From: Gemmatimonadota bacterium
Lineage (GTDB): Bacteria > Gemmatimonadota > Gemmatimonadetes > Longimicrobiales > Gaopeijiaceae
Length of the DNA stretch: 64,000 nucleotides
Direction: 5' to 3'
Assembly: GCA_022827345.1 (NCBI GenBank)
Contig: JAJDTB010000024.1
Location: 1-64,000, forward strand
The translations under genes were made by a program, and so were the position numbers. This document shows, piece after piece, positions 1 to 64,000 of the stretch (its first letter is position 1; every line of letters starts with the position of its first letter). The notes beneath the pieces were generated by a model. It was given only the letters and a program-made list of their open reading frames with translations, did not search any database and was not told where the DNA came from.

Positions 1-1
1 G

Positions 2-598
2 AGGGTGCCCAGGGAGAAGAACCCAACCCGGGTGATTCTCTCTCAGGCGGAGTACGAGGCGCTGCTCCGGGTGTCTGCCCAGATCGATTGGCGCTTTCGC
101 GTGGCGCTCGTGCTCGCGCACGAGACGGGCCACCGAATCGGTGCCATCCGCCACCTGAGTTGGTGCGACATCGACATGGGGGACGGGGTGATTTGGTGGC
201 GTGCGGAGCACGATAAGACAGGGTTCGAGCATCGGATGCCCGTGACCGACGAGGCGATAAGTGTGCTGGAAGAGGCGCGGAAGAAGAGCCCCGGGAACGG
301 CGACGCTCCCGTGTTGCCCGCGCCTAGGGACCCCGACAGGAGCATGAGCCACGCGGTGGCGCGCGACTGGTGGAACAGGGCCGAATCGCTCGCCGGACTG
401 GAGCGCAGGCGTGGCAGGGGCTGGCATTCGCTCAGGCGCAAGTTTGCTTCCGACCTCATGGACCAGCCGCTGAAGGTGCTCTGCGAACTGGGAGGTTGGA
501 GGACGGCACAGACGGTGCTCCAGTGCTACCAGAGACCCGACGAGGACCGGCTCAAGAAGGCGCTCGCGGAGCGGCGGATCAACCCTTCCGCCAGTTAG
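2..598 (+). CDS. Tyrosine recombinase/integrase, catalytic domain (5' end outside window)
   Basis: The reading frame is open to the window edge, so the N-terminal DNA-binding domain is probably missing; the first possible start inside is GTG at 5. The complete catalytic set of a phage-type integrase is visible, counting from that GTG: Arg44 in TGHRIGAIR, Lys71 in HDKTG, the HSLRR box (His141, Arg144), GGW (Trp165 in the place of the second His/Trp) and the nucleophile Tyr175 in QCYQRPD. Such enzymes cut and rejoin DNA through a 3'-phosphotyrosine link during integration, excision or dimer resolution. The gene ends 240 bp before clpB. It could belong to a mobile element lying to the left; no attachment site was recognised here. 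Confidence 0.85.
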   Translation, partial: RVPREKNPTRVILSQAEYEALLRVSAQIDWRFRVALVLAHETGHRIGAIRHLSWCDIDMGDGVIWWRAEHDKTGFEHRMPVTDEAISVLEEARKKSPGNGDAPVLPAPRDPDRSMSHAVARDWWNRAESLAGLERRRGRGWHSLRRKFASDLMDQPLKVLCELGGWRTAQTVLQCYQRPDEDRLKKALAERRINPSAS

Positions 599-677
599 CG
601 GGAGTTAATTGGCGGGACCCGAGCCGCCAAATCGTGTAACTTCAATCGGGGTAAGGGGAAACCAATTCCGAGACGTT

Positions 678-807
678 CTGCCATTTTGGCAGACTGCAGC
701 CATTTCGGCAGAGACCCTGCCATTCTGGCCGATGCCGCCGCCGCAAGTCTGCCATTTCGGCAGGACCGGGTGCCCCCGGGCGCCCGCCGTCCCTGCCAAA
801 GTGGCAG
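678..807. promoter_or_regulatory. Five palindromic operator-like sites upstream of clpB
   Basis: Five 15-bp copies of CTGCCA-N3-TGGCAG occur at 678-692, 697-711, 717-731, 749-763 and 793-807. The first and fifth have perfect 6-bp arms; the second, third and fourth carry one to three changes. Start-to-start distances are 19, 20, 32 and 44 bp. The last copy ends 33 bp before the clpB ATG, with an AACAGGAG ribosome-binding site between them. I saw no other copies in the window. The position suggests binding sites for a heat-shock or proteostasis regulator; its identity is unknown. The sites are not CIRCE (TTAGCACTC-N9-GAGTGCTAA) or HAIR (CTTGAGT-N7-ACTCAAG) elements. Confidence 0.7.
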
Positions 808-840
808 CATCCAGAAACGAATTGCAACAGGAGTCCCGAT

Positions 841-3444
841 ATGCTGAACGCCGACCGGTTGACCGTGAAGGCCGCCGAAGCCCTCTCCGCCGCCGCCCGC
901 GAAGCCCGGCGTGCGGAGCACCCCGAAATCGAGGGCGTCCACCTGCTCAAGGCGCTGCTCGACCAGGACGAGGGCATCGTCGCACCGGTCCTCCACAAGA
1001 TGGAGGTATCGCCCGACAGGGTTGCCGGCGCAGTCCGGGACGAGCTGGGCAAGCGCGCCCGCGTCAGCGGCGGCGCCGTCCCCGGCCCCTCGCGTCACCT
1101 GCGCCGGGCCTTCGATGCCGCGGAGGAAGCCGCCCGCGAGCTCGGCGACGAGTACATCTCCACCGAGCACCTGCTGGTGGCGCTGGCGGCGGACCGCCGC
1201 GACGCGGGGCGGATCCTGAAGGAGAACGGCGTCACCCGCGACCGCCTGAACACCGCGCTCGAAGCCATCCGCGGCTCCCACCGCGTCACCGACCAGACCC
1301 CCGAGGACAAGTACCAGGCGCTCGACCGCTTCTCCCAGGACCTCACCGAGCGCGCCCGCCGCGGCAAGCTCGATCCGGTCATCGGCCGCGACGACGAGAT
1401 ACGCCGCGTGATGAAGGTCCTGGCCCGCCGCACCAAGAACAACCCGGTGCTTATCGGCGAGCCCGGGGTCGGCAAGACCGCGATCGCCGAGGGGCTCGCG
1501 CAGCGGATCGTGGCCGGCGACGTGCCCACCTCGCTCAGCGACAAGACGCTCGTCTCGCTCGACATCTCCGCCATGCTCGCCGGCGCCAAGTTCCGCGGCC
1601 AGTTCGAAGAGCGCATGAAGGCCGTGCTCAAGGAGGTCATCGAGGCGGATGGGCGGTACATCCTCTTCATCGACGAGCTCCACACGATCGTCGGGGCCGG
1701 CGCCGCCGAAGGCGCGGTGGACGCCGGCAACATGCTCAAGCCCGCCCTCGCCCGCGGCGACCTGCGCATGATCGGCGCGACCACGCTCGGCGAGTACCGC
1801 AAGCACATCGAGAAGGACCCCGCCCTGGAGCGGCGCTTCCAGCCGGTATTCGTTGCGCCCACCTCGGTGGAGGACACCATCACCATCCTGCGCGGCATCA
1901 AGGAGCGCTACGAGGTTCACCACGGCGTGCGCATTACTGATGACGCGCTGATCGCCGCAGCGAGATTGTCGGATCGCTACGTGGGGGGACGGTTCCTGCC
2001 CGACAAGGCCATCGACCTGATGGACGAGGCGGGGAGCCGGCTGCGCATCGAAATCGACTCCCTCCCCCAGGAGATCGACGAAGTGGAGCGGAAGATCATC
2101 CAGCTCGAGATCGAGAAGCAGGCGCTGGCCCGCGAGGACGACCCCGGCGCGCGCGAACGCCTCGGCGGGATCGAGGCCGACCTCGCCGAACTGCGCGAGT
2201 CCGGCCAGGCCATGAAGGCCCGCTGGCAGGCCGAGAAGATCCAGATCGCCCGCATCCAGGAGCTCAAGGAGCGGGTGGACGCGCTGCGCACCGAGGCCGA
2301 GCAGGCGACGCGGCGCGGCGAGCTGGGCCGCAGCGCCGAAATCCAGTATTCGGAGATGCCGGCCGCCCAGGCGGAGATCGAGCAGGCCGAGGAGCGGCTC
2401 GCGGCGCTTCAGTCCGAAGGCAAGTTTCTGAAGGAGGAGGTGACGGACGACGACATCGCCGAGGTGATCGCCGAGTGGACCGGCATCCCGGTCACACGGC
2501 TGATGGACTCCGAGCGCAAGCGCCTGACCGGGCTCGAAGGGCTCCTCGGCGAGCGAGTGATCGGGCAGGGGCGGGCGCTGAGCGCGGTGTCGCGGGCCGT
2601 GCGGCGTGCGCGTGCGGGCATCCAGGACCCGAACCGCCCCATCGGTTCGTTCCTCTTCCTCGGCCCGACCGGGGTGGGGAAGACCGAGACCGCGCGCGCC
2701 CTGGCCGAGTTCCTCTTCAACGACGAGCGCGCGATGGTGCGCATCGACATGTCGGAATACATGGAGGCGCATGCCGTATCGCGGCTGGTGGGCGCGCCGC
2801 CCGGCTACGTCGGCTACGACGAGGGCGGCCAGCTCACCGAGGCGGTGCGCCGCCGCCCCCACGCGGTCATCCTCTTCGACGAGGTCGAGAAGGCGCACCC
2901 CAAGGTCTTCAACATCTTCCTGCAGATCCTCGACGACGGGCGCCTCACCGACGGCCAGGGCCGCACGGTCGACTTCCGCAACACGGTCATCATTATGACC
3001 TCGAACATCGCGGGGCAGGAGATCCTCGCGCGCGCCGAAGCGGCCGGGTGGAGCGATGTGGAGGAGATGGTGCACCGCCGCCTCAAGGAGCACTTCCGTC
3101 CCGAATTCCTTAATCGCGTGGATGATGTGGTGGTGTTCAAGCCACTGTCCCCGAGCGAGTTGGAGGAGATCGCGGAGATCCAGCTGCAGCGCGTGGCGAA
3201 GCTGGCGGAGACCCAGGACGTGGCGCTCACCGTATCGGCTGCGGCGAAGCGGTTGATCGCGCGCGAAGGGTACGATCCGGCGTTCGGGGCGCGTCCGCTC
3301 AAGCGGGCCGTGCAGCGCCTGGTGCAGGACCCGCTGGCGATGGCGCTCCTCGACGGAGGGGTGGCGCCGGGGAGCGGGGTGCGGGTGGATGTGGGGCCCG
3401 ACGGCGGGTTGGCGTTCACGGCGGCCGGGGAGGATGGGGGATGA
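841..3444 (+). CDS. clpB: ATP-dependent disaggregase ClpB
   Basis: This encodes an 867-residue AAA+ protein, the usual ClpB length. ClpB is a hexameric cytosolic machine that works with DnaK to pull polypeptides out of aggregates. Visible in order: a Clp N-domain repeat region (about 1-145), the first nucleotide-binding domain with Walker A GEPGVGKT at 206-213 and Walker B ILFIDELH, a long charged coiled-coil middle domain (about 400-530, which separates ClpB from ClpA/ClpC), and the second nucleotide-binding domain with Walker A GPTGVGKT at 608-615 and [11 protein letters not shown]. The ATG is preceded by AACAGGAG. The five-copy palindrome array upstream suggests stress-responsive repression. 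The stop overlaps the next ATG (ATGA). Confidence 0.97.
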
Positions 3445-4115
3445 GGGCGGCGTTGGCGGATCGGGCGGCGAAGCGGCGAGCGGATGGCGGCGCCGTGGGC
3501 GCGGTGCGGGTGAAAAGGGACTCGGCCGGACCGGCACCGGGTTCCGGGAGCACGGCGGGCGCGCCCGCGAGAAGCCGCCGCATCCGGGCACTAGGGTCGT
3601 TCGTCGTGCCGCGGGTGGCGCTGCTCGCGCTGGGGGGGTGCAGCGGGGGGGGTGTGGTGACGGGTGGACTGCCTGGCGGCGGCGGTGGGCCGGACGGGGC
3701 AGCTCCGGAGGGCCCGGCCGAGGTGGTCGAGGCATTCCTTGCGGCGGCTGGCCGGCGCGACCACGCTGGCATGGCGCGGCACTTCGGGACGGCCGCCGGG
3801 CCGATCGGGGAGCGGGGCGGGGCGGTGGCGTGCGGCTTCCGCAGGATGGGGTCGTGGATCGGAGTCGGCGACCGGTGTCTCACCGGGCGCGAGGTGGAGC
3901 TGCGGATGGACCTGATCGCGGCGATCCTGGCGCACGAGTCGTACCGGATGGGGGCGCCCGAGGCGGTCGCCGGGAAGGGGCGTGCGGCGGTGCGCCTGGA
4001 GGTCGAGGTGGATGCGGCGGGGCGGGGGGCCGTGGTCGTGCCGTTCGTGGTGATCGAAGCCGATGACGGCAGGTGGCTGGTGGAGGAGGTGGGGTTGGGG
4101 CGGCTGGCCGGGTGA
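3441..4115 (+). CDS. Putative lipoprotein of unknown function
   Basis: The ATG at 3441 overlaps the clpB stop. The N-terminus to about residue 50 is Arg/Ala-rich and does not look like mature protein; a short signal with lipobox LALGGC (Cys67) follows, so translation may really begin at the in-frame GTG at 3606. After a Gly-rich linker, the globular part reads like a small alpha+beta domain (VVEAFLAAAGRRDHAGMARHF at its start, then an acidic C-terminal strand-rich part ending VIEADDGRWLVEEVGL), which recalls NTF2-like secreted proteins. That resemblance is by pattern only. The predicted location is the outer face of a membrane. Antisense frames here are also open, as is common at this GC content, but only this one gives a signal sequence. 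Confidence 0.6.
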   Translation: MRAALADRAAKRRADGGAVGAVRVKRDSAGPAPGSGSTAGAPARSRRIRALGSFVVPRVALLALGGCSGGGVVTGGLPGGGGGPDGAAPEGPAEVVEAFLAAAGRRDHAGMARHFGTAAGPIGERGGAVACGFRRMGSWIGVGDRCLTGREVELRMDLIAAILAHESYRMGAPEAVAGKGRAAVRLEVEVDAAGRGAVVVPFVVIEADDGRWLVEEVGLGRLAG

Positions 4116-4157
4116 GACCCGTACACGATTGACGGCGTACCGGCTTCTGTGCCTGAG

Positions 4158-4607
4158 CTACCGTCCGACTGAACCGGGGCGTCGGCTCCGCGGCTGATCC
4201 GCCTCCACCAGCTCCACCAGCACCCCTCCGGCCGACTTCGGGTGCATGAACGCGATCCGGTGCCCTCCTCGGCCGGTCATCGGCCCGTCCGATGTAAACC
4301 GGTAGCCCTCTGCCGCCAACTGGTCCATCGCACCGGCCACGTCCGGCACCCGGTAGGCGATGTGATGGAGCCCCGGCCCGCGCCGCTCGATGAAACGGGC
4401 CACGCCGTTGTCGGGGCCGAGCGGCCGGATCAGCTCCACGCTGCCCACGAAGCACACCTCGACGCCCTGCGACTCCACGCGTTCGGGCGCAGCCCCTTGG
4501 ACCCCGCTCAACCGCTCCAGCACAGGCAATAGCTCGTCGAAGGAGCGCACCGCGATCGCCACATGGTCCACCTCAGGCCCCGCGAGCCGAGTGGCGTCCA
4601 CCGCCAT
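4158..4607 (-). CDS. mce: Methylmalonyl-CoA epimerase
   Basis: This is a 149-residue glyoxalase/bleomycin-resistance-fold protein, the usual size for methylmalonyl-CoA epimerase, which interconverts (R)- and (S)-methylmalonyl-CoA in propionyl-CoA and odd-chain or branched-chain breakdown. The two beta-alpha-beta-beta-beta modules begin at PEVDHVAIAV (metal-ligand His15) and GPGLHHIAYRVPDV; the final metal-ligand Glu lies in GGVLVELVEA. The substrate-loop motif HRIAFMHPKSAGG is present. The ATG at 4605-4607 was chosen because it directly precedes the conserved strand; the frame is open to 4751, but the extra 48 residues look unlike coding sequence. It is divergent from trxA. No mutase genes are in the window. 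Confidence 0.88.
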   Translation of the reverse strand: MAVDATRLAGPEVDHVAIAVRSFDELLPVLERLSGVQGAAPERVESQGVEVCFVGSVELIRPLGPDNGVARFIERRGPGLHHIAYRVPDVAGAMDQLAAEGYRFTSDGPMTGRGGHRIAFMHPKSAGGVLVELVEADQPRSRRPGSVGR

Positions 4608-4668
4608 GACCGCGTCCGGCAGCGGGTCGCCGCCCGCCCCCGCGCCAGAGTGCTTCCGCCGCGCGGGG

Positions 4669-4710
4669 TTCAACTTCCCGGCTCCGCCGGTGTAGAATAC
4701 GATGTAGAAT
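4669..4710 (+). promoter_or_regulatory. Candidate trxA promoter
   Basis: TTCAAC (4669-4674), an 18-bp spacer and TAGAAT (4693-4698) form a sigma70-like pair in the gap between the divergent mce and trxA genes. A second TAGAAT follows at 4705-4710. A start near 4705-4720 would give a leader of about 50-65 nt before trxA. The call rests on consensus matching only. Confidence 0.4.
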
Positions 4711-4768
4711 GCATGAGGACTTCTCGCACGGACTTCATCACGAGTCACCAACCCGAGGAATACCCATA

Positions 4769-5101
4769 ATGGCGGACAGCACGAACCTCGTCACCCTCAC
4801 CGACGACAACTTCAAGGAACAGATCGAAGACCATGACGGTCTTTCCATGGTCGATTTCTGGGCTGCCTGGTGCGGCCCGTGCAGGATCATCGCGCCCTTC
4901 GTGAGCGAGCTGGCGGACGACTTCGCGGGCAAAGTGCGCGTGGGCAAGCTGGATGTGGATGCCAACATGTCCACCTCGATGCGCTTCGGCGTGCGCTCCA
5001 TCCCGACCGTCCTCTTCTTCAAGGGCGGACAGCATGTGGATACGGTGATCGGGGCGGTGCCGAAGGCACAGCTGGCGCAGAAGATCGAGCAGCACCTCTA
5101 G
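4769..5101 (+). CDS. trxA: Thioredoxin
   Basis: This is a 110-residue classical thioredoxin, the general cytosolic disulfide reductant recharged by thioredoxin reductase. The active site WCGPC is at residues 34-38 in FWAAWCGPCR; the cis-proline loop is RSIPTVLFFKGG. The ATG at 4769 is chosen over an in-frame upstream start at 4709 because it has a good ribosome-binding site (CGAGGAA) and gives the canonical thioredoxin length. It precedes rsmI with a 35-bp gap, so the two may be cotranscribed. Confidence 0.96.
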   Translation: MADSTNLVTLTDDNFKEQIEDHDGLSMVDFWAAWCGPCRIIAPFVSELADDFAGKVRVGKLDVDANMSTSMRFGVRSIPTVLFFKGGQHVDTVIGAVPKAQLAQKIEQHL

Positions 5102-5136
5102 GGGGGCGGGGTTCCGGCCAGGCCGGCGGGTTCGCC

Positions 5137-6063
5137 GTGAGCGGAGGTGCGCCGGAGGGACCGCCCGGGGACGCGCCCGAGTCGCGCGGGGGCCCGGGCA
5201 CTCTGTTCGTAGTTGCCACGCCGATCGGGAACCTGGCCGACCTCTCGCCGCGAGCCCATGAGACGCTCGCCGCGGCCGACCACATCCTGGCCGAAGACAC
5301 GCGGCGGGCCCGCATCCTGCTGTCGCACATCGGGGTCGCCACGCGTCCGGTTTCGCTGCACGCCCACAACGAGGCCAGCCGGATCGGGCTGGCGCGGGGC
5401 TGGCTGCGCGGGGGCGACGACATCGCCCTGGTCTCGGACGCGGGCACGCCGCTCCTTTCCGACCCCGGCGAGCGCCTGGCGGCCGCGGCGATCGACGACG
5501 GCTGCCGCGTGGTCCCGATCCCCGGCTCATCGGCGATCCTCGCGGGACTGGTGGCTTCGGGACTACCTTGTGTCCCGTTCACCTTTGTCGGTTTCCCGCC
5601 GCGCAAGGCGGGGAAGCGGGCCCGAGCGCTGGAGCGGATCATCGACGCCACAGAGACCACCGTCCTCTTCGAGTCTCCGTCGCGCCTGACCGGCCTGCTG
5701 GACGAACTGGCCGCCCTGACGGAGGCGCGCGCCGCCGACCGCCGCATCGCCGTCTGCCGCGAGATGACCAAGGTGCACGAAGAGGTCGTGCGCGGCACCC
5801 CGGCCGAATGCGCCCGTCATTTCCGCGAGCACGCGCCCCGCGGCGAGGTGACCGTCGTGGTGGAGGGGCGGCGGAAGGGGGGAGGAGGAGCGGGCGCGGC
5901 CGAACTTGATGCGCTCGCCGCCGCTGCCCTCGACGCTGGACTGGCCCCCACCGCCGCCGCGCGGGAGGTGGCCGCGCGCTCGGGCGTGGCCCGCGGCGCG
6001 GCGTACGAGGCCGTGCAGCGGGTGAAGGTCCGGCGGCGCGCAAGCGATGAGGAGGCGGAGTGA
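5137..6063 (+). CDS. rsmI: 16S rRNA (cytidine-1402-2'-O)-methyltransferase
   Basis: This is a tetrapyrrole-methylase-fold SAM enzyme of 308 residues that, in the family, 2'-O-methylates C1402 in the decoding centre of 16S rRNA. Diagnostic blocks are GTLFVVATPIGNLADLS at the N-terminus, the EDTRR box, VSDAGTPLLSDPG, and IPGSSAILAGLVASGL. The C-terminal helical domain (about 230-308) is Ala-rich. The frame stays open further upstream through trxA, but homology begins just after GTG 5137, which is used as the start. Its last codons overlap the next GTG (GTGA), opening a chain of translationally coupled genes that runs to about 15.8 kb. Confidence 0.93.
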   Translation: MSGGAPEGPPGDAPESRGGPGTLFVVATPIGNLADLSPRAHETLAAADHILAEDTRRARILLSHIGVATRPVSLHAHNEASRIGLARGWLRGGDDIALVSDAGTPLLSDPGERLAAAAIDDGCRVVPIPGSSAILAGLVASGLPCVPFTFVGFPPRKAGKRARALERIIDATETTVLFESPSRLTGLLDELAALTEARAADRRIAVCREMTKVHEEVVRGTPAECARHFREHAPRGEVTVVVEGRRKGGGGAGAAELDALAAAALDAGLAPTAAAREVAARSGVARGAAYEAVQRVKVRRRASDEEAE

Positions 6064-6752
6064 GCGGGTTCGCGGCCCGCGCGGGCCCGGTCGTCATGCT
6101 CGTCGGCGCCCTTGCCATGCCCGCGGTCCACGCCCTCGCGCAGGGCACCGGTCCCGTCACCATCGGCCGTCTGCAATACGAGGGCGGCGGCGACTGGTAC
6201 GCCAACCCATCCTCGCTACCCAACCTTCTCGCCGAAGTGCGGGCCAGGACCGGGATCCCGACCGCCGAGCGGGATGTGGCCATCCGTCCCGGCGATCCCG
6301 CGCTGCGGGACTTCCCGTTCCTGTACATGACCGGTCACGGAAACGTCCGCTTCTCTCCCGAGGAACGGCTGGCGCTGCGCCGGTATCTCCTCGAGGGCGG
6401 CTTCCTGCACGCCGACGACAACTATGGCCTGGACGAGTCGTTCCGCCAGGAGATGGCCAGGGTCTTTCCGGACCGGGAGCTTGTCGAACTTCCGCCGGAG
6501 CACCCCGTCTTCCATGCGCCCTACGAATTCCCGGAGGGCTTGCCCAAGATTCACGAGCACGACAGCGCGCCGCCGCAGGCTTTCGGTATATTCCATCAGG
6601 GCAGGCTGGTCGTCATCTACACCTACGAGACGGATCTGGGTGACGGCTGGGAGGATCCGGACGTGCACGAGGATCCGCCGGAAATCAGAGAGGACGCGCT
6701 GCGGATGGGCGTCAACATCTTCGTCTTCGCCATGACGCAGGGCGTGTCGTGA
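6060..6752 (+). CDS. Secreted DUF4159 domain protein
   Basis: This 230-residue protein has a Sec signal peptide (hydrophobic VVMLVGALAMPAVHA, cleavage near AQG). The rest matches the DUF4159 style: QYEGGGDWYANPSSLPNLL, then FLYMTGHGNVRFSPEE, then LRRYLLEGGFLHADDNYGLD, resembling a class I amidotransferase/flavodoxin-like fold. DUF4159 proteins often sit with MoxR ATPases, von Willebrand proteins and DUF4175 proteins in cell-envelope gene clusters; here the partner is the DUF4175-like gene immediately downstream, with a 4-nt GTGA overlap. Biochemical function is unknown. It is expected in the periplasm. Confidence 0.8.
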   Translation: MSGFAARAGPVVMLVGALAMPAVHALAQGTGPVTIGRLQYEGGGDWYANPSSLPNLLAEVRARTGIPTAERDVAIRPGDPALRDFPFLYMTGHGNVRFSPEERLALRRYLLEGGFLHADDNYGLDESFRQEMARVFPDRELVELPPEHPVFHAPYEFPEGLPKIHEHDSAPPQAFGIFHQGRLVVIYTYETDLGDGWEDPDVHEDPPEIREDALRMGVNIFVFAMTQGVS

Positions 6753-9700
6753 CGCCCGCGCGCCGGATCGGTCATGCGGTCGAGGGCGTGCGGGGGCACC
6801 TGTCGCGGTCACTCGCCCTGACGGTTGCGGCGTGGTGCGGCACGGCCGCGCTCGGGCTGCTCGTGCTCGCGCCGGCACTTGCCGGGGGCGAGGGCTGGAG
6901 CGCGGGGAGCGCGGCCCCGCTCGTCATGGTGCTGCTGATGCTCGCGCTGGTGCCGGGCGGGGTGTGGTACTGGCGGCGGCTGGGCCGCCACTGGTGCGCC
7001 GAGCACCGGGTGACGCGCGCCATGGACGCGACGGCCGGACTGGACGAGGGGGCGGTGCTGGGCGGGCTGGAGTTGTCGCGGTTCGCGCCGCCCGGTACGT
7101 CGCCGGGACTGCGGGACCTGGCGCTGCACCGGGTGGGCAGCCAGCTCACCGGAGACATGAGGACCCTCGCCGGTGCGCTGGGGGATCGCGTGGCGATGGA
7201 CCTGCGCCGGGGCGTCATGGCGTTTCTGGTCACGGTCCCGGTGTTGGTTCTCGTGCTGGCCCTGGCACCGGCGCGGACATTCGGGGCCTGGGGCGGGATG
7301 CTGAGCCCGCTGGCGGTGCTGGTCGAGCCCGCGCTGCCGCCGGTCAGCGTCGAGCCGGGCAGCGTCGAGGTCGCGAGGGGCTCGGCCGTCGAGGTGGTGG
7401 CGCACGCGCCCCTGCGCGACAGCGTGACGCTGCGGTGGGACGTGACCGGCCAGGTGACGCGGTCGGCGGTCGTCGCGCTGGCCAATGGGCGTGGCGCGGC
7501 GCCGCTGCCGCCGGTGGCCGCCGAGACGCGGTACTGGATCGAGGCGCCGGATGGGGCCAGGAGCGAGGTGCACACCCTCACCCCGGTCGACCCCCTGTTC
7601 GTGAGCACGCTTACCGTCGAAGTGACGCACCCCCCGCACACCGGGTTGGCCCCGGCCGAGTACCAGAACGAGATCCCGCCGCTGGCGATCCCGGCCGGTA
7701 CGCACCTGCGGGTGCGCGGGCAGGGAAGCCGGGAAATCGGAAGCGGAGCGCTGGTGGACGATGCGGGCCGCCCGGTGATGCGGCTCGAGGCGCGCGGGAC
7801 CGCCTTCGAGGGGAGCTGGGTTCCGGGACGGAGCGGCGTCTTCGGCTGGGAGTTCACCGACGAGGGCGGCGGCGAGGCCGCGGTTGCGCCCGAGCCGTTG
7901 GCCGTCGAGCTGATCCCGGACCAGCCGCCGGCCATCGACATCGTCTATCCGGGGATCGATACCCTGATGCCGATCGACCTGCGCCAGCCCCTCGTCATCC
8001 AGACGCAGGACGACTACGGGCTCGCGCGGGTCGAGATCGTGGTGCGGCGTGTGAGCGTCGGCGGCGAGTCGGGGGAGCCCGTGGTGCACGCGGTCGAGCT
8101 GGGCGGGTCGGCGGGGGCGATCGCGCGACCGGTGCTCGACGTGTCCGCGTGGACGGTCTCGCCGGGCGACACGATCCGCTACCGGGCCCGGGCGTTCGAC
8201 AATCATCCTTCCGAGCAGATGCGCGAGAGCGCCGAGTTCGCCCTCTGGATCGGAGGCGTGACCGAGTTGGAACGGGCCGCCCAGGAGGAGCTGGAGCGGG
8301 CGGCGCAGAGCGTGGAGGAACTCGCCGAGGAGGCGCGCCAGGCCGAGGAGGAGGCGCGGGATCTGCAGGCCCGCAGCGAGGCCGAGGGTGAACGGAACCG
8401 GGGGGGGCAGGCCGACTTCGAGGATCGGGAGGAGATCGCGCAGGCGATGGAGCGCCAGCAGCGGATGATGGAGTCGGTCGACTCGCTGCAACGTGAGCTG
8501 GAGGAACTGCGCGACGCGCTGCGGGACTCGGGGCTTGCCGACCAGGAGCTGGAGAACCGGATCCGGGACCTGGAGGAGCTGCTCGAGCAGGTGGCGCCCG
8601 AGGATGCGCAGGATGCCGCCTCCGAACTCCAGGAACAGCTCGCGGAGATGGACCCGGACGAATTGCGCGAGGCGCTGGAACAGATGGCCCTCGACCAGGA
8701 GCGCCTGCGCCAGCGGCTGGAAGACTCGCTGGAGCAGTTCAGGGACGCCGCCATCGAGCAGGAATTCCGGGCGACGGGGCGGGAGGCCGAAGAACTCGCG
8801 GAGGAGCAGGACATCCTGGCCCGGGCGATGATGGAGGGCGGCGAGGAGGCCCTTCGCGCCGAACAGCAGGCCGCGCTCGAGGCGCAGGCGGAGGAGCTGC
8901 AGGAGGCGCTGGAGCAACTGCAGCAGCGCCTCGCCGAAGCGGGCGAGATGGACGCGGGCGCCGGGGTCCAGGAGGCCAGGCACCAGCTCTCGCAGGCCAG
9001 GCAGCAGATGCAGCAGGCGACGCAGATGGCCCAGCAGGGACAGCAGCAGCAGGCGGGACAGCAGGCGCAGCAGGCGGCGGGCGATCTGTCGGAGGTCGCG
9101 GAGCAGCTGGGGCAGGCCCAGATGCAGATGCAGATGCAGCAGATGGAGGCGATCCGCACCGCGCTGGGCCAGACCGCCGCCGACGCGCTGTCGCTCGCGC
9201 GCCAGCAGTCGGAGCTGCGGGGCGAGATGCAGGGAGCCAGCGCCGCGGAATTGGCGGCGATGCGGGGCGACGAGGCCGCGATCGCGCAGGGGATCCGCAA
9301 CCTCGCCGAGAATTATGCCGAGGGGACCGAGATGATGGCTCCGGGCGCCCGCGACCTGCTCACCGCCGTCGGCCAGGCGATGGAGGAACTCGACGGCACC
9401 ATCAGCGCGATGGAGAACCCGCGCTCGCAGGGCCCGTCGCCGATGGCGGAGGCCGAGAAGGTGGTGCGCACCCTGAACGAGGTCGCGCGCATGGCGATGA
9501 CTTCGGGCCAGCAGGGCCAGGCACAGGGTTCGGCGTCGGCCTCGGAGCAGATGATGCAGCAGCTCCAGCAGCTGGCCCAGCAGCAGGGCGAGATCATGCA
9601 GGACGCTTCGTCGCTGACCCCGATGCAGCTGGGCCAGGAGACGATGTCGGAGGAGATCGAGGATGTCGCCGGCCGCCAGGAGGAGGTCGCGGAGGAACTG

Positions 9701-10108
9701 GGCGAGATGTCGGAAGAAGGGATGGAGGAGGGCGATCCCCTGGGCGATCTCTCGGCCTTCGCCGAGGAGGCCCGCAGGCTGGCCGAGGCGCTGCAGCAGG
9801 GCCGGCTGGACCCCGAGGTGCTGCGCCGCCAGGAGCAGCTCTTCCACCGGCTTCTGGACGCGGGGCGCACCCTCGAGCGGGACGAGGAATCGGAGGAGCG
9901 CGAGTCGGAGGAGCCCGGCGATTTCGAGCGCGATGGGGTGAACGCGCTGACCGCCGGGGACATCGACGCGCTGAGGTTCGAGTTGCCGGGCGCGGCGGTG
10001 CTGCGTGCCCTGCCCCCGGCCCAGCGCGCGCTGGTGGTGCGGTACTTCGAGCGGCTGAACCGGATGACGACCGGGCCACCGGGATCCGAGGGGGGAGAGC
10101 GGCGGTGA
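6749..10108 (+). CDS. DUF4175-like membrane protein with long Gln/Glu-rich coiled coil
   Basis: This protein has 1119 residues. Two transmembrane segments lie at about 22-45 and 55-75 and a third at about 156-175; then come beta-rich, Ig-like extracytoplasmic domains (about 180-490), and a very long charged coiled coil (about 500-1060). The coiled coil contains Gln-rich low complexity (QQMQQATQMAQQGQQQQ near 750 and MQMQMQQ near 790). The order of N-terminal membrane anchor, beta domains and coiled coil fits DUF4175-type proteins. It probably spans the periplasm as a scaffold. It is coupled by 4-nt overlaps to the DUF4159 gene before it and the TPR frame after it. No enzymatic motif was seen. 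Antisense frames of about 1000 codons exist here but are composition artefacts. Confidence 0.75.
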   Translation: MTPARRIGHAVEGVRGHLSRSLALTVAAWCGTAALGLLVLAPALAGGEGWSAGSAAPLVMVLLMLALVPGGVWYWRRLGRHWCAEHRVTRAMDATAGLDEGAVLGGLELSRFAPPGTSPGLRDLALHRVGSQLTGDMRTLAGALGDRVAMDLRRGVMAFLVTVPVLVLVLALAPARTFGAWGGMLSPLAVLVEPALPPVSVEPGSVEVARGSAVEVVAHAPLRDSVTLRWDVTGQVTRSAVVALANGRGAAPLPPVAAETRYWIEAPDGARSEVHTLTPVDPLFVSTLTVEVTHPPHTGLAPAEYQNEIPPLAIPAGTHLRVRGQGSREIGSGALVDDAGRPVMRLEARGTAFEGSWVPGRSGVFGWEFTDEGGGEAAVAPEPLAVELIPDQPPAIDIVYPGIDTLMPIDLRQPLVIQTQDDYGLARVEIVVRRVSVGGESGEPVVHAVELGGSAGAIARPVLDVSAWTVSPGDTIRYRARAFDNHPSEQMRESAEFALWIGGVTELERAAQEELERAAQSVEELAEEARQAEEEARDLQARSEAEGERNRGGQADFEDREEIAQAMERQQRMMESVDSLQRELEELRDALRDSGLADQELENRIRDLEELLEQVAPEDAQDAASELQEQLAEMDPDELREALEQMALDQERLRQRLEDSLEQFRDAAIEQEFRATGREAEELAEEQDILARAMMEGGEEALRAEQQAALEAQAEELQEALEQLQQRLAEAGEMDAGAGVQEARHQLSQARQQMQQATQMAQQGQQQQAGQQAQQAAGDLSEVAEQLGQAQMQMQMQQMEAIRTALGQTAADALSLARQQSELRGEMQGASAAELAAMRGDEAAIAQGIRNLAENYAEGTEMMAPGARDLLTAVGQAMEELDGTISAMENPRSQGPSPMAEAEKVVRTLNEVARMAMTSGQQGQAQGSASASEQMMQQLQQLAQQQGEIMQDASSLTPMQLGQETMSEEIEDVAGRQEEVAEELGEMSEEGMEEGDPLGDLSAFAEEARRLAEALQQGRLDPEVLRRQEQLFHRLLDAGRTLERDEESEERESEEPGDFERDGVNALTAGDIDALRFELPGAAVLRALPPAQRALVVRYFERLNRMTTGPPGSEGGERR

Positions 10109-10167
10109 CCGGCAGGGCGTGGCACGAATCCCCGCTGGATCCGGACGGTGCCGCCTCCGGACTGGCC

Positions 10168-11973
10168 ATGGGGCTCGTACAACCTACGAATGTCAAGCGA
10201 ACATTACAATTTGTCGTGTTAAGTTTACATATCGTACTCATGGCCGCGACCGCGGCGCCCCTCTCCGCCCTCCAGGCCCGCCCCGACACACGCCTCGAGA
10301 ACCGCATGCTCAGGCAGGCGTCTTCGCAGGAAGCGCGCGGGGAGCTGGACGGGGCCGAAGCCACACTGTTTGAACTGCTTGCCCTGCAGCCCGGCTCCTC
10401 GGCGGCGGTCTTCGCCCTCGAACGCGTGTATCGCAGGGGTGACCGGCTGGACGACCTGCTCCCCGTCCTCGACGAGTTCCTCGAGCGGGATGCAACGGTG
10501 GGGCGCGTGTGGGGCCTGAAGGTGGGCGTGCTGGTCGAGGTGGACTCGCTCACGGCGCTCGAGGGCACGGTGCGGGACTGGATCGAGGCCGAGCCGGGAT
10601 CGCCCGACCCGTACCTGACAGGCGCCGAGGCCTTCCACGGCGCCTTCGGGGCCGAGAGGGCCATCGGGCTGCTCGAAGAGGGCACCGACGCCCTGGGCGA
10701 GTCCCCGCAGCTGCTCGTCGAGCTGGGGGACATGTACGTCGCCGCGGGGCGCCTGGACGACGCGGCCGGGTCGTGGGCGCGGGCGCTGGGGCGCGACCGG
10801 GCGCGGAGCGGCGCGGTGTTCCGCCGCGTCGAGGATCTCGGCGACGAGCGAGGGGCGGCGGCCGCCCGGATCGTAGGCGCACTGGGGCGTGAGCCGACGA
10901 ACGTGACGCGCCTCGAGGTTGGCGCCGAGCTGGCGCTGCGGGAAGACCTCGAGGACGACGCGATGACGCTCGCCGCCGACGCCCTCACCCGGCTCGAAGA
11001 CCGGGAGGCGCGCGGCTTCCTCAACGGGTTCGCGCGCAAGGCGGAGGACAACGGGCGCGACCGGAGTGCGCTTTGGGCCTATGCCCGCCTCAGGGAGATG
11101 ACCGAGGATCCCGCCGAGGCGCGATCGACGGACGAGCGCCTGGCCGACGCCGCGCTGGTGGCCGGTGACACCGCAGTCGCGCTCGCGGCCCTGCGCAGGA
11201 TCACCGAGTCGCACCGGGTGGGCTCCGAGGCGCGCCGCGCGGCCTGGACCGCGGAACTGCGCATCCAGGTGGGTTCGCCGGAGGTGGAAGGCGCCACCGA
11301 GGCTCTCGCCGCCTTCCGCGAGGAGTTTCCGGAGTCGCCCGACCTCGACGCCCTCTCCGCCGCGCTCGCGTCGCGCCTGCTGGGGCGCGGGATGCGCGAA
11401 GAGGCGATGGAGGTGCTGAGCGGGATCGAGGGGCCGGGCGCGGCGCTGGAGCGGGCCTTCCTGCTCCTCGAAGGCGGCGCATTCCCCGAAGGGATCGCTG
11501 CGCTGCAGGCATCGCTGCCCGAGCTGGAGCCGTCCGACGCGACCGAGATCCTCGAGCTGACCCTCGCGCTGGGCGAACTGACTCCCCCGGGCGGGATGCT
11601 CGCGGCCGAGGTGGCGATCGCGCGGCACCGCGGCCACGCGGAGGACGGGGTGTTCGCGGTGCAGGAGCGCATCGATGGGGTGCCCGCCCAGGACCGGCCC
11701 GCCATCCTGGCGCAGGGCGCGCGCGCGGCCGATCAGGCGGGGCTTGCGGGAGAGGCGGTGCAGTTCAGGCGGCGCATCGTCGCCGAATACCCCGAGGCTC
11801 GCGAGTTCGCCGAAGCCGCGCTGAGGCTCGCCCGGGCGGTGGCCGCCGAGCCGGGCGGCCGCGACGAGGCGGTGCGCATTCTCGAGGCGCTGATCGTCAG
11901 CCGCCCGGACAGCCCCGTCGTGCCGGGCGCGCGCCGGGAGTTGAGAAGAATCCAGGAGGGAGGTTCCCGATGA
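10168..11973 (+). CDS. Exported TPR-repeat protein
   Basis: About 601 residues of helical repeat: several TPR-like units (e.g. LDGAEATLFELLALQPGSS, VYRRGDRLDDLLPVLDEF, LLVELGDMYVAAGRLDDA). The N-terminus is uncertain. The frame opens at GTG 10105, overlapping the previous stop by 4 nt; ATG 10168 would give a good signal peptide ending near ALQA-RPD; ATG 10240 lies just after a tandem-palindrome element (10191-10229) that may hold a promoter, and would give a nearly leaderless message. I use 10168. TPR proteins are protein-interaction scaffolds; cotranscription suggests a role with the DUF4175-like membrane protein. Confidence 0.7.
   Translation: MGLVQPTNVKRTLQFVVLSLHIVLMAATAAPLSALQARPDTRLENRMLRQASSQEARGELDGAEATLFELLALQPGSSAAVFALERVYRRGDRLDDLLPVLDEFLERDATVGRVWGLKVGVLVEVDSLTALEGTVRDWIEAEPGSPDPYLTGAEAFHGAFGAERAIGLLEEGTDALGESPQLLVELGDMYVAAGRLDDAAGSWARALGRDRARSGAVFRRVEDLGDERGAAAARIVGALGREPTNVTRLEVGAELALREDLEDDAMTLAADALTRLEDREARGFLNGFARKAEDNGRDRSALWAYARLREMTEDPAEARSTDERLADAALVAGDTAVALAALRRITESHRVGSEARRAAWTAELRIQVGSPEVEGATEALAAFREEFPESPDLDALSAALASRLLGRGMREEAMEVLSGIEGPGAALERAFLLLEGGAFPEGIAALQASLPELEPSDATEILELTLALGELTPPGGMLAAEVAIARHRGHAEDGVFAVQERIDGVPAQDRPAILAQGARAADQAGLAGEAVQFRRRIVAEYPEAREFAEAALRLARAVAAEPGGRDEAVRILEALIVSRPDSPVVPGARRELRRIQEGGSR
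10191..10229. promoter_or_regulatory. Tandem-palindrome element A
   Basis: Copy 1 is TGTCAAGCGAACATTACA (10191-10208) and copy 2 is TGTCGTGTTAAGTTTACA (10212-10229), centres 21 bp apart. A sigma70-like reading is ATTACA (10203-10208), 17 bp, TACATA (10226-10231), which would start transcription just before ATG 10240. The element is an AT-rich island in very GC-rich sequence. It aligns base by base with element B at 43513-43551, including part of the spacer. Confidence 0.65.
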
Positions 11974-13234
11974 TACGCCGGGCCGGAGTCGTGGTGGCGG
12001 CAACAGTGATTGCGACCGCCGCGTTTGGTGCGGAGAACGCTGCCGCGCAGCTCCTTCTCGTCCCCATGGACCGCAGCCAGTCGAACCACCTCAAGGCCTA
12101 CGGGCTCACCTACCGGGTTCTGGAGCAGGACGGGCGGGCGGAGTGGCTCCTCAACTTTCAGGGCGGCTCGTTTCTGCTGCCGGACACCGAGGGAACGCGC
12201 AGGACGGCGGCGCTGATGGGCGTGACCGTCCAGCCGGTGGGCGCGGCCGACGAGGCGCGCATCCGGGGCATCGTCGCGACATCGAACATGGAGTCGGTGG
12301 TGCTGGAGAAGGCGACGAACATCGCGATCTACACGCCGCCCAACAGCGCGCCGTGGGACGACGCGGTGACGATGGCGCTCGACTACGCCGAGATCCCCTA
12401 CGAGAAGATCTGGGACGACCAGGTGATCGAGGGCGGGCTGGAGGATTTCGAGTGGCTCCACCTCCACCACGAGGACTTTACGGGGCAGTATTCGAAGTTC
12501 TACATCACCTATGCGGGCGCGCCCTGGCTCGAGGAGGAGGTGGCGCGCAACGAGGAGGCGGCGCAGGCGCTCGGATTCGCGAACGTGCCCGCGCTCAAGA
12601 AGGCGGTGAGCTACAGGATCCGCGAGTACGTCGAGAGCGGCGGCTTCCTCTTCGCCATGTGCTCCGCGCCCGAGACGCTGGAGCTCGCGCTGGCGGCCGC
12701 GTCCGTGGACATTGCGGCCGCCTATTCGGACGGCACCCCGCCCGATCCAGACGCCGGCTCCAAGGTGGACTGGGGGCTTGCCATGGCCTTCGCGGATGCC
12801 GAAATCCAGGTGGCCCCGTCGGTGAACGCCTTTTCGGACATCGACGGACACCAGGTCAACACGCCGTGGCGCAAGGAACTCGGGGCGTTCACGCTGTTCG
12901 ACTTCTCCGCCAAGTTCGATCCCGTTCCGGCGATGCTGACGCAGAGCCACGAGTCGGTGCTCCCCGACTTCTACGGGCTGACGACATCCTTCGCTGTCGA
13001 CCGGCTGAAGCCCGGGGTCGTGAAGCTCGGCGTCGAGGGGACGTGGGCCAAGTACATCCACGGCAACCTCGGTGAGGGAACCTGGACCTACTACGGCGGG
13101 CACGATCCGGAGGATCCCGAGCACCAGATAGGCGATCCCCCGACGGACCTGGAACTGCACCCGAATTCTCCGGGCTACCGGCTCATTCTCAACAACGTCC
13201 TGTTCCCCGCGGCGAAGAAGAAGAAGCTGAAGAC

Positions 13235-13238
<4 letters not shown>
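11970..13238 (+). CDS. Secreted protein of a family often labelled 'asparagine synthetase B'
   Basis: This is a 422-residue protein with a clear signal peptide (cleavage near ENAAA-QLL). The mature start QLLLVPMDRSQSNHLKAYGL and the following FQGGSFLLPD match, as I recall, a secreted family in Bacteroidota and Gemmatimonadota carried in databases under the name asparagine synthetase B. Nothing here resembles the Ntn-type glutaminase Cys2 or the PP-loop of true AsnB, so that name should not be taken as function. ESGGFLFAMCSAPETLELAL near residue 225 looks like an amidotransferase-like nucleophile elbow with a Cys. The C-terminus ends in a Lys-rich tail. It is coupled by ATGA overlap to the TPR gene and by GTGA to the helicase gene. 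Confidence 0.6.
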
Positions 13239-15829
<2,591 letters not shown>

Positions 15830-15983
15830 GCGGGGCCGCGCGCCGCCATGCGCTGGCCGCCGCACCGCCTTGCCGGAGTGCCCGGCCTCGGTGAGATTCC
15901 TAACGGCATGGGGCATGAAGCCGGTCATGGAATTGCACCGTCCCCGGCGGACCGTCAATCGCTCTTCAACCTGGTGGAACGCA

Positions 15984-16181
15984 ATGAAGAAGGCTCTCGG
16001 ATTCCTCGCTGGTCTCTTCCTCCTTTCGCTGGCCGCGAAGGCCTTCCAGACGGCATCGATCGGATGGGCGGGCGGCCACGGCGACGTAGGGTTCTGGTGG
16101 ACGGTGATCACCTGCTTCCTGGGAATCGCCGGCACGGGGGCGCTGATCGGCACGGCCATCCACTCCCGCCGCGCGGACTAG
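15984..16181 (+). CDS. Small membrane protein
   Basis: This is a 65-residue protein starting MKKALGFLAGLF, with two predicted membrane helices (about 4-20 and 36-57) separated by a short Gly-rich loop. The ATG at 15984 is preferred over the longer in-frame ORF from 15870 because the upstream residues are non-membrane and Arg/Pro-rich. No family was recognised. It ends 6 bp before the FAH-family gene and may be coupled to it. Confidence 0.5.
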   Translation: MKKALGFLAGLFLLSLAAKAFQTASIGWAGGHGDVGFWWTVITCFLGIAGTGALIGTAIHSRRAD

Positions 16182-16187
16182 CGGCCG

Positions 16188-16829
16188 GTGACAGCGAACC
16201 GGCCGGGCAAGATCGTGTGCGTGGGGCGCAACTACGCCGACCACGCCGCCGAGCTGGGCAGCGATGTCCCCAGCGAGCCCCTGATCTTCATGAAGCCGCC
16301 GTCGGCGGTCATCTCCACGGGCGACGCCGTGCAGGTGCCCCCCGATGTGGGGCGCGTGGACTACGAGGGCGAGATCGGCCTGATCGTCCGGCGCCGCTGC
16401 AGACGCGTCTCCGAAAGCGAGGCCTGGAGCCATGTGGGCGGAGTGGTCGCCGTAAACGACGTGACCGCGCGCGATCTTCAGCGCAGTGACAGCCAGTGGA
16501 CCCGCGCCAAGGGCCTCGATACCTTTTGCCCACTGGGCAACGTTGTCGACGCGGCGGAAGTCGAACCTGACAAACTTGCGGTGACCACGCGGGTCAACGG
16601 GGAGGTGAGGCAGCAGGGCAGCGCGGACCAGATGGTCTTCTCGCTCCGGCACCTGATCAGCTTCATCTCCCACGTCATGACCCTCGAGGCCGGAGACCTC
16701 ATCGCGACGGGGACGCCGGAGGGCGTCGGCCCGCTGTCGGCCGGCGACGTGGTCGAGGTGTCGCTCTCGTGCGGCTCCGCGGTGCGCAATCCGGTCGAAG
16801 GAGGCGAAGCGCTGGCCCCGGCCCACTGA
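16188..16829 (+). CDS. Fumarylacetoacetate hydrolase (FAH) family enzyme
   Basis: This 213-residue single-domain protein has the FAH fold. It carries the opening motif KIVCVGRNYADHAAELG, the metal-binding block VDYEGEIGLIVRR, the AVNDVTARDLQ segment, the GLDTFCPLGN loop and the closing TLEAGDLIATGTPEGVGPL. Small members include acylpyruvases, oxaloacetate decarboxylases/tautomerases and 2-hydroxyhepta-diene-dioate isomerases; substrate cannot be fixed from sequence. It starts at GTG and no strong ribosome-binding site was seen. Neighbours do not form a recognisable aromatic degradation pathway, which favours a housekeeping acylpyruvase or oxaloacetate tautomerase role. Confidence 0.88.
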   Translation: MTANRPGKIVCVGRNYADHAAELGSDVPSEPLIFMKPPSAVISTGDAVQVPPDVGRVDYEGEIGLIVRRRCRRVSESEAWSHVGGVVAVNDVTARDLQRSDSQWTRAKGLDTFCPLGNVVDAAEVEPDKLAVTTRVNGEVRQQGSADQMVFSLRHLISFISHVMTLEAGDLIATGTPEGVGPLSAGDVVEVSLSCGSAVRNPVEGGEALAPAH

Positions 16830-16875
16830 GGGCGCATGGCCGCGGCCGTGGCCGACTACCGGGATAGGAAGTCAG

Positions 16876-17721
16876 ATGACGCGACAGGGATCACATCAGC
16901 GCCGCCCGACCGACGGCGGTGCCGGACGCGGCCCGAGCAACCGGCCCCTGTTGGTCGGTCTGGCGCTGTCGGCGCTCGTCCATGTCCTGGCCGTCGTGAT
17001 TTACCCGTTCTTCTACGGAGTGCCTCCGGACGGGCCGGGGACGCTGATCGTGCCGGGAGTGCGCGAGGTCGAGGGGATGCGCGTGCTGGAAATCGTCGAG
17101 GTTACCACGCCCGAGGTGGGGGACCCCAGCGATCCGGTCGAGATCGCCGAACCGGCGACGCCCGACGTCGCTCCGGAGAGGCCCGATATCGGGGATGAGT
17201 TCGATGTCTACGTCCCGGGACGGTATCGCTCCGCCGCCGAACGACTGCGCATCGGCGAGGGCGACCCCCGCCTGTGGCAACCCATCGACCCGGCACTCGT
17301 CGCGCCCACGCCCGACGAGATCCTGCGAATCCGCCTCGCCGTCGCCATCGAGGAGGCGAACGACTCCGCCTTCGCGGAGGCCGAGCGGTTGGCGCAGTCC
17401 ATGGACTGGACGTACACCGACGACGACGGAAACAGGTGGGGTGTGTCGCCCGGCAAGATCCACCTCGGAGACACCGAGATCCCCTTGCCCTTCGGCTTCG
17501 GGCCGCCGCCGGACTACAACGGCGACCAGGCCGACTGGGCCTTCCGCATGGCCGACATCGACCGCGCCGCCGGAACTCTGGCTGCGCGGATGAGCTGGAA
17601 GGAACGGATCGAGGTCATGCGCATGCGCAGAGAGGCCCAGCGGGCCCGCGAGGAGGCCGAAAAGGCCAACGCCGCCGTGGCCGATCCCGACACCACGTCC
17701 AGCGCGCGCAGACGGCGATAG
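16876..17721 (+). CDS. TonB-like N-terminal anchor protein of unknown function
   Basis: This protein has 281 residues. A single N-terminal membrane helix (LLVGLALSALVHVLAVVIYPFF, about 24-46) is followed by a Pro/Val/Glu-rich stretch (TPEVGDPSDPVEIAEPATPDVAPERP), as in TonB energy transducers. The expected C-terminal TonB beta domain is absent; instead there is a Trp/Asp-containing region (SMDWTYTDDDGNRWGVSPG) and a basic helical tail. It may be a degenerate or specialised TonB, or an unrelated periplasmic protein. It is followed 8 bp later by valS. Confidence 0.6.
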   Translation: MTRQGSHQRRPTDGGAGRGPSNRPLLVGLALSALVHVLAVVIYPFFYGVPPDGPGTLIVPGVREVEGMRVLEIVEVTTPEVGDPSDPVEIAEPATPDVAPERPDIGDEFDVYVPGRYRSAAERLRIGEGDPRLWQPIDPALVAPTPDEILRIRLAVAIEEANDSAFAEAERLAQSMDWTYTDDDGNRWGVSPGKIHLGDTEIPLPFGFGPPPDYNGDQADWAFRMADIDRAAGTLAARMSWKERIEVMRMRREAQRAREEAEKANAAVADPDTTSSARRRR

Positions 17722-17729
17722 ATCGTCCC

Positions 17730-20492
17730 TTGTCGGCAGCGTACCCCCCGGGAACCGAGCTTCCCAAGACCTTCGATCCGCGCGGTGTGGAGTCACGCGT
17801 CCTGCGCGAGTGGGAGGAAGGCGGCTATTTCGGGGCCGCGGCGGCCGATGTGGAGCGGGGCGGCGAGCCGTACGTGATCGTGATCCCGCCGCCGAATGTG
17901 ACGGCGGTGCTGCACATGGGGCACGGCCTCAACAACACCATCCAGGACGTGCTGATCCGCTGGCGCAGGATGCAGGGCCGGGTCACGCTGTGGGTTCCCG
18001 GCACGGACCACGCCGGGATCGCCACCCAGAACGTGGTCGAAAAGCGCCTGGCCACGGAGGGGATGACCCGCCACGATCTCGGCCGCGAGGCGTTCGTCGA
18101 GCGCGTGTGGGAGCATGTGCGCGACACGGACGACAGGATCCTCGGCCAGCTCAAGGCCATCGGCTGCAGCTGCGACTGGATGCGGTCGCGCTTCACCCTC
18201 GACGAGGGCCTCTCGCGGGCCGTCAGGGAGATCTTCGTCCGGCTGTACGAGGACGGCCTGATCTACCGGGGCGAGTACATCATCAACTGGTGCCCCCGCT
18301 GCCTCACCGCGCTCTCCAACGAGGAGGCCGAGGGATCGGAGGCGCGGGGGTCGCTCTGGCACCTTCGATATCCCTTCCGCCCTGGCCACGAGGATGCCGC
18401 GGCGGCCGCGCGCGCAGCCGGGGCCACTGCCATCGACCAACTCCCGGACGGGCGCTGGCACCTCACCGTCTCCACCACCCGCCCCGAGACGATGCTCGGC
18501 GACACCGGCGTCGCGGTCAATCCGGGCGACCATCGTTACGGCTCCCTCGTCGGCGCCCAGGTCGAGCTCCCGCTGACCGGCCGCACCATTCCCGTGGTCG
18601 CCGATCCGCACGTGAGCGCCGAGTTCGGCACCGGGATGGTCAAGGTGACGCCCGCCCACGACCCCAACGACTTCGACATCGCGTCGCGCACCGGCCTCGA
18701 AGTCCTCAACGTCATGACCGAGCGGGCGGTGATGAACGAGAACGCGCCGGCGGCCTTCGAGGGGATGGCGCGCGAGGAGGCGCGCACGGCGGTGGTGGCG
18801 GCGCTGGACCGCGGGGGCCTCCTCGCCGGCCGCGACGACCACGACCACGCGATCCCGCGCTGCTACCGCTGCGACATCGTCGTCGAGCCGCGGCTCAGTG
18901 AGCAATGGTTCGTGCGCATGGAGCCGTTGGCGCGTCCGGCGCTGCAGGCGTCCCGCACGGGTACGGTCACCTTCGTCCCCGACCGCTGGACCCGCGTCTA
19001 CGAGAACTGGATGGAGAACATCCGCGACTGGTGCATCTCGCGGCAGCTGTGGTGGGGACACCGCATCCCGGTGTGGTACTGCGGCGACTGCGGCGAGGTC
19101 ATGGCCTGCCGCGACGATCCCGACGCCTGCACGGCGTGCGGCAGCGCGGCGCTCGAGCAGGACCCCGATGTCCTCGACACCTGGTTCTCGTCCTGGCTGT
19201 GGCCGTTCTCGGTCTTCGGCTGGCCCGAGGAGACGCCCGACCTGAAGGCTTTCTACCCGGGCCACACGCTGTCCACCGCACCCGAGATCCTCTTCTTCTG
19301 GGTCGCGCGGATGATCATGTCGGGCTACCACGCCATGGGGGACGCGCCCTTCACGCGCGTCTATCTCCACGGGACCGTGCGCGACATCCAGGGCCGCAAG
19401 ATGTCGAAGTCGCTCGGCAACGGGATCGATCCGCTCGAGGTGGTCGAGCTGTACGGCGCGGACGCGTTGCGCTTCACACTCATCGCCAACGCGGGGGTGG
19501 GGGCCGACATCCGCCTCGATCACAACGATCTCGAAGCGGCGTTCTCGCCGGGCCGCAACTTCGTCAACAAGCTCTGGAACGCGGGACGCTTCGCGCTGAT
19601 GAGCCTCGGGGACGACCCGGTGCCGCCGCTCGACGCGGTCAGGGACGACCTGGCTCTCGAGGACCGCTGGATCCTGTCGCGGCAGCAGCACGCCGCCCGG
19701 CGCGCCGCCGAGGAGCTCGAGGGCTTCCGCATCCACGGCGCCGCCGAGGTCATGCGCGACTTCTTCCGGGGCGAGTTCGCCGACTGGTATCTCGAATGCG
19801 TCAAGCACCGCCTGCGGCCCGGCGGTCCCGGGCGCGACGCCGCCCGCTCGGTGCTGGTTCACGTGCTGGACACGGTCTGCCGCCTCCTTCATCCCCTGGT
19901 GCCGTTCGTGACCGAGGAACTGCGCGGCCTGCTTCCCGCTTCGGACGAGCGCCGCGGCCCCTGCATCGTCGCCCCCTGGCCGGAGCCCGATGCCGGGTTC
20001 GTCGACCCGCAGGCCGAGGCCGACTTCGACTGGCTGCGCGACCTGGTGGTAATGGTGCGGGGGATGAGGAAGGAGTACGGCGTCGGGGAGGGCCGGGAGG
20101 TTGTGCTCCACGCGACGGGCGGGGACCAGGGCGACGTTCTGGCAGCCCGGGGAGAGATGCTGCGCCGCCTTGCGCGCATCGGGCGCGTCGAAGCGGACCC
20201 CGCGCCGGACGGTACGGCGGGCGCAAGCGCGGTCATGCGGGACGGCACCGAGCTCTTCATGCCGCTCACCGGGCTGATCGACATCGAGCGCGAACGCGAG
20301 CGGCTGATGCGCGAGACCGGCCGCCTCGAAGGCCGCATGCGGGGGATGCGGGCAAAGCTCGCCAACGAGAATTTCGTCACGCGTGCACCCACGGAAGTGG
20401 TGGAACGGGAACGTGAGAAGCTGGCGACATGTAAAGTCCAGTTTACAAAATTGCAAGAGAAGTTGACATCTTTGGCAGGGCAACGGACGTGA
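17730..20492 (+). CDS. valS: Valyl-tRNA synthetase
   Basis: A 920-residue class I synthetase attaching valine to tRNA-Val, with an editing domain that clears Thr-tRNA-Val. The HIGH signature is HMGH in PPPNVTAVLHMGHG (about 51-64) and KMSKS lies near 556 (GRKMSKSLGNG). The CP1 editing domain contains STTRPETMLGD and the C-terminal coiled coil ends the protein. The TTG at 17730 is used as start because the frame upstream lies inside the previous gene and homology begins directly after it (MSAAYPPGTELPKTFDPR). Its last 60 bp contain element E (20430-20468), so the coiled-coil codons there are unusually AT-rich (CKVQFTKLQEKLTSL). The stop overlaps the next GTG (GTGA). Confidence 0.95.
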   Translation: MSAAYPPGTELPKTFDPRGVESRVLREWEEGGYFGAAAADVERGGEPYVIVIPPPNVTAVLHMGHGLNNTIQDVLIRWRRMQGRVTLWVPGTDHAGIATQNVVEKRLATEGMTRHDLGREAFVERVWEHVRDTDDRILGQLKAIGCSCDWMRSRFTLDEGLSRAVREIFVRLYEDGLIYRGEYIINWCPRCLTALSNEEAEGSEARGSLWHLRYPFRPGHEDAAAAARAAGATAIDQLPDGRWHLTVSTTRPETMLGDTGVAVNPGDHRYGSLVGAQVELPLTGRTIPVVADPHVSAEFGTGMVKVTPAHDPNDFDIASRTGLEVLNVMTERAVMNENAPAAFEGMAREEARTAVVAALDRGGLLAGRDDHDHAIPRCYRCDIVVEPRLSEQWFVRMEPLARPALQASRTGTVTFVPDRWTRVYENWMENIRDWCISRQLWWGHRIPVWYCGDCGEVMACRDDPDACTACGSAALEQDPDVLDTWFSSWLWPFSVFGWPEETPDLKAFYPGHTLSTAPEILFFWVARMIMSGYHAMGDAPFTRVYLHGTVRDIQGRKMSKSLGNGIDPLEVVELYGADALRFTLIANAGVGADIRLDHNDLEAAFSPGRNFVNKLWNAGRFALMSLGDDPVPPLDAVRDDLALEDRWILSRQQHAARRAAEELEGFRIHGAAEVMRDFFRGEFADWYLECVKHRLRPGGPGRDAARSVLVHVLDTVCRLLHPLVPFVTEELRGLLPASDERRGPCIVAPWPEPDAGFVDPQAEADFDWLRDLVVMVRGMRKEYGVGEGREVVLHATGGDQGDVLAARGEMLRRLARIGRVEADPAPDGTAGASAVMRDGTELFMPLTGLIDIERERERLMRETGRLEGRMRGMRAKLANENFVTRAPTEVVEREREKLATCKVQFTKLQEKLTSLAGQRT
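20430..20468. promoter_or_regulatory. Tandem-palindrome element E (inside the 3' end of valS)
   Basis: Copy 1 is TGTAAAGTCCAGTTTACA (20430-20447), with perfect TGTAAA/TTTACA arms; copy 2 is TTGCAAGAGAAGTTGACA (20451-20468). Centres are 21 bp apart. Right half-sites TTTACA and TTGACA are in the same register as in the other four elements. It lies 21 bp before the GTG start of the Ig-like protein gene, so it may drive that gene from within valS. Confidence 0.6.
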
Positions 20493-22225
20493 TCCGGTGG
20501 TGCGGGACCTTTCTGTTGGCGCTCGCGTCCGCAACCTGCGCCAGGCCCGAGACACCCCCGGGGGGGCCGGAGGACCGCACCCCGCCCGTCGTGATCGAGA
20601 CCATCCCCGACACCTTTGCCGCGGTCGAGCCCGGCGGGCGAGAGTTCTTCTTCCGTTTCAACGAGCGCATCAGCGAGCGGCCCTCCGCCGGGCAGTTGAA
20701 CAACTCCGTGGTCATTTCGCCCTCTCTCGGCGAGGTCCGGGTGCGCCACAGCCGCGACGGACTCTCGATCGAGGCCCAGGAGGGGCTGGCACCGGACCGG
20801 CTGTATCGGGTCACCGTCCTCCCGATCATCAACGACATGTTCGGCAACCGGCTCCGCGACCCCTTCGACCTGGTCCTCTCGACCGGGGAGGAGTTCGTGC
20901 CGAACGTCGTCGCGGGCATGGTGGAGGACCGCATCACCGGCCAGGCCGCCCCCGATGTCCGAGTGGAGGCACGCTTCCGCGGGGACACCGATACGCTGGT
21001 TCACTGGAACTTCACCGGCGCCGACGGCGTGTTTTCGCTGCGCTACGTCCCGGATGCGCCCTATGAGCTGCTCGCCTGGCAGGACCGCGACCGCGACGGC
21101 GAGGTCGGCGAGTCCGAGCCCCAGTCGGCCGTGACCGCCGACGAACTGGCCGCGTCGCCCGACACGAGCTTCACCATCCTGACGCTCATCGAGCCCGACA
21201 CGACGCCGCCCCGGCTCGGGAGCGTCAACGTGGATGATTCGGTCACCCTGACCTTCGAGTTCGACGACTACCTCGAGCCGCAGATGCCCGGCGTCATCTT
21301 CCAGGGCCAGCTGATCCTGGCGCGGCTTCTGGACACCGCCACGGTGGCAGATACGCTCGGCGCCGACCAGCCGTCCGACACCGCCGGCGCGGCGGAACCA
21401 GGCGATACGGTGCAGGCGGAGTTGGAGGCGGACCCCGAGGCCCCCGGCGACACCGTCCAGGTGGAAGCGGACGCCCCCGGCGAGCCGGGCGACACGGTTT
21501 TGGCCGAGGCGGCGGGAGACTCCATCGAGATCGATCCCGCCGACACGATAACGGTCCCGCCGGAGAAGGACACCATAGCGGTGCTGTTCTTTCACGCCCA
21601 CGAATACGAGCGCTGGCAGCGCGAGGTGGCTGACTCCGTCGCGCGTGCGGAGGCGCAGGCGCTGGCGGACTCGTTGATCGCGGCCGGGGAGGAGCCACCT
21701 CCGCCGCCGGAGGAAGAAGAGGAGCCCGCCGACAGCGTCGAGGCGCCTCCGAGCGGACTCTCCGGCCTGCTGCTGCCGACCCAGACCCTGACCGGGGTGC
21801 TGGAGGAGTCGCTGGTTCGCGGCGTGCCGTACGAAGCGTCGGTGGGGGGTGTCGTGAACATCGCTGGAGTAACCGGCGGTGGGGGCCGGGCGGAGGTGCT
21901 GTGGGAGTTGCCGCCACCGGACACGACGACCGTGGACAGCACGGCCGTTGCGGACTCGCTGCAGGTCGGGGACTCGCTGCAGGTCGGGGATTCGCTGCAG
22001 GTCGGGGATTCGGTCCAAGTGGGCGACTCGGTCCAGGTCGTGGATACCACGGGGGCGGGGCCGGATACGACCACGGCGGGTCCCGACACGACCGTGGCGG
22101 ACCCGGACACGATCACCACGCCCCCGGACACGACCGTGGCGGATCCCGACACGACCTCCACGCCCCGCCGGTCCCAACAGCCCCGCCTGCGAACCCGCAG
22201 TCGGCCCCGCCGCACCCGGCGCTGA
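20489..22225 (+). CDS. Exported protein with Ig-like domain and Asp/Thr-rich repeat tail
   Basis: This 578-residue protein begins MIRWCGTFLLALASATC, a short export signal with a possible but non-ideal lipobox (Cys17). Residues 25-135 form a bacterial Ig-like (SbsA/Big_5-type) domain: TPPVVIETIPDTF, VSISP-like VVISPSLGEV, and LAPDRLYRVTVLPIINDMFGN. A carboxypeptidase-regulatory-like module follows (about 140-215: FSLRYVPDAPYELLAWQDRDRDG). The second half is low-complexity, rich in Asp, Thr, Pro and Glu, with five LQVGDS-type repeats and PDTTVADPDT repeats, ending in a strongly basic Arg tail. It is probably a cell-surface protein. The GTG overlaps the valS stop. Confidence 0.7.
   Translation: MIRWCGTFLLALASATCARPETPPGGPEDRTPPVVIETIPDTFAAVEPGGREFFFRFNERISERPSAGQLNNSVVISPSLGEVRVRHSRDGLSIEAQEGLAPDRLYRVTVLPIINDMFGNRLRDPFDLVLSTGEEFVPNVVAGMVEDRITGQAAPDVRVEARFRGDTDTLVHWNFTGADGVFSLRYVPDAPYELLAWQDRDRDGEVGESEPQSAVTADELAASPDTSFTILTLIEPDTTPPRLGSVNVDDSVTLTFEFDDYLEPQMPGVIFQGQLILARLLDTATVADTLGADQPSDTAGAAEPGDTVQAELEADPEAPGDTVQVEADAPGEPGDTVLAEAAGDSIEIDPADTITVPPEKDTIAVLFFHAHEYERWQREVADSVARAEAQALADSLIAAGEEPPPPPEEEEEPADSVEAPPSGLSGLLLPTQTLTGVLEESLVRGVPYEASVGGVVNIAGVTGGGGRAEVLWELPPPDTTTVDSTAVADSLQVGDSLQVGDSLQVGDSVQVGDSVQVVDTTGAGPDTTTAGPDTTVADPDTITTPPDTTVADPDTTSTPRRSQQPRLRTRSRPRRTRR
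21953..22042 (+). repeat. Five 18-bp tandem repeats inside the Ig-like protein gene
   Basis: Five units of 18 bp, the first being GACTCGCTGCAGGTCGGG (21953-21970), encode (DSLQVG)x3 followed by DSVQVG and DSVQVV. Units 1 and 2 are identical, unit 3 differs by one base, and units 4 and 5 have diverged more. The length is a multiple of three, so unit gain or loss keeps the frame. This is a coding minisatellite, not a CRISPR. Confidence 0.85.
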
Positions 22226-22231
22226 CGCGAC

Positions 22232-23659
22232 ATGGCCGCGCAGGATCCCCGCCGTTCGATTCCGGGCGTCGACCGCCTGCTCTCGCGTCCCTGGTGCCAT
22301 GAACTGACCGCCGCCTACGGCCGGCCCTGGATCACGGACCGGCTGCGTGCCGTCCTGGAGGACATTCGCGCGGGGCGCGCGCCGGTCCCCTCGGGCGACG
22401 AAGGCCTCGCCGCACTCGTGAACGCCGAGGTGACCCGCGCGCTGAGCCCGTCGCTTCGCCGGGTCGTCAACGCGACCGGGGTCGTGCTCCACACCAACCT
22501 GGGACGCGCCCCGCTCGCGACCGAAGCTCGCCGCGCGATGACCGCCGCGGCAGGGTACGGCAACGTCGAGTTCGACCTGGAGAGCGGCGCACGCGGATCG
22601 CGCTACGAGCACTGCGTCCACCTGATCCGCGAGCTGACCGGGGCCGAAGATGCGCTGGCGGTCAACAACAACGCCGGGGCGGTCGCGCTCGCGCTGACCG
22701 CGTTCGCGTCGGGCCGGGGCGTGGCCGTGTCGCACGGCGAACTGGTCGAGATCGGCGGGGGCTTCCGCATCCCCGAAGTCGTCGAGGCGGCGGGCGCGCG
22801 CCTGGTCACCGTGGGGACGACCAACCGGACGCGCCGCGGCGACTACGAGCGGGCGATCGCGGCCGGAGACGTGGGCGCGATCCTCAAGGTCCACCGCTCC
22901 AACTTCTCGATCTCCGGTTTCACCGAGGAGACGGGGCTGGAAGAGCTGGTCGCTCTCGGATCGGCATCCGGCACCCCGGTGATCCACGACCTGGGGTCGG
23001 GGCTGCTGGTGGACGCCGGGGCGCTGGGTCTGCCGCGCGAACCGACGCCGCGGGCGAGCGTGGCGGCCGGAGTCGACCTGGTGGCCTTCTCGGGCGACAA
23101 GCTCCTCGGTGGACCGCAGGCCGGACTGCTGGCCGGGACGAGCGCCGCGGTGGCCCGCGCGAGGGCCCACCCGCTCTGCCGGGCGCTGCGGTGCGACAAG
23201 GTCACGCTGGCGGGGCTCGAGGCAACCCTCGCGCTGTACCGCGATCCCGGCCGCGTGCGGGAGCGCATCCCGGCGCTGCGCATGATTTCGGTGCCGCGTG
23301 AGGAGCTGATGCGCCGGGCGGAGGCCGTACTGGCCGCGGTGGCGGGCCGCGGAGCCGGGCTGAGGCGGGCGCTGCGCGCCGAGGTGGTCGCCGGGGAGTC
23401 GCTGGTGGGCGGGGGCACCTTCCCCGACGCGCGGATTCCCAGCGCGATGATCTCGTTGGGCGCGGGTGAGGAAGCCGAACGGTGGCTGGCGCGGCTGCGC
23501 GCCCACGCGCCCCCCGTGATCGCACGGCGGCGGAAGGGCCGGATCGTCCTCGATCTGCGCACCGTCGCCCCGGAGGAGGACGGGGCCGTCGCGGCGGCGC
23601 TCGCCGCGCTGGGGGAGGCGATCCGGGTGGGGGCGGGGGGAAGCGGGGTGCGAGATTGA
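22232..23659 (+). CDS. selA: L-seryl-tRNA(Sec) selenium transferase
   Basis: A 475-residue PLP enzyme converting seryl-tRNA(Sec) to selenocysteinyl-tRNA(Sec) with selenophosphate. The N-terminal tRNA-binding region precedes VVNATGVVLHTNLGRAPL, the GNVEFDLESGARGSRY block, VNNNAGAVALAL, and the PLP lysine motif FSGDKLLGGPQAG (Lys290). Its length and domain order are those of bacterial SelA. It implies the organism makes selenoproteins, but selB, selD and tRNA-Sec are not in this window; the tRNA at 27806 is tRNA-Ser. The stop overlaps the ATG of the next gene. Confidence 0.95.
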   Translation: MAAQDPRRSIPGVDRLLSRPWCHELTAAYGRPWITDRLRAVLEDIRAGRAPVPSGDEGLAALVNAEVTRALSPSLRRVVNATGVVLHTNLGRAPLATEARRAMTAAAGYGNVEFDLESGARGSRYEHCVHLIRELTGAEDALAVNNNAGAVALALTAFASGRGVAVSHGELVEIGGGFRIPEVVEAAGARLVTVGTTNRTRRGDYERAIAAGDVGAILKVHRSNFSISGFTEETGLEELVALGSASGTPVIHDLGSGLLVDAGALGLPREPTPRASVAAGVDLVAFSGDKLLGGPQAGLLAGTSAAVARARAHPLCRALRCDKVTLAGLEATLALYRDPGRVRERIPALRMISVPREELMRRAEAVLAAVAGRGAGLRRALRAEVVAGESLVGGGTFPDARIPSAMISLGAGEEAERWLARLRAHAPPVIARRRKGRIVLDLRTVAPEEDGAVAAALAALGEAIRVGAGGSGVRD

Positions 23660-24207
23660 TGAGCCGCAGGGCTGTCTTCGCCGACCGCGACGGAACGATC
23701 ATCGAGGACCGGCACTACGTTGCGGATCCGGCACATGTCGACCTCATCCCGGGGTCGGCCGAGGCGCTGCAGACCCTGCAGGGCATGGGATTCGCCGTGG
23801 TGGTGGTCACCAATCAGTCGGGGATCGGGCGGGGGCTCTACACAGTTGAAGACTACCGGCGCGTGGCCGCCGAGACCGATCGCCGGCTCGCCGCGGCAGG
23901 CACGGTGGTCGACGCGACCTACTTCTGCCCGGACGCGCCGGGAGGCGATCCCCGGGCGACCTGCCGCAAGCCGAGCCGGGTGATGTACCGCCGGGCGGCC
24001 CGCGACCTGGGGCTGGAATTCGCCGGTTCCTACCTCGTCGGCGACAAGCGCAGCGATGTGATCCCGGCCAGGGCGCTGGGGTCCACGGGCATCCTCGTGC
24101 GAACCGGCCACGGACGCGAGCACGAAGCGGGCCTCGAAGACGAGTTTCCCGTTGTGGACGACCTGGCCGCGGCGGCCGAACTCATTGGCCGCCTCGAGGC
24201 TCGTTGA
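23659..24207 (+). CDS. HAD phosphatase of the GmhB/histidinol-phosphatase type
   Basis: This 182-residue HAD-superfamily phosphatase has the nucleophile motif FADRDGTI (Asp9, Asp11), motif II VVVVTNQSGIGRG, and motif III/IV VGDKRSDV. It is closest in pattern to D-glycero-D-manno-heptose-1,7-bisphosphate 7-phosphatase (GmhB), which acts in ADP-heptose synthesis for LPS. In GmhB a structural zinc is held by C-x-H ... C-x-C; here the block is CPDAPGGDPRATCRKPS, so the His is Asp and one Cys is lost. Zinc binding is therefore doubtful and the substrate may differ. The ATG at 23659 overlaps the selA stop. Confidence 0.8.
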   Translation: MSRRAVFADRDGTIIEDRHYVADPAHVDLIPGSAEALQTLQGMGFAVVVVTNQSGIGRGLYTVEDYRRVAAETDRRLAAAGTVVDATYFCPDAPGGDPRATCRKPSRVMYRRAARDLGLEFAGSYLVGDKRSDVIPARALGSTGILVRTGHGREHEAGLEDEFPVVDDLAAAAELIGRLEAR

Positions 24208-24232
24208 CCCGATTTCGCGTCCCGAATAGCTT
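24204..24232 (+). promoter_or_regulatory. Candidate promoter for the Fe-S carrier gene
   Basis: TTGACC (24204-24209), a 17-bp spacer and TAGCTT (24227-24232) lie in the 84-bp gap before 24292. The -35 overlaps the gmhB-like gene's stop codon. The match is to the general sigma70 consensus only. Confidence 0.45.
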
Positions 24233-24291
24233 TCATATCCGGCACTCGCCGGGCTCATGCAACGACTTTTCCGAAGTGCGGGATAGATGCC

Positions 24292-24621
24292 ATGGATCTG
24301 ACACTCACTCCCGAAGCCGCCCGCAAGATTGAGGGGTTTCTCAAGGACTTCGGCGACAGCCCCGAGGCGGGGCTGCGGGTCGCGGTGCTTCCCGGCGGCT
24401 GTTCCGGGTTCCAGTACGGCGTGGATATCGACGGGGCGCCCGAAGGGGACGACGAGATCCTCGAGCAGTCCGGGATACGTATTTTCGTCGACCCCTTCAG
24501 CGCGCAGTACCTCGAGGGGATCGAGATCGACTACGTGACCTCCATGATGGGGTCCGGGTTCACCTTCAACAATCCGCAGGCCACGGGCGGTTGTGGCTGC
24601 GGCAGTTCCTTCACGGTGTAG
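24292..24621 (+). CDS. A-type iron-sulfur cluster carrier (IscA/ErpA/HesB family)
   Basis: This 109-residue protein has the three conserved cysteines of A-type carriers: Cys37 in LPGGCSGFQYG and Cys101/Cys103 in GGCGCGSSFTV. Such proteins accept nascent clusters from the scaffold and pass them to apo-enzymes; clients near by could include IspG or the DinG-like helicase. Start ATG 24292 gives the standard length and follows a small intergenic promoter-like region. Assignment to ErpA rather than IscA or SufA cannot be made from sequence alone. Confidence 0.93.
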   Translation: MDLTLTPEAARKIEGFLKDFGDSPEAGLRVAVLPGGCSGFQYGVDIDGAPEGDDEILEQSGIRIFVDPFSAQYLEGIEIDYVTSMMGSGFTFNNPQATGGCGCGSSFTV

Positions 24622-25279
24622 GCGAACGATCGAGATCCTCACCTTCACCGGGGGCGCCTTCATGCAGAACACCGTGCTGGTGGTCTGCGACGACGCCCGC
24701 ACGGCCATTCTGATCGATCCGGGGTCCGCGACTCCCGTCGCACTCGCCGCCGCCCGAGCGCGCGGGCTCGACGTGGCGGCCATCCTGCTCACGCACGCGC
24801 ACTTCGACCACATCGAGGGCGTCGCGCGCGCCAGGGAAGCCACCGGCGCCCCGGTATACCTTCATCCCGACGATCGGATTCTGTATGACAACGTGGGGTC
24901 GCAGGCGGCCGCGTTCGGCGTCCCCTACCAGGAACAGCCTCCCCCCGACATCGATCTGGTGCCGGGAGAGAACGTCTCCTTCGGCGGTTCCGAGTTCGAA
25001 GTCGTCTTCGCGCCGGGACACGCGCCGGGACACGTCATCTTCGTGTCGACCACCGAGCCCGTCGCGATCGTCGGCGACGTGATCTTTCTCGGGTCGATCG
25101 GCCGCACCGATCTTCCCGGCGGCGACTACCGCGTCCTGATGGATTCGATCCAGCGGACCGTGCTCACGCTGCCGCCCGAGACGCGCCTCTACACGGGCCA
25201 CGGACCCGAGACCACGGTGGGTCACGAACAGCGCACCAATCCCTTCCTCGTCCCGGTGTACGGCGGCGACCTGGTGTGA
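24593..25279 (+). CDS. Metallo-beta-lactamase-fold hydrolase (glyoxalase II-like)
   Basis: This 228-residue protein has the MBL metal motif THAHFDH (HxHxDH) followed by the later ligands in FAPGHAPGHVIF (His), VGDVIFLGSIGRTDLPGGD (Asp) and YTGHGPETTVGHE (His). The layout is that of the YcbL/glyoxalase II-like group that hydrolyses thioesters such as S-lactoylglutathione. Only GTG 24593 is available as a start in this frame upstream of the first beta strand (EILTFTGGAFMQN), which makes it overlap the Fe-S carrier gene by 29 nt. Its end overlaps purN. Confidence 0.88.
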   Translation: MAAAVPSRCRRTIEILTFTGGAFMQNTVLVVCDDARTAILIDPGSATPVALAAARARGLDVAAILLTHAHFDHIEGVARAREATGAPVYLHPDDRILYDNVGSQAAAFGVPYQEQPPPDIDLVPGENVSFGGSEFEVVFAPGHAPGHVIFVSTTEPVAIVGDVIFLGSIGRTDLPGGDYRVLMDSIQRTVLTLPPETRLYTGHGPETTVGHEQRTNPFLVPVYGGDLV

Positions 25280-25986
25280 TGGCCGTACCCCTGGCCGTCC
25301 TCGCGTCGGGTTCCGGGACCAACATGCAGGCGCTTCTCGATCACGAGGACGAAGGAGCGGCCTACCGCATCGAGGCGCTGATCACCGACCGGCCCTGCGT
25401 GGCGGAAGAACGGGCCCGCGCGAAGGGGCGCGCCGTGTACCGGATCGATTTCGATGCCGGTGAGGAGACTGGGCAGGACTGTCCTGGAGCCCGAGTCCTC
25501 GCGCATCTGGAGCGGCACGGCGCCGCGGGTATCCTGCTGGCCGGATTCCTGAAGCTCCTGCCCGCCGCGGTGTGCCGAGCCTACCGCCACAGAATCCTGA
25601 ACATTCATCCGGCCCCGCTGCCCGCGTTTGGCGGCAAGGGCATGTACGGCCATCACGTCCACGAGGCCGTCCTTCGATCCGGAGCCACCCTGTCCGGGCC
25701 GACGATCCACTTCGTGAACGAGCGCTACGACGAGGGCCGGATCCTGGCCCAGTGGCCCGTGCCCGTGCTTCCCGGGGACAACGCCGATATGCTGGCCGCC
25801 CGCGTGCTCGAAGTCGAGCACCTCCTGTTCCCGGCGGCCGCCGATGCCCTGGCCCGGGCTCTGCAGGATGGATGGCCCGGACGGGCGGGAGCGAGGCCGG
25901 TCTTCCTGTGGCCCGGCCTCGGCACCCCGAACGATGGTGCGAGTCTTCGACAGTCGATCACCGATGCCTTTGGAGGTGACGGGTGA
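25279..25986 (+). CDS. purN: Phosphoribosylglycinamide formyltransferase
   Basis: A 235-residue N10-formyl-THF-dependent GAR transformylase, the third step of purine synthesis. Visible blocks are the N-terminal LAVLASGSGTNMQALLDH, the catalytic region RILNIHPAPLPAFGGKGMYG (Asn and His of the N-H-D triad) and NERYDEGRILAQ (Asp). The ATG overlaps the preceding TGA (TGATG); GTG 25276 is a possible alternative. It is slightly longer than typical PurN (about 200-215 residues), with an extra C-terminal tail of about 20 residues. It is followed by purH with a 4-nt overlap, a common pairing. Confidence 0.95.
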   Translation: MAVPLAVLASGSGTNMQALLDHEDEGAAYRIEALITDRPCVAEERARAKGRAVYRIDFDAGEETGQDCPGARVLAHLERHGAAGILLAGFLKLLPAAVCRAYRHRILNIHPAPLPAFGGKGMYGHHVHEAVLRSGATLSGPTIHFVNERYDEGRILAQWPVPVLPGDNADMLAARVLEVEHLLFPAAADALARALQDGWPGRAGARPVFLWPGLGTPNDGASLRQSITDAFGGDG

Positions 25987-27617
25987 GCAGGCGCAGAGCG
26001 TTGCTGAGCGTGTCCGACAAGACGGGCGTCGCAGCCTTCGGGCGGGCGCTGGCGGAGCAGGGGTGGGAGGTGCTTTCGACGGGCGGTACCGCTCGAGCGC
26101 TGGCGGACGCCGGGGTGCCCGTCACCGAGGTCTCGACCGTAACCGCCCACCCCGAGATGATGGACGGCCGGGTCAAGACCCTCCATCCGGCGATCCATGC
26201 CGGGCTGCTGGCCCGCCGCGATCATCCCGGTGACATGGCCGAGATGGCGCGGCAGGGGTACGCCCCGATCGACCTGGTGGCGGTCAACCTGTATCCGTTC
26301 CGCGAGACCGTCGCATCGCCCGGTGTGACGCCCGGTCTCGCCATGGAGAACGTCGATATCGGCGGCCCGACGCTGATCCGCGCCGCCGCCAAGAACCACC
26401 GCGACGTGTGGGCGGTGGTGGATCCCGCCGACTACACCGCCGTGCTGGCGGCGCTCGCGGACGGGGATTCGGACGATCGGGGGGCGTCGTTGTCGCTGCG
26501 CCGAAGGCTCGCGGCCAAGGTCTTCCGCGAGATATCGGCTTACGACGAGGCGATTGCCGGGTATCTGGAGGGGTTGGAGGAGGGCGGCGCGTCACGCGCG
26601 GCGACCACTGCCGATGCGATGGCGCAGCGGGTCACGCTGGACCTGAGGATGGGCGAGCGGCTGCGTTACGGCGAGAACCCCGGCCAGGAGGCGGCCTTCT
26701 ACGCATCGGCAAGAGGTGGCAGCGATGGTATTGCGTCACTTGAACAGCTGCATGGCAAAGCGCTTTCGTACAACAACATCCTGGATCTGGACGGTGCATT
26801 GTTGAGCCTGGCGCCCTTCGCGTTTTCGGCCGAACCGGCGGTCTGCATCGTCAAGCACACCACGCCGTGCGGCGTGGCGGTTCGCCCCACGCTTGCCGCC
26901 GCCTTCGAGCGGGCGCGAGCCACCGATCCGGTGTCCGCGTTCGGGTCGGTGATCGCGGTAAACCGTCCCGTGGATCGCGACACCGCGGAGAGGATCGGCG
27001 CGATGTTCGTCGAGGCCGTGGTCGCGCCGGGCTTCACCGATGACGCTCTGGCCGTGCTCACCGCGAAGAAGAACATCCGCCTCTTGAGTTTCCCGGACTC
27101 GCCCGCGTTCCTCGCGCGGGCGGCTGGTCATGCCGACGCGCAAGCGTTTCGCTCGGTGTACGGAGGCGTCCTGTTCCAGTCGGTTCCCGATCCGCCGTTC
27201 TACGGAAAGGAAGAGGACGGCTGGAGCGTGGTCAGCGCCCGGCAGCCCACCGATGCCGAGGAACTGGACCTCGCCTTCGCCTGGGCGGCGGTGGCCGGCG
27301 TGAAGTCCAACGCCATCCTGCTCGCGAAGGAATGCGCGACCGTCGGCATCGGCGCTGGCCAGATGAGCCGCGTGGATTCGTCGCGCCTGGCCGTCGGGAA
27401 GGCGCGAAGCGTCGGCCTGGCCGCGGAACTGGACGGATGCGCCCTCGCCTCGGACGCATTCTTCCCCTTCCGGGACGGCGTGGATGCCGCCGCCGAGGCC
27501 GGCGCCCGCGCGATCGTGCAGCCCGGCGGCTCGATCCGCGACGCTGAAGTGATCCAGGCCGCCGACGAGCACGGGATTGCGATGGTGTTCACGGGGCGCA
27601 GGCTGTTCCGGCATTAA
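25983..27617 (+). CDS. purH: Bifunctional AICAR transformylase/IMP cyclohydrolase
   Basis: This is a 544-residue enzyme performing the last two steps of IMP synthesis. The N-terminal MGS-like cyclohydrolase domain (about 1-150) shows [37 protein letters not shown] and LVAVNLYPF. The C-terminal transformylase domain shows [26 protein letters not shown], and [10 protein letters not shown], where families usually have KHxNPCG (Asn to Thr here). Starts at GTG overlapping the purN stop (GTGA). The operon appears to end at TAA 27615-27617, followed by element C and tRNA-Ser. Confidence 0.96.
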
Positions 27618-27641
27618 TCGAGGTTGCCGGTATCCGCCATA

Positions 27642-27680
27642 TGTAAAGTAGACATTACTTTATGTAATCTCCGCATTACA
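27642..27680. promoter_or_regulatory. Tandem-palindrome element C
   Basis: Copy 1 is TGTAAAGTAGACATTACT (27642-27659) and copy 2 is TGTAATCTCCGCATTACA (27663-27680), whose TGTAAT/ATTACA arms are perfect. Centres are 21 bp apart. A sigma70-like reading is ATTACT (27654-27659), 17 bp, TACACT (27677-27682), directed at the tRNA-Ser gene 124 bp downstream. Confidence 0.65.
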
Positions 27681-27805
27681 CTGGTGCGGGGCTGAACAGG
27701 CGGAACAGCGTACAGCCACAAATCGAGGGATTGCTCGAGCGGTCCCGGCGTCTGTGCCGACTTCGGCTTGAACCCTACCTCCACCGGAACCATCTTCCAG
27801 ATTCG

Positions 27806-27889
<84 letters not shown>

Positions 27890-27905
27890 CTGAGCGTCAG
27901 CGATC

Positions 27906-27926
27906 GGAGGGAATGGGATTCGAACG
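27906..27926 (-). repeat. Inverted partial copy of the tRNA-Ser 3' end
   Basis: The reverse complement of this 21-bp block reads CGTTCGAATCCCATTCCCTC followed by C. It differs from the T-loop/acceptor 3' part of the tRNA-Ser in only two positions. It begins 17 bp after the tRNA. The rest of a tRNA is not present. It may be a leftover attachment site. Confidence 0.7.
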
Positions 27927-27940
27927 TTTTCGCGCCGAAA

Positions 27941-27964
27941 GCGCTCGCGCCCAGGCGCGAGCGC
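27941..27964. terminator. Perfect GC hairpin downstream of tRNA-Ser
   Basis: GCGCTCGCGC, a 4-nt loop CCAG, then GCGCGAGCGC: a perfect 10-bp stem, extendable by one A-T pair. No T tract follows, so intrinsic termination is not certain. It overlaps the start of the first 67-bp direct repeat. Confidence 0.45.
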
Positions 27965-28022
27965 TGAAGACGGCCGAGGACGGCGCAGCCGCCCGCAGGC
28001 CAATCCCACTCCCTCGGTGCCG
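27956..28022 (+). repeat. 67-bp direct repeat, copy 1
   Basis: Copy 1 of a 67-bp unit repeated at 28078-28144 with two mismatches (offset 122 bp). It ends with CCAATCCCACTCCCTCGG, which matches 16 of 18 bases of the tRNA-Ser 3' end. No protein-coding role is evident; ORFs across it are unlikely to be real. Confidence 0.85.
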
Positions 28023-28077
28023 TGCGAACATGGAGAAACGGGTTCCACCCAAATCCGCGGCGGCGACGATCCCGGGC

Positions 28078-28144
28078 CGCGAGCGCTGAAGACGGCCGAG
28101 GACGGCGCAGCCGCCCACAGGCCAATCCCACTCCCTCGGCGCCG
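28078..28144 (+). repeat. 67-bp direct repeat, copy 2
   Basis: Second copy of the unit at 27956-28022, again ending in the tRNA-Ser-like CCAATCCCACTCCCTCGG. It lies just before the 3' end of the beta-propeller gene. Together with copy 1 and the inverted fragment it makes three partial tRNA 3' ends in about 250 bp. Confidence 0.85.
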
Positions 28145-28160
28145 CGTCAAGAGAGGGCAC

Positions 28161-29381
28161 CTACAGGTCAACCCGCTCCAGCGGCCACAGCTGGACGGAC
28201 TCGACTCCCAGTTCGTCCTGCACCCGTCCGAGGATGTAGTCCTCGCCGATTTCGTAGATCGTGAGTCCCTCCGGCGTCTCGACGAAGCCGAGGACGTGGG
28301 CATCCGGATCGAAGACCGTCCAGAGCACCCCGTCCGCCTCCTCGCCGACGACCTCGTATTCCCGGACCCACAGGTGGCCCGTGCGATCCGACATGACGGA
28401 GGCGAAGGCAGGGAAGTGCTCGGCGACCGGCGTGGCCATGATTTCACGGCGGGCCTGCGCGCGCGCTTCGTCCACATTCTCCGCGAAGGAGTCCGGTACG
28501 CGGGCCCGGACCTCCATGTCGATGTACGCCTCGATATCGGCCTCCGTGGGTGCGCGCGGCACATCCTCCAGCCGAACGATGCGGGCCAGAGTGCCGTCCG
28601 TCGCGAATGCCCTGATCTCGTAGCGCTTGCTCGCGGTGACAACCGCCAGTTCACCCCATGGCGCCAGCTTGAGGTCCCAGCCGAAGGTCTGTGTGCTATT
28701 GACGCCTCCCACCCGGGTGCGCGGTTCATGGGCGAGATGGGACCCCAGAGACGCGCGCAGATTCCCTTCCGCATCCCACAACTCGACGACCAGCGTGTCG
28801 ATGTGCAGCGGACTGACGCTGGCCAGAATCGAACCGTCTTCCATGGCCGCCACCGGCGTAATCGGCCTCAGTCCGACAGTGGTCACCGCCTGCCGCTCCA
28901 GGCGAAAGCCACGGACGAAGCTGCCGGCGGAGTCGAAGACGCTCAGCCTCAACGGGAATCCCCAAGCCATGATCGAGTCGCCCGGCAGCCGCTCGACATC
29001 CATCAGGTCCCCGAACTCGCCCGGCCCCTCGCCCATTCCCCCTACGGTGGCCAGATGCGTGCCCGACGCGCCGTCGAAGATCCGCAACTCCATTGAGCCG
29101 TAGTCCGCGACCACGATTCGCCCGTCACCCAGTCTCGTCGCGCCGATGGCATGCTGGAACAGGTAGGGCTCCTCGCCATCGGTGGCGCCGATCGATACGG
29201 CCGGCGCGGGGCCAACCCGCCACCCCAACCGCGAACCCACCGGCGGACGCGGGTTCTCGATTATCCGGATACCGGCGCTGTCGCGCACCTGGGTGGCGGA
29301 TCGCGGCACCGGTGAATCGCCGGGCTGGCAGGCAAGGGCGATGAGGGCGATCAGGGCGGTCGGAATCGACTCGGGCTTCAT
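28161..29381 (-). CDS. 6-bladed beta-propeller lipoprotein
   Basis: This 406-residue protein begins MKPESIPTALIALIALACQPGD, a lipoprotein signal with lipobox ALAC (Cys18). The mature part shows repeated WD/NHL-like strands (GDGRIVVADYGSMELRIFD, GMGEGPGEFGDLMDVERL, DGSILASVSPLHIDTLVVEL, GHLWVREYEV), the style of 6-bladed beta-propeller proteins frequent in Gemmatimonadota. Such propellers usually bind ligands or partners; no catalytic site is evident. The ATG at 29379-29381 has a GGAG ribosome-binding site; the ORF extends to 29519 but that part lacks signal character. A 60-bp sample here is 65% GC, below the surrounding core genes. Confidence 0.8.
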   Translation of the reverse strand: MKPESIPTALIALIALACQPGDSPVPRSATQVRDSAGIRIIENPRPPVGSRLGWRVGPAPAVSIGATDGEEPYLFQHAIGATRLGDGRIVVADYGSMELRIFDGASGTHLATVGGMGEGPGEFGDLMDVERLPGDSIMAWGFPLRLSVFDSAGSFVRGFRLERQAVTTVGLRPITPVAAMEDGSILASVSPLHIDTLVVELWDAEGNLRASLGSHLAHEPRTRVGGVNSTQTFGWDLKLAPWGELAVVTASKRYEIRAFATDGTLARIVRLEDVPRAPTEADIEAYIDMEVRARVPDSFAENVDEARAQARREIMATPVAEHFPAFASVMSDRTGHLWVREYEVVGEEADGVLWTVFDPDAHVLGFVETPEGLTIYEIGEDYILGRVQDELGVESVQLWPLERVDL

Positions 29382-29505
29382 GTCTGGCTCCTGCGGGCCG
29401 CGTTTGCTCGCAAACTCCCGCGTTTGACGCGAGGTCGCAATCCCCGGAAGATTCTCCCTTGCGGAACTCAAGGGCAGGCAAACGCTCAACCGGGAGCAGG
29501 CAGCG

Positions 29506-30810
29506 ATGATACGCCGCATCCAGGCCTTGAACTACCGATGCCTGCGCTGCGTCGATGTGCGTCTGGATCGCTACCACGTCCTGGTGGGCCCCAATGCGAG
29601 CGGCAAGAGTACGCTCTTCGATGCGATCGCATTCCTGTCAGACCTTGTGCGCGATGGACTCGAAGCCGCCGTGGCCCGACGGAGCGCCAACTTCGCGGAC
29701 CTTGTGTGGGGACGGCCCCGGGAAACCTCGGGCTTCGAATTGGCCGTGGAATTCGACATCCCCGAAGACACCCGCGTCCACTTGCCACGTGAGACCGATT
29801 TCAGGGTCTTTCGGTACCAGGTGGCGATCCGGGACGACGGCGAGGGCCCCCGCATCCACTCCGAAAGGGGTATCCTGCGACCCCGACGGGACGGCACCGC
29901 GTCTGTCCAGCGGGATCTCTTCCCGGATCCACCCGAACCGCCGGCTACGATCCTGGTCGGAGGAGGCAAACCGGGGTCGAGAACTGTGCTGGCCAAGTCG
30001 AATGAGGGCACCGACAGTTTCTATGTGGAGACCAATCCCAAGGCAGGGAAGGGGTGGGTGACCACGATCGCGTTCGGGCGCTGCCGGGCCGCGCTCGGCA
30101 ACCTCCCGGAGTCGTCGAACTTCCCGGTTGCAACCCATGTCCGCCGAACGCTGGAGACTGGTGTCCATCGCCTGAAACTCGATCCGGCCGCGATGCGCCG
30201 GCCGAGCCCGCCCCACTTCGGCCAACCGAGCCTCGCCGTGGATGGGTCCAACCTGCCGTGGGTGGTGCGGCGACTGCGCAGGCGGCATCGCGGGGCATTC
30301 GACGCCTGGCTGCGGCGCGCGAAGGCGATTCCCGGTCTGGAGGACCTTCGGGTGGTCGAAAGGCCTGACGACCGGCATGCCTACCTGCTGTTGCGCGATG
30401 CTTCGGGCGTCGACGTGCCGTCCTGGTCGACATCGGACGGTACGCTGCGCCTTCTCGCGCTAACGCTTCTGCCGCACCTGCCGCGCCGAGACGAAGTCAC
30501 CGATACGCTGTTGATCGAGGAACCGGAAAACGGAGTACACCCGGGTGCCCTCGATGCGGTGCGGCGGTCACTCTCGTCCCTTGACCGATCGCAGGTTCTG
30601 GTCTCGACGCATGCCCCGGAGCTGCTCCGGCAGGTCAGGCCAGAATCGGTTCTGTGCTTCGCTCGCAATTGTGAGGGCGCGACGGATATCCTGAGCGGTT
30701 CCGATCACCCGAGCCTTGCCGACATGGAGGACCCGCCACAGATGGATGCGCTGTTCGCCCGGGGACTGCTTGACATGGGCGGCGAACGGCCTGGTCCCCA
30801 GTCTGTCTAG
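29506..30810 (+). CDS. AAA family ATPase (OLD/RecF-like)
   Basis: This 434-residue SMC/ABC-type ATPase has Walker A GPNASGKST at 28-36, a preceding RecF-like strand (MIRRIQALNYRCL), a signature-like region near SWSTSDGTLRLLALTLL, Walker B LLIEEPENGVHPG and the H-loop QVLVSTHAPELL. The arrangement fits AAA_21/OLD-like ATPases, many of which belong to phage-defence or DNA-repair systems, usually with a nuclease domain or partner; none is visible here (the C-terminus ends shortly after the H-loop). The ATG follows a CGGGAGCAGG ribosome-binding site. Its tail overlaps the next, convergent gene by 4 nt. A 60-bp sample is 60% GC. Confidence 0.85.
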   Translation: MIRRIQALNYRCLRCVDVRLDRYHVLVGPNASGKSTLFDAIAFLSDLVRDGLEAAVARRSANFADLVWGRPRETSGFELAVEFDIPEDTRVHLPRETDFRVFRYQVAIRDDGEGPRIHSERGILRPRRDGTASVQRDLFPDPPEPPATILVGGGKPGSRTVLAKSNEGTDSFYVETNPKAGKGWVTTIAFGRCRAALGNLPESSNFPVATHVRRTLETGVHRLKLDPAAMRRPSPPHFGQPSLAVDGSNLPWVVRRLRRRHRGAFDAWLRRAKAIPGLEDLRVVERPDDRHAYLLLRDASGVDVPSWSTSDGTLRLLALTLLPHLPRRDEVTDTLLIEEPENGVHPGALDAVRRSLSSLDRSQVLVSTHAPELLRQVRPESVLCFARNCEGATDILSGSDHPSLADMEDPPQMDALFARGLLDMGGERPGPQSV

Positions 30811-33755
30811 TGAAGGATGTTCAGCGACCTCAGGTGAGCAGCGACAGCGCCCGTCATCAGCGGCCGCAGTCGATAGCGTGGTGGTGCTCCCGTCCCTGAA
30901 TCGGCTGCCGAACCGACGCCGGTCGCCTCGATGACGTGCAGGTCGACCAGCGAGCGGAGCAGGTGGAAGCCCTCCCTTTCCGGCGCGCGCGCGATTTCGC
31001 AGTACTCGCGGACCGTGAGCGTGCCGTGGTCCAGAAGGGCCTTGAGGGCGAAGCTCTGAGACAGGTCGATCCCGCTCATCAACGGGGTCCGCGACTCCAG
31101 CGGCTTCACCAGCAGGGACCCCTCGATCGTCTCGAAGTCCGCCGAGCGCAGCCAGTGAAACATGGCCGTGCGGATCGAGCCCATCGACGTCCTGTGCAGG
31201 CGCTGGAAATAGTCCGATTCAATGAGCTGCTGCTGCCGGGTGTTACCCCGAAGCTGACGGGCCCGCCGGCGCAGGATGTCCTGCCTGCGCTGCGGCGCGG
31301 CGAACCGCAGCGGCAGGCCGCTCAGCCGATGACGGGCCAGAATCGCCTCCCGGAGGTCACCGGATGAAAGCTCTTCCAGGACCATGCGCTCAAGGTCGGC
31401 CGCAAAGGAAGCCGAACGCTTCTCGACCAACTGCCAGGCGGAAGAATGCATCCCGACGACCCAGAAGACCCTGGATTCGGTGCGTGACATGAAGGTCATG
31501 AACCGCTTGAACAATGCGGCTCCGCCCTCGACGCGCATGTGCAGGTGCTCGAGCCCCTCGAGTACCACGGCGGGCGGAAGTGCGTCGGCGGGGGCCTCCA
31601 GCACGCTCTCGGCGAGCTCTTCCAGATCGCCGGCGCCAGCGATGCCCAGCCACCCCCCGAGCAGCGCCGCCAGGTTCGACTCTTCACGGACGCGCTCCAG
31701 GAAGACGCCCCTGATACCCGGCGAAGCCGTCTCGGAGTGGCGAGCGGCAACGGCAAGGCGATGAGAAGCGATGTTGAGGAAGCTCGTGATCCCCGCGCCC
31801 GGCGCAGCGACGACCAGCAGCGAACGGTGATCACCCGCTTCGCGGCGTTCCCACGCGGCGGACACGCCTGCGAGGGCGTCCTCTCGCCCGGCGAGCAGGC
31901 GCGGGTCGGTCACCGGCTCGAACGCAAACAGGCGGCGGTAAACGACCGGCAGGCGCTCTACGACTTCGTCCGCGATGGCCACAGCGCGCCCGGCGGTGTC
32001 GGCCGGAGCCTGACGGGAGATCCCCAGGACACTTACCATCGGCGCCAACAGGCGGCGACCCGCCTGCAGACCTCGGGTCACACTGCGCCGCATATTGGCC
32101 GCGCGGCCCCGCCATCGGTCGAGGTCCTCGGCGACCTCCTCCGCGAGGTAGGACCGCGCGTCCAGGTAGCCGGCCTTGAGCCGGTCGGCGAGCACCCGCC
32201 GAACCAGCTGGTGAAAGCCCGCCCTGACCTCCCGGTTCAAGCGGTCCCCTGCACGGTCGATCGCATCGCTCAGGGCGAGCCGTTCCTCCCGCAACCGTTC
32301 CTCAGCGCGCGACAGAGCTGCCGTGACGGGGCCCACCTGCTCCCGGGCACTCCCACCCATTCCCTCCGACACTTCGGCGATCGCGGCTTCATAGCCGTAC
32401 GCCGCCACTTCACAAAGCTGCGCAACGCCGACGCCGATGCCATCCATGGCTTGCTCGGTGACGGAGGGCGCGGCCCTGATCCGCTCGACGCGCAGCGCAT
32501 CGAACGCCTGCAGAACTGCCTCCCGCAACCGGACCGTGCGAGTGTCGCCTCCCGGCCTGCGATGCCGGTCACCCGACTCGGGAACGTCGTGGACGGTAAA
32601 CGCTTCGGGTACCTCGGCGGCTGCGGCGAGCAGCGACCGGATCGCTTCCTCGACGTCTTCCGTCAAGTCCGCGAGGAGGGTGTCCGGGGCCGGCAGCGCG
32701 TTGGCCACATGCTGCAGCGCCTTCGCGGTTCGCTCCTTCTCCGACTGCAGCCCGTCGAGCAGAGCAGCCACACCGGCTTCGTCGCCGGGCGCGTCCCCAA
32801 GGGTCAGGGCGCGCTCCCTGCCTGCATCGAGTTCGGCGGAGAACCGATCCAACACCGCCTCGACCGCCGAGGAATGCCGCCGCCACCCCTCGGCCGTCCG
32901 ACTCACCAGCGCATCGACCTCGCTGCGCAGCGAGAGAAACTCCCGGTACAGTGCCAGCCTGGCGGTTGTCTCGTCCGCACGCACGTCCCATCTCCGGGCC
33001 AACTCGGCGTCGCGCCGACCGTCGGAGCTGCCCGCCGATCGCTTCCCTCCGAGCCTGCCGACCGCGTCGGCCGAAGCCCGCCAGATCCGCTGGACCACGC
33101 TCGAGCCGTCCTCGCCGCCATGGATCGTCTCCTCGATCTGCCCCGTGAGCGCGGCAAGCGTCTCCTGCAGTGCGGCAGCGGCTTCAACGTGCACGCCCTT
33201 CAGACCATTCGACCCGGAACCTTCGTTCGCGGCCGTGCGCTCGGGAGGCGGCAGGAGCAGCACCGAGACCCAGTCGTGCCACGCCCGCTCGAGACGGCCC
33301 AGCCACCGGGCCCGGCGCCGCTGGCTCGCCCTGAATGCCCGCCGCTGCACCGCCAACAGGGTGCGTTCGACACGACGCTCCTCGGTCGCTTCCAGCTCCG
33401 GCAGCGAAGCTCGCACCCCATCCGCCGCCGCGTGCAGCGCCGCCTCCAGCTGCGTGGCCATCCCCAAGCCGCTCAACGCCGCATGCACCGGGCCCAGCAC
33501 CTCGGCCGCAACCTTCGCGCGATAACGAGTCCCGGCGCGCTGCCCCGCCCAGGGAAACCCTTCCTCCGCAGGCTCGACCTGCCGGCTGAACTCCAGTTCG
33601 CCCAGCGCAGCCTCGTGCGCTGCCGCAGCCTGTTCCATCGCCCGGCGCACGGGCGCCCACGCCTCCGCGTAGTCTGTCCAGGCTTCTGCGAAGGAATCGG
33701 GCACGGGGGCCGGATCCGGCGTCCGGTCACCGAGGAAGGCGAACCGTGGGCTCAC
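30807..33755 (-). CDS. Large coiled-coil protein with degenerate P-loop and winged-helix tail
   Basis: This protein has 982 residues. The first 600 or so are long Glu/Arg/Ala-rich helices (coiled coil), with a short hydrophobic segment (WHDWVSVLLLPPP). A nucleotide-binding-like domain follows: the P-loop position reads LLVVAAPGAGITSFLN near 648, with Ile where Walker A has the essential Lys, and the Walker B position reads PPAVVLEGLEHLHM. The C-terminus (about 890-945, ALKALLDHGTLTVREYCEIARAPEREG) looks like a winged helix. It therefore resembles a STAND or AAA protein that may not hydrolyse ATP. The GTG start overlaps the stop of the mscS gene (GTGA), so the two are translationally coupled. 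Function unknown. Confidence 0.65.
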   Translation of the reverse strand: MSPRFAFLGDRTPDPAPVPDSFAEAWTDYAEAWAPVRRAMEQAAAAHEAALGELEFSRQVEPAEEGFPWAGQRAGTRYRAKVAAEVLGPVHAALSGLGMATQLEAALHAAADGVRASLPELEATEERRVERTLLAVQRRAFRASQRRRARWLGRLERAWHDWVSVLLLPPPERTAANEGSGSNGLKGVHVEAAAALQETLAALTGQIEETIHGGEDGSSVVQRIWRASADAVGRLGGKRSAGSSDGRRDAELARRWDVRADETTARLALYREFLSLRSEVDALVSRTAEGWRRHSSAVEAVLDRFSAELDAGRERALTLGDAPGDEAGVAALLDGLQSEKERTAKALQHVANALPAPDTLLADLTEDVEEAIRSLLAAAAEVPEAFTVHDVPESGDRHRRPGGDTRTVRLREAVLQAFDALRVERIRAAPSVTEQAMDGIGVGVAQLCEVAAYGYEAAIAEVSEGMGGSAREQVGPVTAALSRAEERLREERLALSDAIDRAGDRLNREVRAGFHQLVRRVLADRLKAGYLDARSYLAEEVAEDLDRWRGRAANMRRSVTRGLQAGRRLLAPMVSVLGISRQAPADTAGRAVAIADEVVERLPVVYRRLFAFEPVTDPRLLAGREDALAGVSAAWERREAGDHRSLLVVAAPGAGITSFLNIASHRLAVAARHSETASPGIRGVFLERVREESNLAALLGGWLGIAGAGDLEELAESVLEAPADALPPAVVLEGLEHLHMRVEGGAALFKRFMTFMSRTESRVFWVVGMHSSAWQLVEKRSASFAADLERMVLEELSSGDLREAILARHRLSGLPLRFAAPQRRQDILRRRARQLRGNTRQQQLIESDYFQRLHRTSMGSIRTAMFHWLRSADFETIEGSLLVKPLESRTPLMSGIDLSQSFALKALLDHGTLTVREYCEIARAPEREGFHLLRSLVDLHVIEATGVGSAADSGTGAPPRYRLRPLMTGAVAAHLRSLNILH

Positions 33756-34981
33756 GACGCGCCCGCTCCGGTCCCGGCCCCGGCAGCCCCGTCATCCGCC
33801 TCCCCGAAGAAGGGATACCAGTCCCCCTCGGGCATCAGCCCCGCCGCGCGGAACCCGTCCCGTGCCCGCTCGGTGATGTCGCTCTGGAAGACGAATTCGA
33901 AGCGCGGATCGAGCACGTAGGCCCGGACCCGGATCCGCGTCACGAACGTCGTCCGGAACTCGTCCTGCACCAGCACCACGATGGGCTTGTTGAGGAAGAC
34001 ATACTGCGACGTCACCGCCGCCTCGAACGCAATCTCCTTCGCCCTGCGTTCGTCGACGCGCCCGGGCAGGTACAGGTCCGTCACCACCTGGCAGTTCAAC
34101 TGCCCCGCGTTCGAGTTGGCGACCTGCTCCCCGACCACCTGCGCATTGGGGATCGTCACGAGGTCGTCGTCGGCCGTCACGATCCGCGTCGAGCGCAGCC
34201 CGATGGATACCACCTCACCGTAGCTCCGCCCGACCCGGATCTTGTCGCCCACCTGAAAGGGCTGATCGAAGACGACGATCAGCCCGCCCAGCACGTTCTT
34301 CAGCATGTCCTGCGCCGCGATCCCGATCGCGACCCCGAGCGCCGCGCTGGCCGCGAGAAGCCCCTGGGCGTCGACCCGGAAGACGTTGTGGATGATCAGG
34401 TAGGTGGCGATCGCCCACAGCGTCATCCGCGTGATCGGGATCAGCCACTTGAAGGACAGCCGCCGCCTGACGCTCCGCTCCGCCAATGTCTCCAGAATCC
34501 ACACCAGCACCCGGATCAGGAAGTGGAAGAACAGAATGACCACCAGCGACCAGAAGATCCCGATCCCGATCCCGCGCACCTCGTCCGTCGCCTCCTCGAG
34601 CACGAGTCCTTCGATGACGCCTCCGGTGTCGGCCGGAGCATCCGCGGAGGCGCCCCTCTCGATCGCGTCGAGCCGCGAAAGGATCAGCTGTTGCGCCTCG
34701 GCCAGCGCGCCCATCGCCGTGGCGAGCGAATCGATCGTGGTCTGGGGCAGTTCCTGAGGGGGTTGGGGTGGGGGAGAGGGCGCATCGGTGTCCTGCGGTG
34801 CGGCTTCGTCGCCAGCGGCTCCGCCATCGGTCGCGGCCGCGGGGGAATCCTCTGCGGCGGCGGAGTCGGACACCGCAGCTTCCGGGCCCGCGGCGGCGAC
34901 CGGGTCGGCCTCCACCTCGGGCGCCGGCCACTCCAGGCAGGCGGATTGCGAGGCCAGCAGGACGGCGACAACGGGCGCCAT
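33752..34981 (-). CDS. MscS-family mechanosensitive channel
   Basis: This protein has about 409 residues. A probable signal sequence (MAPVVAVLLASQSAC) and a long Ala/Asp/Pro-rich periplasmic linker precede three membrane segments; the last is the Gly/Ala-rich pore helix GLLAASAALGVAIGIAAQDMLKNVLGG, then the MscS beta domain VFDQPFQVGDKIRVGRSYGEVVSIGLRSTRI and NAQVVGEQVANSNA. MscS channels open under membrane tension and release solutes. The ATG at 34979-34981 is chosen because it starts the signal sequence; the frame continues to 35230. Cotranscription with the coiled-coil ATPase-like gene suggests that protein may gate the channel or depend on it. Confidence 0.88.
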   Translation of the reverse strand: MAPVVAVLLASQSACLEWPAPEVEADPVAAAGPEAAVSDSAAAEDSPAAATDGGAAGDEAAPQDTDAPSPPPQPPQELPQTTIDSLATAMGALAEAQQLILSRLDAIERGASADAPADTGGVIEGLVLEEATDEVRGIGIGIFWSLVVILFFHFLIRVLVWILETLAERSVRRRLSFKWLIPITRMTLWAIATYLIIHNVFRVDAQGLLAASAALGVAIGIAAQDMLKNVLGGLIVVFDQPFQVGDKIRVGRSYGEVVSIGLRSTRIVTADDDLVTIPNAQVVGEQVANSNAGQLNCQVVTDLYLPGRVDERRAKEIAFEAAVTSQYVFLNKPIVVLVQDEFRTTFVTRIRVRAYVLDPRFEFVFQSDITERARDGFRAAGLMPEGDWYPFFGEADDGAAGAGTGAGAS

Positions 34982-35229
34982 GCGCCGCCGGACTACGCGC
35001 AAGGTCAGGGACTGCCCACCCGGCGGCCCGCGCCGGAGCACCCATCGCGACCGCACAGACCCGCCACGGCGCAACGCATGCCCGCGCGGCCATTTGTCTG
35101 CCGTCTGCCGGCCGGCACGAACCTGGTCTGGAATCCGCATTCTGGAGCGTTCGGTATGGAGACGCGGGGAAGGGGAATGCAGTATAAGTGTATGCGATTT
35201 CACCAACTGCCGGGACAGGGAGGGCACCA

Positions 35230-35502
35230 ATGGCCGCCGCGGACCGAATGACCGTTGTCGAGGGCGACATCACGACCCTGGAGGTCGATGCCATCGTCAA
35301 CGCAGCGAACAACGCGCTGCTTGCCTTTCCCGCCATCTCGACCGGGGTGTACGGCTTCCCGGCCAGGCGGGCGGCGGAAATCGCGGTCAGGACCGTCGCG
35401 TCGTTTCTGGCGGACGAGCCATCGATCTCCAGGGTGGTGTTCTGTTATTTCGGCGAGGCGTCGACCCGGTTGCACCAGGGCGTCTTGGAAACTGTAAACT
35501 AA
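35230..35502 (+). pseudogene. Truncated macrodomain (ADP-ribose-binding) remnant
   Basis: This 90-codon frame joins the beginning and end of a macrodomain. MTVVEGDITTLEVDAIVNAANNALL is the N-terminal ADP-ribose loop; it is followed at once by AFPAISTGVYGFPARRAAEIAV, which normally lies about 85 residues later. The catalytic GGGGVDGAIH loop and the central strands are missing. The frame is intact, so the deletion is in frame. It is unlikely to bind ADP-ribose. Its last codons run into element D. An in-frame upstream start at 35188 is possible. Confidence 0.8.
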
Positions 35503-35533
35503 AATTGTCATAATGTAATGTCGACATTACATT
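35493..35533. promoter_or_regulatory. Tandem-palindrome element D
   Basis: Copy 1 is TGTAAACTAAAATTGTCA (35493-35510); copy 2 is TGTAATGTCGACATTACA (35514-35531), itself the core of a perfect 22-bp palindrome (35512-35533). Centres are 21 bp apart. A sigma70-like reading is TTGTCA (35505-35510), 17 bp, TACATT (35528-35533), placing a start about 10 bp before the nitrilase-family ATG at 35551. Confidence 0.7.
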
Positions 35534-35550
35534 GCTAACGAGAGCCTCTC

Positions 35551-36387
35551 ATGTCACCAACTCAACTCAGGGTCGCCCTCGTCACCGACGTCTTCCCGGA
35601 CAAAGCCCACGCCGCCCGCCTCAAGGACCGCCTTCGCGCAGCCCGCGACCTCGGCGCCGATCTCGCGGTCCTCCCGGAGCTGCCCCTCAACCCCTGGGTC
35701 CCCCTCACCCGGCAACCATCCCACGCCGACGCCGAGGATCCGCGCGGCCCCCGCCACCGCCTCCTCGCGGCAGCCGCCCGGGACGCCGGGCTGGCGGTCC
35801 TCGGCGGCGCAATCGTCCGCGATCCGCGCGCGGGCCGCCGCCACAACACCGCCCTCCTCTTCGGTGCCGACGGCGAGCCCGTCCTCCACTACCGCAAGGT
35901 CCACCTCCCCGACGAGGAGGGCTACTGGGAGGCGCACCACTACGATCCCGGCGACCGGGTCCACACCCCCGCGCGGCTCGCCGGCTGGGGCGTCGGCGTC
36001 CAGATCTGCTCGGACGTGAACCGCCCCCAGGGCTCCGGCGCGCTCGCCGCGATGGGCGCGGAGGCGATCCTGGTGCCGCGCGCCACGCCGCCCGAGACCT
36101 GGGCGCGGTGGGAACTGGTCCTGCGTGCGAATGCGGTCACCAGCTGCGCGTACGTGATCTCGGTGAACCGTCCCGGTGCACGGTCCGGCGGCGTCATCGG
36201 CGGCCCGTCGGTGGCGATCGGCCCCAACGGCGGCGTCCTCCTCGAAACGACCGAGCCGGTCGCGGCGGTGACGCTGGAGCGGGCCGCGTTGGAAGCGGCC
36301 AGGCAGGAGTATCCCGGCTACCTTGACGTGCGCAGCCACGTGTACGCCGACGCCTGGGGCCGGGCGGGTGCCGCTGGAGACGGCTGA
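35551..36387 (+). CDS. Carbon-nitrogen hydrolase (nitrilase superfamily)
   Basis: This 278-residue enzyme has the complete Glu-Lys-Cys triad of the nitrilase superfamily: Glu43 in AVLPELPLNPW, Lys116 in HYRKVHLPDEE and Cys153 in VQICSDVNRP. The family cleaves C-N bonds (amidases, N-carbamoyl hydrolases, beta-ureidopropionase, omega-amidase). The Arg/His substitutions around the sites do not allow a substrate to be named. The upstream tandem palindrome ends 18-20 bp before the ATG, suggesting direct regulation; only a weak ribosome-binding site (ACGAGAG) is present. It stands alone, convergent with the S9 peptidase. Confidence 0.88.
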   Translation: MSPTQLRVALVTDVFPDKAHAARLKDRLRAARDLGADLAVLPELPLNPWVPLTRQPSHADAEDPRGPRHRLLAAAARDAGLAVLGGAIVRDPRAGRRHNTALLFGADGEPVLHYRKVHLPDEEGYWEAHHYDPGDRVHTPARLAGWGVGVQICSDVNRPQGSGALAAMGAEAILVPRATPPETWARWELVLRANAVTSCAYVISVNRPGARSGGVIGGPSVAIGPNGGVLLETTEPVAAVTLERAALEAARQEYPGYLDVRSHVYADAWGRAGAAGDG

Positions 36388-36487
36388 CCTCCCCAAAGGC
36401 GCATCCTCACGGTTGCCGCAGAGCAACGCCGACCCTCCCGCAGGCGCACCGCCGCAGCCGCCCGCCGACGCGGGGCCGACGCGGCTC

Positions 36488-39292
36488 TCAGCTGATCGGC
36501 CGCTTCTTCTTCTTCAACCCGTCCTGCTGTTCGATGTACGGCAGCCCCTTCGTGATCCAGTCCGGCGCCGGCTCGCCCTTCAGGTAGTGCGCGAACCATT
36601 GCATGATGCGGTCGCGGTAGTCGCGTTGGTTGGGTTCCTGGCGCAGGCCGTGGTTCTCGCCCTCGTAGACCAGGAGCACCATCTCCTTGCCGATCCGGCG
36701 GGCCGCGTTGTAGAACTCGACGCCCTGGTTGAACTCGACCGCGCCGTCGTTGTCGCCGAACATCATCAGCAGCGGGGTGTTCATGTTCTGGATGTGGTGC
36801 AGGGGGGAGTTGGCCTGGTACGAGTCGTAGTCCTCCCACCAGGGCACCTGCATGCGGCCCTGGCTGATCTCGAAGATGCGGGCGTCGGTCCCGCCGCTGT
36901 TCCAGTAGAACGAGAGGTACATGCTCATCAGGTTGGTGAGCGGGGCGCCCGCCACGGCGCCGGCGAAGAGGTCGTCCTGGGTGACGAAGAAGGTGGTCTG
37001 GTAGCCGCCCCAGGAGTGGCCGATGAGGCCGACGCGGTCGGGGTCGATCATTCCGGTTTCGAGGGCGGCGGCGACTGCGGGCCGGAGCGTTTCGACGTTG
37101 GATTGGCCCGGGCGCCGGTCGCGGTAGACGATGTCGGGCTGCAGGACGAAGTAGCCGTCCTGGCTCCAGGCCTGGACGTTGTAGTAGTTGGTGGCGTCGG
37201 GAACGACGTAGCGGTGCAGCCCCTGCGAGAGCTGCTCGTAGTGGTAGACGATCATGGGGTAGGTCTGGCCCGGCTCGTAGTCGGCGGGGTAGACCAGGGC
37301 GCCCTGCAGCGGACGGCCCCACTCGTTCTCGTAGTCGATGAGCTCGGTATGGCCCCAGGCGTAGTCTTCGTGGAAGGGGTTGGTGCTGGTGACCTGCCGG
37401 GGGTTGGAGAGGTCGGGGCCGGCGACGAAGAAGTCGGGCGAGTCGTCGAAGCGCTCGCGGCGGAAGGCGAAGACGTCGGCGTCCTCGGCCTTCGTGAGAC
37501 CGGCGAAAAAGGAGCCGTAGGCGGCGTCGTCCCAGATCAGGACTTCGGGGTCGCGGCCGGGGCGGGCGCGCGAGAAGCCGGCCTTCTTTGTCCACTCGCC
37601 GTAGGTGGAGTAGTAGAGGGGCTCGTCGGGGTCGAAGGCGTCGGCTTCGCGGTCGACCTGAACGATCCGGTAGCGGATGTCGTTCTCGGCGCCGGGGGTC
37701 AGGCGGCGGCCGCCAGAGCCGTCGGGGCTTACCTGCCAGACGTCCCAGCGGTCGTTGATCAGCACGGACTCGTCGTCGTCGGTCCAGCCGGCGACGCCGA
37801 AGGCGGGCATCTGCTCGCGGGTGGGCGTCAGGTCGAGGTTGATGAATGTGCCGCCCAGGTCGGCGGTGATGTTGCGGGTCTCGCCGCTCTCCAGGTCGTG
37901 GCTCCAGTAGTCCTCGCCCTCGAACCAGAGGACGTAGCGGCCTCCGGGGCTGCTGCCGTAGTCGATGGTGACGCGCTCGCGCACGAGGTCGCGCGCGGCG
38001 GTGGAGGCGTCGACCGTGTAGAGGTCGTAGAACTGCTGGCGGAACATCGCCTCGACGTCGTATGGGGTCTCGTCGCGGGCGACGACGTGGCCGCCGCCTT
38101 CCACGACGCTGGCCCGGTCGGCGTGGTCGCCTCCGAGCTGGAGGAAGTTGCCGCCGTCGAGGCGCCACGCACCGATGTGGTTGACCTGGCGGAGCTGGCG
38201 TTCGCGCACCCGCTGCTGCGGGACGGGGTCGACGTCGCGGGAGTGCCAGATCTCGACGCCGGGCGGATCATCGTCATCCTCCTCCGCGCCGTCGCCGGAG
38301 TCCTCGCCATCCTCATCCGTGGCCTCGCCGTCGCCGGCCTCGTCGCTCTCTTCCTCATCCTCCTCCGGCTCCTCGGCCGGAATGCGGTCCTGGATGCCCA
38401 GGAACACGGTCGCGCCGTCGTCCGACCACGAGGGCGTGCGGTATTCCACCACGCGGGTCTCGTCGGGCAGCGTGGGGCCTTCGCGCGGGTCGAGCACGAA
38501 GGCGCCCGGCTCGCCGGCGTCCAGTCCGCGCCACGCCAGGGCGACGTGCGCGGTGTCCTCGCGGCCTTCCTCGGTGTAGGTCCTGAGCACGGCCAGATCG
38601 GCGGACTCCTCGCGCCAGGACAGGCCCCGGTAGGTCGCGGCATCGGTGTCGAGCGACTGCAGCCGGCCGCTCGCCGGGTCGTAGAGCTTGACGCCGTTGC
38701 CGATCTGGTCGTCGGCGTCGATGGTCATGGCCAGCAGGTGGCCCCCGTCCTGCCACTGCAGCGCCGAGACGTTGCCGAAGCTGAGGGACGACCCGCTGGC
38801 GAGCTCCCGCACCACCATGTCCACGCCGCTGCTCTCCTTGTCCTCCGGCTTGTAGCGGCGGAAGGCCAGGTAGCGGCCGTCGTCCGAGATCGAGAAGGAC
38901 TCGACCTCGTCGATCCTTTCCTGCTCGCCGGTCTGGAGGTCGAGGAGGCCCAAGGCGTTGCGGACGGGCTCCCTGGATGCCTCCGCCCGCTCGCGAGCGT
39001 CGGGCGAGACGCCGATGGCGTAGGCGAGCCAGCGGCCGTCGCTGCTGAAGGCGGGGCGGGTGCCGAAGGCGACGACCACCACCGAGTCGGAGTCGGTGGC
39101 GTGCACGCGGAGTTCGTTCTCGTCGTTGACCCGGGAGATGGTGACGGCCATCCAGCCGCCGTCGGGCGAGAGGACGGCCGGGCCGAGGCGCTCCCACTGA
39201 TCGTAGTCGTCGACCGTGAGCGTAGGTTTCTGCTGCGCCTGCAACATCGGCGCGGAGGTGAGCATCAGGGCGAGGAACAGGGCCTTCTTCAT
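36488..39292 (-). CDS. S9-family prolyl oligopeptidase-type peptidase
   Basis: This 934-residue exported serine peptidase has a signal peptide MKKALFLALMLTSAPMLQAQ. The first two thirds are beta-propeller-like repeats (LSPDGGWMAVTIS, FSSDGRWLAYAIG, ISDDGRYLAFRRYK), interrupted by a strongly acidic segment (EEPEEDEEESDEAGDGEATDEDGED, about 340-365). The C-terminal alpha/beta hydrolase domain carries the nucleophile GHSWGGYQT near 760, the acid in MMFGDNDGAVEF and the base in YEGENHGLRQ. S9 enzymes in this lineage degrade peptides in the periplasm or outside. The ATG at 39290-39292 starts the signal; the ORF runs further to 39394. Confidence 0.92.
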   Translation of the reverse strand: MKKALFLALMLTSAPMLQAQQKPTLTVDDYDQWERLGPAVLSPDGGWMAVTISRVNDENELRVHATDSDSVVVVAFGTRPAFSSDGRWLAYAIGVSPDARERAEASREPVRNALGLLDLQTGEQERIDEVESFSISDDGRYLAFRRYKPEDKESSGVDMVVRELASGSSLSFGNVSALQWQDGGHLLAMTIDADDQIGNGVKLYDPASGRLQSLDTDAATYRGLSWREESADLAVLRTYTEEGREDTAHVALAWRGLDAGEPGAFVLDPREGPTLPDETRVVEYRTPSWSDDGATVFLGIQDRIPAEEPEEDEEESDEAGDGEATDEDGEDSGDGAEEDDDDPPGVEIWHSRDVDPVPQQRVRERQLRQVNHIGAWRLDGGNFLQLGGDHADRASVVEGGGHVVARDETPYDVEAMFRQQFYDLYTVDASTAARDLVRERVTIDYGSSPGGRYVLWFEGEDYWSHDLESGETRNITADLGGTFINLDLTPTREQMPAFGVAGWTDDDESVLINDRWDVWQVSPDGSGGRRLTPGAENDIRYRIVQVDREADAFDPDEPLYYSTYGEWTKKAGFSRARPGRDPEVLIWDDAAYGSFFAGLTKAEDADVFAFRRERFDDSPDFFVAGPDLSNPRQVTSTNPFHEDYAWGHTELIDYENEWGRPLQGALVYPADYEPGQTYPMIVYHYEQLSQGLHRYVVPDATNYYNVQAWSQDGYFVLQPDIVYRDRRPGQSNVETLRPAVAAALETGMIDPDRVGLIGHSWGGYQTTFFVTQDDLFAGAVAGAPLTNLMSMYLSFYWNSGGTDARIFEISQGRMQVPWWEDYDSYQANSPLHHIQNMNTPLLMMFGDNDGAVEFNQGVEFYNAARRIGKEMVLLVYEGENHGLRQEPNQRDYRDRIMQWFAHYLKGEPAPDWITKGLPYIEQQDGLKKKKRPIS

Positions 39293-39458
39293 GGTTCCAC
39301 CGTGTGGCCAGAGGAGAGATGCGGGTGGGGCCGGGCTGCGCCGCCGGCCACCGGGCTTTGGCGCAATATCCCTGCGGGCACGCGGGGCGCGCAAGCTGTC
39401 GGGTGAGGCGCTGACGGAATCCTGACGGCATATCCCTTATCTTTCCGGGGAGCAAGTC

Positions 39459-40709
39459 GTGGCGAGGCCGCAGAGACGCAAGCGGAGGGAGTCCGTGTCC
39501 AGAAGGACGATCGAGGTCGATGTCGGTGGCGTGAAGGTAGGGGGCGAGAATCCCGTCGTGGTGCAGTCGATGACGAACACCGACACGGCGGACGCGGCCT
39601 CCACCGCCGCGCAGGTCAAGGCGCTGGCCGACGCGGGCAGCGAGATCGTGCGCGTGACCGTGAACAACAAGTACGCGGCGGCGGCGGTGCCGGAGCTCTT
39701 CGAGCGGCTCGCCGACCTGGGTTGCACCGTGCCGATCGTCGGAGACTTCCACTACAACGGCCATATCCTGCTGCGCGACTTTCCCCGCGCGGCGGCGCTC
39801 CTGGACAAGTACCGGATCAACCCGGGCAACGTGGGGACGAGCCGCCGCGACGTGAACTTCCAGGCGATCGTGCGCATCGCGATGGAGAACGGCAAGGCGG
39901 TGCGCATCGGGGTGAACTGGGGGTCGCTCGACCAGCGCCTCCTCACGCAGATGATGGACGAGAATGGCCGCCTCAGTGTCCCGAAGGATGCGGGTGAGGT
40001 GATGCGCGACTGCATCGTCGAGAGCGCGACCCGGTCGGCGGAGCTGGCCGAGGAAACGGGGCTCGGGGAGGACCGGATCGTGCTGAGCGCGAAGGTGTCG
40101 GGGGTGCGCGAGCTGATTCTGGTGTACCGCCAGCTGGCGCCGCTGACCCGTTATCCGCTGCACCTCGGGCTGACCGAGGCCGGGATGGGCTCGAAGGGGA
40201 TCGTGGCGACTGCGGCGGCGCTCTCGCCGCTCCTGCTCGACGGGATCGGCGACACGATCCGGGTGTCGCTGACGCCGCGGCCCGGGGGCGACCGCACGGA
40301 AGAGGTCCAGGTGGCGCAGCAGATCCTGCAGTCGCTGGAGATCCGCAGCTTCGAGCCGCAGGTCACGGCGTGCCCCGGGTGCGGGCGGACCACGAGCACC
40401 TTCTTTCAGGAGATGACGGAGGACATCCAGAGCCACATTCGCGAGCGGATGCCCGAGTGGCGGGCCCGCTATCCCGGGGTGGAGGAGTTGAAGGTGGCGG
40501 TGATGGGGTGCGTGGTGAACGGACCCGGCGAGTCGAAGCATGCGGACCTCGGGATTTCCCTGCCCGGGACCTTCGAGGAGCCGAAGGCGCCGGTCTACGT
40601 CGACGGCGCGCACCTGCGAACCCTCAAGGGCGATGGAATCGTAGAGGAATTCAAGGAGATACTGGGGGAATACGTGGAGCGGAGGTACGCGGCGGCGCGA
40701 GGAGCCTGA
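39459..40709 (+). CDS. ispG: 4-hydroxy-3-methylbut-2-enyl diphosphate synthase (IspG)
   Basis: This 416-residue MEP-pathway enzyme converts 2-C-methyl-erythritol 2,4-cyclodiphosphate to HMBPP using a 4Fe-4S cluster. The TIM-barrel part opens [20 protein letters not shown] and includes RINPGNVG; the C-terminal cluster domain carries CPGCGRT and [11 protein letters not shown]. It starts at GTG 39459; an in-frame GTG at 39495 would remove a basic leader of 12 residues. A 159-bp gap containing no recognisable gene separates it from the efflux genes downstream. Confidence 0.96.
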
Positions 40710-40868
40710 CTTCCGGGCTTGCACGTAATCGTTCCACGTTCTGTCTGTATGTAAACCGTATGGGACAAACAGGCGTCCAAGAGCAACTATTCATTTGGTA
40801 CGGGGTGTCACAGGTAGGGACGGGTTGCCGGGGGGAAGACGCCGCCACGATCACAAGGAGCAGCAGGG

Positions 40869-42047
40869 ATGGCGCAATCGCGATCCACACTCGGAATCCT
40901 GACCGTCCTCATCATCCTGGGGGCATTGGCGGGCGGCATCTGGTGGCGCCTGCGACCACCTCCCGAAGAGGAGGATGCCGCCCAGGAGGTGTCGGAGGAG
41001 GTCGGCGCGGTCGTCCAGTCGGTGACGGAGCAGTTCAACACCGAGCTGCCGCAGCCGGTGGTCGGGGTCGTGGCGATCCAGGACACCCTGTGGATTGCGG
41101 TGACGGCCGAGGGGCGCGCGGAGCCGTTCCGGCAGGCAAAGCTCACCGCGCGGGTATCCGGGATCGTGTCCGCGGTCACGGTGCGGGAAAACCAGCAGGT
41201 CAGCGGCGGGGAGCGGGTCGTCCAGATCGACACCACCGAATACGCGCTCGAACTGGCGGCCAAGGAGGCGGCGCTGAGGAAGGCGCAGGCGGACTATCAG
41301 ACCCGCGTCCTTTTCGATGAGGAGCTGGAGGACCCGGAGGTGCGCAGGCAGCGCGACCTGCTGGCGCGCGCGCAGATGGGGCTGGACCAGGCCGAGGTCG
41401 AGCACCGGCGCGCCCGGCTGGAGCTGGAGAAGACGGCGGCGCGCGCACCGTTCGGGGGACGGGTGGCCGACCTGAAGGTGGTTGTGGGGCAGTTCGTGCG
41501 AGAGGGCGACGAGCTGCTCACGGTGGTCGACATCGACCCGGTCAAGGTGTCGGTCGGGGTGCTGGGGACCGAGGTGGTCAAGCTCGGCGAGGGGCGCGCG
41601 GCCACGCTCAACTTCACTCCGTTCCCGGGCACCAGCTTCACGGGCCGGATCGAGACGATCAACCCGATCGTCGACCCGGAGCTGAACACGGCGCGGGTGA
41701 CGGTGCACATCCCCAACCGGGACGGCCGCATCAAGCCGGGCATGTACGCGGAGGCGGTGCTGGAAGCGGAGCACTACCCGGATCGCCTCCTGGTCCCCAA
41801 GACGTCGATTCGCGAGACCGAGGACCGGCGCGATTTCCTCTTTGTGGTGGAGGACGGCCGCGCGAAGTGGAGGTACGTGACGGTGGGACTGGAGAACGAC
41901 TACTACGTCGAGCTGCTCGAGGGTGATGTGGAGTGGGTTGCGCCGGGGGAGGTGGTCCTGGTGGACGGCCACCAGATGTTGCCGCACGACGCCGCGGTCG
42001 AGCTCGTGGACGACCCGGAGGCGGCGGGCGGGAGGCCGACCCGATGA
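40869..42047 (+). CDS. RND efflux membrane fusion protein
   Basis: A 392-residue periplasmic adaptor. An N-terminal membrane anchor (STLGILTVLIILGALAGGIW) precedes a linker and the HlyD-like lipoyl half-motifs GIVSAVTVRENQQVSGGERVVQID and APFGGRVADLKVVVGQFVREGDELLTVVDID, which flank an alpha hairpin (about 120-180), then the beta-barrel domain RIETINPIVDPELNTARVTV. It should bridge the inner-membrane RND pumps (43.7-50.4 kb) and the TolC-like protein next door. The stop overlaps the next ATG (ATGA). One sampled 60-bp stretch is 78% GC. Confidence 0.93.
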   Translation: MAQSRSTLGILTVLIILGALAGGIWWRLRPPPEEEDAAQEVSEEVGAVVQSVTEQFNTELPQPVVGVVAIQDTLWIAVTAEGRAEPFRQAKLTARVSGIVSAVTVRENQQVSGGERVVQIDTTEYALELAAKEAALRKAQADYQTRVLFDEELEDPEVRRQRDLLARAQMGLDQAEVEHRRARLELEKTAARAPFGGRVADLKVVVGQFVREGDELLTVVDIDPVKVSVGVLGTEVVKLGEGRAATLNFTPFPGTSFTGRIETINPIVDPELNTARVTVHIPNRDGRIKPGMYAEAVLEAEHYPDRLLVPKTSIRETEDRRDFLFVVEDGRAKWRYVTVGLENDYYVELLEGDVEWVAPGEVVLVDGHQMLPHDAAVELVDDPEAAGGRPTR

Positions 42048-43435
42048 GGGGGGTGGCGGTGGTGGTGGTGATGGGATTGGCGCTGGGGTGGGGCGGCGCG
42101 CTCGGCGCTCAGTCGTCGGGCCCGGATCAGGCAGTCACCGTCCTGTCGTTGCAGGGAGCTTTGGAGCGGGCCACGCAGTTCAGTCCGCAGTATCGTCAGG
42201 CGCTGAACCGTATAGAGCTCGAGGGACCGCAGCGGCGCCAGGCGCTGGGGGCGTTTCTGCCCGAAGTCAGCATCAGCTACGGGACTGGCCAGTACTTTCG
42301 GCAGGAACGAACGGCACTCGACTTCTTCGGCAACCCGATCGAGAACGAGCAAGGGGGCATTGCCTCGACCTCGTATGCCAATCAGGGCGCCCGAGTAAAC
42401 CTGGACCTGTTTCGTGGCGGTCAGCGCTTTCACGCATTCAGCCAGGCCCGGGCTCAGGCCCGCGTCGATAGACTGGGTGCCGAACGGGACCTGAACACGA
42501 TCCTGGCCGAAGTTCAGCGCCATTTTCTGATGGCGCAGCGCCAGAAGGCCAAACTGGCGGTCGAGGAAGAGCTGCTCGCTGCTCGCGAAAGCGACTTCGA
42601 AGTCACGCGGCGACTCTTCGAGTTGGCTACCGTGGGTCGCTCGGATCTGCTTGGTGCCGAACTGGATCTCGAGAGTCAGCGCGGGGCTGTCAGGGATGCC
42701 CGGGGCCAGGCGGAGAAGGCGATGCTGGCCCTCGCAAGAGCCATTGGCGATCCGTCGCTCGTGCGGTTGGACGTGGAACAGCAGCTTCCGGAGCCGTTTG
42801 AACCTGACCTTCTGAATGTAGAGGACCTGGTTTCCGGCGCGCTCAGCGGGAGCGCACAGGTAGGTGCGGCGGAAGCTGGAAGGGCGGTGCGGCAATCACA
42901 ACTGAGTTCGGCAAAGGCCTCGCGATGGCCCTCGTTGTCGCTGAATTCGGGCTATACACGGCAGGCATCCGCGGCCGAACGTTCTGCGCTGTTCGCATGG
43001 AATCCGGAGGATTTCAGCGGCAGTGTGAGCCTTAGCGTGTCCATACCCCTGTTCAGACGTTTTGAGACCTCACAGCAAATCGCCAGCGCCGACATCGATC
43101 TCCGCAACGCGGGGGAGGATGTTCGCCAGGCCGAACTTGAAGTTCAGGAGCAGGTTAGAAGCGCGTACGTCGACCTCGAGACCGCCTGGGCCAACGTCCG
43201 GCAACGCGACATCGCCGCGGAAGTGGCGAGCGAGCGCCTCAGAATCGTCCAGGAAGAATACCGTCTGGCTACCAGGAGCATCGAGGAGCTGCGAACCGCC
43301 ATCCGCGATGAAGCCGCCGCGCAGCGGGACGCGGTAGACCAGCGTTTTGAGTTCGCGAACGCGCTGCTGAGTCTCTACGAGGCGGCCGGAATCGTAGCCC
43401 GCGAGGCCGGGCTGAACACCGCCCGCGAGCAATAG
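42044..43435 (+). CDS. TolC-family outer membrane efflux protein
   Basis: This 463-residue protein has a signal peptide (MRGVAVVVVMGLALGWGGALGAQ). The TolC family's twofold helical repeats are visible: LQGALERATQFSPQYRQALNRIEL near the start and an equivalent LSSAKASRWPSLSLNSGYT/AEVASERLRIVQEEYRLATRSIEEL in the second half. It forms the outer-membrane exit duct for the RND pumps. The ATG overlaps the adaptor's stop. Base composition is lower than its neighbours (two sampled 60-bp stretches: 60% and 67% GC, against 78% in the adaptor), which may reflect recent acquisition or replacement of this component. Confidence 0.93.
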   Translation: MRGVAVVVVMGLALGWGGALGAQSSGPDQAVTVLSLQGALERATQFSPQYRQALNRIELEGPQRRQALGAFLPEVSISYGTGQYFRQERTALDFFGNPIENEQGGIASTSYANQGARVNLDLFRGGQRFHAFSQARAQARVDRLGAERDLNTILAEVQRHFLMAQRQKAKLAVEEELLAARESDFEVTRRLFELATVGRSDLLGAELDLESQRGAVRDARGQAEKAMLALARAIGDPSLVRLDVEQQLPEPFEPDLLNVEDLVSGALSGSAQVGAAEAGRAVRQSQLSSAKASRWPSLSLNSGYTRQASAAERSALFAWNPEDFSGSVSLSVSIPLFRRFETSQQIASADIDLRNAGEDVRQAELEVQEQVRSAYVDLETAWANVRQRDIAAEVASERLRIVQEEYRLATRSIEELRTAIRDEAAAQRDAVDQRFEFANALLSLYEAAGIVAREAGLNTAREQ

Positions 43436-43512
43436 CAGCCCGTGGAAAGAACCCCCCGGCATTCGAGCGGCGGTGCATCCGCGCTGGGTCGCTTCGCTTC
43501 ACCGATCCACAA

Positions 43513-43551
43513 AGTAAAGAGAACATTACATATTGTCATGTCTAGTATACA
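43513..43551. promoter_or_regulatory. Tandem-palindrome element B
   Basis: Copy 1 is AGTAAAGAGAACATTACA (43513-43530) and copy 2 is TGTCATGTCTAGTATACA (43534-43551), centres 21 bp apart. A sigma70-like reading is ATTACA (43525-43530), 17 bp, TACATG (43548-43553). It lies in the 253-bp gap between the TolC-like gene and the first RND pump and is the closest match to element A. Confidence 0.65.
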
Positions 43552-43688
43552 TGTTGCCATCCCCTGGCTACGCTCTGCGTTGCTCCTCGGGCGAATAGCC
43601 CTGCTATTCCCCTCTCGTCGCGCCTTGCCAGCCCGGCGCCTCACCGCTCTCGGTGCTCGGGCGGCCCTGTCCACGGACTGCTGAGCCT

Positions 43689-46600
43689 GTGTCCATCCCA
43701 CGAACTTCGACGCGGCGGCCCGTAGCCGTCGCGATGCTCGTCCTGGCGGTGGTGCTGCTGGGAAGCATCTCCTACGCGCGGCTGCCGATCGATCTCCTCC
43801 CCGAGGTCAGCTTCCCGCGGCTGGTCGTCTACACCGGCTACCCCAACGTCGCACCCGCAGAGATCGAGCGGTTGGTGACCGAGCCGATCGAGCAGCAGGC
43901 GGCGGCGGTACCCGGCGTGGAAAAGGTCACGTCCGTGTCCCAGGAGGGGGTGAGCCTGGTCACCCTGCGCTTCTCGTGGGGCAGCGATATGGACTTCGCC
44001 ACGCTGAACGTGAGGGAGCGGCTCGACAACATCCGCGACCTGCTGCCCGAGACGGCCGAGCGGCCCACCATCCTGCGCGTGGACCCCCAGGCGGAGCCGA
44101 TCCTCACGGTTTCTCTCAGCGGCGGCGGCGACCTGCTGCAGAACAAGGAGATCGCCGAGGATGTCTTCCGGCGCCGCCTGGAACAGCTCGACGGAGTCGC
44201 GCAGGCGTCGGTGACCGGGGGGTTGGACCGCGAGATCCACGTGGATGTCGACATGGCCCTGATGGAGGCCAACGGGATCTCGCTGGAAGACGTGGTGCGG
44301 GCCGTCGATCAGTCCAACTACTCGGCGCGTGGCGGGACGATTCTGCGCGGCCGCTTCCGGTACCCGCTCCGCACGCTGGGCGAGTTCCAGACGGTCGAGG
44401 AGATCAACAACGTGGTCGTCGCCAGGCAGGAAGTGGGGGGCCAGCGCGCCCCCGCCGGACCGGGCGGCGAAGAGGAGGACGCGAACTTCCGGCTGGTGCG
44501 GATCCGGGACATCGCCACGGTCGTCGACGGCTTCGCGGAGCGCGAGGAGATCGCGCGCTACAACGGGTCCGAATCGGTCGGCATCCTGGTCTTCAAGGAG
44601 TCGGGCGCCAACACGGTGGCGGTGTCGGAGCAGGTGCAGGAGACGCTGCTGCTCCTGAAGGACCAGTACCCCGAATTCACGGCCGAGATCGCGTCCAACC
44701 AGGCCACCTTCATCGACGAGTCGATCAGCAACGTCGTGCAGGCGCTGATTCTCGGGGGACTGCTCGCTTTCATCGTCCTCTTCTTCTTCCTGCGCGACCC
44801 CCGCTATCCGGTCGGCATCGCCCTGGCGATTCCCATTTCGGTGATCGGCACCTTCTCGCTCATGGACGCGTTCGGGGTCTCTCTGAACATCATGAGCCTG
44901 GGGGGACTCGCGCTCGGGGTCGGGATGCTGGTCGACAACTCGATCATCGTCCTCGAGAACATCTTCCGGCACAGACAGGCGGGCCTGGGGGCCCTGGAGG
45001 CGGCCGCGCGCGGGGCGGAAGAGGTGCAGGGGGCGATCACGGCCGCGACGCTGACGACGATCTCGGTGTTCGGACCGATCATCTATGTGCAGGGCGTGGC
45101 GGGCGAGCTCTTCGCCGCGCTGTCGCTGGCGGTCGCGTTTTCGCTGCTCGCCAGCCTGGCCGTCGCGCTGACGTTGCTTCCCGCCATGGCGGCGCACTTC
45201 CGGGCGTGTGAGGACCGGGAGCGCAAGGGCGCAGAGCCGACGAGCGAGCCCGGGCCCACCTCCGCGTCTGCACGGGCCAGGGTGAGCGGCGCGATCGTAT
45301 GGGGCGTGACCCTGCCGTTCCGTGCGGTACGGGGGACGCTGTCGCTGGCCAAACAGCTCGTCGCCTTCTGGGGAGAGATGGCCACGAAGGCGCTCTCGAC
45401 CGTCTTCCTGCCCTTCTTCCGCGTCTTCGACCGCATCTTCAACGCCTTTGCCCGGTGGTATCACGGGGTACTCTCGGCGGCGCTGGACCGGCGCGCGCTG
45501 GTTCTGGCGGTGGCGGGCGGGACGCTCGCCGGTGTCATCCTCCTGGCGTCAGCGCTGGATCGCGACCTGCTTCCCGACGTGGACCAGGGCGCCTTCGACA
45601 TACGGGTCGAGCTCGCCGAAGGGACGCGTCTGGAGACCACTGCGACGTCCGTGGAGACGCTGGAGCGCGAATTGGAGCGCGACCCCGAGATCGTTGCGGT
45701 CTTCAGTCACATCGGCCGCGACGTGCAAGCCAAGGGAGATGAGGGCAAGGCCACGGGGCTGCACACCGCACAGTTGCAGGTGCGACTGGACGACCAGGCG
45801 GTCACGGAAGATGTAGTGGGACGGATGCAGGGCCTGGCCCGTGAATTCCCGTCCGGCTCCCTCGCATTCGAGACGGGGCAGGCAACGGCGCTGGGCCAGA
45901 TCCTGGGCGGCGGCGAGGCCGATATCGCGGTGCGGCTGCGCGGGGAAGACCTCGTCGAGACCTACGCTTTCGCCACCCAGATCCGCCAGCGGCTCGCCAC
46001 CGTGGCGAACATTCGCAACGTGCGCATCGGTTCGGAGCGGGGGCAGCCCCAATACCAGGTCCTGATCGACAAGGAAGCGGCGGCGGGGTACGGGATCGAT
46101 CCGCGGCGTATCGCCGAGACCGTGCAGACCGCCATGCTGGGGGACCGCGCCACCGAGTTCGTGGATTTCGACCGCAAGATCGCCGTCGTCGTGCGACTAC
46201 CCGACCATGAACGCTACGACGCGTCCACGCTGGACAACCTACGCGTCCAGGGGATCCCGCTGCGTGAACTGGTGATCGTCGAACAGACGCTCGCGCCCGC
46301 CGAGATCAGGCGCGAAGACCAGGGGCGGGTGATCACGGTCTACGCCGACGTGGCTTCGGGTGGGCTCGCGGCGGCGATCACCTCGGTGGAGGGGGCGCTG
46401 CAGGAGTTGCGGACGCCGTTCGACGTGCGGGTCGAGGTGGGGGGCGAGAACGAGGAGATGCGGCGCTCCTTCCGCGACCTCGCCTTCGCCTTCGGGCTGG
46501 CAATCCTCCTCGTCTACATGATACTGGCGGCCCAGTTCGAGTCCTTCGTTCATCCGTTCACCATCCTCATGGCCGTGCCCCTCGCGCTCGTAGGAGCCAT

Positions 46601-47036
46601 ATTGGCATTGGCGCTTACGGGGCAGGGGCTCAACACGATGAGCCTGATCGGAGTGGTGATCCTCGTGGGAATTGTCGTGAACGATGCGATCGTGAAGGTG
46701 GACTTCATCAATCAGGGGCGCGGGCGCGGGCTCAGCCTGCGGGACGCGATTCTCGAGGCCGGCGAGGTGCGTCTGCGGCCGATCGTGATGACGACGGTCA
46801 CCACGGTCCTGGGGCTGCTCCCCATGGCGCTCGGGATCGGGCGTGGAGCCGACCTGCGGGCTCCCATGGCGATCTCGGTGATCGGCGGCCTCATCGTGGC
46901 CACCGCGCTCACCCTGATCGTGGTTCCGGTGGTCTATTCGGTGGTTGAAGAGGTCCGCACGGCCTGGAAGCGCCGGCTCGGCGGAAAGGGCGCCGCAACA
47001 CCCGATCTGGCGGCCCAGGGAGCCGGCCCGTCATGA
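43689..47036 (+). CDS. RND efflux transporter, first subunit
   Basis: An HAE1/AcrB-type proton-driven pump of about 1115 residues. N-terminal TM1 (VAVAMLVLAVVLLGS), porter-domain motifs (GVEKVTSVSQEG), and the TM4 proton-relay region LALGVGMLVDNSIIVLEN, where the classical Asp-Asp pair is Asp-Asn. A long insert rich in charged residues follows TM6. The C-terminal half repeats the fold (ILVYMILAAQFESFVHPFTILMAVPLALVG; NDAIVKVDFINQGR). The start is uncertain: GTG 43689 precedes the conserved region; GTG 43653 is also in frame. The stop overlaps the ATG of the second pump gene. The pair resembles heteromeric MdtBC-type systems. Confidence 0.92.
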   Translation: MSIPRTSTRRPVAVAMLVLAVVLLGSISYARLPIDLLPEVSFPRLVVYTGYPNVAPAEIERLVTEPIEQQAAAVPGVEKVTSVSQEGVSLVTLRFSWGSDMDFATLNVRERLDNIRDLLPETAERPTILRVDPQAEPILTVSLSGGGDLLQNKEIAEDVFRRRLEQLDGVAQASVTGGLDREIHVDVDMALMEANGISLEDVVRAVDQSNYSARGGTILRGRFRYPLRTLGEFQTVEEINNVVVARQEVGGQRAPAGPGGEEEDANFRLVRIRDIATVVDGFAEREEIARYNGSESVGILVFKESGANTVAVSEQVQETLLLLKDQYPEFTAEIASNQATFIDESISNVVQALILGGLLAFIVLFFFLRDPRYPVGIALAIPISVIGTFSLMDAFGVSLNIMSLGGLALGVGMLVDNSIIVLENIFRHRQAGLGALEAAARGAEEVQGAITAATLTTISVFGPIIYVQGVAGELFAALSLAVAFSLLASLAVALTLLPAMAAHFRACEDRERKGAEPTSEPGPTSASARARVSGAIVWGVTLPFRAVRGTLSLAKQLVAFWGEMATKALSTVFLPFFRVFDRIFNAFARWYHGVLSAALDRRALVLAVAGGTLAGVILLASALDRDLLPDVDQGAFDIRVELAEGTRLETTATSVETLERELERDPEIVAVFSHIGRDVQAKGDEGKATGLHTAQLQVRLDDQAVTEDVVGRMQGLAREFPSGSLAFETGQATALGQILGGGEADIAVRLRGEDLVETYAFATQIRQRLATVANIRNVRIGSERGQPQYQVLIDKEAAAGYGIDPRRIAETVQTAMLGDRATEFVDFDRKIAVVVRLPDHERYDASTLDNLRVQGIPLRELVIVEQTLAPAEIRREDQGRVITVYADVASGGLAAAITSVEGALQELRTPFDVRVEVGGENEEMRRSFRDLAFAFGLAILLVYMILAAQFESFVHPFTILMAVPLALVGAILALALTGQGLNTMSLIGVVILVGIVVNDAIVKVDFINQGRGRGLSLRDAILEAGEVRLRPIVMTTVTTVLGLLPMALGIGRGADLRAPMAISVIGGLIVATALTLIVVPVVYSVVEEVRTAWKRRLGGKGAATPDLAAQGAGPS

Positions 47037-50000
47037 TCGGCTTCTCGGTCCGCCGCCCCGTCGCCATCGCGATGGCCTACCTGGCCGTCGCATCGCTCGG
47101 CGTGTTCGCCTGGCGCAACATTCCCATCGAGCTGGTGCCCGACACCCGCCTTCCCCGCCTCACGGTCGAGGGGACATGGCGCGGCGCTTCTCCGGAGACG
47201 GTGGAGGCGTTTCTGACGTCGCCTCTCGAGGCCACGATCCAGCTCGTGCAGGGGGTCGAGAAGGTCGTGTCCACATCGTTCGAGGGCCAGGCGAGGATCG
47301 AGGTGGAGTTCGCCCGCGACACCGACATGGACTTCGCGCGGCTGGACCTGTCGGAGCGGATCGCCACCCTGGAGGAGACCGAGTTGCCTCCCGGGGTGGA
47401 CCGGGTAGCGGTCAGGCCCTACATCCCGCGCGAATTCGAGCGGCAGCAGGGCCGCGCGTTGCTGGAGTACACCTTCACCGGAGCGCGCACGCTGGAGTCG
47501 CTCCGCGAGCACCTGGACGACTATGTGGTTCCGGAGTTGACCCAGGTCGAGGGTGTCGCGGTCGTGACGGCCCGTGGCGGCCGCGAGCGCCTGCTCGAAG
47601 TCGAACTGGACCGCGAGCGGATGGCGGCGATGGGAGTGCTGCCGGAGGAGGTCAGCCGCAGGATCGCCGACCTGGACCTCGTGCGCGAAGCCGGCGCGGT
47701 CAGGGAAGGGGATCGTCAATGGACGGTGGCGATCCGCAACCGGCCCGGGTCCGCCACCGACGTTGCGAACACGATCGTCAAGAGCGACGGCGACCGCATC
47801 GTGCGTGTTTCGGACATCGCCGTGGTGCGGGACACCTACGAAGACGTGAGGAGCCACTATCGGATCAATTCCCGTCCGGCGGTGCAACTGCGGATAACGA
47901 AGGAGATCGGAGCCAACTCGGTCCGGGTAGCCGACCGGGTCAAGGAGCGGATGGAGATCGTCGAGCGGCGCAGCCCGCCCAATACGCGCTTCATCCTCGA
48001 CCGTGACGAGAGCAGGGAGATTCGCCGCCAGCTTTCCGACCTCCGCAGCCGGGCGGTGCTGTCGGTATTCGTCATTCTCGGGGTGCTCCTGCTCTTCCTG
48101 GGATCGGTGCGTTCCGCGATGGTCATCTTCGCATCGATCGCCTTCTCGATCCTCATCTCGCTCAACCTGATTTACTTCGCCGGGCTCACCCTCAACGTGC
48201 TCACGCTGACCGGGCTGGCCCTGGCGTTCGGATTGATTGTCGACAACTCGATCGTGGTGCTCGAGAACGTCTACCGGCGCAGGCAACAGGGCAGTGCGCG
48301 AAAGAGCGCAGTCCTGAAGGGAGCGTCCGATGTCGTGCTTCCGGTCGTCGCCGCTACCGCGACCACGCTGATCGTCTTCGCGCCGTTCGTGTACCTGAAG
48401 GGCGACCTGCGCGTCTATTACCTGCCGCTGGGGATCGTTGTCGCGCTCACACTGGTTGCGTCGCTGATGGTGGCGTTCAGCTTCATCCCGGCGCTGGTCC
48501 ACCGGATCCTGCCGGAAGCAGGCGATGAAGCGGCCCAGGCCGACGGCGTTCCGCGCAAGGAGCCTGCCTACGTTCGGTTCTACCGGGGCCTGGTGGGACA
48601 CACCCTGCGCTGGCCCTGGATGGTGGTCGCGATCGGGCTGTCCGCGCTGGGCGGGTCCACGTACCTCTTTCAGAACTACGTCCAGGGAGGGATGCTCTTC
48701 GGCGGCGGCTGGGGCCAGGAAACCTACATCTCGATCAATATCGACTTCCCCCGGGGCTCCGACATCGAGCGAACGGACCAGCTTACCCGGTATTTCGAGG
48801 ACCGGCTGCGCCGGATGCCCGAGGTCGAGGAATTCGAGACCGAGGTATACGACGCGTCCAGCAGCCGGATCTATGTCACCTTCCCCGAAGAGCTCGAGAC
48901 GACCCAGGTTCCGGTTCGCATCAAGGACCAGCTCTTCGCCTTTTCGCTGGCCTTCTCCGGCGTCGACGTGCGGGTCTTCGGGTATGGACCATCGTTCTAC
49001 GGCGGGGGCAGTTCGCCGCCCAACTATTCGATCCAGGTGCTCGGGTACAACTACGAGAGGGTGCGCGAGATTGCGGAGAACCTGGGTGGGCGGCTGGAGC
49101 GGTTCCCGCGCGTTCGCGACGTGAACACCAACGCCTCCGGATTCTTCAGGCGTGATCGCGCCTCGGAATTCGTGGTGGACATCCGCCGCGATGTCGTTGC
49201 CCGCCACAACCTTCCCGTCTCGCAGCTGGTGCAGCAGATCATGGCTGCCGTGCGCGGGCAGTCCAGCCAGAACGAGATCAAGATCGGGGGTGACGAAGTC
49301 CGCTACGAGGTGAAGCTCGAGGGCAACCGCGAGATCGACCTGCACCAGCTCCGGCAGACCCTGCTCCTGACCCCGGAGGGGGATCCGGTACGCCTCGGTG
49401 AGCTCGTGACCATCACCCCGCAAGAGGTGCTCGCCCAGATCCGCCGCGAGGATCAGCAGTACGAACGCACCGTGGCGTACGAATTCCGGGGCCCCTACAA
49501 GCTCGGGGACGTGTACCACAACACCATCATCGACGGGACCGAGGTCCCGCCGGGCTACACCGTCAAGAAGGCCGATCGCTGGCGGTTCGGCGCCGAGCAG
49601 CAGACTCAGCTCCTGATGGTGCTGGGGCTGGCGCTCCTTCTCGTGTACATGGTCACCGCGGCGCTCTTCGAGTCCGCCCGGCTCCCGATGTGCGTCGTCC
49701 TCACCGTCCCGATGGCCTTGATCGGCGCCTTCCTGCTCTTCTTCTTCCTGGACGCCCAGTTCACGCGCGAGGCCTGGATGGGCGTCATCATGATGTGCGG
49801 CATCGTCGTCAACAACTCCATCCTGCTTGTGGATCACATCAACCGGCTCAGGCGGGAGGAAAGGCTCGCGCTGGAGCCGGCCATCCTCCGGGGCACCCTG
49901 GAGCGGGTGCGGCCGATCCTCATGACCACCACGACCACCATCCTGGCGCTCCTGCCGCTGGTCCTCTTCAGCGAGCACGCCGACGCGAACATCTGGAATG

Positions 50001-50416
50001 CACTCGCGTATTCGCTGATCGGCGGGCTGACCTCTTCGACCTTCCTCGTCCTGACCGCCACCCCGGCGCTCTACTTCCTCTTCGAAAGCGCCAAGGCGCG
50101 GATGACGCTCACCGAGTATTTCTCCCCATCCGGACGGGTGAGCACGCTCTACTGGCTGACCCACATGGTGCTCTACGGGGTCGTGCTGATCGGGTTCGTG
50201 TTCGGCGCGATCACACTCTGGGATTCCTTCGAGGGCCTGCGCGGCGATGCGGCGTTCATCGACTTCGTGTTCGATTCGGTCGGCGCCCTCCCGCAAGCGG
50301 TCCAGACCGTGCTGATCTGGCTTGGCGCGGCCTGGGCAGGCCTGCTGGTGACCTGGCCGTTCGTGGCCGTCACCATCAAGTGGGCCCGCAACCTGAGGCC
50401 GGTCCGCCCGGCCTGA
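47033..50416 (+). CDS. RND efflux transporter, second subunit
   Basis: A 1127-residue RND pump. TM1 is VAIAMAYLAVASLGVFAW; the relay region reads LAFGLIVDNSIVVLENVYRR, again Asp-Asn. The second half has LLLVYMVTAALFESARLPM and GIVVNNSILLVDHINRLRR. After the usual last helix there are about 100 extra residues with two further membrane spans (HMVLYGVVLIGFVFGAITLW; VQTVLIWLGAAWAGLLVTWPF), absent from AcrB. It is coupled by ATGA to the first pump and followed by gltX after 3 bp. It most likely forms a heteromeric pump with the first subunit using the adaptor and duct upstream. Confidence 0.92.
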   Translation: MIGFSVRRPVAIAMAYLAVASLGVFAWRNIPIELVPDTRLPRLTVEGTWRGASPETVEAFLTSPLEATIQLVQGVEKVVSTSFEGQARIEVEFARDTDMDFARLDLSERIATLEETELPPGVDRVAVRPYIPREFERQQGRALLEYTFTGARTLESLREHLDDYVVPELTQVEGVAVVTARGGRERLLEVELDRERMAAMGVLPEEVSRRIADLDLVREAGAVREGDRQWTVAIRNRPGSATDVANTIVKSDGDRIVRVSDIAVVRDTYEDVRSHYRINSRPAVQLRITKEIGANSVRVADRVKERMEIVERRSPPNTRFILDRDESREIRRQLSDLRSRAVLSVFVILGVLLLFLGSVRSAMVIFASIAFSILISLNLIYFAGLTLNVLTLTGLALAFGLIVDNSIVVLENVYRRRQQGSARKSAVLKGASDVVLPVVAATATTLIVFAPFVYLKGDLRVYYLPLGIVVALTLVASLMVAFSFIPALVHRILPEAGDEAAQADGVPRKEPAYVRFYRGLVGHTLRWPWMVVAIGLSALGGSTYLFQNYVQGGMLFGGGWGQETYISINIDFPRGSDIERTDQLTRYFEDRLRRMPEVEEFETEVYDASSSRIYVTFPEELETTQVPVRIKDQLFAFSLAFSGVDVRVFGYGPSFYGGGSSPPNYSIQVLGYNYERVREIAENLGGRLERFPRVRDVNTNASGFFRRDRASEFVVDIRRDVVARHNLPVSQLVQQIMAAVRGQSSQNEIKIGGDEVRYEVKLEGNREIDLHQLRQTLLLTPEGDPVRLGELVTITPQEVLAQIRREDQQYERTVAYEFRGPYKLGDVYHNTIIDGTEVPPGYTVKKADRWRFGAEQQTQLLMVLGLALLLVYMVTAALFESARLPMCVVLTVPMALIGAFLLFFFLDAQFTREAWMGVIMMCGIVVNNSILLVDHINRLRREERLALEPAILRGTLERVRPILMTTTTTILALLPLVLFSEHADANIWNALAYSLIGGLTSSTFLVLTATPALYFLFESAKARMTLTEYFSPSGRVSTLYWLTHMVLYGVVLIGFVFGAITLWDSFEGLRGDAAFIDFVFDSVGALPQAVQTVLIWLGAAWAGLLVTWPFVAVTIKWARNLRPVRPA

Positions 50417-50419
50417 CCG

Positions 50420-51862
50420 ATGAGACTCCGCTTCGCCCCATCTCCGACGGGGTACCTGCACGTCGGCGGCGCGCGCACGGCGCTCTTCAACTGGCTGCTG
50501 GCGCGGCGGGCGGGCGGTGCGTTCCTGCTGCGCATCGAGGACACGGATCGCAATCGCAGCCGGCCCGAGCACGTCGATGCGATCCTGAACGGGCTGACGT
50601 GGCTGGGTATCGGCTGGGACGAGGAGCCGGTGCACCAGGCCGACGGGCTGGAGCGGCACCGGCGCGATGCAATGCGGCTGCTCGAGGCCGGGCGCGCCTA
50701 CCGCGACTTCACCACCCAGGAGGAGTTTGCGCGCGCCCGGGACGCCGCGGTGGAGGCCGGGACGGGGACGGTGGCGCGGCTGTCCCGCGAGTTGGCCGCG
50801 CGAGTGCCGCCGGATGAGGGCCGCCGCCGCGCCGAGGCCGGCGAGCCATTCGCTGTCCGCTTCCTCGTGCCCGACGGGGTGACCGCGTGGGATGATCTCG
50901 TGCACGGTCCTACCCGCTTCGAAAACGGTCAGATCGACGATTTCGTGATCCTGCGCAGCGATGGGACTCCCACCTACAACCTGGCCGTGGTCTCCGACGA
51001 CGCCGACATGGCGATCACGCACGTCGTGCGCGGCGACGATCACATCTCCAACACGCCCAAGCAGATCCTCCTGTACGAGGCGCTGGGCGAGGATGTCCCG
51101 GCCTTCGGACACCTGCCGATGATCCTGGGACCCGACGGGAAGCGTCTCTCGAAGCGGCACGGGGCCCAGGCGGTGGGGGCATTCCGGGACGAGGGCATTC
51201 TTCCCGAAGCGATGGTGAACTTCCTTGCGCTGCTCGGGTGGTCGCCGGGTACCGACGAGGAATTGTTGTCGGGGGATGATCTGGTGGAGCGGTTCTCGCT
51301 GGAGCGCGTCCTGAAGAAGGGGGCCGTCTTCGATCAGGCCAAGCTGCTGTGGATGAACGGCCGGTACATCGCGCGCATGGACCCGGCAGAGATCGCCGCG
51401 GCGCTCCGAGGCGTGCTGGCGGACGAAGGTATCCGGGACGGCCGGATCGACCTGCCAGAAGACGCCTTCCTGCGCATGGCCGCCGCCCTGGCGCCCCGGA
51501 GCCGTACCTTCGTCGAGATGGCGGCGCTGTCGCGCCCGTACATCGGGCCCGTTCGCGACTACAACCCCAAGGCCGCGCGCAAGGCGTGGTATCGGGATCG
51601 CGACGGCGCAGCGGCCACGCTCAGGGCGATTCGCGACCGGCTCGCGTCGGCGCGGTGGGAGGAGTCCGCCCTTGAAGAGGAACTGCGCGGACTCGCCGCG
51701 GAGCGGGGCGTCGGGGCGGGGAAGATCTTCCAGCCGCTCCGGCTGGCGCTCACGGGCGTTCCGGCCTCGCCGGGGATCTTCGACGTGCTGCTGATCCTCG
51801 GCCGGGAGCGCTCGATCCGGCGCACCGAGCGCGCGATCCAACACATCGGCACTGCAGGTTAG
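50420..51862 (+). CDS. gltX: Glutamyl-tRNA synthetase
   Basis: This 480-residue class I synthetase charges tRNA-Glu. The HIGH-equivalent is PSPTGYLHVGGARTALFNWL at the N-terminus and KMSKS-equivalent KRLSKRHGA lies near 240. RIEDTDRNRS and VVRGDDHISNTPKQILLYEAL are characteristic GluRS blocks. The C-terminal anticodon-binding helical domain ends LALTGVPASPGIFDVLLILGRERS. No GatCAB genes are in the window, so whether it also charges tRNA-Gln is unknown. It starts 3 bp after the RND pump stop and may be cotranscribed with it. Confidence 0.95.
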   Translation: MRLRFAPSPTGYLHVGGARTALFNWLLARRAGGAFLLRIEDTDRNRSRPEHVDAILNGLTWLGIGWDEEPVHQADGLERHRRDAMRLLEAGRAYRDFTTQEEFARARDAAVEAGTGTVARLSRELAARVPPDEGRRRAEAGEPFAVRFLVPDGVTAWDDLVHGPTRFENGQIDDFVILRSDGTPTYNLAVVSDDADMAITHVVRGDDHISNTPKQILLYEALGEDVPAFGHLPMILGPDGKRLSKRHGAQAVGAFRDEGILPEAMVNFLALLGWSPGTDEELLSGDDLVERFSLERVLKKGAVFDQAKLLWMNGRYIARMDPAEIAAALRGVLADEGIRDGRIDLPEDAFLRMAAALAPRSRTFVEMAALSRPYIGPVRDYNPKAARKAWYRDRDGAAATLRAIRDRLASARWEESALEEELRGLAAERGVGAGKIFQPLRLALTGVPASPGIFDVLLILGRERSIRRTERAIQHIGTAG

Positions 51863-51867
51863 TCAAC

Positions 51868-51901
51868 CGACCAATCACAATGACCGGTCAGTCTGATCGG
51901 C
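51868..51901. terminator. Imperfect hairpin between convergent gltX and permease genes
   Basis: The 42-bp gap contains CCGACCAATCA ... CTGATCGG arms (6 of 8 outer positions paired) around the self-complementary core TGACCGGTCA. No T tract is present. Its place between two convergent stops suggests a weak bidirectional terminator. Confidence 0.3.
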
Positions 51902-51904
51902 CGC

Positions 51905-53641
51905 TCAGTCGATCTTGACGGTCACGATGTCGGTGTCGAGGTACTGCTGGTGCCGCACCGACGACGCGAAGTGGCGGAGCAGGCGCGGCGAAATCTCGTG
52001 TTCGACCGGGTCGCCCCGATGGTGATCCTCGATCAGCGCCAGCCGATCCTCGATGTTGCCCTCGCCTCCCGCGGCCACGAACTCCATCTCGGCTCCCGAG
52101 CCTTCGGGCCGGATGACCAGCCGCAACCGACGCTTCGCCGCCGCCTGCTCTCCCTCCTCCCGGGCCGCGAGCAGGGTCCCGAGAGTTTCCTCGGCAACCA
52201 GGCGCAACCGATAGACGGTCTGTTCGTCCCAGCCCTTTCGCGACGACATCCGGTCGATCAGGGCGTTGATCTTCGGCAGGGAATCCACGTCGAGGTCAGT
52301 CTCGATCCGCTTCTTGCGGGGGGCCGTGAGTTCCAGGAAGGCCGTCATGGCGAGCGCCGCGAGACCACCGGAAGCCATGCCGTTGCCGAGCAGTTCGCCG
52401 AGCCAGCCTTCCAGGCCGCCGGCAAAGAAGAGCTCGTGCTGGAAGCCCGTTCCGATCCAGAAGGAAACGCCCACGATCGCCGCCTTGCGGAAGTCCATGC
52501 CGTCCTGGACGACGATCCTGAGCCCGAGTGAGAAGAGGATCGCGATCATCATGAGCAGGTAGGCCGCGGCCACGGGGCCCGGGATGGCCAGGAAGAGCGC
52601 GATCACCTTCGGCAGAAACGTCAGCGCCAGAAAGAACATCCCGATGTACATCCCTACCCGCCGCGAGGCGACACCGGTGACCTCGACGGTCGCCACCCCC
52701 GAGGCGCAGGTGGTGTTCGGCACCGTCCCGGCCAGACCGGAAAGCAGGTTCCCCACGCCGTCCGCCGCCACCGCGCCCTGCACGGAGCGGAAGTCCGTGG
52801 CCCGCGGCTTGCGCCAGGAAACCCGCTGGATCCCGACCACGTCGCCCACGGTCTCGATGGCGCCGATGAGGGTGACGAACACGAAGGCCGGCAGGAGCGC
52901 CCAGAAGGCCGGTCCGAAGTCGAAGGCGAAGCCGGGCCAGCCGCCCTGCGGGATCCCGAACCAGGGCGCTTCGATCACGCGCTCGATCTCGTAGAGTCCG
53001 AAGCCGGAGCCCACGATGCAGCCGGCGATGACCCCCGCGATCGGCGCCCACCGGCGCACGCCGCTCGAGCCGCGCAGGACCATGAGCAGGGTAACGAGCA
53101 GCGTGATGACGGCGCTCCACAGGATCCCGGTTTCGGATGCCCCTTCCGGCACCTCCTCGAGCAGCTCCGCGACCACGGGCATGATCGTGACCGCGATCAG
53201 CATCATCACGGTGCCCGCGACCGTCGGCGTGATGATCCGCCTCAGCAGCGACAGGCGCGCCGACAGCGCGAACTGGAACAGCGACGAGACGACGAGGAGG
53301 GCCATGAGCAGCGGCGGCCCGCCTTCGGTGAGCGCCGTGACGCAGACCGCGATGAACGCTCCCGACGTGACCATGAGGAGGATGTACCCCGAGCCGAACC
53401 TTCCCACGCGCCTGGCCTGGAGCATCGTGGTAATCCCCGAGATCGCCAGCGCCGCGAAGGCGGCCCAGGCGAGGTACGCGTCACCGCCGCCCGCAGCGGT
53501 TACCACGACGACCGGAATCAGGATGATTTCGCCGAGCTCGAGCATCATCAGCTGGAGGGCCAACCCCAGGGCAAGGCCGTGAGGGGGGTGCTGATCCGGC
53601 TCGTAACGAACCGGTGCGACGTGGCGGCTCGACAACGGCAT
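51905..53641 (-). CDS. NCS2 xanthine/uracil permease fused to a degenerate HATPase-like domain
   Basis: This protein has 578 residues. Residues 1-445 form a nucleobase:cation symporter-2 transporter with about 14 membrane helices and the motifs FGSGYILLMVTSGAFIAV, FVTLIGAIETVGDVVG and VPNTTCASGVATVEVTGVASRRVG. From about 447 the protein continues into a soluble domain: SLPKINALIDRMSSRKGWDEQTVYRLRLVAEETLGTLL resembles the first helices of GHKL/RsbW-type ATPases (the N-box Asn position is Thr), and it ends ASSVRHQQYLDTDIVTVKID. No nucleotide-binding G-box was found, so it may be a regulatory or docking domain. Typical NCS2 permeases end near 430-460 residues. Confidence 0.85.
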   Translation of the reverse strand: MPLSSRHVAPVRYEPDQHPPHGLALGLALQLMMLELGEIILIPVVVVTAAGGGDAYLAWAAFAALAISGITTMLQARRVGRFGSGYILLMVTSGAFIAVCVTALTEGGPPLLMALLVVSSLFQFALSARLSLLRRIITPTVAGTVMMLIAVTIMPVVAELLEEVPEGASETGILWSAVITLLVTLLMVLRGSSGVRRWAPIAGVIAGCIVGSGFGLYEIERVIEAPWFGIPQGGWPGFAFDFGPAFWALLPAFVFVTLIGAIETVGDVVGIQRVSWRKPRATDFRSVQGAVAADGVGNLLSGLAGTVPNTTCASGVATVEVTGVASRRVGMYIGMFFLALTFLPKVIALFLAIPGPVAAAYLLMMIAILFSLGLRIVVQDGMDFRKAAIVGVSFWIGTGFQHELFFAGGLEGWLGELLGNGMASGGLAALAMTAFLELTAPRKKRIETDLDVDSLPKINALIDRMSSRKGWDEQTVYRLRLVAEETLGTLLAAREEGEQAAAKRRLRLVIRPEGSGAEMEFVAAGGEGNIEDRLALIEDHHRGDPVEHEISPRLLRHFASSVRHQQYLDTDIVTVKID

Positions 53642-53876
53642 CGGTGGGCTCTCCCGATTTGTTGGCGGTCAAAGACCCCATCAATTGACGGTTTCATGGT
53701 GCACGAGGCAATTCCAACGTGGAGCAGGCGGCCGATCTCCGACCCGATGGCGGGGGGAAGCACGCCTCGCAGCCGCCTGCGCGCCGCGCCGCAGGGTTGC
53801 AACTTGTTCGGCGCGCGTCTATCGTTCACGCCGCTGCCTCTTCGCATCTGCCCCGTGTTCCTCCTCCTCCCTGAGC

Positions 53877-54584
53877 ATGCCGACAGGCCCGAGTCACCAG
53901 ACGCCAGCGCACGAATCGTCCCAGGTCCGCATTGTCCCGAGTCTCACCGACATCGAGCGGCGGATCCTCGATTTCATGGTGTCCTACCTCCGCGCCAATA
54001 CCTATCAGCCGTCCATCCGCGAGATCGGCGCCCGTTTCGGGATCAAGAGCACGAAGACCGTTTCGGAGCACCTGCAATCGCTGGCGGACAAGGGGTTCAT
54101 CGAACGGGATCCGGCACGCTCGCGCGGGATCCGGATCCTCGGGGTGGACCTGAACGCCCAGACCGTGTCGTTGCCCTGCTTCCGCGACCTGACGGAGGCG
54201 GCAAGCGGGATGCGCGATGGCCGGGTGGACGTTCACGTCACGCTCGACAGGCAGCTGGTGAGCCGGAACGGAGGCTTTGTGGTGCGGGCGCCGCGCGACC
54301 GTTTGGCCGCGGCCGGAATCAGCGACGGGGATTTCCTCGTAATCCAGCCGGTGCGCGCCGACGAACTGGCCGACGGCGAGATCATCGTGGCGCGCATGCA
54401 GGGCGCGACCGACTACTTCCAGCTCAAGAAGAGCGGTTCGCGGTTCTTTTTCTACCCCATCGGGAGCGACTCTTCCGTTCCCGATGGTGACGAAGCAGCG
54501 CAGCCGGTCATTGTGGGCAGGGTTGCGGGGCTCTTCCGTCGGATGGGCCCGCTGCCCTTCACGGCCCCGATTACGGCTCACTAG
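53877..54584 (+). CDS. LexA-like repressor without autoprotease residues
   Basis: This 235-residue protein has the LexA winged helix (IERRILDFMVSYLRANTYQPSIREI, then FGIKSTKTVSEHLQSLADKGFI, 27-74) and an S24 peptidase-like C-terminal domain (FVVRAPRDRLAAAGISDGDFLVIQP; IIVARMQGATDYFQLKKSG). Aligned with E. coli LexA, catalytic Ser119 corresponds to Arg142 and Lys156 to Phe181; the Ala-Gly cleavage site (VAAGEP) corresponds to EAASGM. Self-cleavage should therefore not occur. The start is taken at ATG 53877, before the first LexA homology; the frame is open from 53685. Divergent from the permease, 235 bp apart. It may be a LexA paralogue with a non-SOS signal. Confidence 0.82.
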   Translation: MPTGPSHQTPAHESSQVRIVPSLTDIERRILDFMVSYLRANTYQPSIREIGARFGIKSTKTVSEHLQSLADKGFIERDPARSRGIRILGVDLNAQTVSLPCFRDLTEAASGMRDGRVDVHVTLDRQLVSRNGGFVVRAPRDRLAAAGISDGDFLVIQPVRADELADGEIIVARMQGATDYFQLKKSGSRFFFYPIGSDSSVPDGDEAAQPVIVGRVAGLFRRMGPLPFTAPITAH

Positions 54585-54590
54585 CGGCCC

Positions 54591-55124
54591 GTGGCTGAGG
54601 GCCACGCGACCAGCGCCGCCGCTCCGCAGGGTTCATCGCCGTCGGGCGACGCCTCCGACCGAGCCTGGATGGCGCGCGCCCTAGAGATCGCACGGGCCGG
54701 GGGACTGCGCGGCGAAGTCCCGGTCGGCGCGGTCATCTTGCACGAGGGTGCGATCCTGGCCGAGTCCCACAACCGCACGCTGGAGCTTTGCGACCCGACC
54801 GCGCATGCCGAATCCGTGGTGATCCGTGCGGCGGCGCGGCGGCTGGGGGACTGGCGTCTCTCCCGCTGTACCCTCTACACCACCCTCGAGCCCTGCGCCC
54901 AGTGCGCCGGCGCCATCGTGCTGGCGCGGATCCCGCGCCTGGTGTACGCGGCGTCCGATCCCAAGTCGGGCATGGCGGGCAGCCTCGGCAACCTGGTGCA
55001 GGACGCGCGGCTCAATCACCGTGTTGAACTGGTCACGGGGGTGCTGGCGCCGGAGTCGGCCGAACTGCTGCGCGGTTTTTTCCGGGCCCGCCGGGGTCGA
55101 GGGGGCCCGCCAGTCCAGTCTTAG
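54591..55124 (+). CDS. tadA: tRNA-specific adenosine deaminase
   Basis: This 177-residue cytidine/deoxycytidylate-deaminase-fold zinc enzyme converts A34 to inosine in tRNA-Arg(ACG). The zinc and catalytic motifs are PTAHAESVVI (His, Glu) and TLEPCAQCAGAI (two Cys). Family landmarks EVPVGAVILHEG and DPKSGMAGSLGNLVQDARLNHRVEL are present. An N-terminal extension of about 20 residues precedes the domain (GTG 54591, 6 bp after the LexA-like gene). The last codons overlap the convergent antiporter stop. Confidence 0.93.
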   Translation: MAEGHATSAAAPQGSSPSGDASDRAWMARALEIARAGGLRGEVPVGAVILHEGAILAESHNRTLELCDPTAHAESVVIRAAARRLGDWRLSRCTLYTTLEPCAQCAGAIVLARIPRLVYAASDPKSGMAGSLGNLVQDARLNHRVELVTGVLAPESAELLRGFFRARRGRGGPPVQS

Positions 55125-57133
55125 TCTATCGTCTGACCGGACGGGGCCTCCACCTCCTCTACGGGGGTGCCGAAGGTGCGGAGGCAGAGGGCCAGCACCG
55201 CGACGCCCAAAACGAGCGCGAGCCAGGTGGGGAGCCCGAGCGCGGTCCCCACGCTGCCGAGAACGAGGCCGACCCCGCCGACCAGCACCGCGTAGGGGAG
55301 CTGGGTTCGCACGTGATCCACATGGTCGCAGGCGGCGGCCGTCGAAGACAGGACGGTCGTGTCGGAGATTGGCGAGCAGTGGTCGCCCCAGATCGCCCCC
55401 GCCAGGACGGAGCTGGTGGTGGCGAGGAGAATGCCGTACACGGAGCCGTCGGCAAAGCCGGTGCCGCCGGCGAGCGACACGGTGAGCGGGATCACGAGGG
55501 GGATCAGAATGGCCATGGTGGTCCAGGAGGTCCCGGTCGCGAACGCCATCGCCCCCGAGGTGATGAAGACCACCGCCGGGAGGAGGAAGAGGGGCAGGTT
55601 GCCCCCGAGCAGCTGTGAGACGTACGCGGCCGTGCCGACATCCTGGGTGACGGCGCCGAGCGACCACGCCAGTGTCAGGATGACCATCGCGATCATCATC
55701 GCCTTCACCCCGCCGAGCCAGGCATCGACGCACTCCTTGACGTCGAGGACTCTCTGCGAGAGGGAGAGCAGCGCGGCGACCAGGCAGCCGGAGAGCGAGC
55801 CCCAGAGCAGCGTCATGAACGGATCCGCCGCACCGAACACGTCCCTGAGCGACGCCTCCGCGCCGACCGCAGCGCGCCCGGAGGTGTAGAGTCCCCCGAG
55901 AACCACGAGAACGACCGCCGCCACGGGGAGTCCCGCATTCCACCAGCGCTCCGGCGCCCCCTCCTTGGAGTTGACGAAGCTCTCGGAGATCTCGGCGGCC
56001 GGGCGCGATCCCGGGCGCAGGAGCCCGCCTCCCGCGGCGGCCCGGGCCTCGGCACGCGCCATGGGGCCGAAATCGCGGTTCATGGCCGAGGTCAGGAAGA
56101 CGAACGCCAGGGCGAGCAGGGGATAGAAGAGGTAGGGAATCGTCTCAAGGAAAACGGTGTAGGGGCTGAGGCCGCCCAGGAAAGCCGCGTCGGCGCCGGT
56201 GGCCTCGCCGACAGCAGCTCCCAGCCCGCCGCCGATGAGCGATACCTCGTACCCCACCCAGGTCGACACCGGGACCAGCGCGGCCACCGGCGCGGCGGTC
56301 GAATCGACCAGGTAGGCCAGCTTCTCGCGGGAGATCCTGAGCCTGTCGGTGATGGGGCGCATCGTGTTGCCGACGACCAGCGTATTCGCGTAGTCGTCGA
56401 AGAAGATCGCGAGGCCGGCCAGCGCCGTGGCCACCTTGCCGCGGCGGCGATTGCGGGCCAGCGGCGCCACGGCCTTCACCACTCCCCGCGTGCCCCCGTT
56501 GCGGCTGATGATGCCCACCATGCCGCCCAGCATGAGGCTGAAGACCACGATCTGCGTGTGGCCGCCGTCGGTGTCGCCCAGGGCGGGCACCACGTACTGG
56601 TCGATGAGCCGCCAGGTGGCCTGCAGCGGGTTGTAGCCGGCGACCGCAAGCGCGCCCAGCCAGATCCCGGCGAGCAGCGCGGTGATCACTTCCTTGAAGA
56701 TCAGGGCCAGCACGATCGCGATCAGCGGCGGCAGGATCGAGAACCACCCGGGAGCGAACGGCCGCGAGATCTCGTGGACGACGTCGCCCGCGCGCAACTG
56801 CAGGGGGAGCGCGTCCCGCGAGGCGATCGAGATGTCGCGGAATTCGCGCGCCTGGCCCGCCGCCACAGGGCCGGAGGCGAGCAGGGCACCGCCGGCGTCG
56901 TAGATCTCCACCAGCGCGGAATGGTCGGAGCCGCCGGTTACCGTCACCGAGAAGGGAACCGAGGCCAGGATCACGCTGGGCGCCTCGGTAACTTCCTGGG
57001 CACCTCCCGCAAGCGGAGCAGCGAGAACAACCAGGCCAATGGTCGTCCACCGGGCAGCGCAAGAGCGGCAGAAGCTCCACCACCTCCGACTAACGGGGAC
57101 AGGGTTCACTCGGCGTGCGGGTGTTGGGGACAT
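55121..57133 (-). CDS. NhaC-type Na+/H+ antiporter with N-terminal exported domain
   Basis: About 670 residues. A signal-like segment (WTTIGLVVLAAPLAGGAQE) and about 90 residues of beta-rich exported domain (SVPFSVTVTGGSDHSALVEIYDAGG) precede a membrane domain of roughly 10-12 helices of the NhaC/ArsB-like superfamily: GWFSILPPLIAIVLALIFKEVITALLAGIW, AGLAIFFDDYANTLVVGNTMRPITDR, and GAIWGDHCSPISDTTVLSSTAAACDHVDHVRTQLPY. The FDDYAN and GDHCSPISDT blocks are the family's ion-binding signatures. Start ATG 57131-57133 is a choice among several in-frame codons up to 57226. Inferred role: sodium extrusion and pH control. Confidence 0.88.
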   Translation of the reverse strand: MSPTPARRVNPVPVSRRWWSFCRSCAARWTTIGLVVLAAPLAGGAQEVTEAPSVILASVPFSVTVTGGSDHSALVEIYDAGGALLASGPVAAGQAREFRDISIASRDALPLQLRAGDVVHEISRPFAPGWFSILPPLIAIVLALIFKEVITALLAGIWLGALAVAGYNPLQATWRLIDQYVVPALGDTDGGHTQIVVFSLMLGGMVGIISRNGGTRGVVKAVAPLARNRRRGKVATALAGLAIFFDDYANTLVVGNTMRPITDRLRISREKLAYLVDSTAAPVAALVPVSTWVGYEVSLIGGGLGAAVGEATGADAAFLGGLSPYTVFLETIPYLFYPLLALAFVFLTSAMNRDFGPMARAEARAAAGGGLLRPGSRPAAEISESFVNSKEGAPERWWNAGLPVAAVVLVVLGGLYTSGRAAVGAEASLRDVFGAADPFMTLLWGSLSGCLVAALLSLSQRVLDVKECVDAWLGGVKAMMIAMVILTLAWSLGAVTQDVGTAAYVSQLLGGNLPLFLLPAVVFITSGAMAFATGTSWTTMAILIPLVIPLTVSLAGGTGFADGSVYGILLATTSSVLAGAIWGDHCSPISDTTVLSSTAAACDHVDHVRTQLPYAVLVGGVGLVLGSVGTALGLPTWLALVLGVAVLALCLRTFGTPVEEVEAPSGQTID

Positions 57134-57379
57134 TGGAGTACCGGGATCTGTGGGAGTCGGGGCTGGCAGGCAGCGTGGCGGCCGATGTGCTTCAACCATC
57201 ATGTTGGCCGGAGCCTTCCGGTGCAATTACCTTTCGGCGGCTTGCAGGTGTCCGTGTCCGGGGTTCGGGGCTGCCCAGAGTGCATCGGCGCTCGAAACAG
57301 CCGTGACTTCGCCGGGACGCGGTGATCGGCAGGCCGGGGACCAAACCGGGCATCCACCGGCAGGAGCAGACGCGACAAG

Positions 57380-57934
57380 GTGACCCCCGCGACACCCACG
57401 GTGCTCATGGACGGCCAGGCCGTCAGGCGTGCCGTTGGCCGCATGGCCCACGAGATCATCGAGAAGCTGGGCGGGACCGAGCGCCTGGTGCTGATGGGCA
57501 TTCAGCGCCGGGGTGTCGATCTCGCGACGATGATCGGCGATGCGATCGAGGCGGCGGAGGGTGCCGAGATTCCCGCCGGCACCCTGGACATCACGCTGTA
57601 CCGCGACGATCTGATGGCGCTCGGCCCCAGACCCGTGGTAGGGGAGACCAAGCTGCCTGGCGGCGGTGTGGAGGGGATGGCCGTGGTGCTCGTCGACGAT
57701 GTCCTGTACACCGGCCGCACCGCGCGGGCGGCGCTGAACGAGCTGATGGACTGGGGGCGGCCCGCGCGCATCCTTCTCTGCGTATTGGTGGATCGGGGAG
57801 ACCGGGAGCTTCCGATTCAGCCCGACATCGTGGGGCGGGAGTTCCCCGTGCTCGCCAACCAGCGGATCGATGTGCTGGTGCCCTCCCTGGACGGCGAACT
57901 CGCGGTGGTGCTGGCCGCGCTGGAGGCGCGGTGA
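57380..57934 (+). CDS. pyrR: PyrR pyrimidine attenuator/uracil phosphoribosyltransferase
   Basis: This 184-residue PRTase-fold protein has the PRPP loop [19 protein letters not shown], the flexible-loop region [17 protein letters not shown] and [14 protein letters not shown]. In firmicutes PyrR is an RNA-binding attenuator of the pyr operon that also has uracil phosphoribosyltransferase activity. Here it is the first gene of a pyrR-pyrB-pyrC set and overlaps pyrB (GTGA). I could not recognise a PyrR-binding RNA in the 246-bp leader, so translational or other control is possible. Confidence 0.93.
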
Positions 57935-58908
57935 TCCGTTCGGCGACGACGCTGGGCAAGGACTTGATCGGTCTCGAGCCTCTGAGCCGTGAGCAGATCG
58001 AAGTCATTCTGGACACCGCGGAGCCGTTCAAGGAGATCTCCGAGCGGCGGATCAAGAAGGTGCCGGTGCTGAGGGGCAAGACGATCGTCAACCTCTTCTT
58101 CGAGGCCTCGACGCGGACGCGCATCTCCTTCGAGTTCGCGGAGAAGCGGCTCTCGGCCGACACGGTGAACATCGGCGCCGTGGGGTCGTCGGTGTCGAAG
58201 GGGGAGACGCTGGTCGACACGGCGCGCAACCTCGAGGCGATGCGGATCGACATGGTCGTGATGCGGCATTGGTCCGCCGGGGCCGCGTCGTTCCTGGCGG
58301 CGCGCATTCCCTCCAACGTGATCAACGCGGGCGACGGGGCGCACGAGCACCCAACGCAGGGACTGCTGGACATCCTCACGCTGCGGGACCACTTCGGCCG
58401 CCTGGAGGGGCTGAAGGTGTGCATCGTGGGGGATGTGCTGCATTCGAGGGTGGCGCGGTCCAATATCTTCGGTCTCGTGACGCTCGGGGCGAAGGTCGCG
58501 GTGTGCGGGCCGCGGACGTTGTTGCCGGCGGGGATAGAGGATCTCGGCGTCCGGGTCTTCGGGCGCGTGGAGGAGGCGATCGAGTGGGCGGATGCCCTCA
58601 ACGTGCTGCGCCTTCAGCTGGAGCGGATGCAGGATGGATTCGTGCCCTCGCTGCGCGAGTACAACCGCGTCTTCGGGGTGTCGCACGAGCGGCTGGAGTG
58701 GGCGCCGCGGGAGCTGCTGATCCTCCACCCCGGGCCGATGAACCGGGGCGTGGAGATCGATTCGGACGTGGCGGACGGACCGCACTCGGTGATCCTGCGG
58801 CAGGTGACGAACGGGGTGGCCATTCGCATGGCGGTGTTGTACCTGCTCGCCGGCGGCTCGCCGGACCTGGCCGAGGCGGCCAAGTCGGGGAAGGGAGTGC
58901 GGCCGTGA
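57931..58908 (+). CDS. pyrB: Aspartate carbamoyltransferase catalytic subunit
   Basis: This 325-residue ATCase forms carbamoyl-aspartate from carbamoyl phosphate and aspartate. The carbamoyl phosphate loop is [13 protein letters not shown]; other blocks are [29 protein letters not shown] and [14 protein letters not shown]. The GTG overlaps the pyrR stop. pyrC follows after 16 bp, and no regulatory pyrI is present. Its partner PyrC has lost much of its active site, which raises the possibility of a non-catalytic PyrC holding the ATCase complex, as in Pseudomonas. Confidence 0.96.
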
Positions 58909-58924
58909 GCCGGGGGAGCCGCGC

Positions 58925-60217
58925 GTGAGGAGGCTGCTGATCCGCGGCGGGCGGGTGATCGATCCGGGCGCGGGAACGGACCAGGCCGCCGACGTCCTGA
59001 TCGAGGACGGGCGCATCGTGGCGGTCGCGCCGAGCCTGGCGCCGGACGGGGCCGGGATCGTGGACGCGCGCGGGCTGGTGGTGGCGCCCGGCTTCGTGGA
59101 TCCGCACGCGCACCTGTGCGAGCCGGGGTGGGAGCACCGCGAGACGATCGCGACGGGGGCCCTGGCCGCGGCGGCGGGTGGGTACACGACCGTGTGCGCC
59201 ATGCCCGACACCGATCCCGTAGTGGACGATCCGGCCTCGGTGGGCTTCATCGTGGCGGCGGGGCGCAGGGCGAGGGGAGCCCGCGTGTATCCGGCGGCGG
59301 CGGTCTCCGTCGGCCGGAAAGGGGAGCAGCTGACCGAGTTCGGCGAGGTGGTGGAAGCGGGGGCCGTGGCCGTGACCGATGTCGGCAGGTCGATCCGGTC
59401 TTCCAAGTTGATGCGCCTGGCGCTCGAGTACGCGCTCGCTTTCGATGTGCCGGTGCTTGCCCAACCCGAGGATGCGGATCTCGCGCGGGGCGGGGTGATG
59501 CACGAGGGGGTCATGTCCACGCGTCTGGGGCTGCGCGGCAAGCCGGCCGCCGCGGAGGAAATCGGAGCCGCCCGGGATCTGGCGCTCGCGGAGGCCACCG
59601 GCGGGCGCCTGCACCTGCAGCGGGTCTCGACGGCCGCGGCGGCCGACCTGCTGCGGCGCGCCAGGGAGCGTGGAGTGCGGGTCACTGCGGAGGTCACGCC
59701 CCACCACCTCCTTCTTTCGCACGAGCTGGTGGCGGGCTACGGCACCGAGTTCAAGGTGGATCCGCCGCTGCGAACGCCCCATGACATCGAGGTGCTGTGC
59801 GCGGCTCTTGAGGACGGCACCATCGACAGCATCGCGACCGATCATGCACCGCGCACCTACGACGAGAAGGAACAGGCCTTCGACGACGCGCCCTTCGGCG
59901 TGGTGGGCTTCGAGACGGCCTTCGCCATCCTGCACACGCGCCTGGTCCTGGAGGGGCGCATCGCCCTTCCGACGCTGCTGGCGCGGATGTCGACCGGTCC
60001 GGCTGTGGCGATGGGTTTGCCGGGCGGTTCGCTCGGGCCCGGTGAGCGCGCCGATCTGGTGCTCATCGATCCACTGGCCGAGTGGACCATCGATGCGGCG
60101 GCCTTCCTCTCCAAGTGCCGCAACACGCCCTTCGGCGGAATCCAGGTCAAGGGGCGCGTGATGCGGACGCTGGTGGATGGCGACACGGTCTGGAAGGTGC
60201 CGGCCGAAACGCACTGA
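58925..60217 (+). CDS. pyrC: Dihydroorotase-like protein with altered active site
   Basis: This 430-residue class I dihydroorotase-fold protein sits after pyrB. The amidohydrolase start HAH (His61, His63) and the Asp of ATDHAP (306) are kept. Many other family positions are changed: DxHxHLREPG reads DPHAHLCEPG (Arg65 to Cys), MPNT reads MPDT (Asn95 to Asp), TDDG reads TDVG (Asp153 to Val), the AHxED site reads AQPED (His180 to Gln), and LHxxHVST reads LHLQRVST (His to Arg233). These positions bind substrate carboxylate and the second metal in known enzymes. It may be an inactive PyrC'-like structural subunit or have a changed chemistry. GTG start. Confidence 0.85.
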   Translation: MRRLLIRGGRVIDPGAGTDQAADVLIEDGRIVAVAPSLAPDGAGIVDARGLVVAPGFVDPHAHLCEPGWEHRETIATGALAAAAGGYTTVCAMPDTDPVVDDPASVGFIVAAGRRARGARVYPAAAVSVGRKGEQLTEFGEVVEAGAVAVTDVGRSIRSSKLMRLALEYALAFDVPVLAQPEDADLARGGVMHEGVMSTRLGLRGKPAAAEEIGAARDLALAEATGGRLHLQRVSTAAAADLLRRARERGVRVTAEVTPHHLLLSHELVAGYGTEFKVDPPLRTPHDIEVLCAALEDGTIDSIATDHAPRTYDEKEQAFDDAPFGVVGFETAFAILHTRLVLEGRIALPTLLARMSTGPAVAMGLPGGSLGPGERADLVLIDPLAEWTIDAAAFLSKCRNTPFGGIQVKGRVMRTLVDGDTVWKVPAETH

Positions 60218-60271
60218 CGCCCCGCGTCCCGGCAGGGGACGGGAGCAGGAAGACGGCGTGAGATGAGGAGT

Positions 60272-60296
60272 GCCGCGGGGCAAGGTCGCCCGCGGC
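60272..60296 (-). terminator. GC hairpin downstream of rpsT
   Basis: GCCGCGGG (60272-60279) and CCCGCGGC (60289-60296) form a perfect 8-bp stem with a 9-nt loop, between the convergent ends of pyrC and rpsT. A second short hairpin (CGTCCC/GGGACG, 60225-60241) lies next to the pyrC stop. Neither is followed by a strong T tract. Confidence 0.4.
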
Positions 60297-60307
60297 GTCC
60301 GGCGGCG

Positions 60308-60562
60308 CTACCGAGCCGCTCTTACCACCCGGTCGAGCTGCGCCTTGATCCGGCCCGCCTTGTTCGGGTGGAGTATGCGACGGACGGCGGCCCGGTCGAT
60401 GAGGGCCACAGCCTCCCGCCGATGTTCATCCGCCTGCTCGGCCGATGTCGCTTCGCGGACTCTGCGGATGGCGGTGCGGATCTTCGAACGGGTCTCGCGA
60501 TTCCTGCTTCGCTCGACACGGTTCAACTCCATCCGCTTCTTCGCGCTCTTGATATTGGGCAT
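60308..60562 (-). CDS. rpsT: 30S ribosomal protein S20
   Basis: An 84-residue basic protein with the S20 signature: MPNIKSAKKRMELNRVERSRNRE at the start and ALIDRAAVRRILHPNKAGRIKAQL towards the end. S20 binds the 5' domain of 16S rRNA early in 30S assembly. It is a single-gene unit divergent from pheA; an AT-containing gap of about 120 bp separates the two starts. Confidence 0.96.
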   Translation of the reverse strand: MPNIKSAKKRMELNRVERSRNRETRSKIRTAIRRVREATSAEQADEHRREAVALIDRAAVRRILHPNKAGRIKAQLDRVVRAAR

Positions 60563-60611
60563 GCTGGTCTGGTCGTCCGCCTTGCGGTCTGTGTGTTTCC
60601 ATCGGGTCGGG

Positions 60612-60638
60612 TTTACATTCGGGAATCTAAGGTAGAAT
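60612..60638 (+). promoter_or_regulatory. Candidate pheA promoter
   Basis: TTTACA (60612-60617) and TAGAAT (60633-60638) are separated by 15 bp, short for sigma70 but the only promoter-like pair in the gap. It resembles a half-site of the tandem palindromes but lacks the left half and the second copy. Confidence 0.35.
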
Positions 60639-60682
60639 CACAGGCCCCTCTTATCAACGGGCACCACCGAGGCGGAAACGGC

Positions 60683-61555
60683 TTGACGCTTGGCTATCTG
60701 GGACCCGAAGGAACCTTCAGCCAACAGGCTGCGCGCGACTATGACGCCGAGGTGCGCCACATTCCCTACTCGAACATACCGTCCGTAATGCAGGCGGCGG
60801 AGGCGGGGGAGGTCCAGGAGGCCGTGGTTCCCATCGAGAACAGCCTCGAGGGTCCGGTGACGGCGACGACGGATCTCCTGATTCACCACTCGCCGCTCGT
60901 AATCAGGCGCGAACTGGTGGTGCCGGTACATCACTGCCTGGTGATCCGTCCCGGAGCCCGGGCCTCGGACGCGGAGGTGGTGTATTCGCATCCGCAGGCG
61001 CTCGCCCAGTGCCGCGGATACCTGCGCCGCCGCTTGCCGACGGCCGAACCTGTGGCATCGCTCAGCACGGCCAGCTCCGTGACCGACATGCTCGCCAGCC
61101 CGGTGCCGGCCGCGGCGATCTCCGGTCGGACCGCCGCGGAGGGCCGCGGTGTCGTCGTCGCAGAAGCCAACATCGAGGACAGCTCCAACAATCGAACCCG
61201 GTTCCTGGTGCTGGGGCGCCGGGACGGAGCCCGCACGGGTTCGGACAAGACCTCGATCTGTTTCGACTACGACCGGGATGGCCCCGGGACACTGCATGGG
61301 ACCCTCGGCGCCCTGGCCACCCGCCGAATCAACATGGTCAAGATCGAGTCGAGGCCCGACAAGAGGAGCCTGGGACGCTATGTGTTTCTGGTCGATCTGG
61401 AGGGGCATCGCACCGACCCGGTGGTCGCGGACGCGCTGGAGGAGATGCGGGCGAGCGCGTCCATGTTCAAGATCCTGGGATCCTATCCGCGAGCTGCAGA
61501 GCCGGGGGCCTCCGCAGCGACCGGCCCCGGCTCCCGTGCAGACAGGCTGACCTGA
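60683..61555 (+). CDS. pheA: Prephenate dehydratase
   Basis: This 290-residue enzyme converts prephenate to phenylpyruvate in phenylalanine synthesis. The PDT domain runs LGYLGPEGTFSQQAARDY, VVPIENSLEGPVTATTDLL and NNRTRFLVLGRRD (the catalytic Thr-Arg-Phe motif); the C-terminal ACT domain (RDGPGTLHGTLGALATRRINMVKIESRPDK) binds phenylalanine for feedback control. The TTG at 60683 has a GAGGCGGAAACGG ribosome-binding site and begins the conserved strand; upstream in-frame sequence runs antisense over rpsT. There is no chorismate mutase domain. It overlaps the next ATG. Confidence 0.93.
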   Translation: MTLGYLGPEGTFSQQAARDYDAEVRHIPYSNIPSVMQAAEAGEVQEAVVPIENSLEGPVTATTDLLIHHSPLVIRRELVVPVHHCLVIRPGARASDAEVVYSHPQALAQCRGYLRRRLPTAEPVASLSTASSVTDMLASPVPAAAISGRTAAEGRGVVVAEANIEDSSNNRTRFLVLGRRDGARTGSDKTSICFDYDRDGPGTLHGTLGALATRRINMVKIESRPDKRSLGRYVFLVDLEGHRTDPVVADALEEMRASASMFKILGSYPRAAEPGASAATGPGSRADRLT

Positions 61556-62202
61556 TGGAATTCCTGCTCGTCGTTCCGGTCCTGCTGTTCTCCGTTGTCG
61601 CCCACGAGGTTGCCCACGCCTGGCAGGCGCTGAGGGAAGGGGACACCACCGCGCGCGACCTCGGGCGGATCACGCTCAATCCGCTGCCGCACCTGGACCT
61701 GATGGGGTCCATTGTCGTCCCGCTGGTGCTGTTCCTCCTGCCCGGGAACTTCCTCTTCGGCTGGGCGAAGCCCGTACCCGTCAATCCGCGCAACTACCGG
61801 AGCTACCCCGCGGGCGACATCCGCGTCTCGCTGGCGGGAATCGTGGTCAATCTCTGCCTGGTGGTGCTCTTTGCCCTCGGGCTGGCACTGGCGGCGGCAC
61901 TCGGCGCTTCTCGGGGCGCGGAGGGTCAAATTGGCACAACCATATTGTCCATGATGACTTATGGGGTTTTCATAAACCTCATTCTAGCGTACTTCAACCT
62001 GATACCCATCCCGCCCCTGGACGGATCCCACGTGCTCTACCACCTCCTGCCACCGAGGCTGAGAGCCCGCTATCGGGAGATGGGCAGATACGGAATCACA
62101 TTCCTGTTCTTCACTCTCGTCCTGTTTCCGGGGGCCTTCGGGATGGTGCTTTCGCCGGTGTTCCTGGCTTTCGACTGGATCCTCGGGGTGGTGCCGGGAT
62201 GA
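61555..62202 (+). CDS. M50B site-2-protease-type membrane peptidase
   Basis: A 215-residue integral membrane metalloprotease. The zinc motif HEVAH lies in the first helix (VVAHEVAHAWQALREGD) and the third ligand in NLIPIPPLDGSHVLYHLL. Four to five membrane spans are visible. This is the short, PDZ-less type often found beside scpA and trpS in bacteria; substrates are unknown, probably membrane-bound regulators. ATG 61555 overlaps the pheA stop, and its own stop overlaps scpA. Confidence 0.92.
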   Translation: MEFLLVVPVLLFSVVAHEVAHAWQALREGDTTARDLGRITLNPLPHLDLMGSIVVPLVLFLLPGNFLFGWAKPVPVNPRNYRSYPAGDIRVSLAGIVVNLCLVVLFALGLALAAALGASRGAEGQIGTTILSMMTYGVFINLILAYFNLIPIPPLDGSHVLYHLLPPRLRARYREMGRYGITFLFFTLVLFPGAFGMVLSPVFLAFDWILGVVPG

Positions 62203-62987
62203 CCGGCGAAGGCCTCCTCGTCGTCGAAACGGAGCGGTTCCGGGGACCTCTCGACCTGCTGCTTCACCTCATTCGCAGTCAGGACATCGACGTCTTCGAC
62301 ATACCCGTCGCGCGGATCACGAGACAGTTCCTGGCGGCGATCGAGGAGCTCTCGGCCGACGACGTGGACGATGCCGGGGAATTCCTGGAGATGGCGGCTG
62401 CCCTGGTGCGGATCAAGGCCCGCATGCTCCTTCCAGGGCCGCCCGGGGAAGACGACCAGGATCCTCGGGCCGAACTGGTGCGCCGGCTCCTCGAGTACGA
62501 GCAGATTCGCGAAATCGCGCTGCGGCTGCGCACCGCCGAGAACGACCGCGGGCGCCGCTTCGCCAAGGGCTTCGTCGAGCCGCGCCCGCGCACGGTGGCC
62601 GCGGACGTGCCGCTGACGGTCACCTGGGAAGAAGTCATGGCGGCCGCGGCTGGCGTCGTGGCGCCGGAGGAGAGGGAGCGGGAACACCGTGTGTTCACCC
62701 GGCCGGTTGCAATGCGGGAGAAGGTCGACCTGATCGTCGCGGCGGTGACCAGGGCTCGCAGGATCGAGTTCGATCGTCTCATCGCGCCGTGGAAGGAGCG
62801 GGTGCACGCGGTCATGACGCTCCTGGCGGGATTGGAGCTCGGACGCAGGCGCGTGGTGTCGCTGCGCCAGAGGAAGCCCTTTTCGCCGTTGTGGATCTAT
62901 CGGGGATCCAACGTCGGCGCGGATGTCTCCGATATGGCGGCCGACGGTGCGGACGCGGTGCCGAACGAAATGGGGGGCGAATCATGA
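62199..62987 (+). CDS. scpA: Segregation and condensation protein A
   Basis: This 262-residue kleisin subunit of the SMC-ScpAB condensin has the N-terminal FRGPLDLLLHLIRSQDIDVFDIPVARIT, LEMAAALVRIKARMLLP, then a variable middle and a C-terminal winged helix (VMTLLAGLELGRRRVVSLRQRKPFSPLWI). It bridges SMC head domains for chromosome compaction. The start codon overlaps the M50 stop, and its own stop overlaps scpB (ATGA). Confidence 0.95.
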   Translation: MTGEGLLVVETERFRGPLDLLLHLIRSQDIDVFDIPVARITRQFLAAIEELSADDVDDAGEFLEMAAALVRIKARMLLPGPPGEDDQDPRAELVRRLLEYEQIREIALRLRTAENDRGRRFAKGFVEPRPRTVAADVPLTVTWEEVMAAAAGVVAPEEREREHRVFTRPVAMREKVDLIVAAVTRARRIEFDRLIAPWKERVHAVMTLLAGLELGRRRVVSLRQRKPFSPLWIYRGSNVGADVSDMAADGADAVPNEMGGES

Positions 62988-63544
62988 ACGATGCGAGCAT
63001 CGTTGAGGCGATCCTGTTCGCGAGCGACGCGCCACTGACCCCCGGCGACATCGCGCGCGCCGACGAGACCCTGGACGAGGACCGCGTCGAGGCGGCGCTG
63101 GCGGCGCTGCGGGCGGACTACGACCGCTCGGGGCGGGCCTTCGAGCTGCGCGAGGTGGCGGATGGCGTCCAGCTCATGACCCGGCCGGAGTTCGCGCCGT
63201 ACCTGGAACGCTTCGACACGGTGCCGCGGACGTCGCGGCTGTCCGGGCCTGCCCTCGAGGCGCTGGCCATCGTGGCGTACCGGCAGCCGATCAGCCGCAT
63301 CGAGGTCGAATACGTCCGGGGCGTGAACTCCACGGGTGTGATCCGGACCCTGATCGAGCGCGGCCTCATCGAGGGGGTGGCGAGGGGGGAGGGGGTGGGA
63401 CGCCCCGTGCTGTACGGCACCACGTCACGTTTCATGGAACACTTCGGCTTTGCATCGCTCGAGGATCTGCCGCGGCCGGAGGACCTCCCGGTCGTGCTCC
63501 GCGAGAGCGAGACGACGTCGGACCCCGATAATGAAGATGCGTGA
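62984..63544 (+). CDS. scpB: Segregation and condensation protein B
   Basis: This 186-residue protein has two winged-helix domains: IVEAILFASDAPLTPGDIARA at the N-terminus and LSGPALEALAIVAYRQPISRIEVEYVRGVNSTGVIRTLIERGLIEG in the centre, followed by GVGRPVLYGTTSRFMEHFGF. It partners ScpA in the condensin complex. Start ATG 62984 overlaps the scpA stop. A pseudouridine synthase frame begins within its last codons. Confidence 0.95.
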   Translation: MNDASIVEAILFASDAPLTPGDIARADETLDEDRVEAALAALRADYDRSGRAFELREVADGVQLMTRPEFAPYLERFDTVPRTSRLSGPALEALAIVAYRQPISRIEVEYVRGVNSTGVIRTLIERGLIEGVARGEGVGRPVLYGTTSRFMEHFGFASLEDLPRPEDLPVVLRESETTSDPDNEDA

Positions 63545-64000
63545 CCGCCGCCCGGAGCCCATGCGGGTCCAGAAGTACGTTTCCCGGTCCGGAGTTGCGT
63601 CGCGCCGCCAGGCGGAAGCACTGATGCGTGAGGGCCGCATACTCGTCAACGGCGTACCCGTGACGGCCATGGGCTCGGTCATGATCCCCGGGGTCGACAC
63701 GGTGTCGCTCGACGGAACAGTGGTCCGGCCCGCGGCCCGCCGCTGGGTCGTGCTCCACAAACCGACCGGAGTCCTCTGCACGCGCGCGGATCCCCACGGG
63801 GGCAAGACCATCTACGACGGGCTACCCGACTGGGCCGCCTCGCTCCGCTATGTGGGGCGGTTGGACCGGGAGACGTCCGGAGTGCTCCTGATGACCAACG
63901 ATGGGGATCTCGGCGCCGCCCTGGCGCATCCGAGCAGCCGCGTGGAGCGGGAGTATGTGGCCAGGGTAGCCGGGCAGGTCACCGCGCGGGCGCTGAGGTC
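63531..64000 (+). CDS. RsuA/RluB-family pseudouridine synthase (3' end outside window)
   Basis: The reading frame is open to the window edge. It shows an S4 RNA-binding domain (MRVQKYVSRSGVASRRQAEALM from ATG 63561) and the catalytic motif GRLDRETSGVLLMTNDGDLG, in which Asp is the nucleophile. The family (RsuA, RluB, RluE, RluF) isomerises single uridines in rRNA. Three in-frame ATGs (63531, 63537, 63561) are possible; the first two overlap the scpB stop, and GGAG stands 4 bp before the third. scpA-scpB-rluB is a widespread gene order, which favours RluB. Confidence 0.9.
   Translation, partial: MKMRDRRPEPMRVQKYVSRSGVASRRQAEALMREGRILVNGVPVTAMGSVMIPGVDTVSLDGTVVRPAARRWVVLHKPTGVLCTRADPHGGKTIYDGLPDWAASLRYVGRLDRETSGVLLMTNDGDLGAALAHPSSRVEREYVARVAGQVTARALR

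Follow-up and report, generated by a model that had tools for sequence, protein, structure and literature searches.

The gene at positions 58925-60217 of the window, by which we mean the whole 64,000-nucleotide stretch of a Gemmatimonadota contig analysed here, very probably encodes a class I dihydroorotase (DHO) homologue with a lost catalytic pocket (pDHO), which would serve as a non-catalytic structural subunit of a class A2-like aspartate transcarbamoylase (ATCase) while the true DHO is encoded elsewhere in the genome. The computed basis of this reading comprises the loss of residues, the second enzyme, the co-occurrence of the two, the operon, the selection acting on the gene and the predicted fold.

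The gene, here pyrC′, is an open reading frame (ORF) that starts with GTG at 58925 and whose stop codon ends at 60217. It belongs to a pyr cluster in which the stop of a pyrR-like gene overlaps the start of pyrB and pyrB is separated from pyrC′ by 16 nt. At every locus where pyrB was found, it immediately precedes pyrC and shares its strand. An Rfam search of positions 50000-64000 returned no match. The first gene of the cluster we take to belong to the PyrR family (bifunctional attenuator/UPRTase). The genes and the pocket positions, with the equivalent residue of the Aquifex enzyme where numbering differs, are as follows.

57380..57934, + strand: pyrR-like gene that opens the pyr cluster (ORF)
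57931..58908, + strand: pyrB, ATCase catalytic chain, 325 aa, catalytic motifs intact (sequence)
58925..60217, + strand: pyrC′, probable pDHO, 430 aa (ORF, profile, alignment, predicted fold)
59105..59113, + strand: HxH motif kept, His61, Ala62, His63 (alignment)
59117..59119, + strand: Cys65 in place of substrate-binding Arg65 (alignment)
59207..59209, + strand: Asp95 in place of substrate-binding Asn95 (alignment)
59381..59383, + strand: Val153 in place of the zinc ligand Asp153 (alignment)
59462..59464, + strand: Gln180 in place of His180 of the second-metal site; His, Gln or Arg within the clade (alignment)
59621..59623, + strand: Arg233 in place of Aquifex His232; Arg in every clade member that covers the site (alignment)
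59759..59761, + strand: Asp279 in place of Aquifex Asn278 (alignment)
59840..59842, + strand: Asp306, equivalent to Aquifex Asp305 (the DHAP Asp), kept (alignment)
59852..59854, + strand: Arg310 in place of substrate-binding Aquifex His309 (alignment)

As a reading of the DNA made from its letters alone (the sequence-only reading) had stated, overall sequence and length are well kept: the 430-residue protein matches TIGR00857 (class I dihydroorotase) over its whole length with 387 bits against a cut-off of 279, which places it among the class I DHO homologues, and aligns with the Aquifex enzyme (3d6n_A) over residues 1-424 with an E value of 7.5e-94. In Aquifex numbering, used from here on, pairwise and multiple alignments show that it retains H61, H63 and D305 and carries the substitutions R65C, N95D, D153V, H180Q, C181P, H232R, N278D and H309R. 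Every substitution named by the sequence-only reading (Arg65/Asn95 to Cys/Asp, and Asp153, His180 and His232 to Val, Gln and Arg) is right, and so is its view that only His61, His63 and the DHAP Asp are left; its list of losses was incomplete in lacking H309R and N278D. An active enzyme would be expected to present the ligands His61, His63, Asp153 and Asp305 together with the substrate-binding residues Arg65, Asn95 and His309, and the window protein has Val153, Cys65, Asp95 and Arg309 instead. Changes in the clade are concentrated in this region, with only 10 of 108 sites that are invariant in canonical PyrC being altered, and 6 of the altered sites belonging to the set of 10 active-site positions (Fisher p 2e-5).

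These losses do not weigh equally. The zinc ligands of the Aquifex enzyme are His61, His63 and Asp153, with Asp305 next closest, and its H180A/H232A double mutant is active, which makes His180 and His232 dispensable (PMC3880350); their loss is therefore weak evidence. The telling losses are those of Asp153, Arg65, Asn95 and His309. Arg65 is the conserved substrate-binding arginine (PMC12524618), and three ligand-binding residues of the human active site, R1475, N1505 and H1690 (PMC9856072), are by motif alignment the equivalents of Arg65, Asn95 and His309. Loss of a zinc ligand does not by itself prove inactivity, because a Pseudomonas PyrC paralogue without the conserved zinc ligands is reported to be active (PMC2770081).

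That a true DHO must exist elsewhere, as had been predicted from the window, is borne out by a protein encoded at G000:C64:107363-108697 (L002:1495-2832). It matches NF005751/PRK07575 with 652 bits (cut-off 529), keeps the Arg/Asn/His substrate triad and is, judging by its family and residues, likely the active dihydroorotase. A DHO of this type is present in 25 of the 26 genomes with a degenerate PyrC and in none of the 36 sampled relatives with an intact one; a threshold of E<=1e-60 detects it in G034, G114 and G196 and, within the window's genus, in 22 of 23 genomes. No further enzyme of this kind came from the relatives or from the 395 phylum genomes searched at the same threshold; the single other match, in G076, is a different protein (HFDDPGF motif) that lies beside an intact PyrC. 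No replacement DHO was found in G003, a 95% complete draft of 230 contigs in which nothing else scored, and none of five clade genomes tested gave a type II PyrC match above the cut-off. Two other DHO-like proteins of the window's own genome, on contigs C15 and C48, were rejected as the missing enzyme on account of lacking the Arg/Asn/His triad and falling below the family cut-off. Throughout the clade, Gln stands at the first His position of the HxH motif in the replacement DHO (DDQVHFRDPG; L002, L157), G114 alone having His (DAHVHFRDPG). The PRK09236-like enzymes of Pseudomonadales (L183, L248 and L249) share this glutamine, which, like the missing replacement DHO in G003 and in the Latescibacterota genome G416, would count against the preferred reading.

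Of 59 relatives, 58 yielded a PyrC orthologue, and the alignment of these proteins, which the sequence-only reading had proposed as a check, shows that the degenerate pocket is a property of the clade. It is seen, as far as each gene was covered, in 26/26 genomes of four Longimicrobiales genera, namely all 23 of the window's genus together with G034, G114 and G196 of the same family; in G007 and G017 pyrC is cut by contig ends and the sites that are covered agree with the degenerate pattern. In the 36 further genomes sampled from the family, order and class, two of which are split or interrupted assemblies, the set is intact (Arg, Asn, Asp, His, His). The named matches are Gemmatimonadota/Longimicrobiales metagenome-assembled genomes (MAGs). 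The same set of substitutions recurs in independent MAGs of one genus, including the single-contig G001, G021 and G114, which excludes both chance and sequencing error. Within the genus, pyrC′ proteins are 71-97% identical to the window protein and the replacement residues are fixed.

The gene evolves under constraint. Its dN/dS value is 0.12 between the window and the nearest relative and 0.18 as the clade median, the corresponding median for pyrB being 0.11, and the ratio of pyrC dN to pyrB dN stands at 2.2 for the clade against 1.6 for canonical genomes; relaxation is only mild and purifying selection persists. PyrB itself is 80-99% identical within the family and order. The predicted pyrC′ model (pLDDT 88, pTM 0.91) superposes on 3d6n, the Aquifex DHO in its ATCase-activated complex, and on 4yiw with TM values of 0.93-0.95. 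Of the three loops modelled with low confidence, two (186-207 and 310-331) rank among the best-conserved segments measured (0.93 and 0.92 vs 0.81 overall) and, from their position, are the probable counterparts of Aquifex loops that are ordered only by ATCase. The PyrI regulatory subunit (TIGR00240) gave no match in 10 genomes, with controls matched in 7/14, which would fit a class A rather than a class B ATCase. Adjacency to pyrB, purifying selection and the preserved fold all fit a role as ATCase partner like that of PyrC′ in Pseudomonas.

A scan with the clade alignment recovered degenerate PyrC also in Latescibacterota, in one unplaced bacterium and in two Pseudomonadales. Among Latescibacterota, PyrC is degenerate in 15 of 16 genomes, and a class II PyrC (TIGR00856) accompanies it in 14 of these 15 and is absent from the genome with an intact PyrC; the genomes are related, and such counts do not represent independent events. 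The degenerate proteins (L145, L193-L204) lie adjacent to pyrB and carry R65C, N95D, D153A/G and H309R, as well as V62A and K72R. Seven canonical-invariant sites are changed in both phyla (overlap p 6e-5), including R65C, N95D, D153A and H309R; Cys65 cannot be counted as convergence because the pattern through which the Latescibacterota loci were found contained it, and Asp95, Ala153, Arg309 and Arg72 were not part of that pattern. Asp95 is found, in addition, in 11 of 14 Pseudomonadales pDHOs (L234-L247), in which HxH is mostly lost and Asp153 is scrambled. Across these alignments Asn95Asp is a recurrent signature of pDHO. Two Latescibacterota proteins have other degenerate sets, R61/D95/R180/G232/W309 in L205 (genome G416, where no replacement DHO was detected) and R61/Y63/D95/P153 in L207 (G417). 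Single genomes (L199, L201, L203) show further losses (H63Y, D305G) or Gly at 65, His63 or Asp305 being lost in L199 and L201.

In a PyrC tree built without the active-site columns, the Gemmatimonadota pDHO clade is monophyletic (100/98) and stands beside canonical Longimicrobiales; its nesting within family f1 would be compatible with this tree (p 0.15). In the PyrB tree the clade falls within its own family, which argues that the pyr operon was probably inherited vertically. Grouping of the Latescibacterota with the Gemmatimonadota pDHOs is rejected (AU test, p 4e-11), and pDHO seems to have arisen independently in Latescibacterota. Horizontal transfer of one pDHO between the phyla is thus rejected for the whole gene, and for pyrB by the PyrB tree. 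When the segment around residues 40-176 is considered alone, the same grouping has a p value of 0.126, and local recombination between the pDHOs of the two phyla may have affected this region. The window pyrC′ and the Pseudomonadales pDHO are separate in the PyrC tree and may have separate origins, although this tree brings together the long branches of the Aquifex and Pseudomonadales rows.

The closest known counterpart is the Pseudomonas pDHO, or PyrC′, of class A2 ATCase, which is itself inactive yet is required for ATCase to assemble (PMC7053772, citing Schurr et al. 1995). Both are class I DHO homologues encoded directly after pyrB with catalytic residues lost, both are accompanied by another DHO elsewhere in the genome, its activity in the window's case being suggested by family and residues, and Asn95Asp is frequent in both. 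The likeness to Pseudomonas PyrC′ drawn by the sequence-only reading thus holds for the role but not for the residues in detail: the sampled Pseudomonadales pDHOs usually lose HxH and often keep His309, whereas the window protein keeps HxH and Asp305 and loses Arg65, Asp153 and His309. Assembly and inactivity were tested experimentally for Pseudomonas PyrC′, whereas their counterpart in the window is predicted from sequence. The class A1 DHO-ATC dodecamer of Aquifex aeolicus (3d6n, 4bjh; PMC3880350) shares the fold, the PyrB partner and the conserved candidate ATC-ordered loops; its DHO is active in the complex, and seven catalytic-pocket positions differ in the window protein. Compared by description only, the pseudo-DHO domain of fungal CPS-ATC (ura2-like) is likewise an inactive DHO with a structural role next to ATCase (PMC7053772), but as a domain of a fused protein rather than a separate bacterial subunit. 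The Latescibacterota proteins resemble the window protein in R65C, N95D, the loss of Asp153 (D153A/G), H309R, V62A and K72R, in the adjacent pyrB and in the presence of a replacement DHO, and differ in mostly keeping His180/His232 and in having a class II enzyme as replacement.

The following course of events would account for these observations. An ancestral active class I PyrC, presumably in a class A1 ATCase-DHOase complex with PyrB, would have become catalytically dispensable through a PRK07575-type DHO encoded elsewhere in the genome; Asp153 and the carboxylate triad (Arg65, Asn95, His309) would then have been lost, the fold and presumably the PyrB-binding surface remaining under selection. 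PyrC′ dimers would hold or order PyrB trimers without catalysis in a class A2-like dodecamer, as shown for Pseudomonas (PMC7053772). We infer the absence of DHOase activity, the formation of the complex, the dependence of PyrB on PyrC′ and the sequence of the steps, with the replacement enzyme first and decay later.

One feature counts against a pDHO that acts as a pure scaffold, of which conserved replacements need not be expected: Cys65, Asp95, Arg232 and Arg309 are themselves conserved. They suggest a locked pocket, perhaps with an Asp95-Arg309 ion pair. More broadly, and tentatively, pDHOs could evolve repeatedly and convergently towards one particular rewired pocket (Arg65Cys, Asn95Asp, Asp153Ala, His309Arg) because it contributes actively to the ATCase complex. 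Such a pocket might do so through an internal ion pair between Asp95 and Arg309, which would stand in for the substrate carboxylate and fix the conformation bound to ATCase, or it might form a new effector site. Outright repurposing, with PyrC′ as a regulatory or enzymatic subunit that modulates PyrB and uses Cys65/Asp95/Arg232/Arg309 to bind a different ligand, is unlikely: the fixation of the replacements over the genus, their recurrence for the most part in Latescibacterota and the Asn95Asp of Pseudomonadales would agree with it, but no ligand or effector is known for it, and the same pattern would be expected from conserved internal ion pairs that fill an empty pocket.

An enzyme that is still active, with one metal on His61/His63/Asp305 and substrate binding rebuilt by Cys65/Asp95/Arg309, is quite improbable. 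His61, His63 and Asp305 are invariant across the Gemmatimonadota clade and would allow a residual metal site, the new pocket residues are conserved, and both the Aquifex double mutant and the Pseudomonas paralogue retain activity; this alternative is disfavoured because Asp153 and the whole substrate-carboxylate triad are gone together. Moreover, Asn95Asp brings a negative charge to the expected position of the substrate carboxylate, a canonical second DHO accompanies the protein in 25/26 genomes, and the parallel L199 and L201 lose His63 or Asp305. A recent, functionless pseudogene or assembly error, with which the loss of catalytic residues alone would agree, is refuted in practice by an open full-length frame kept in 26 genomes (single-contig ones included), by dN/dS values of 0.12-0.18 and by the preserved linkage to PyrB.

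A pDHO subunit in this clade would extend the ATCase-pDHO organisation to Gemmatimonadota and Latescibacterota, for which no earlier report was found in the literature searched. Closely related genera that combine an active or a probably dead PyrC with a ~80% identical PyrB constitute a natural experiment, which makes testable both the non-catalytic contribution of DHO to ATCase and the cause of the convergence of dead copies on one set of residues. Annotation calls for caution, as family models name pyrC′ a dihydroorotase where the enzyme is likely encoded elsewhere. Latescibacterota also have an allantoinase-like protein (L184-L188, L208-L221) with the motif HLRSPGH...GSDHSPF, L184 scoring 344 bits against TIGR03178, just under the cut-off of 358. 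Two amidohydrolases of Clostridium cadaveris and a Halanaerobiaceae MAG (L154, L155) carry an HLCEPG motif and are 28-30% identical to the window protein.
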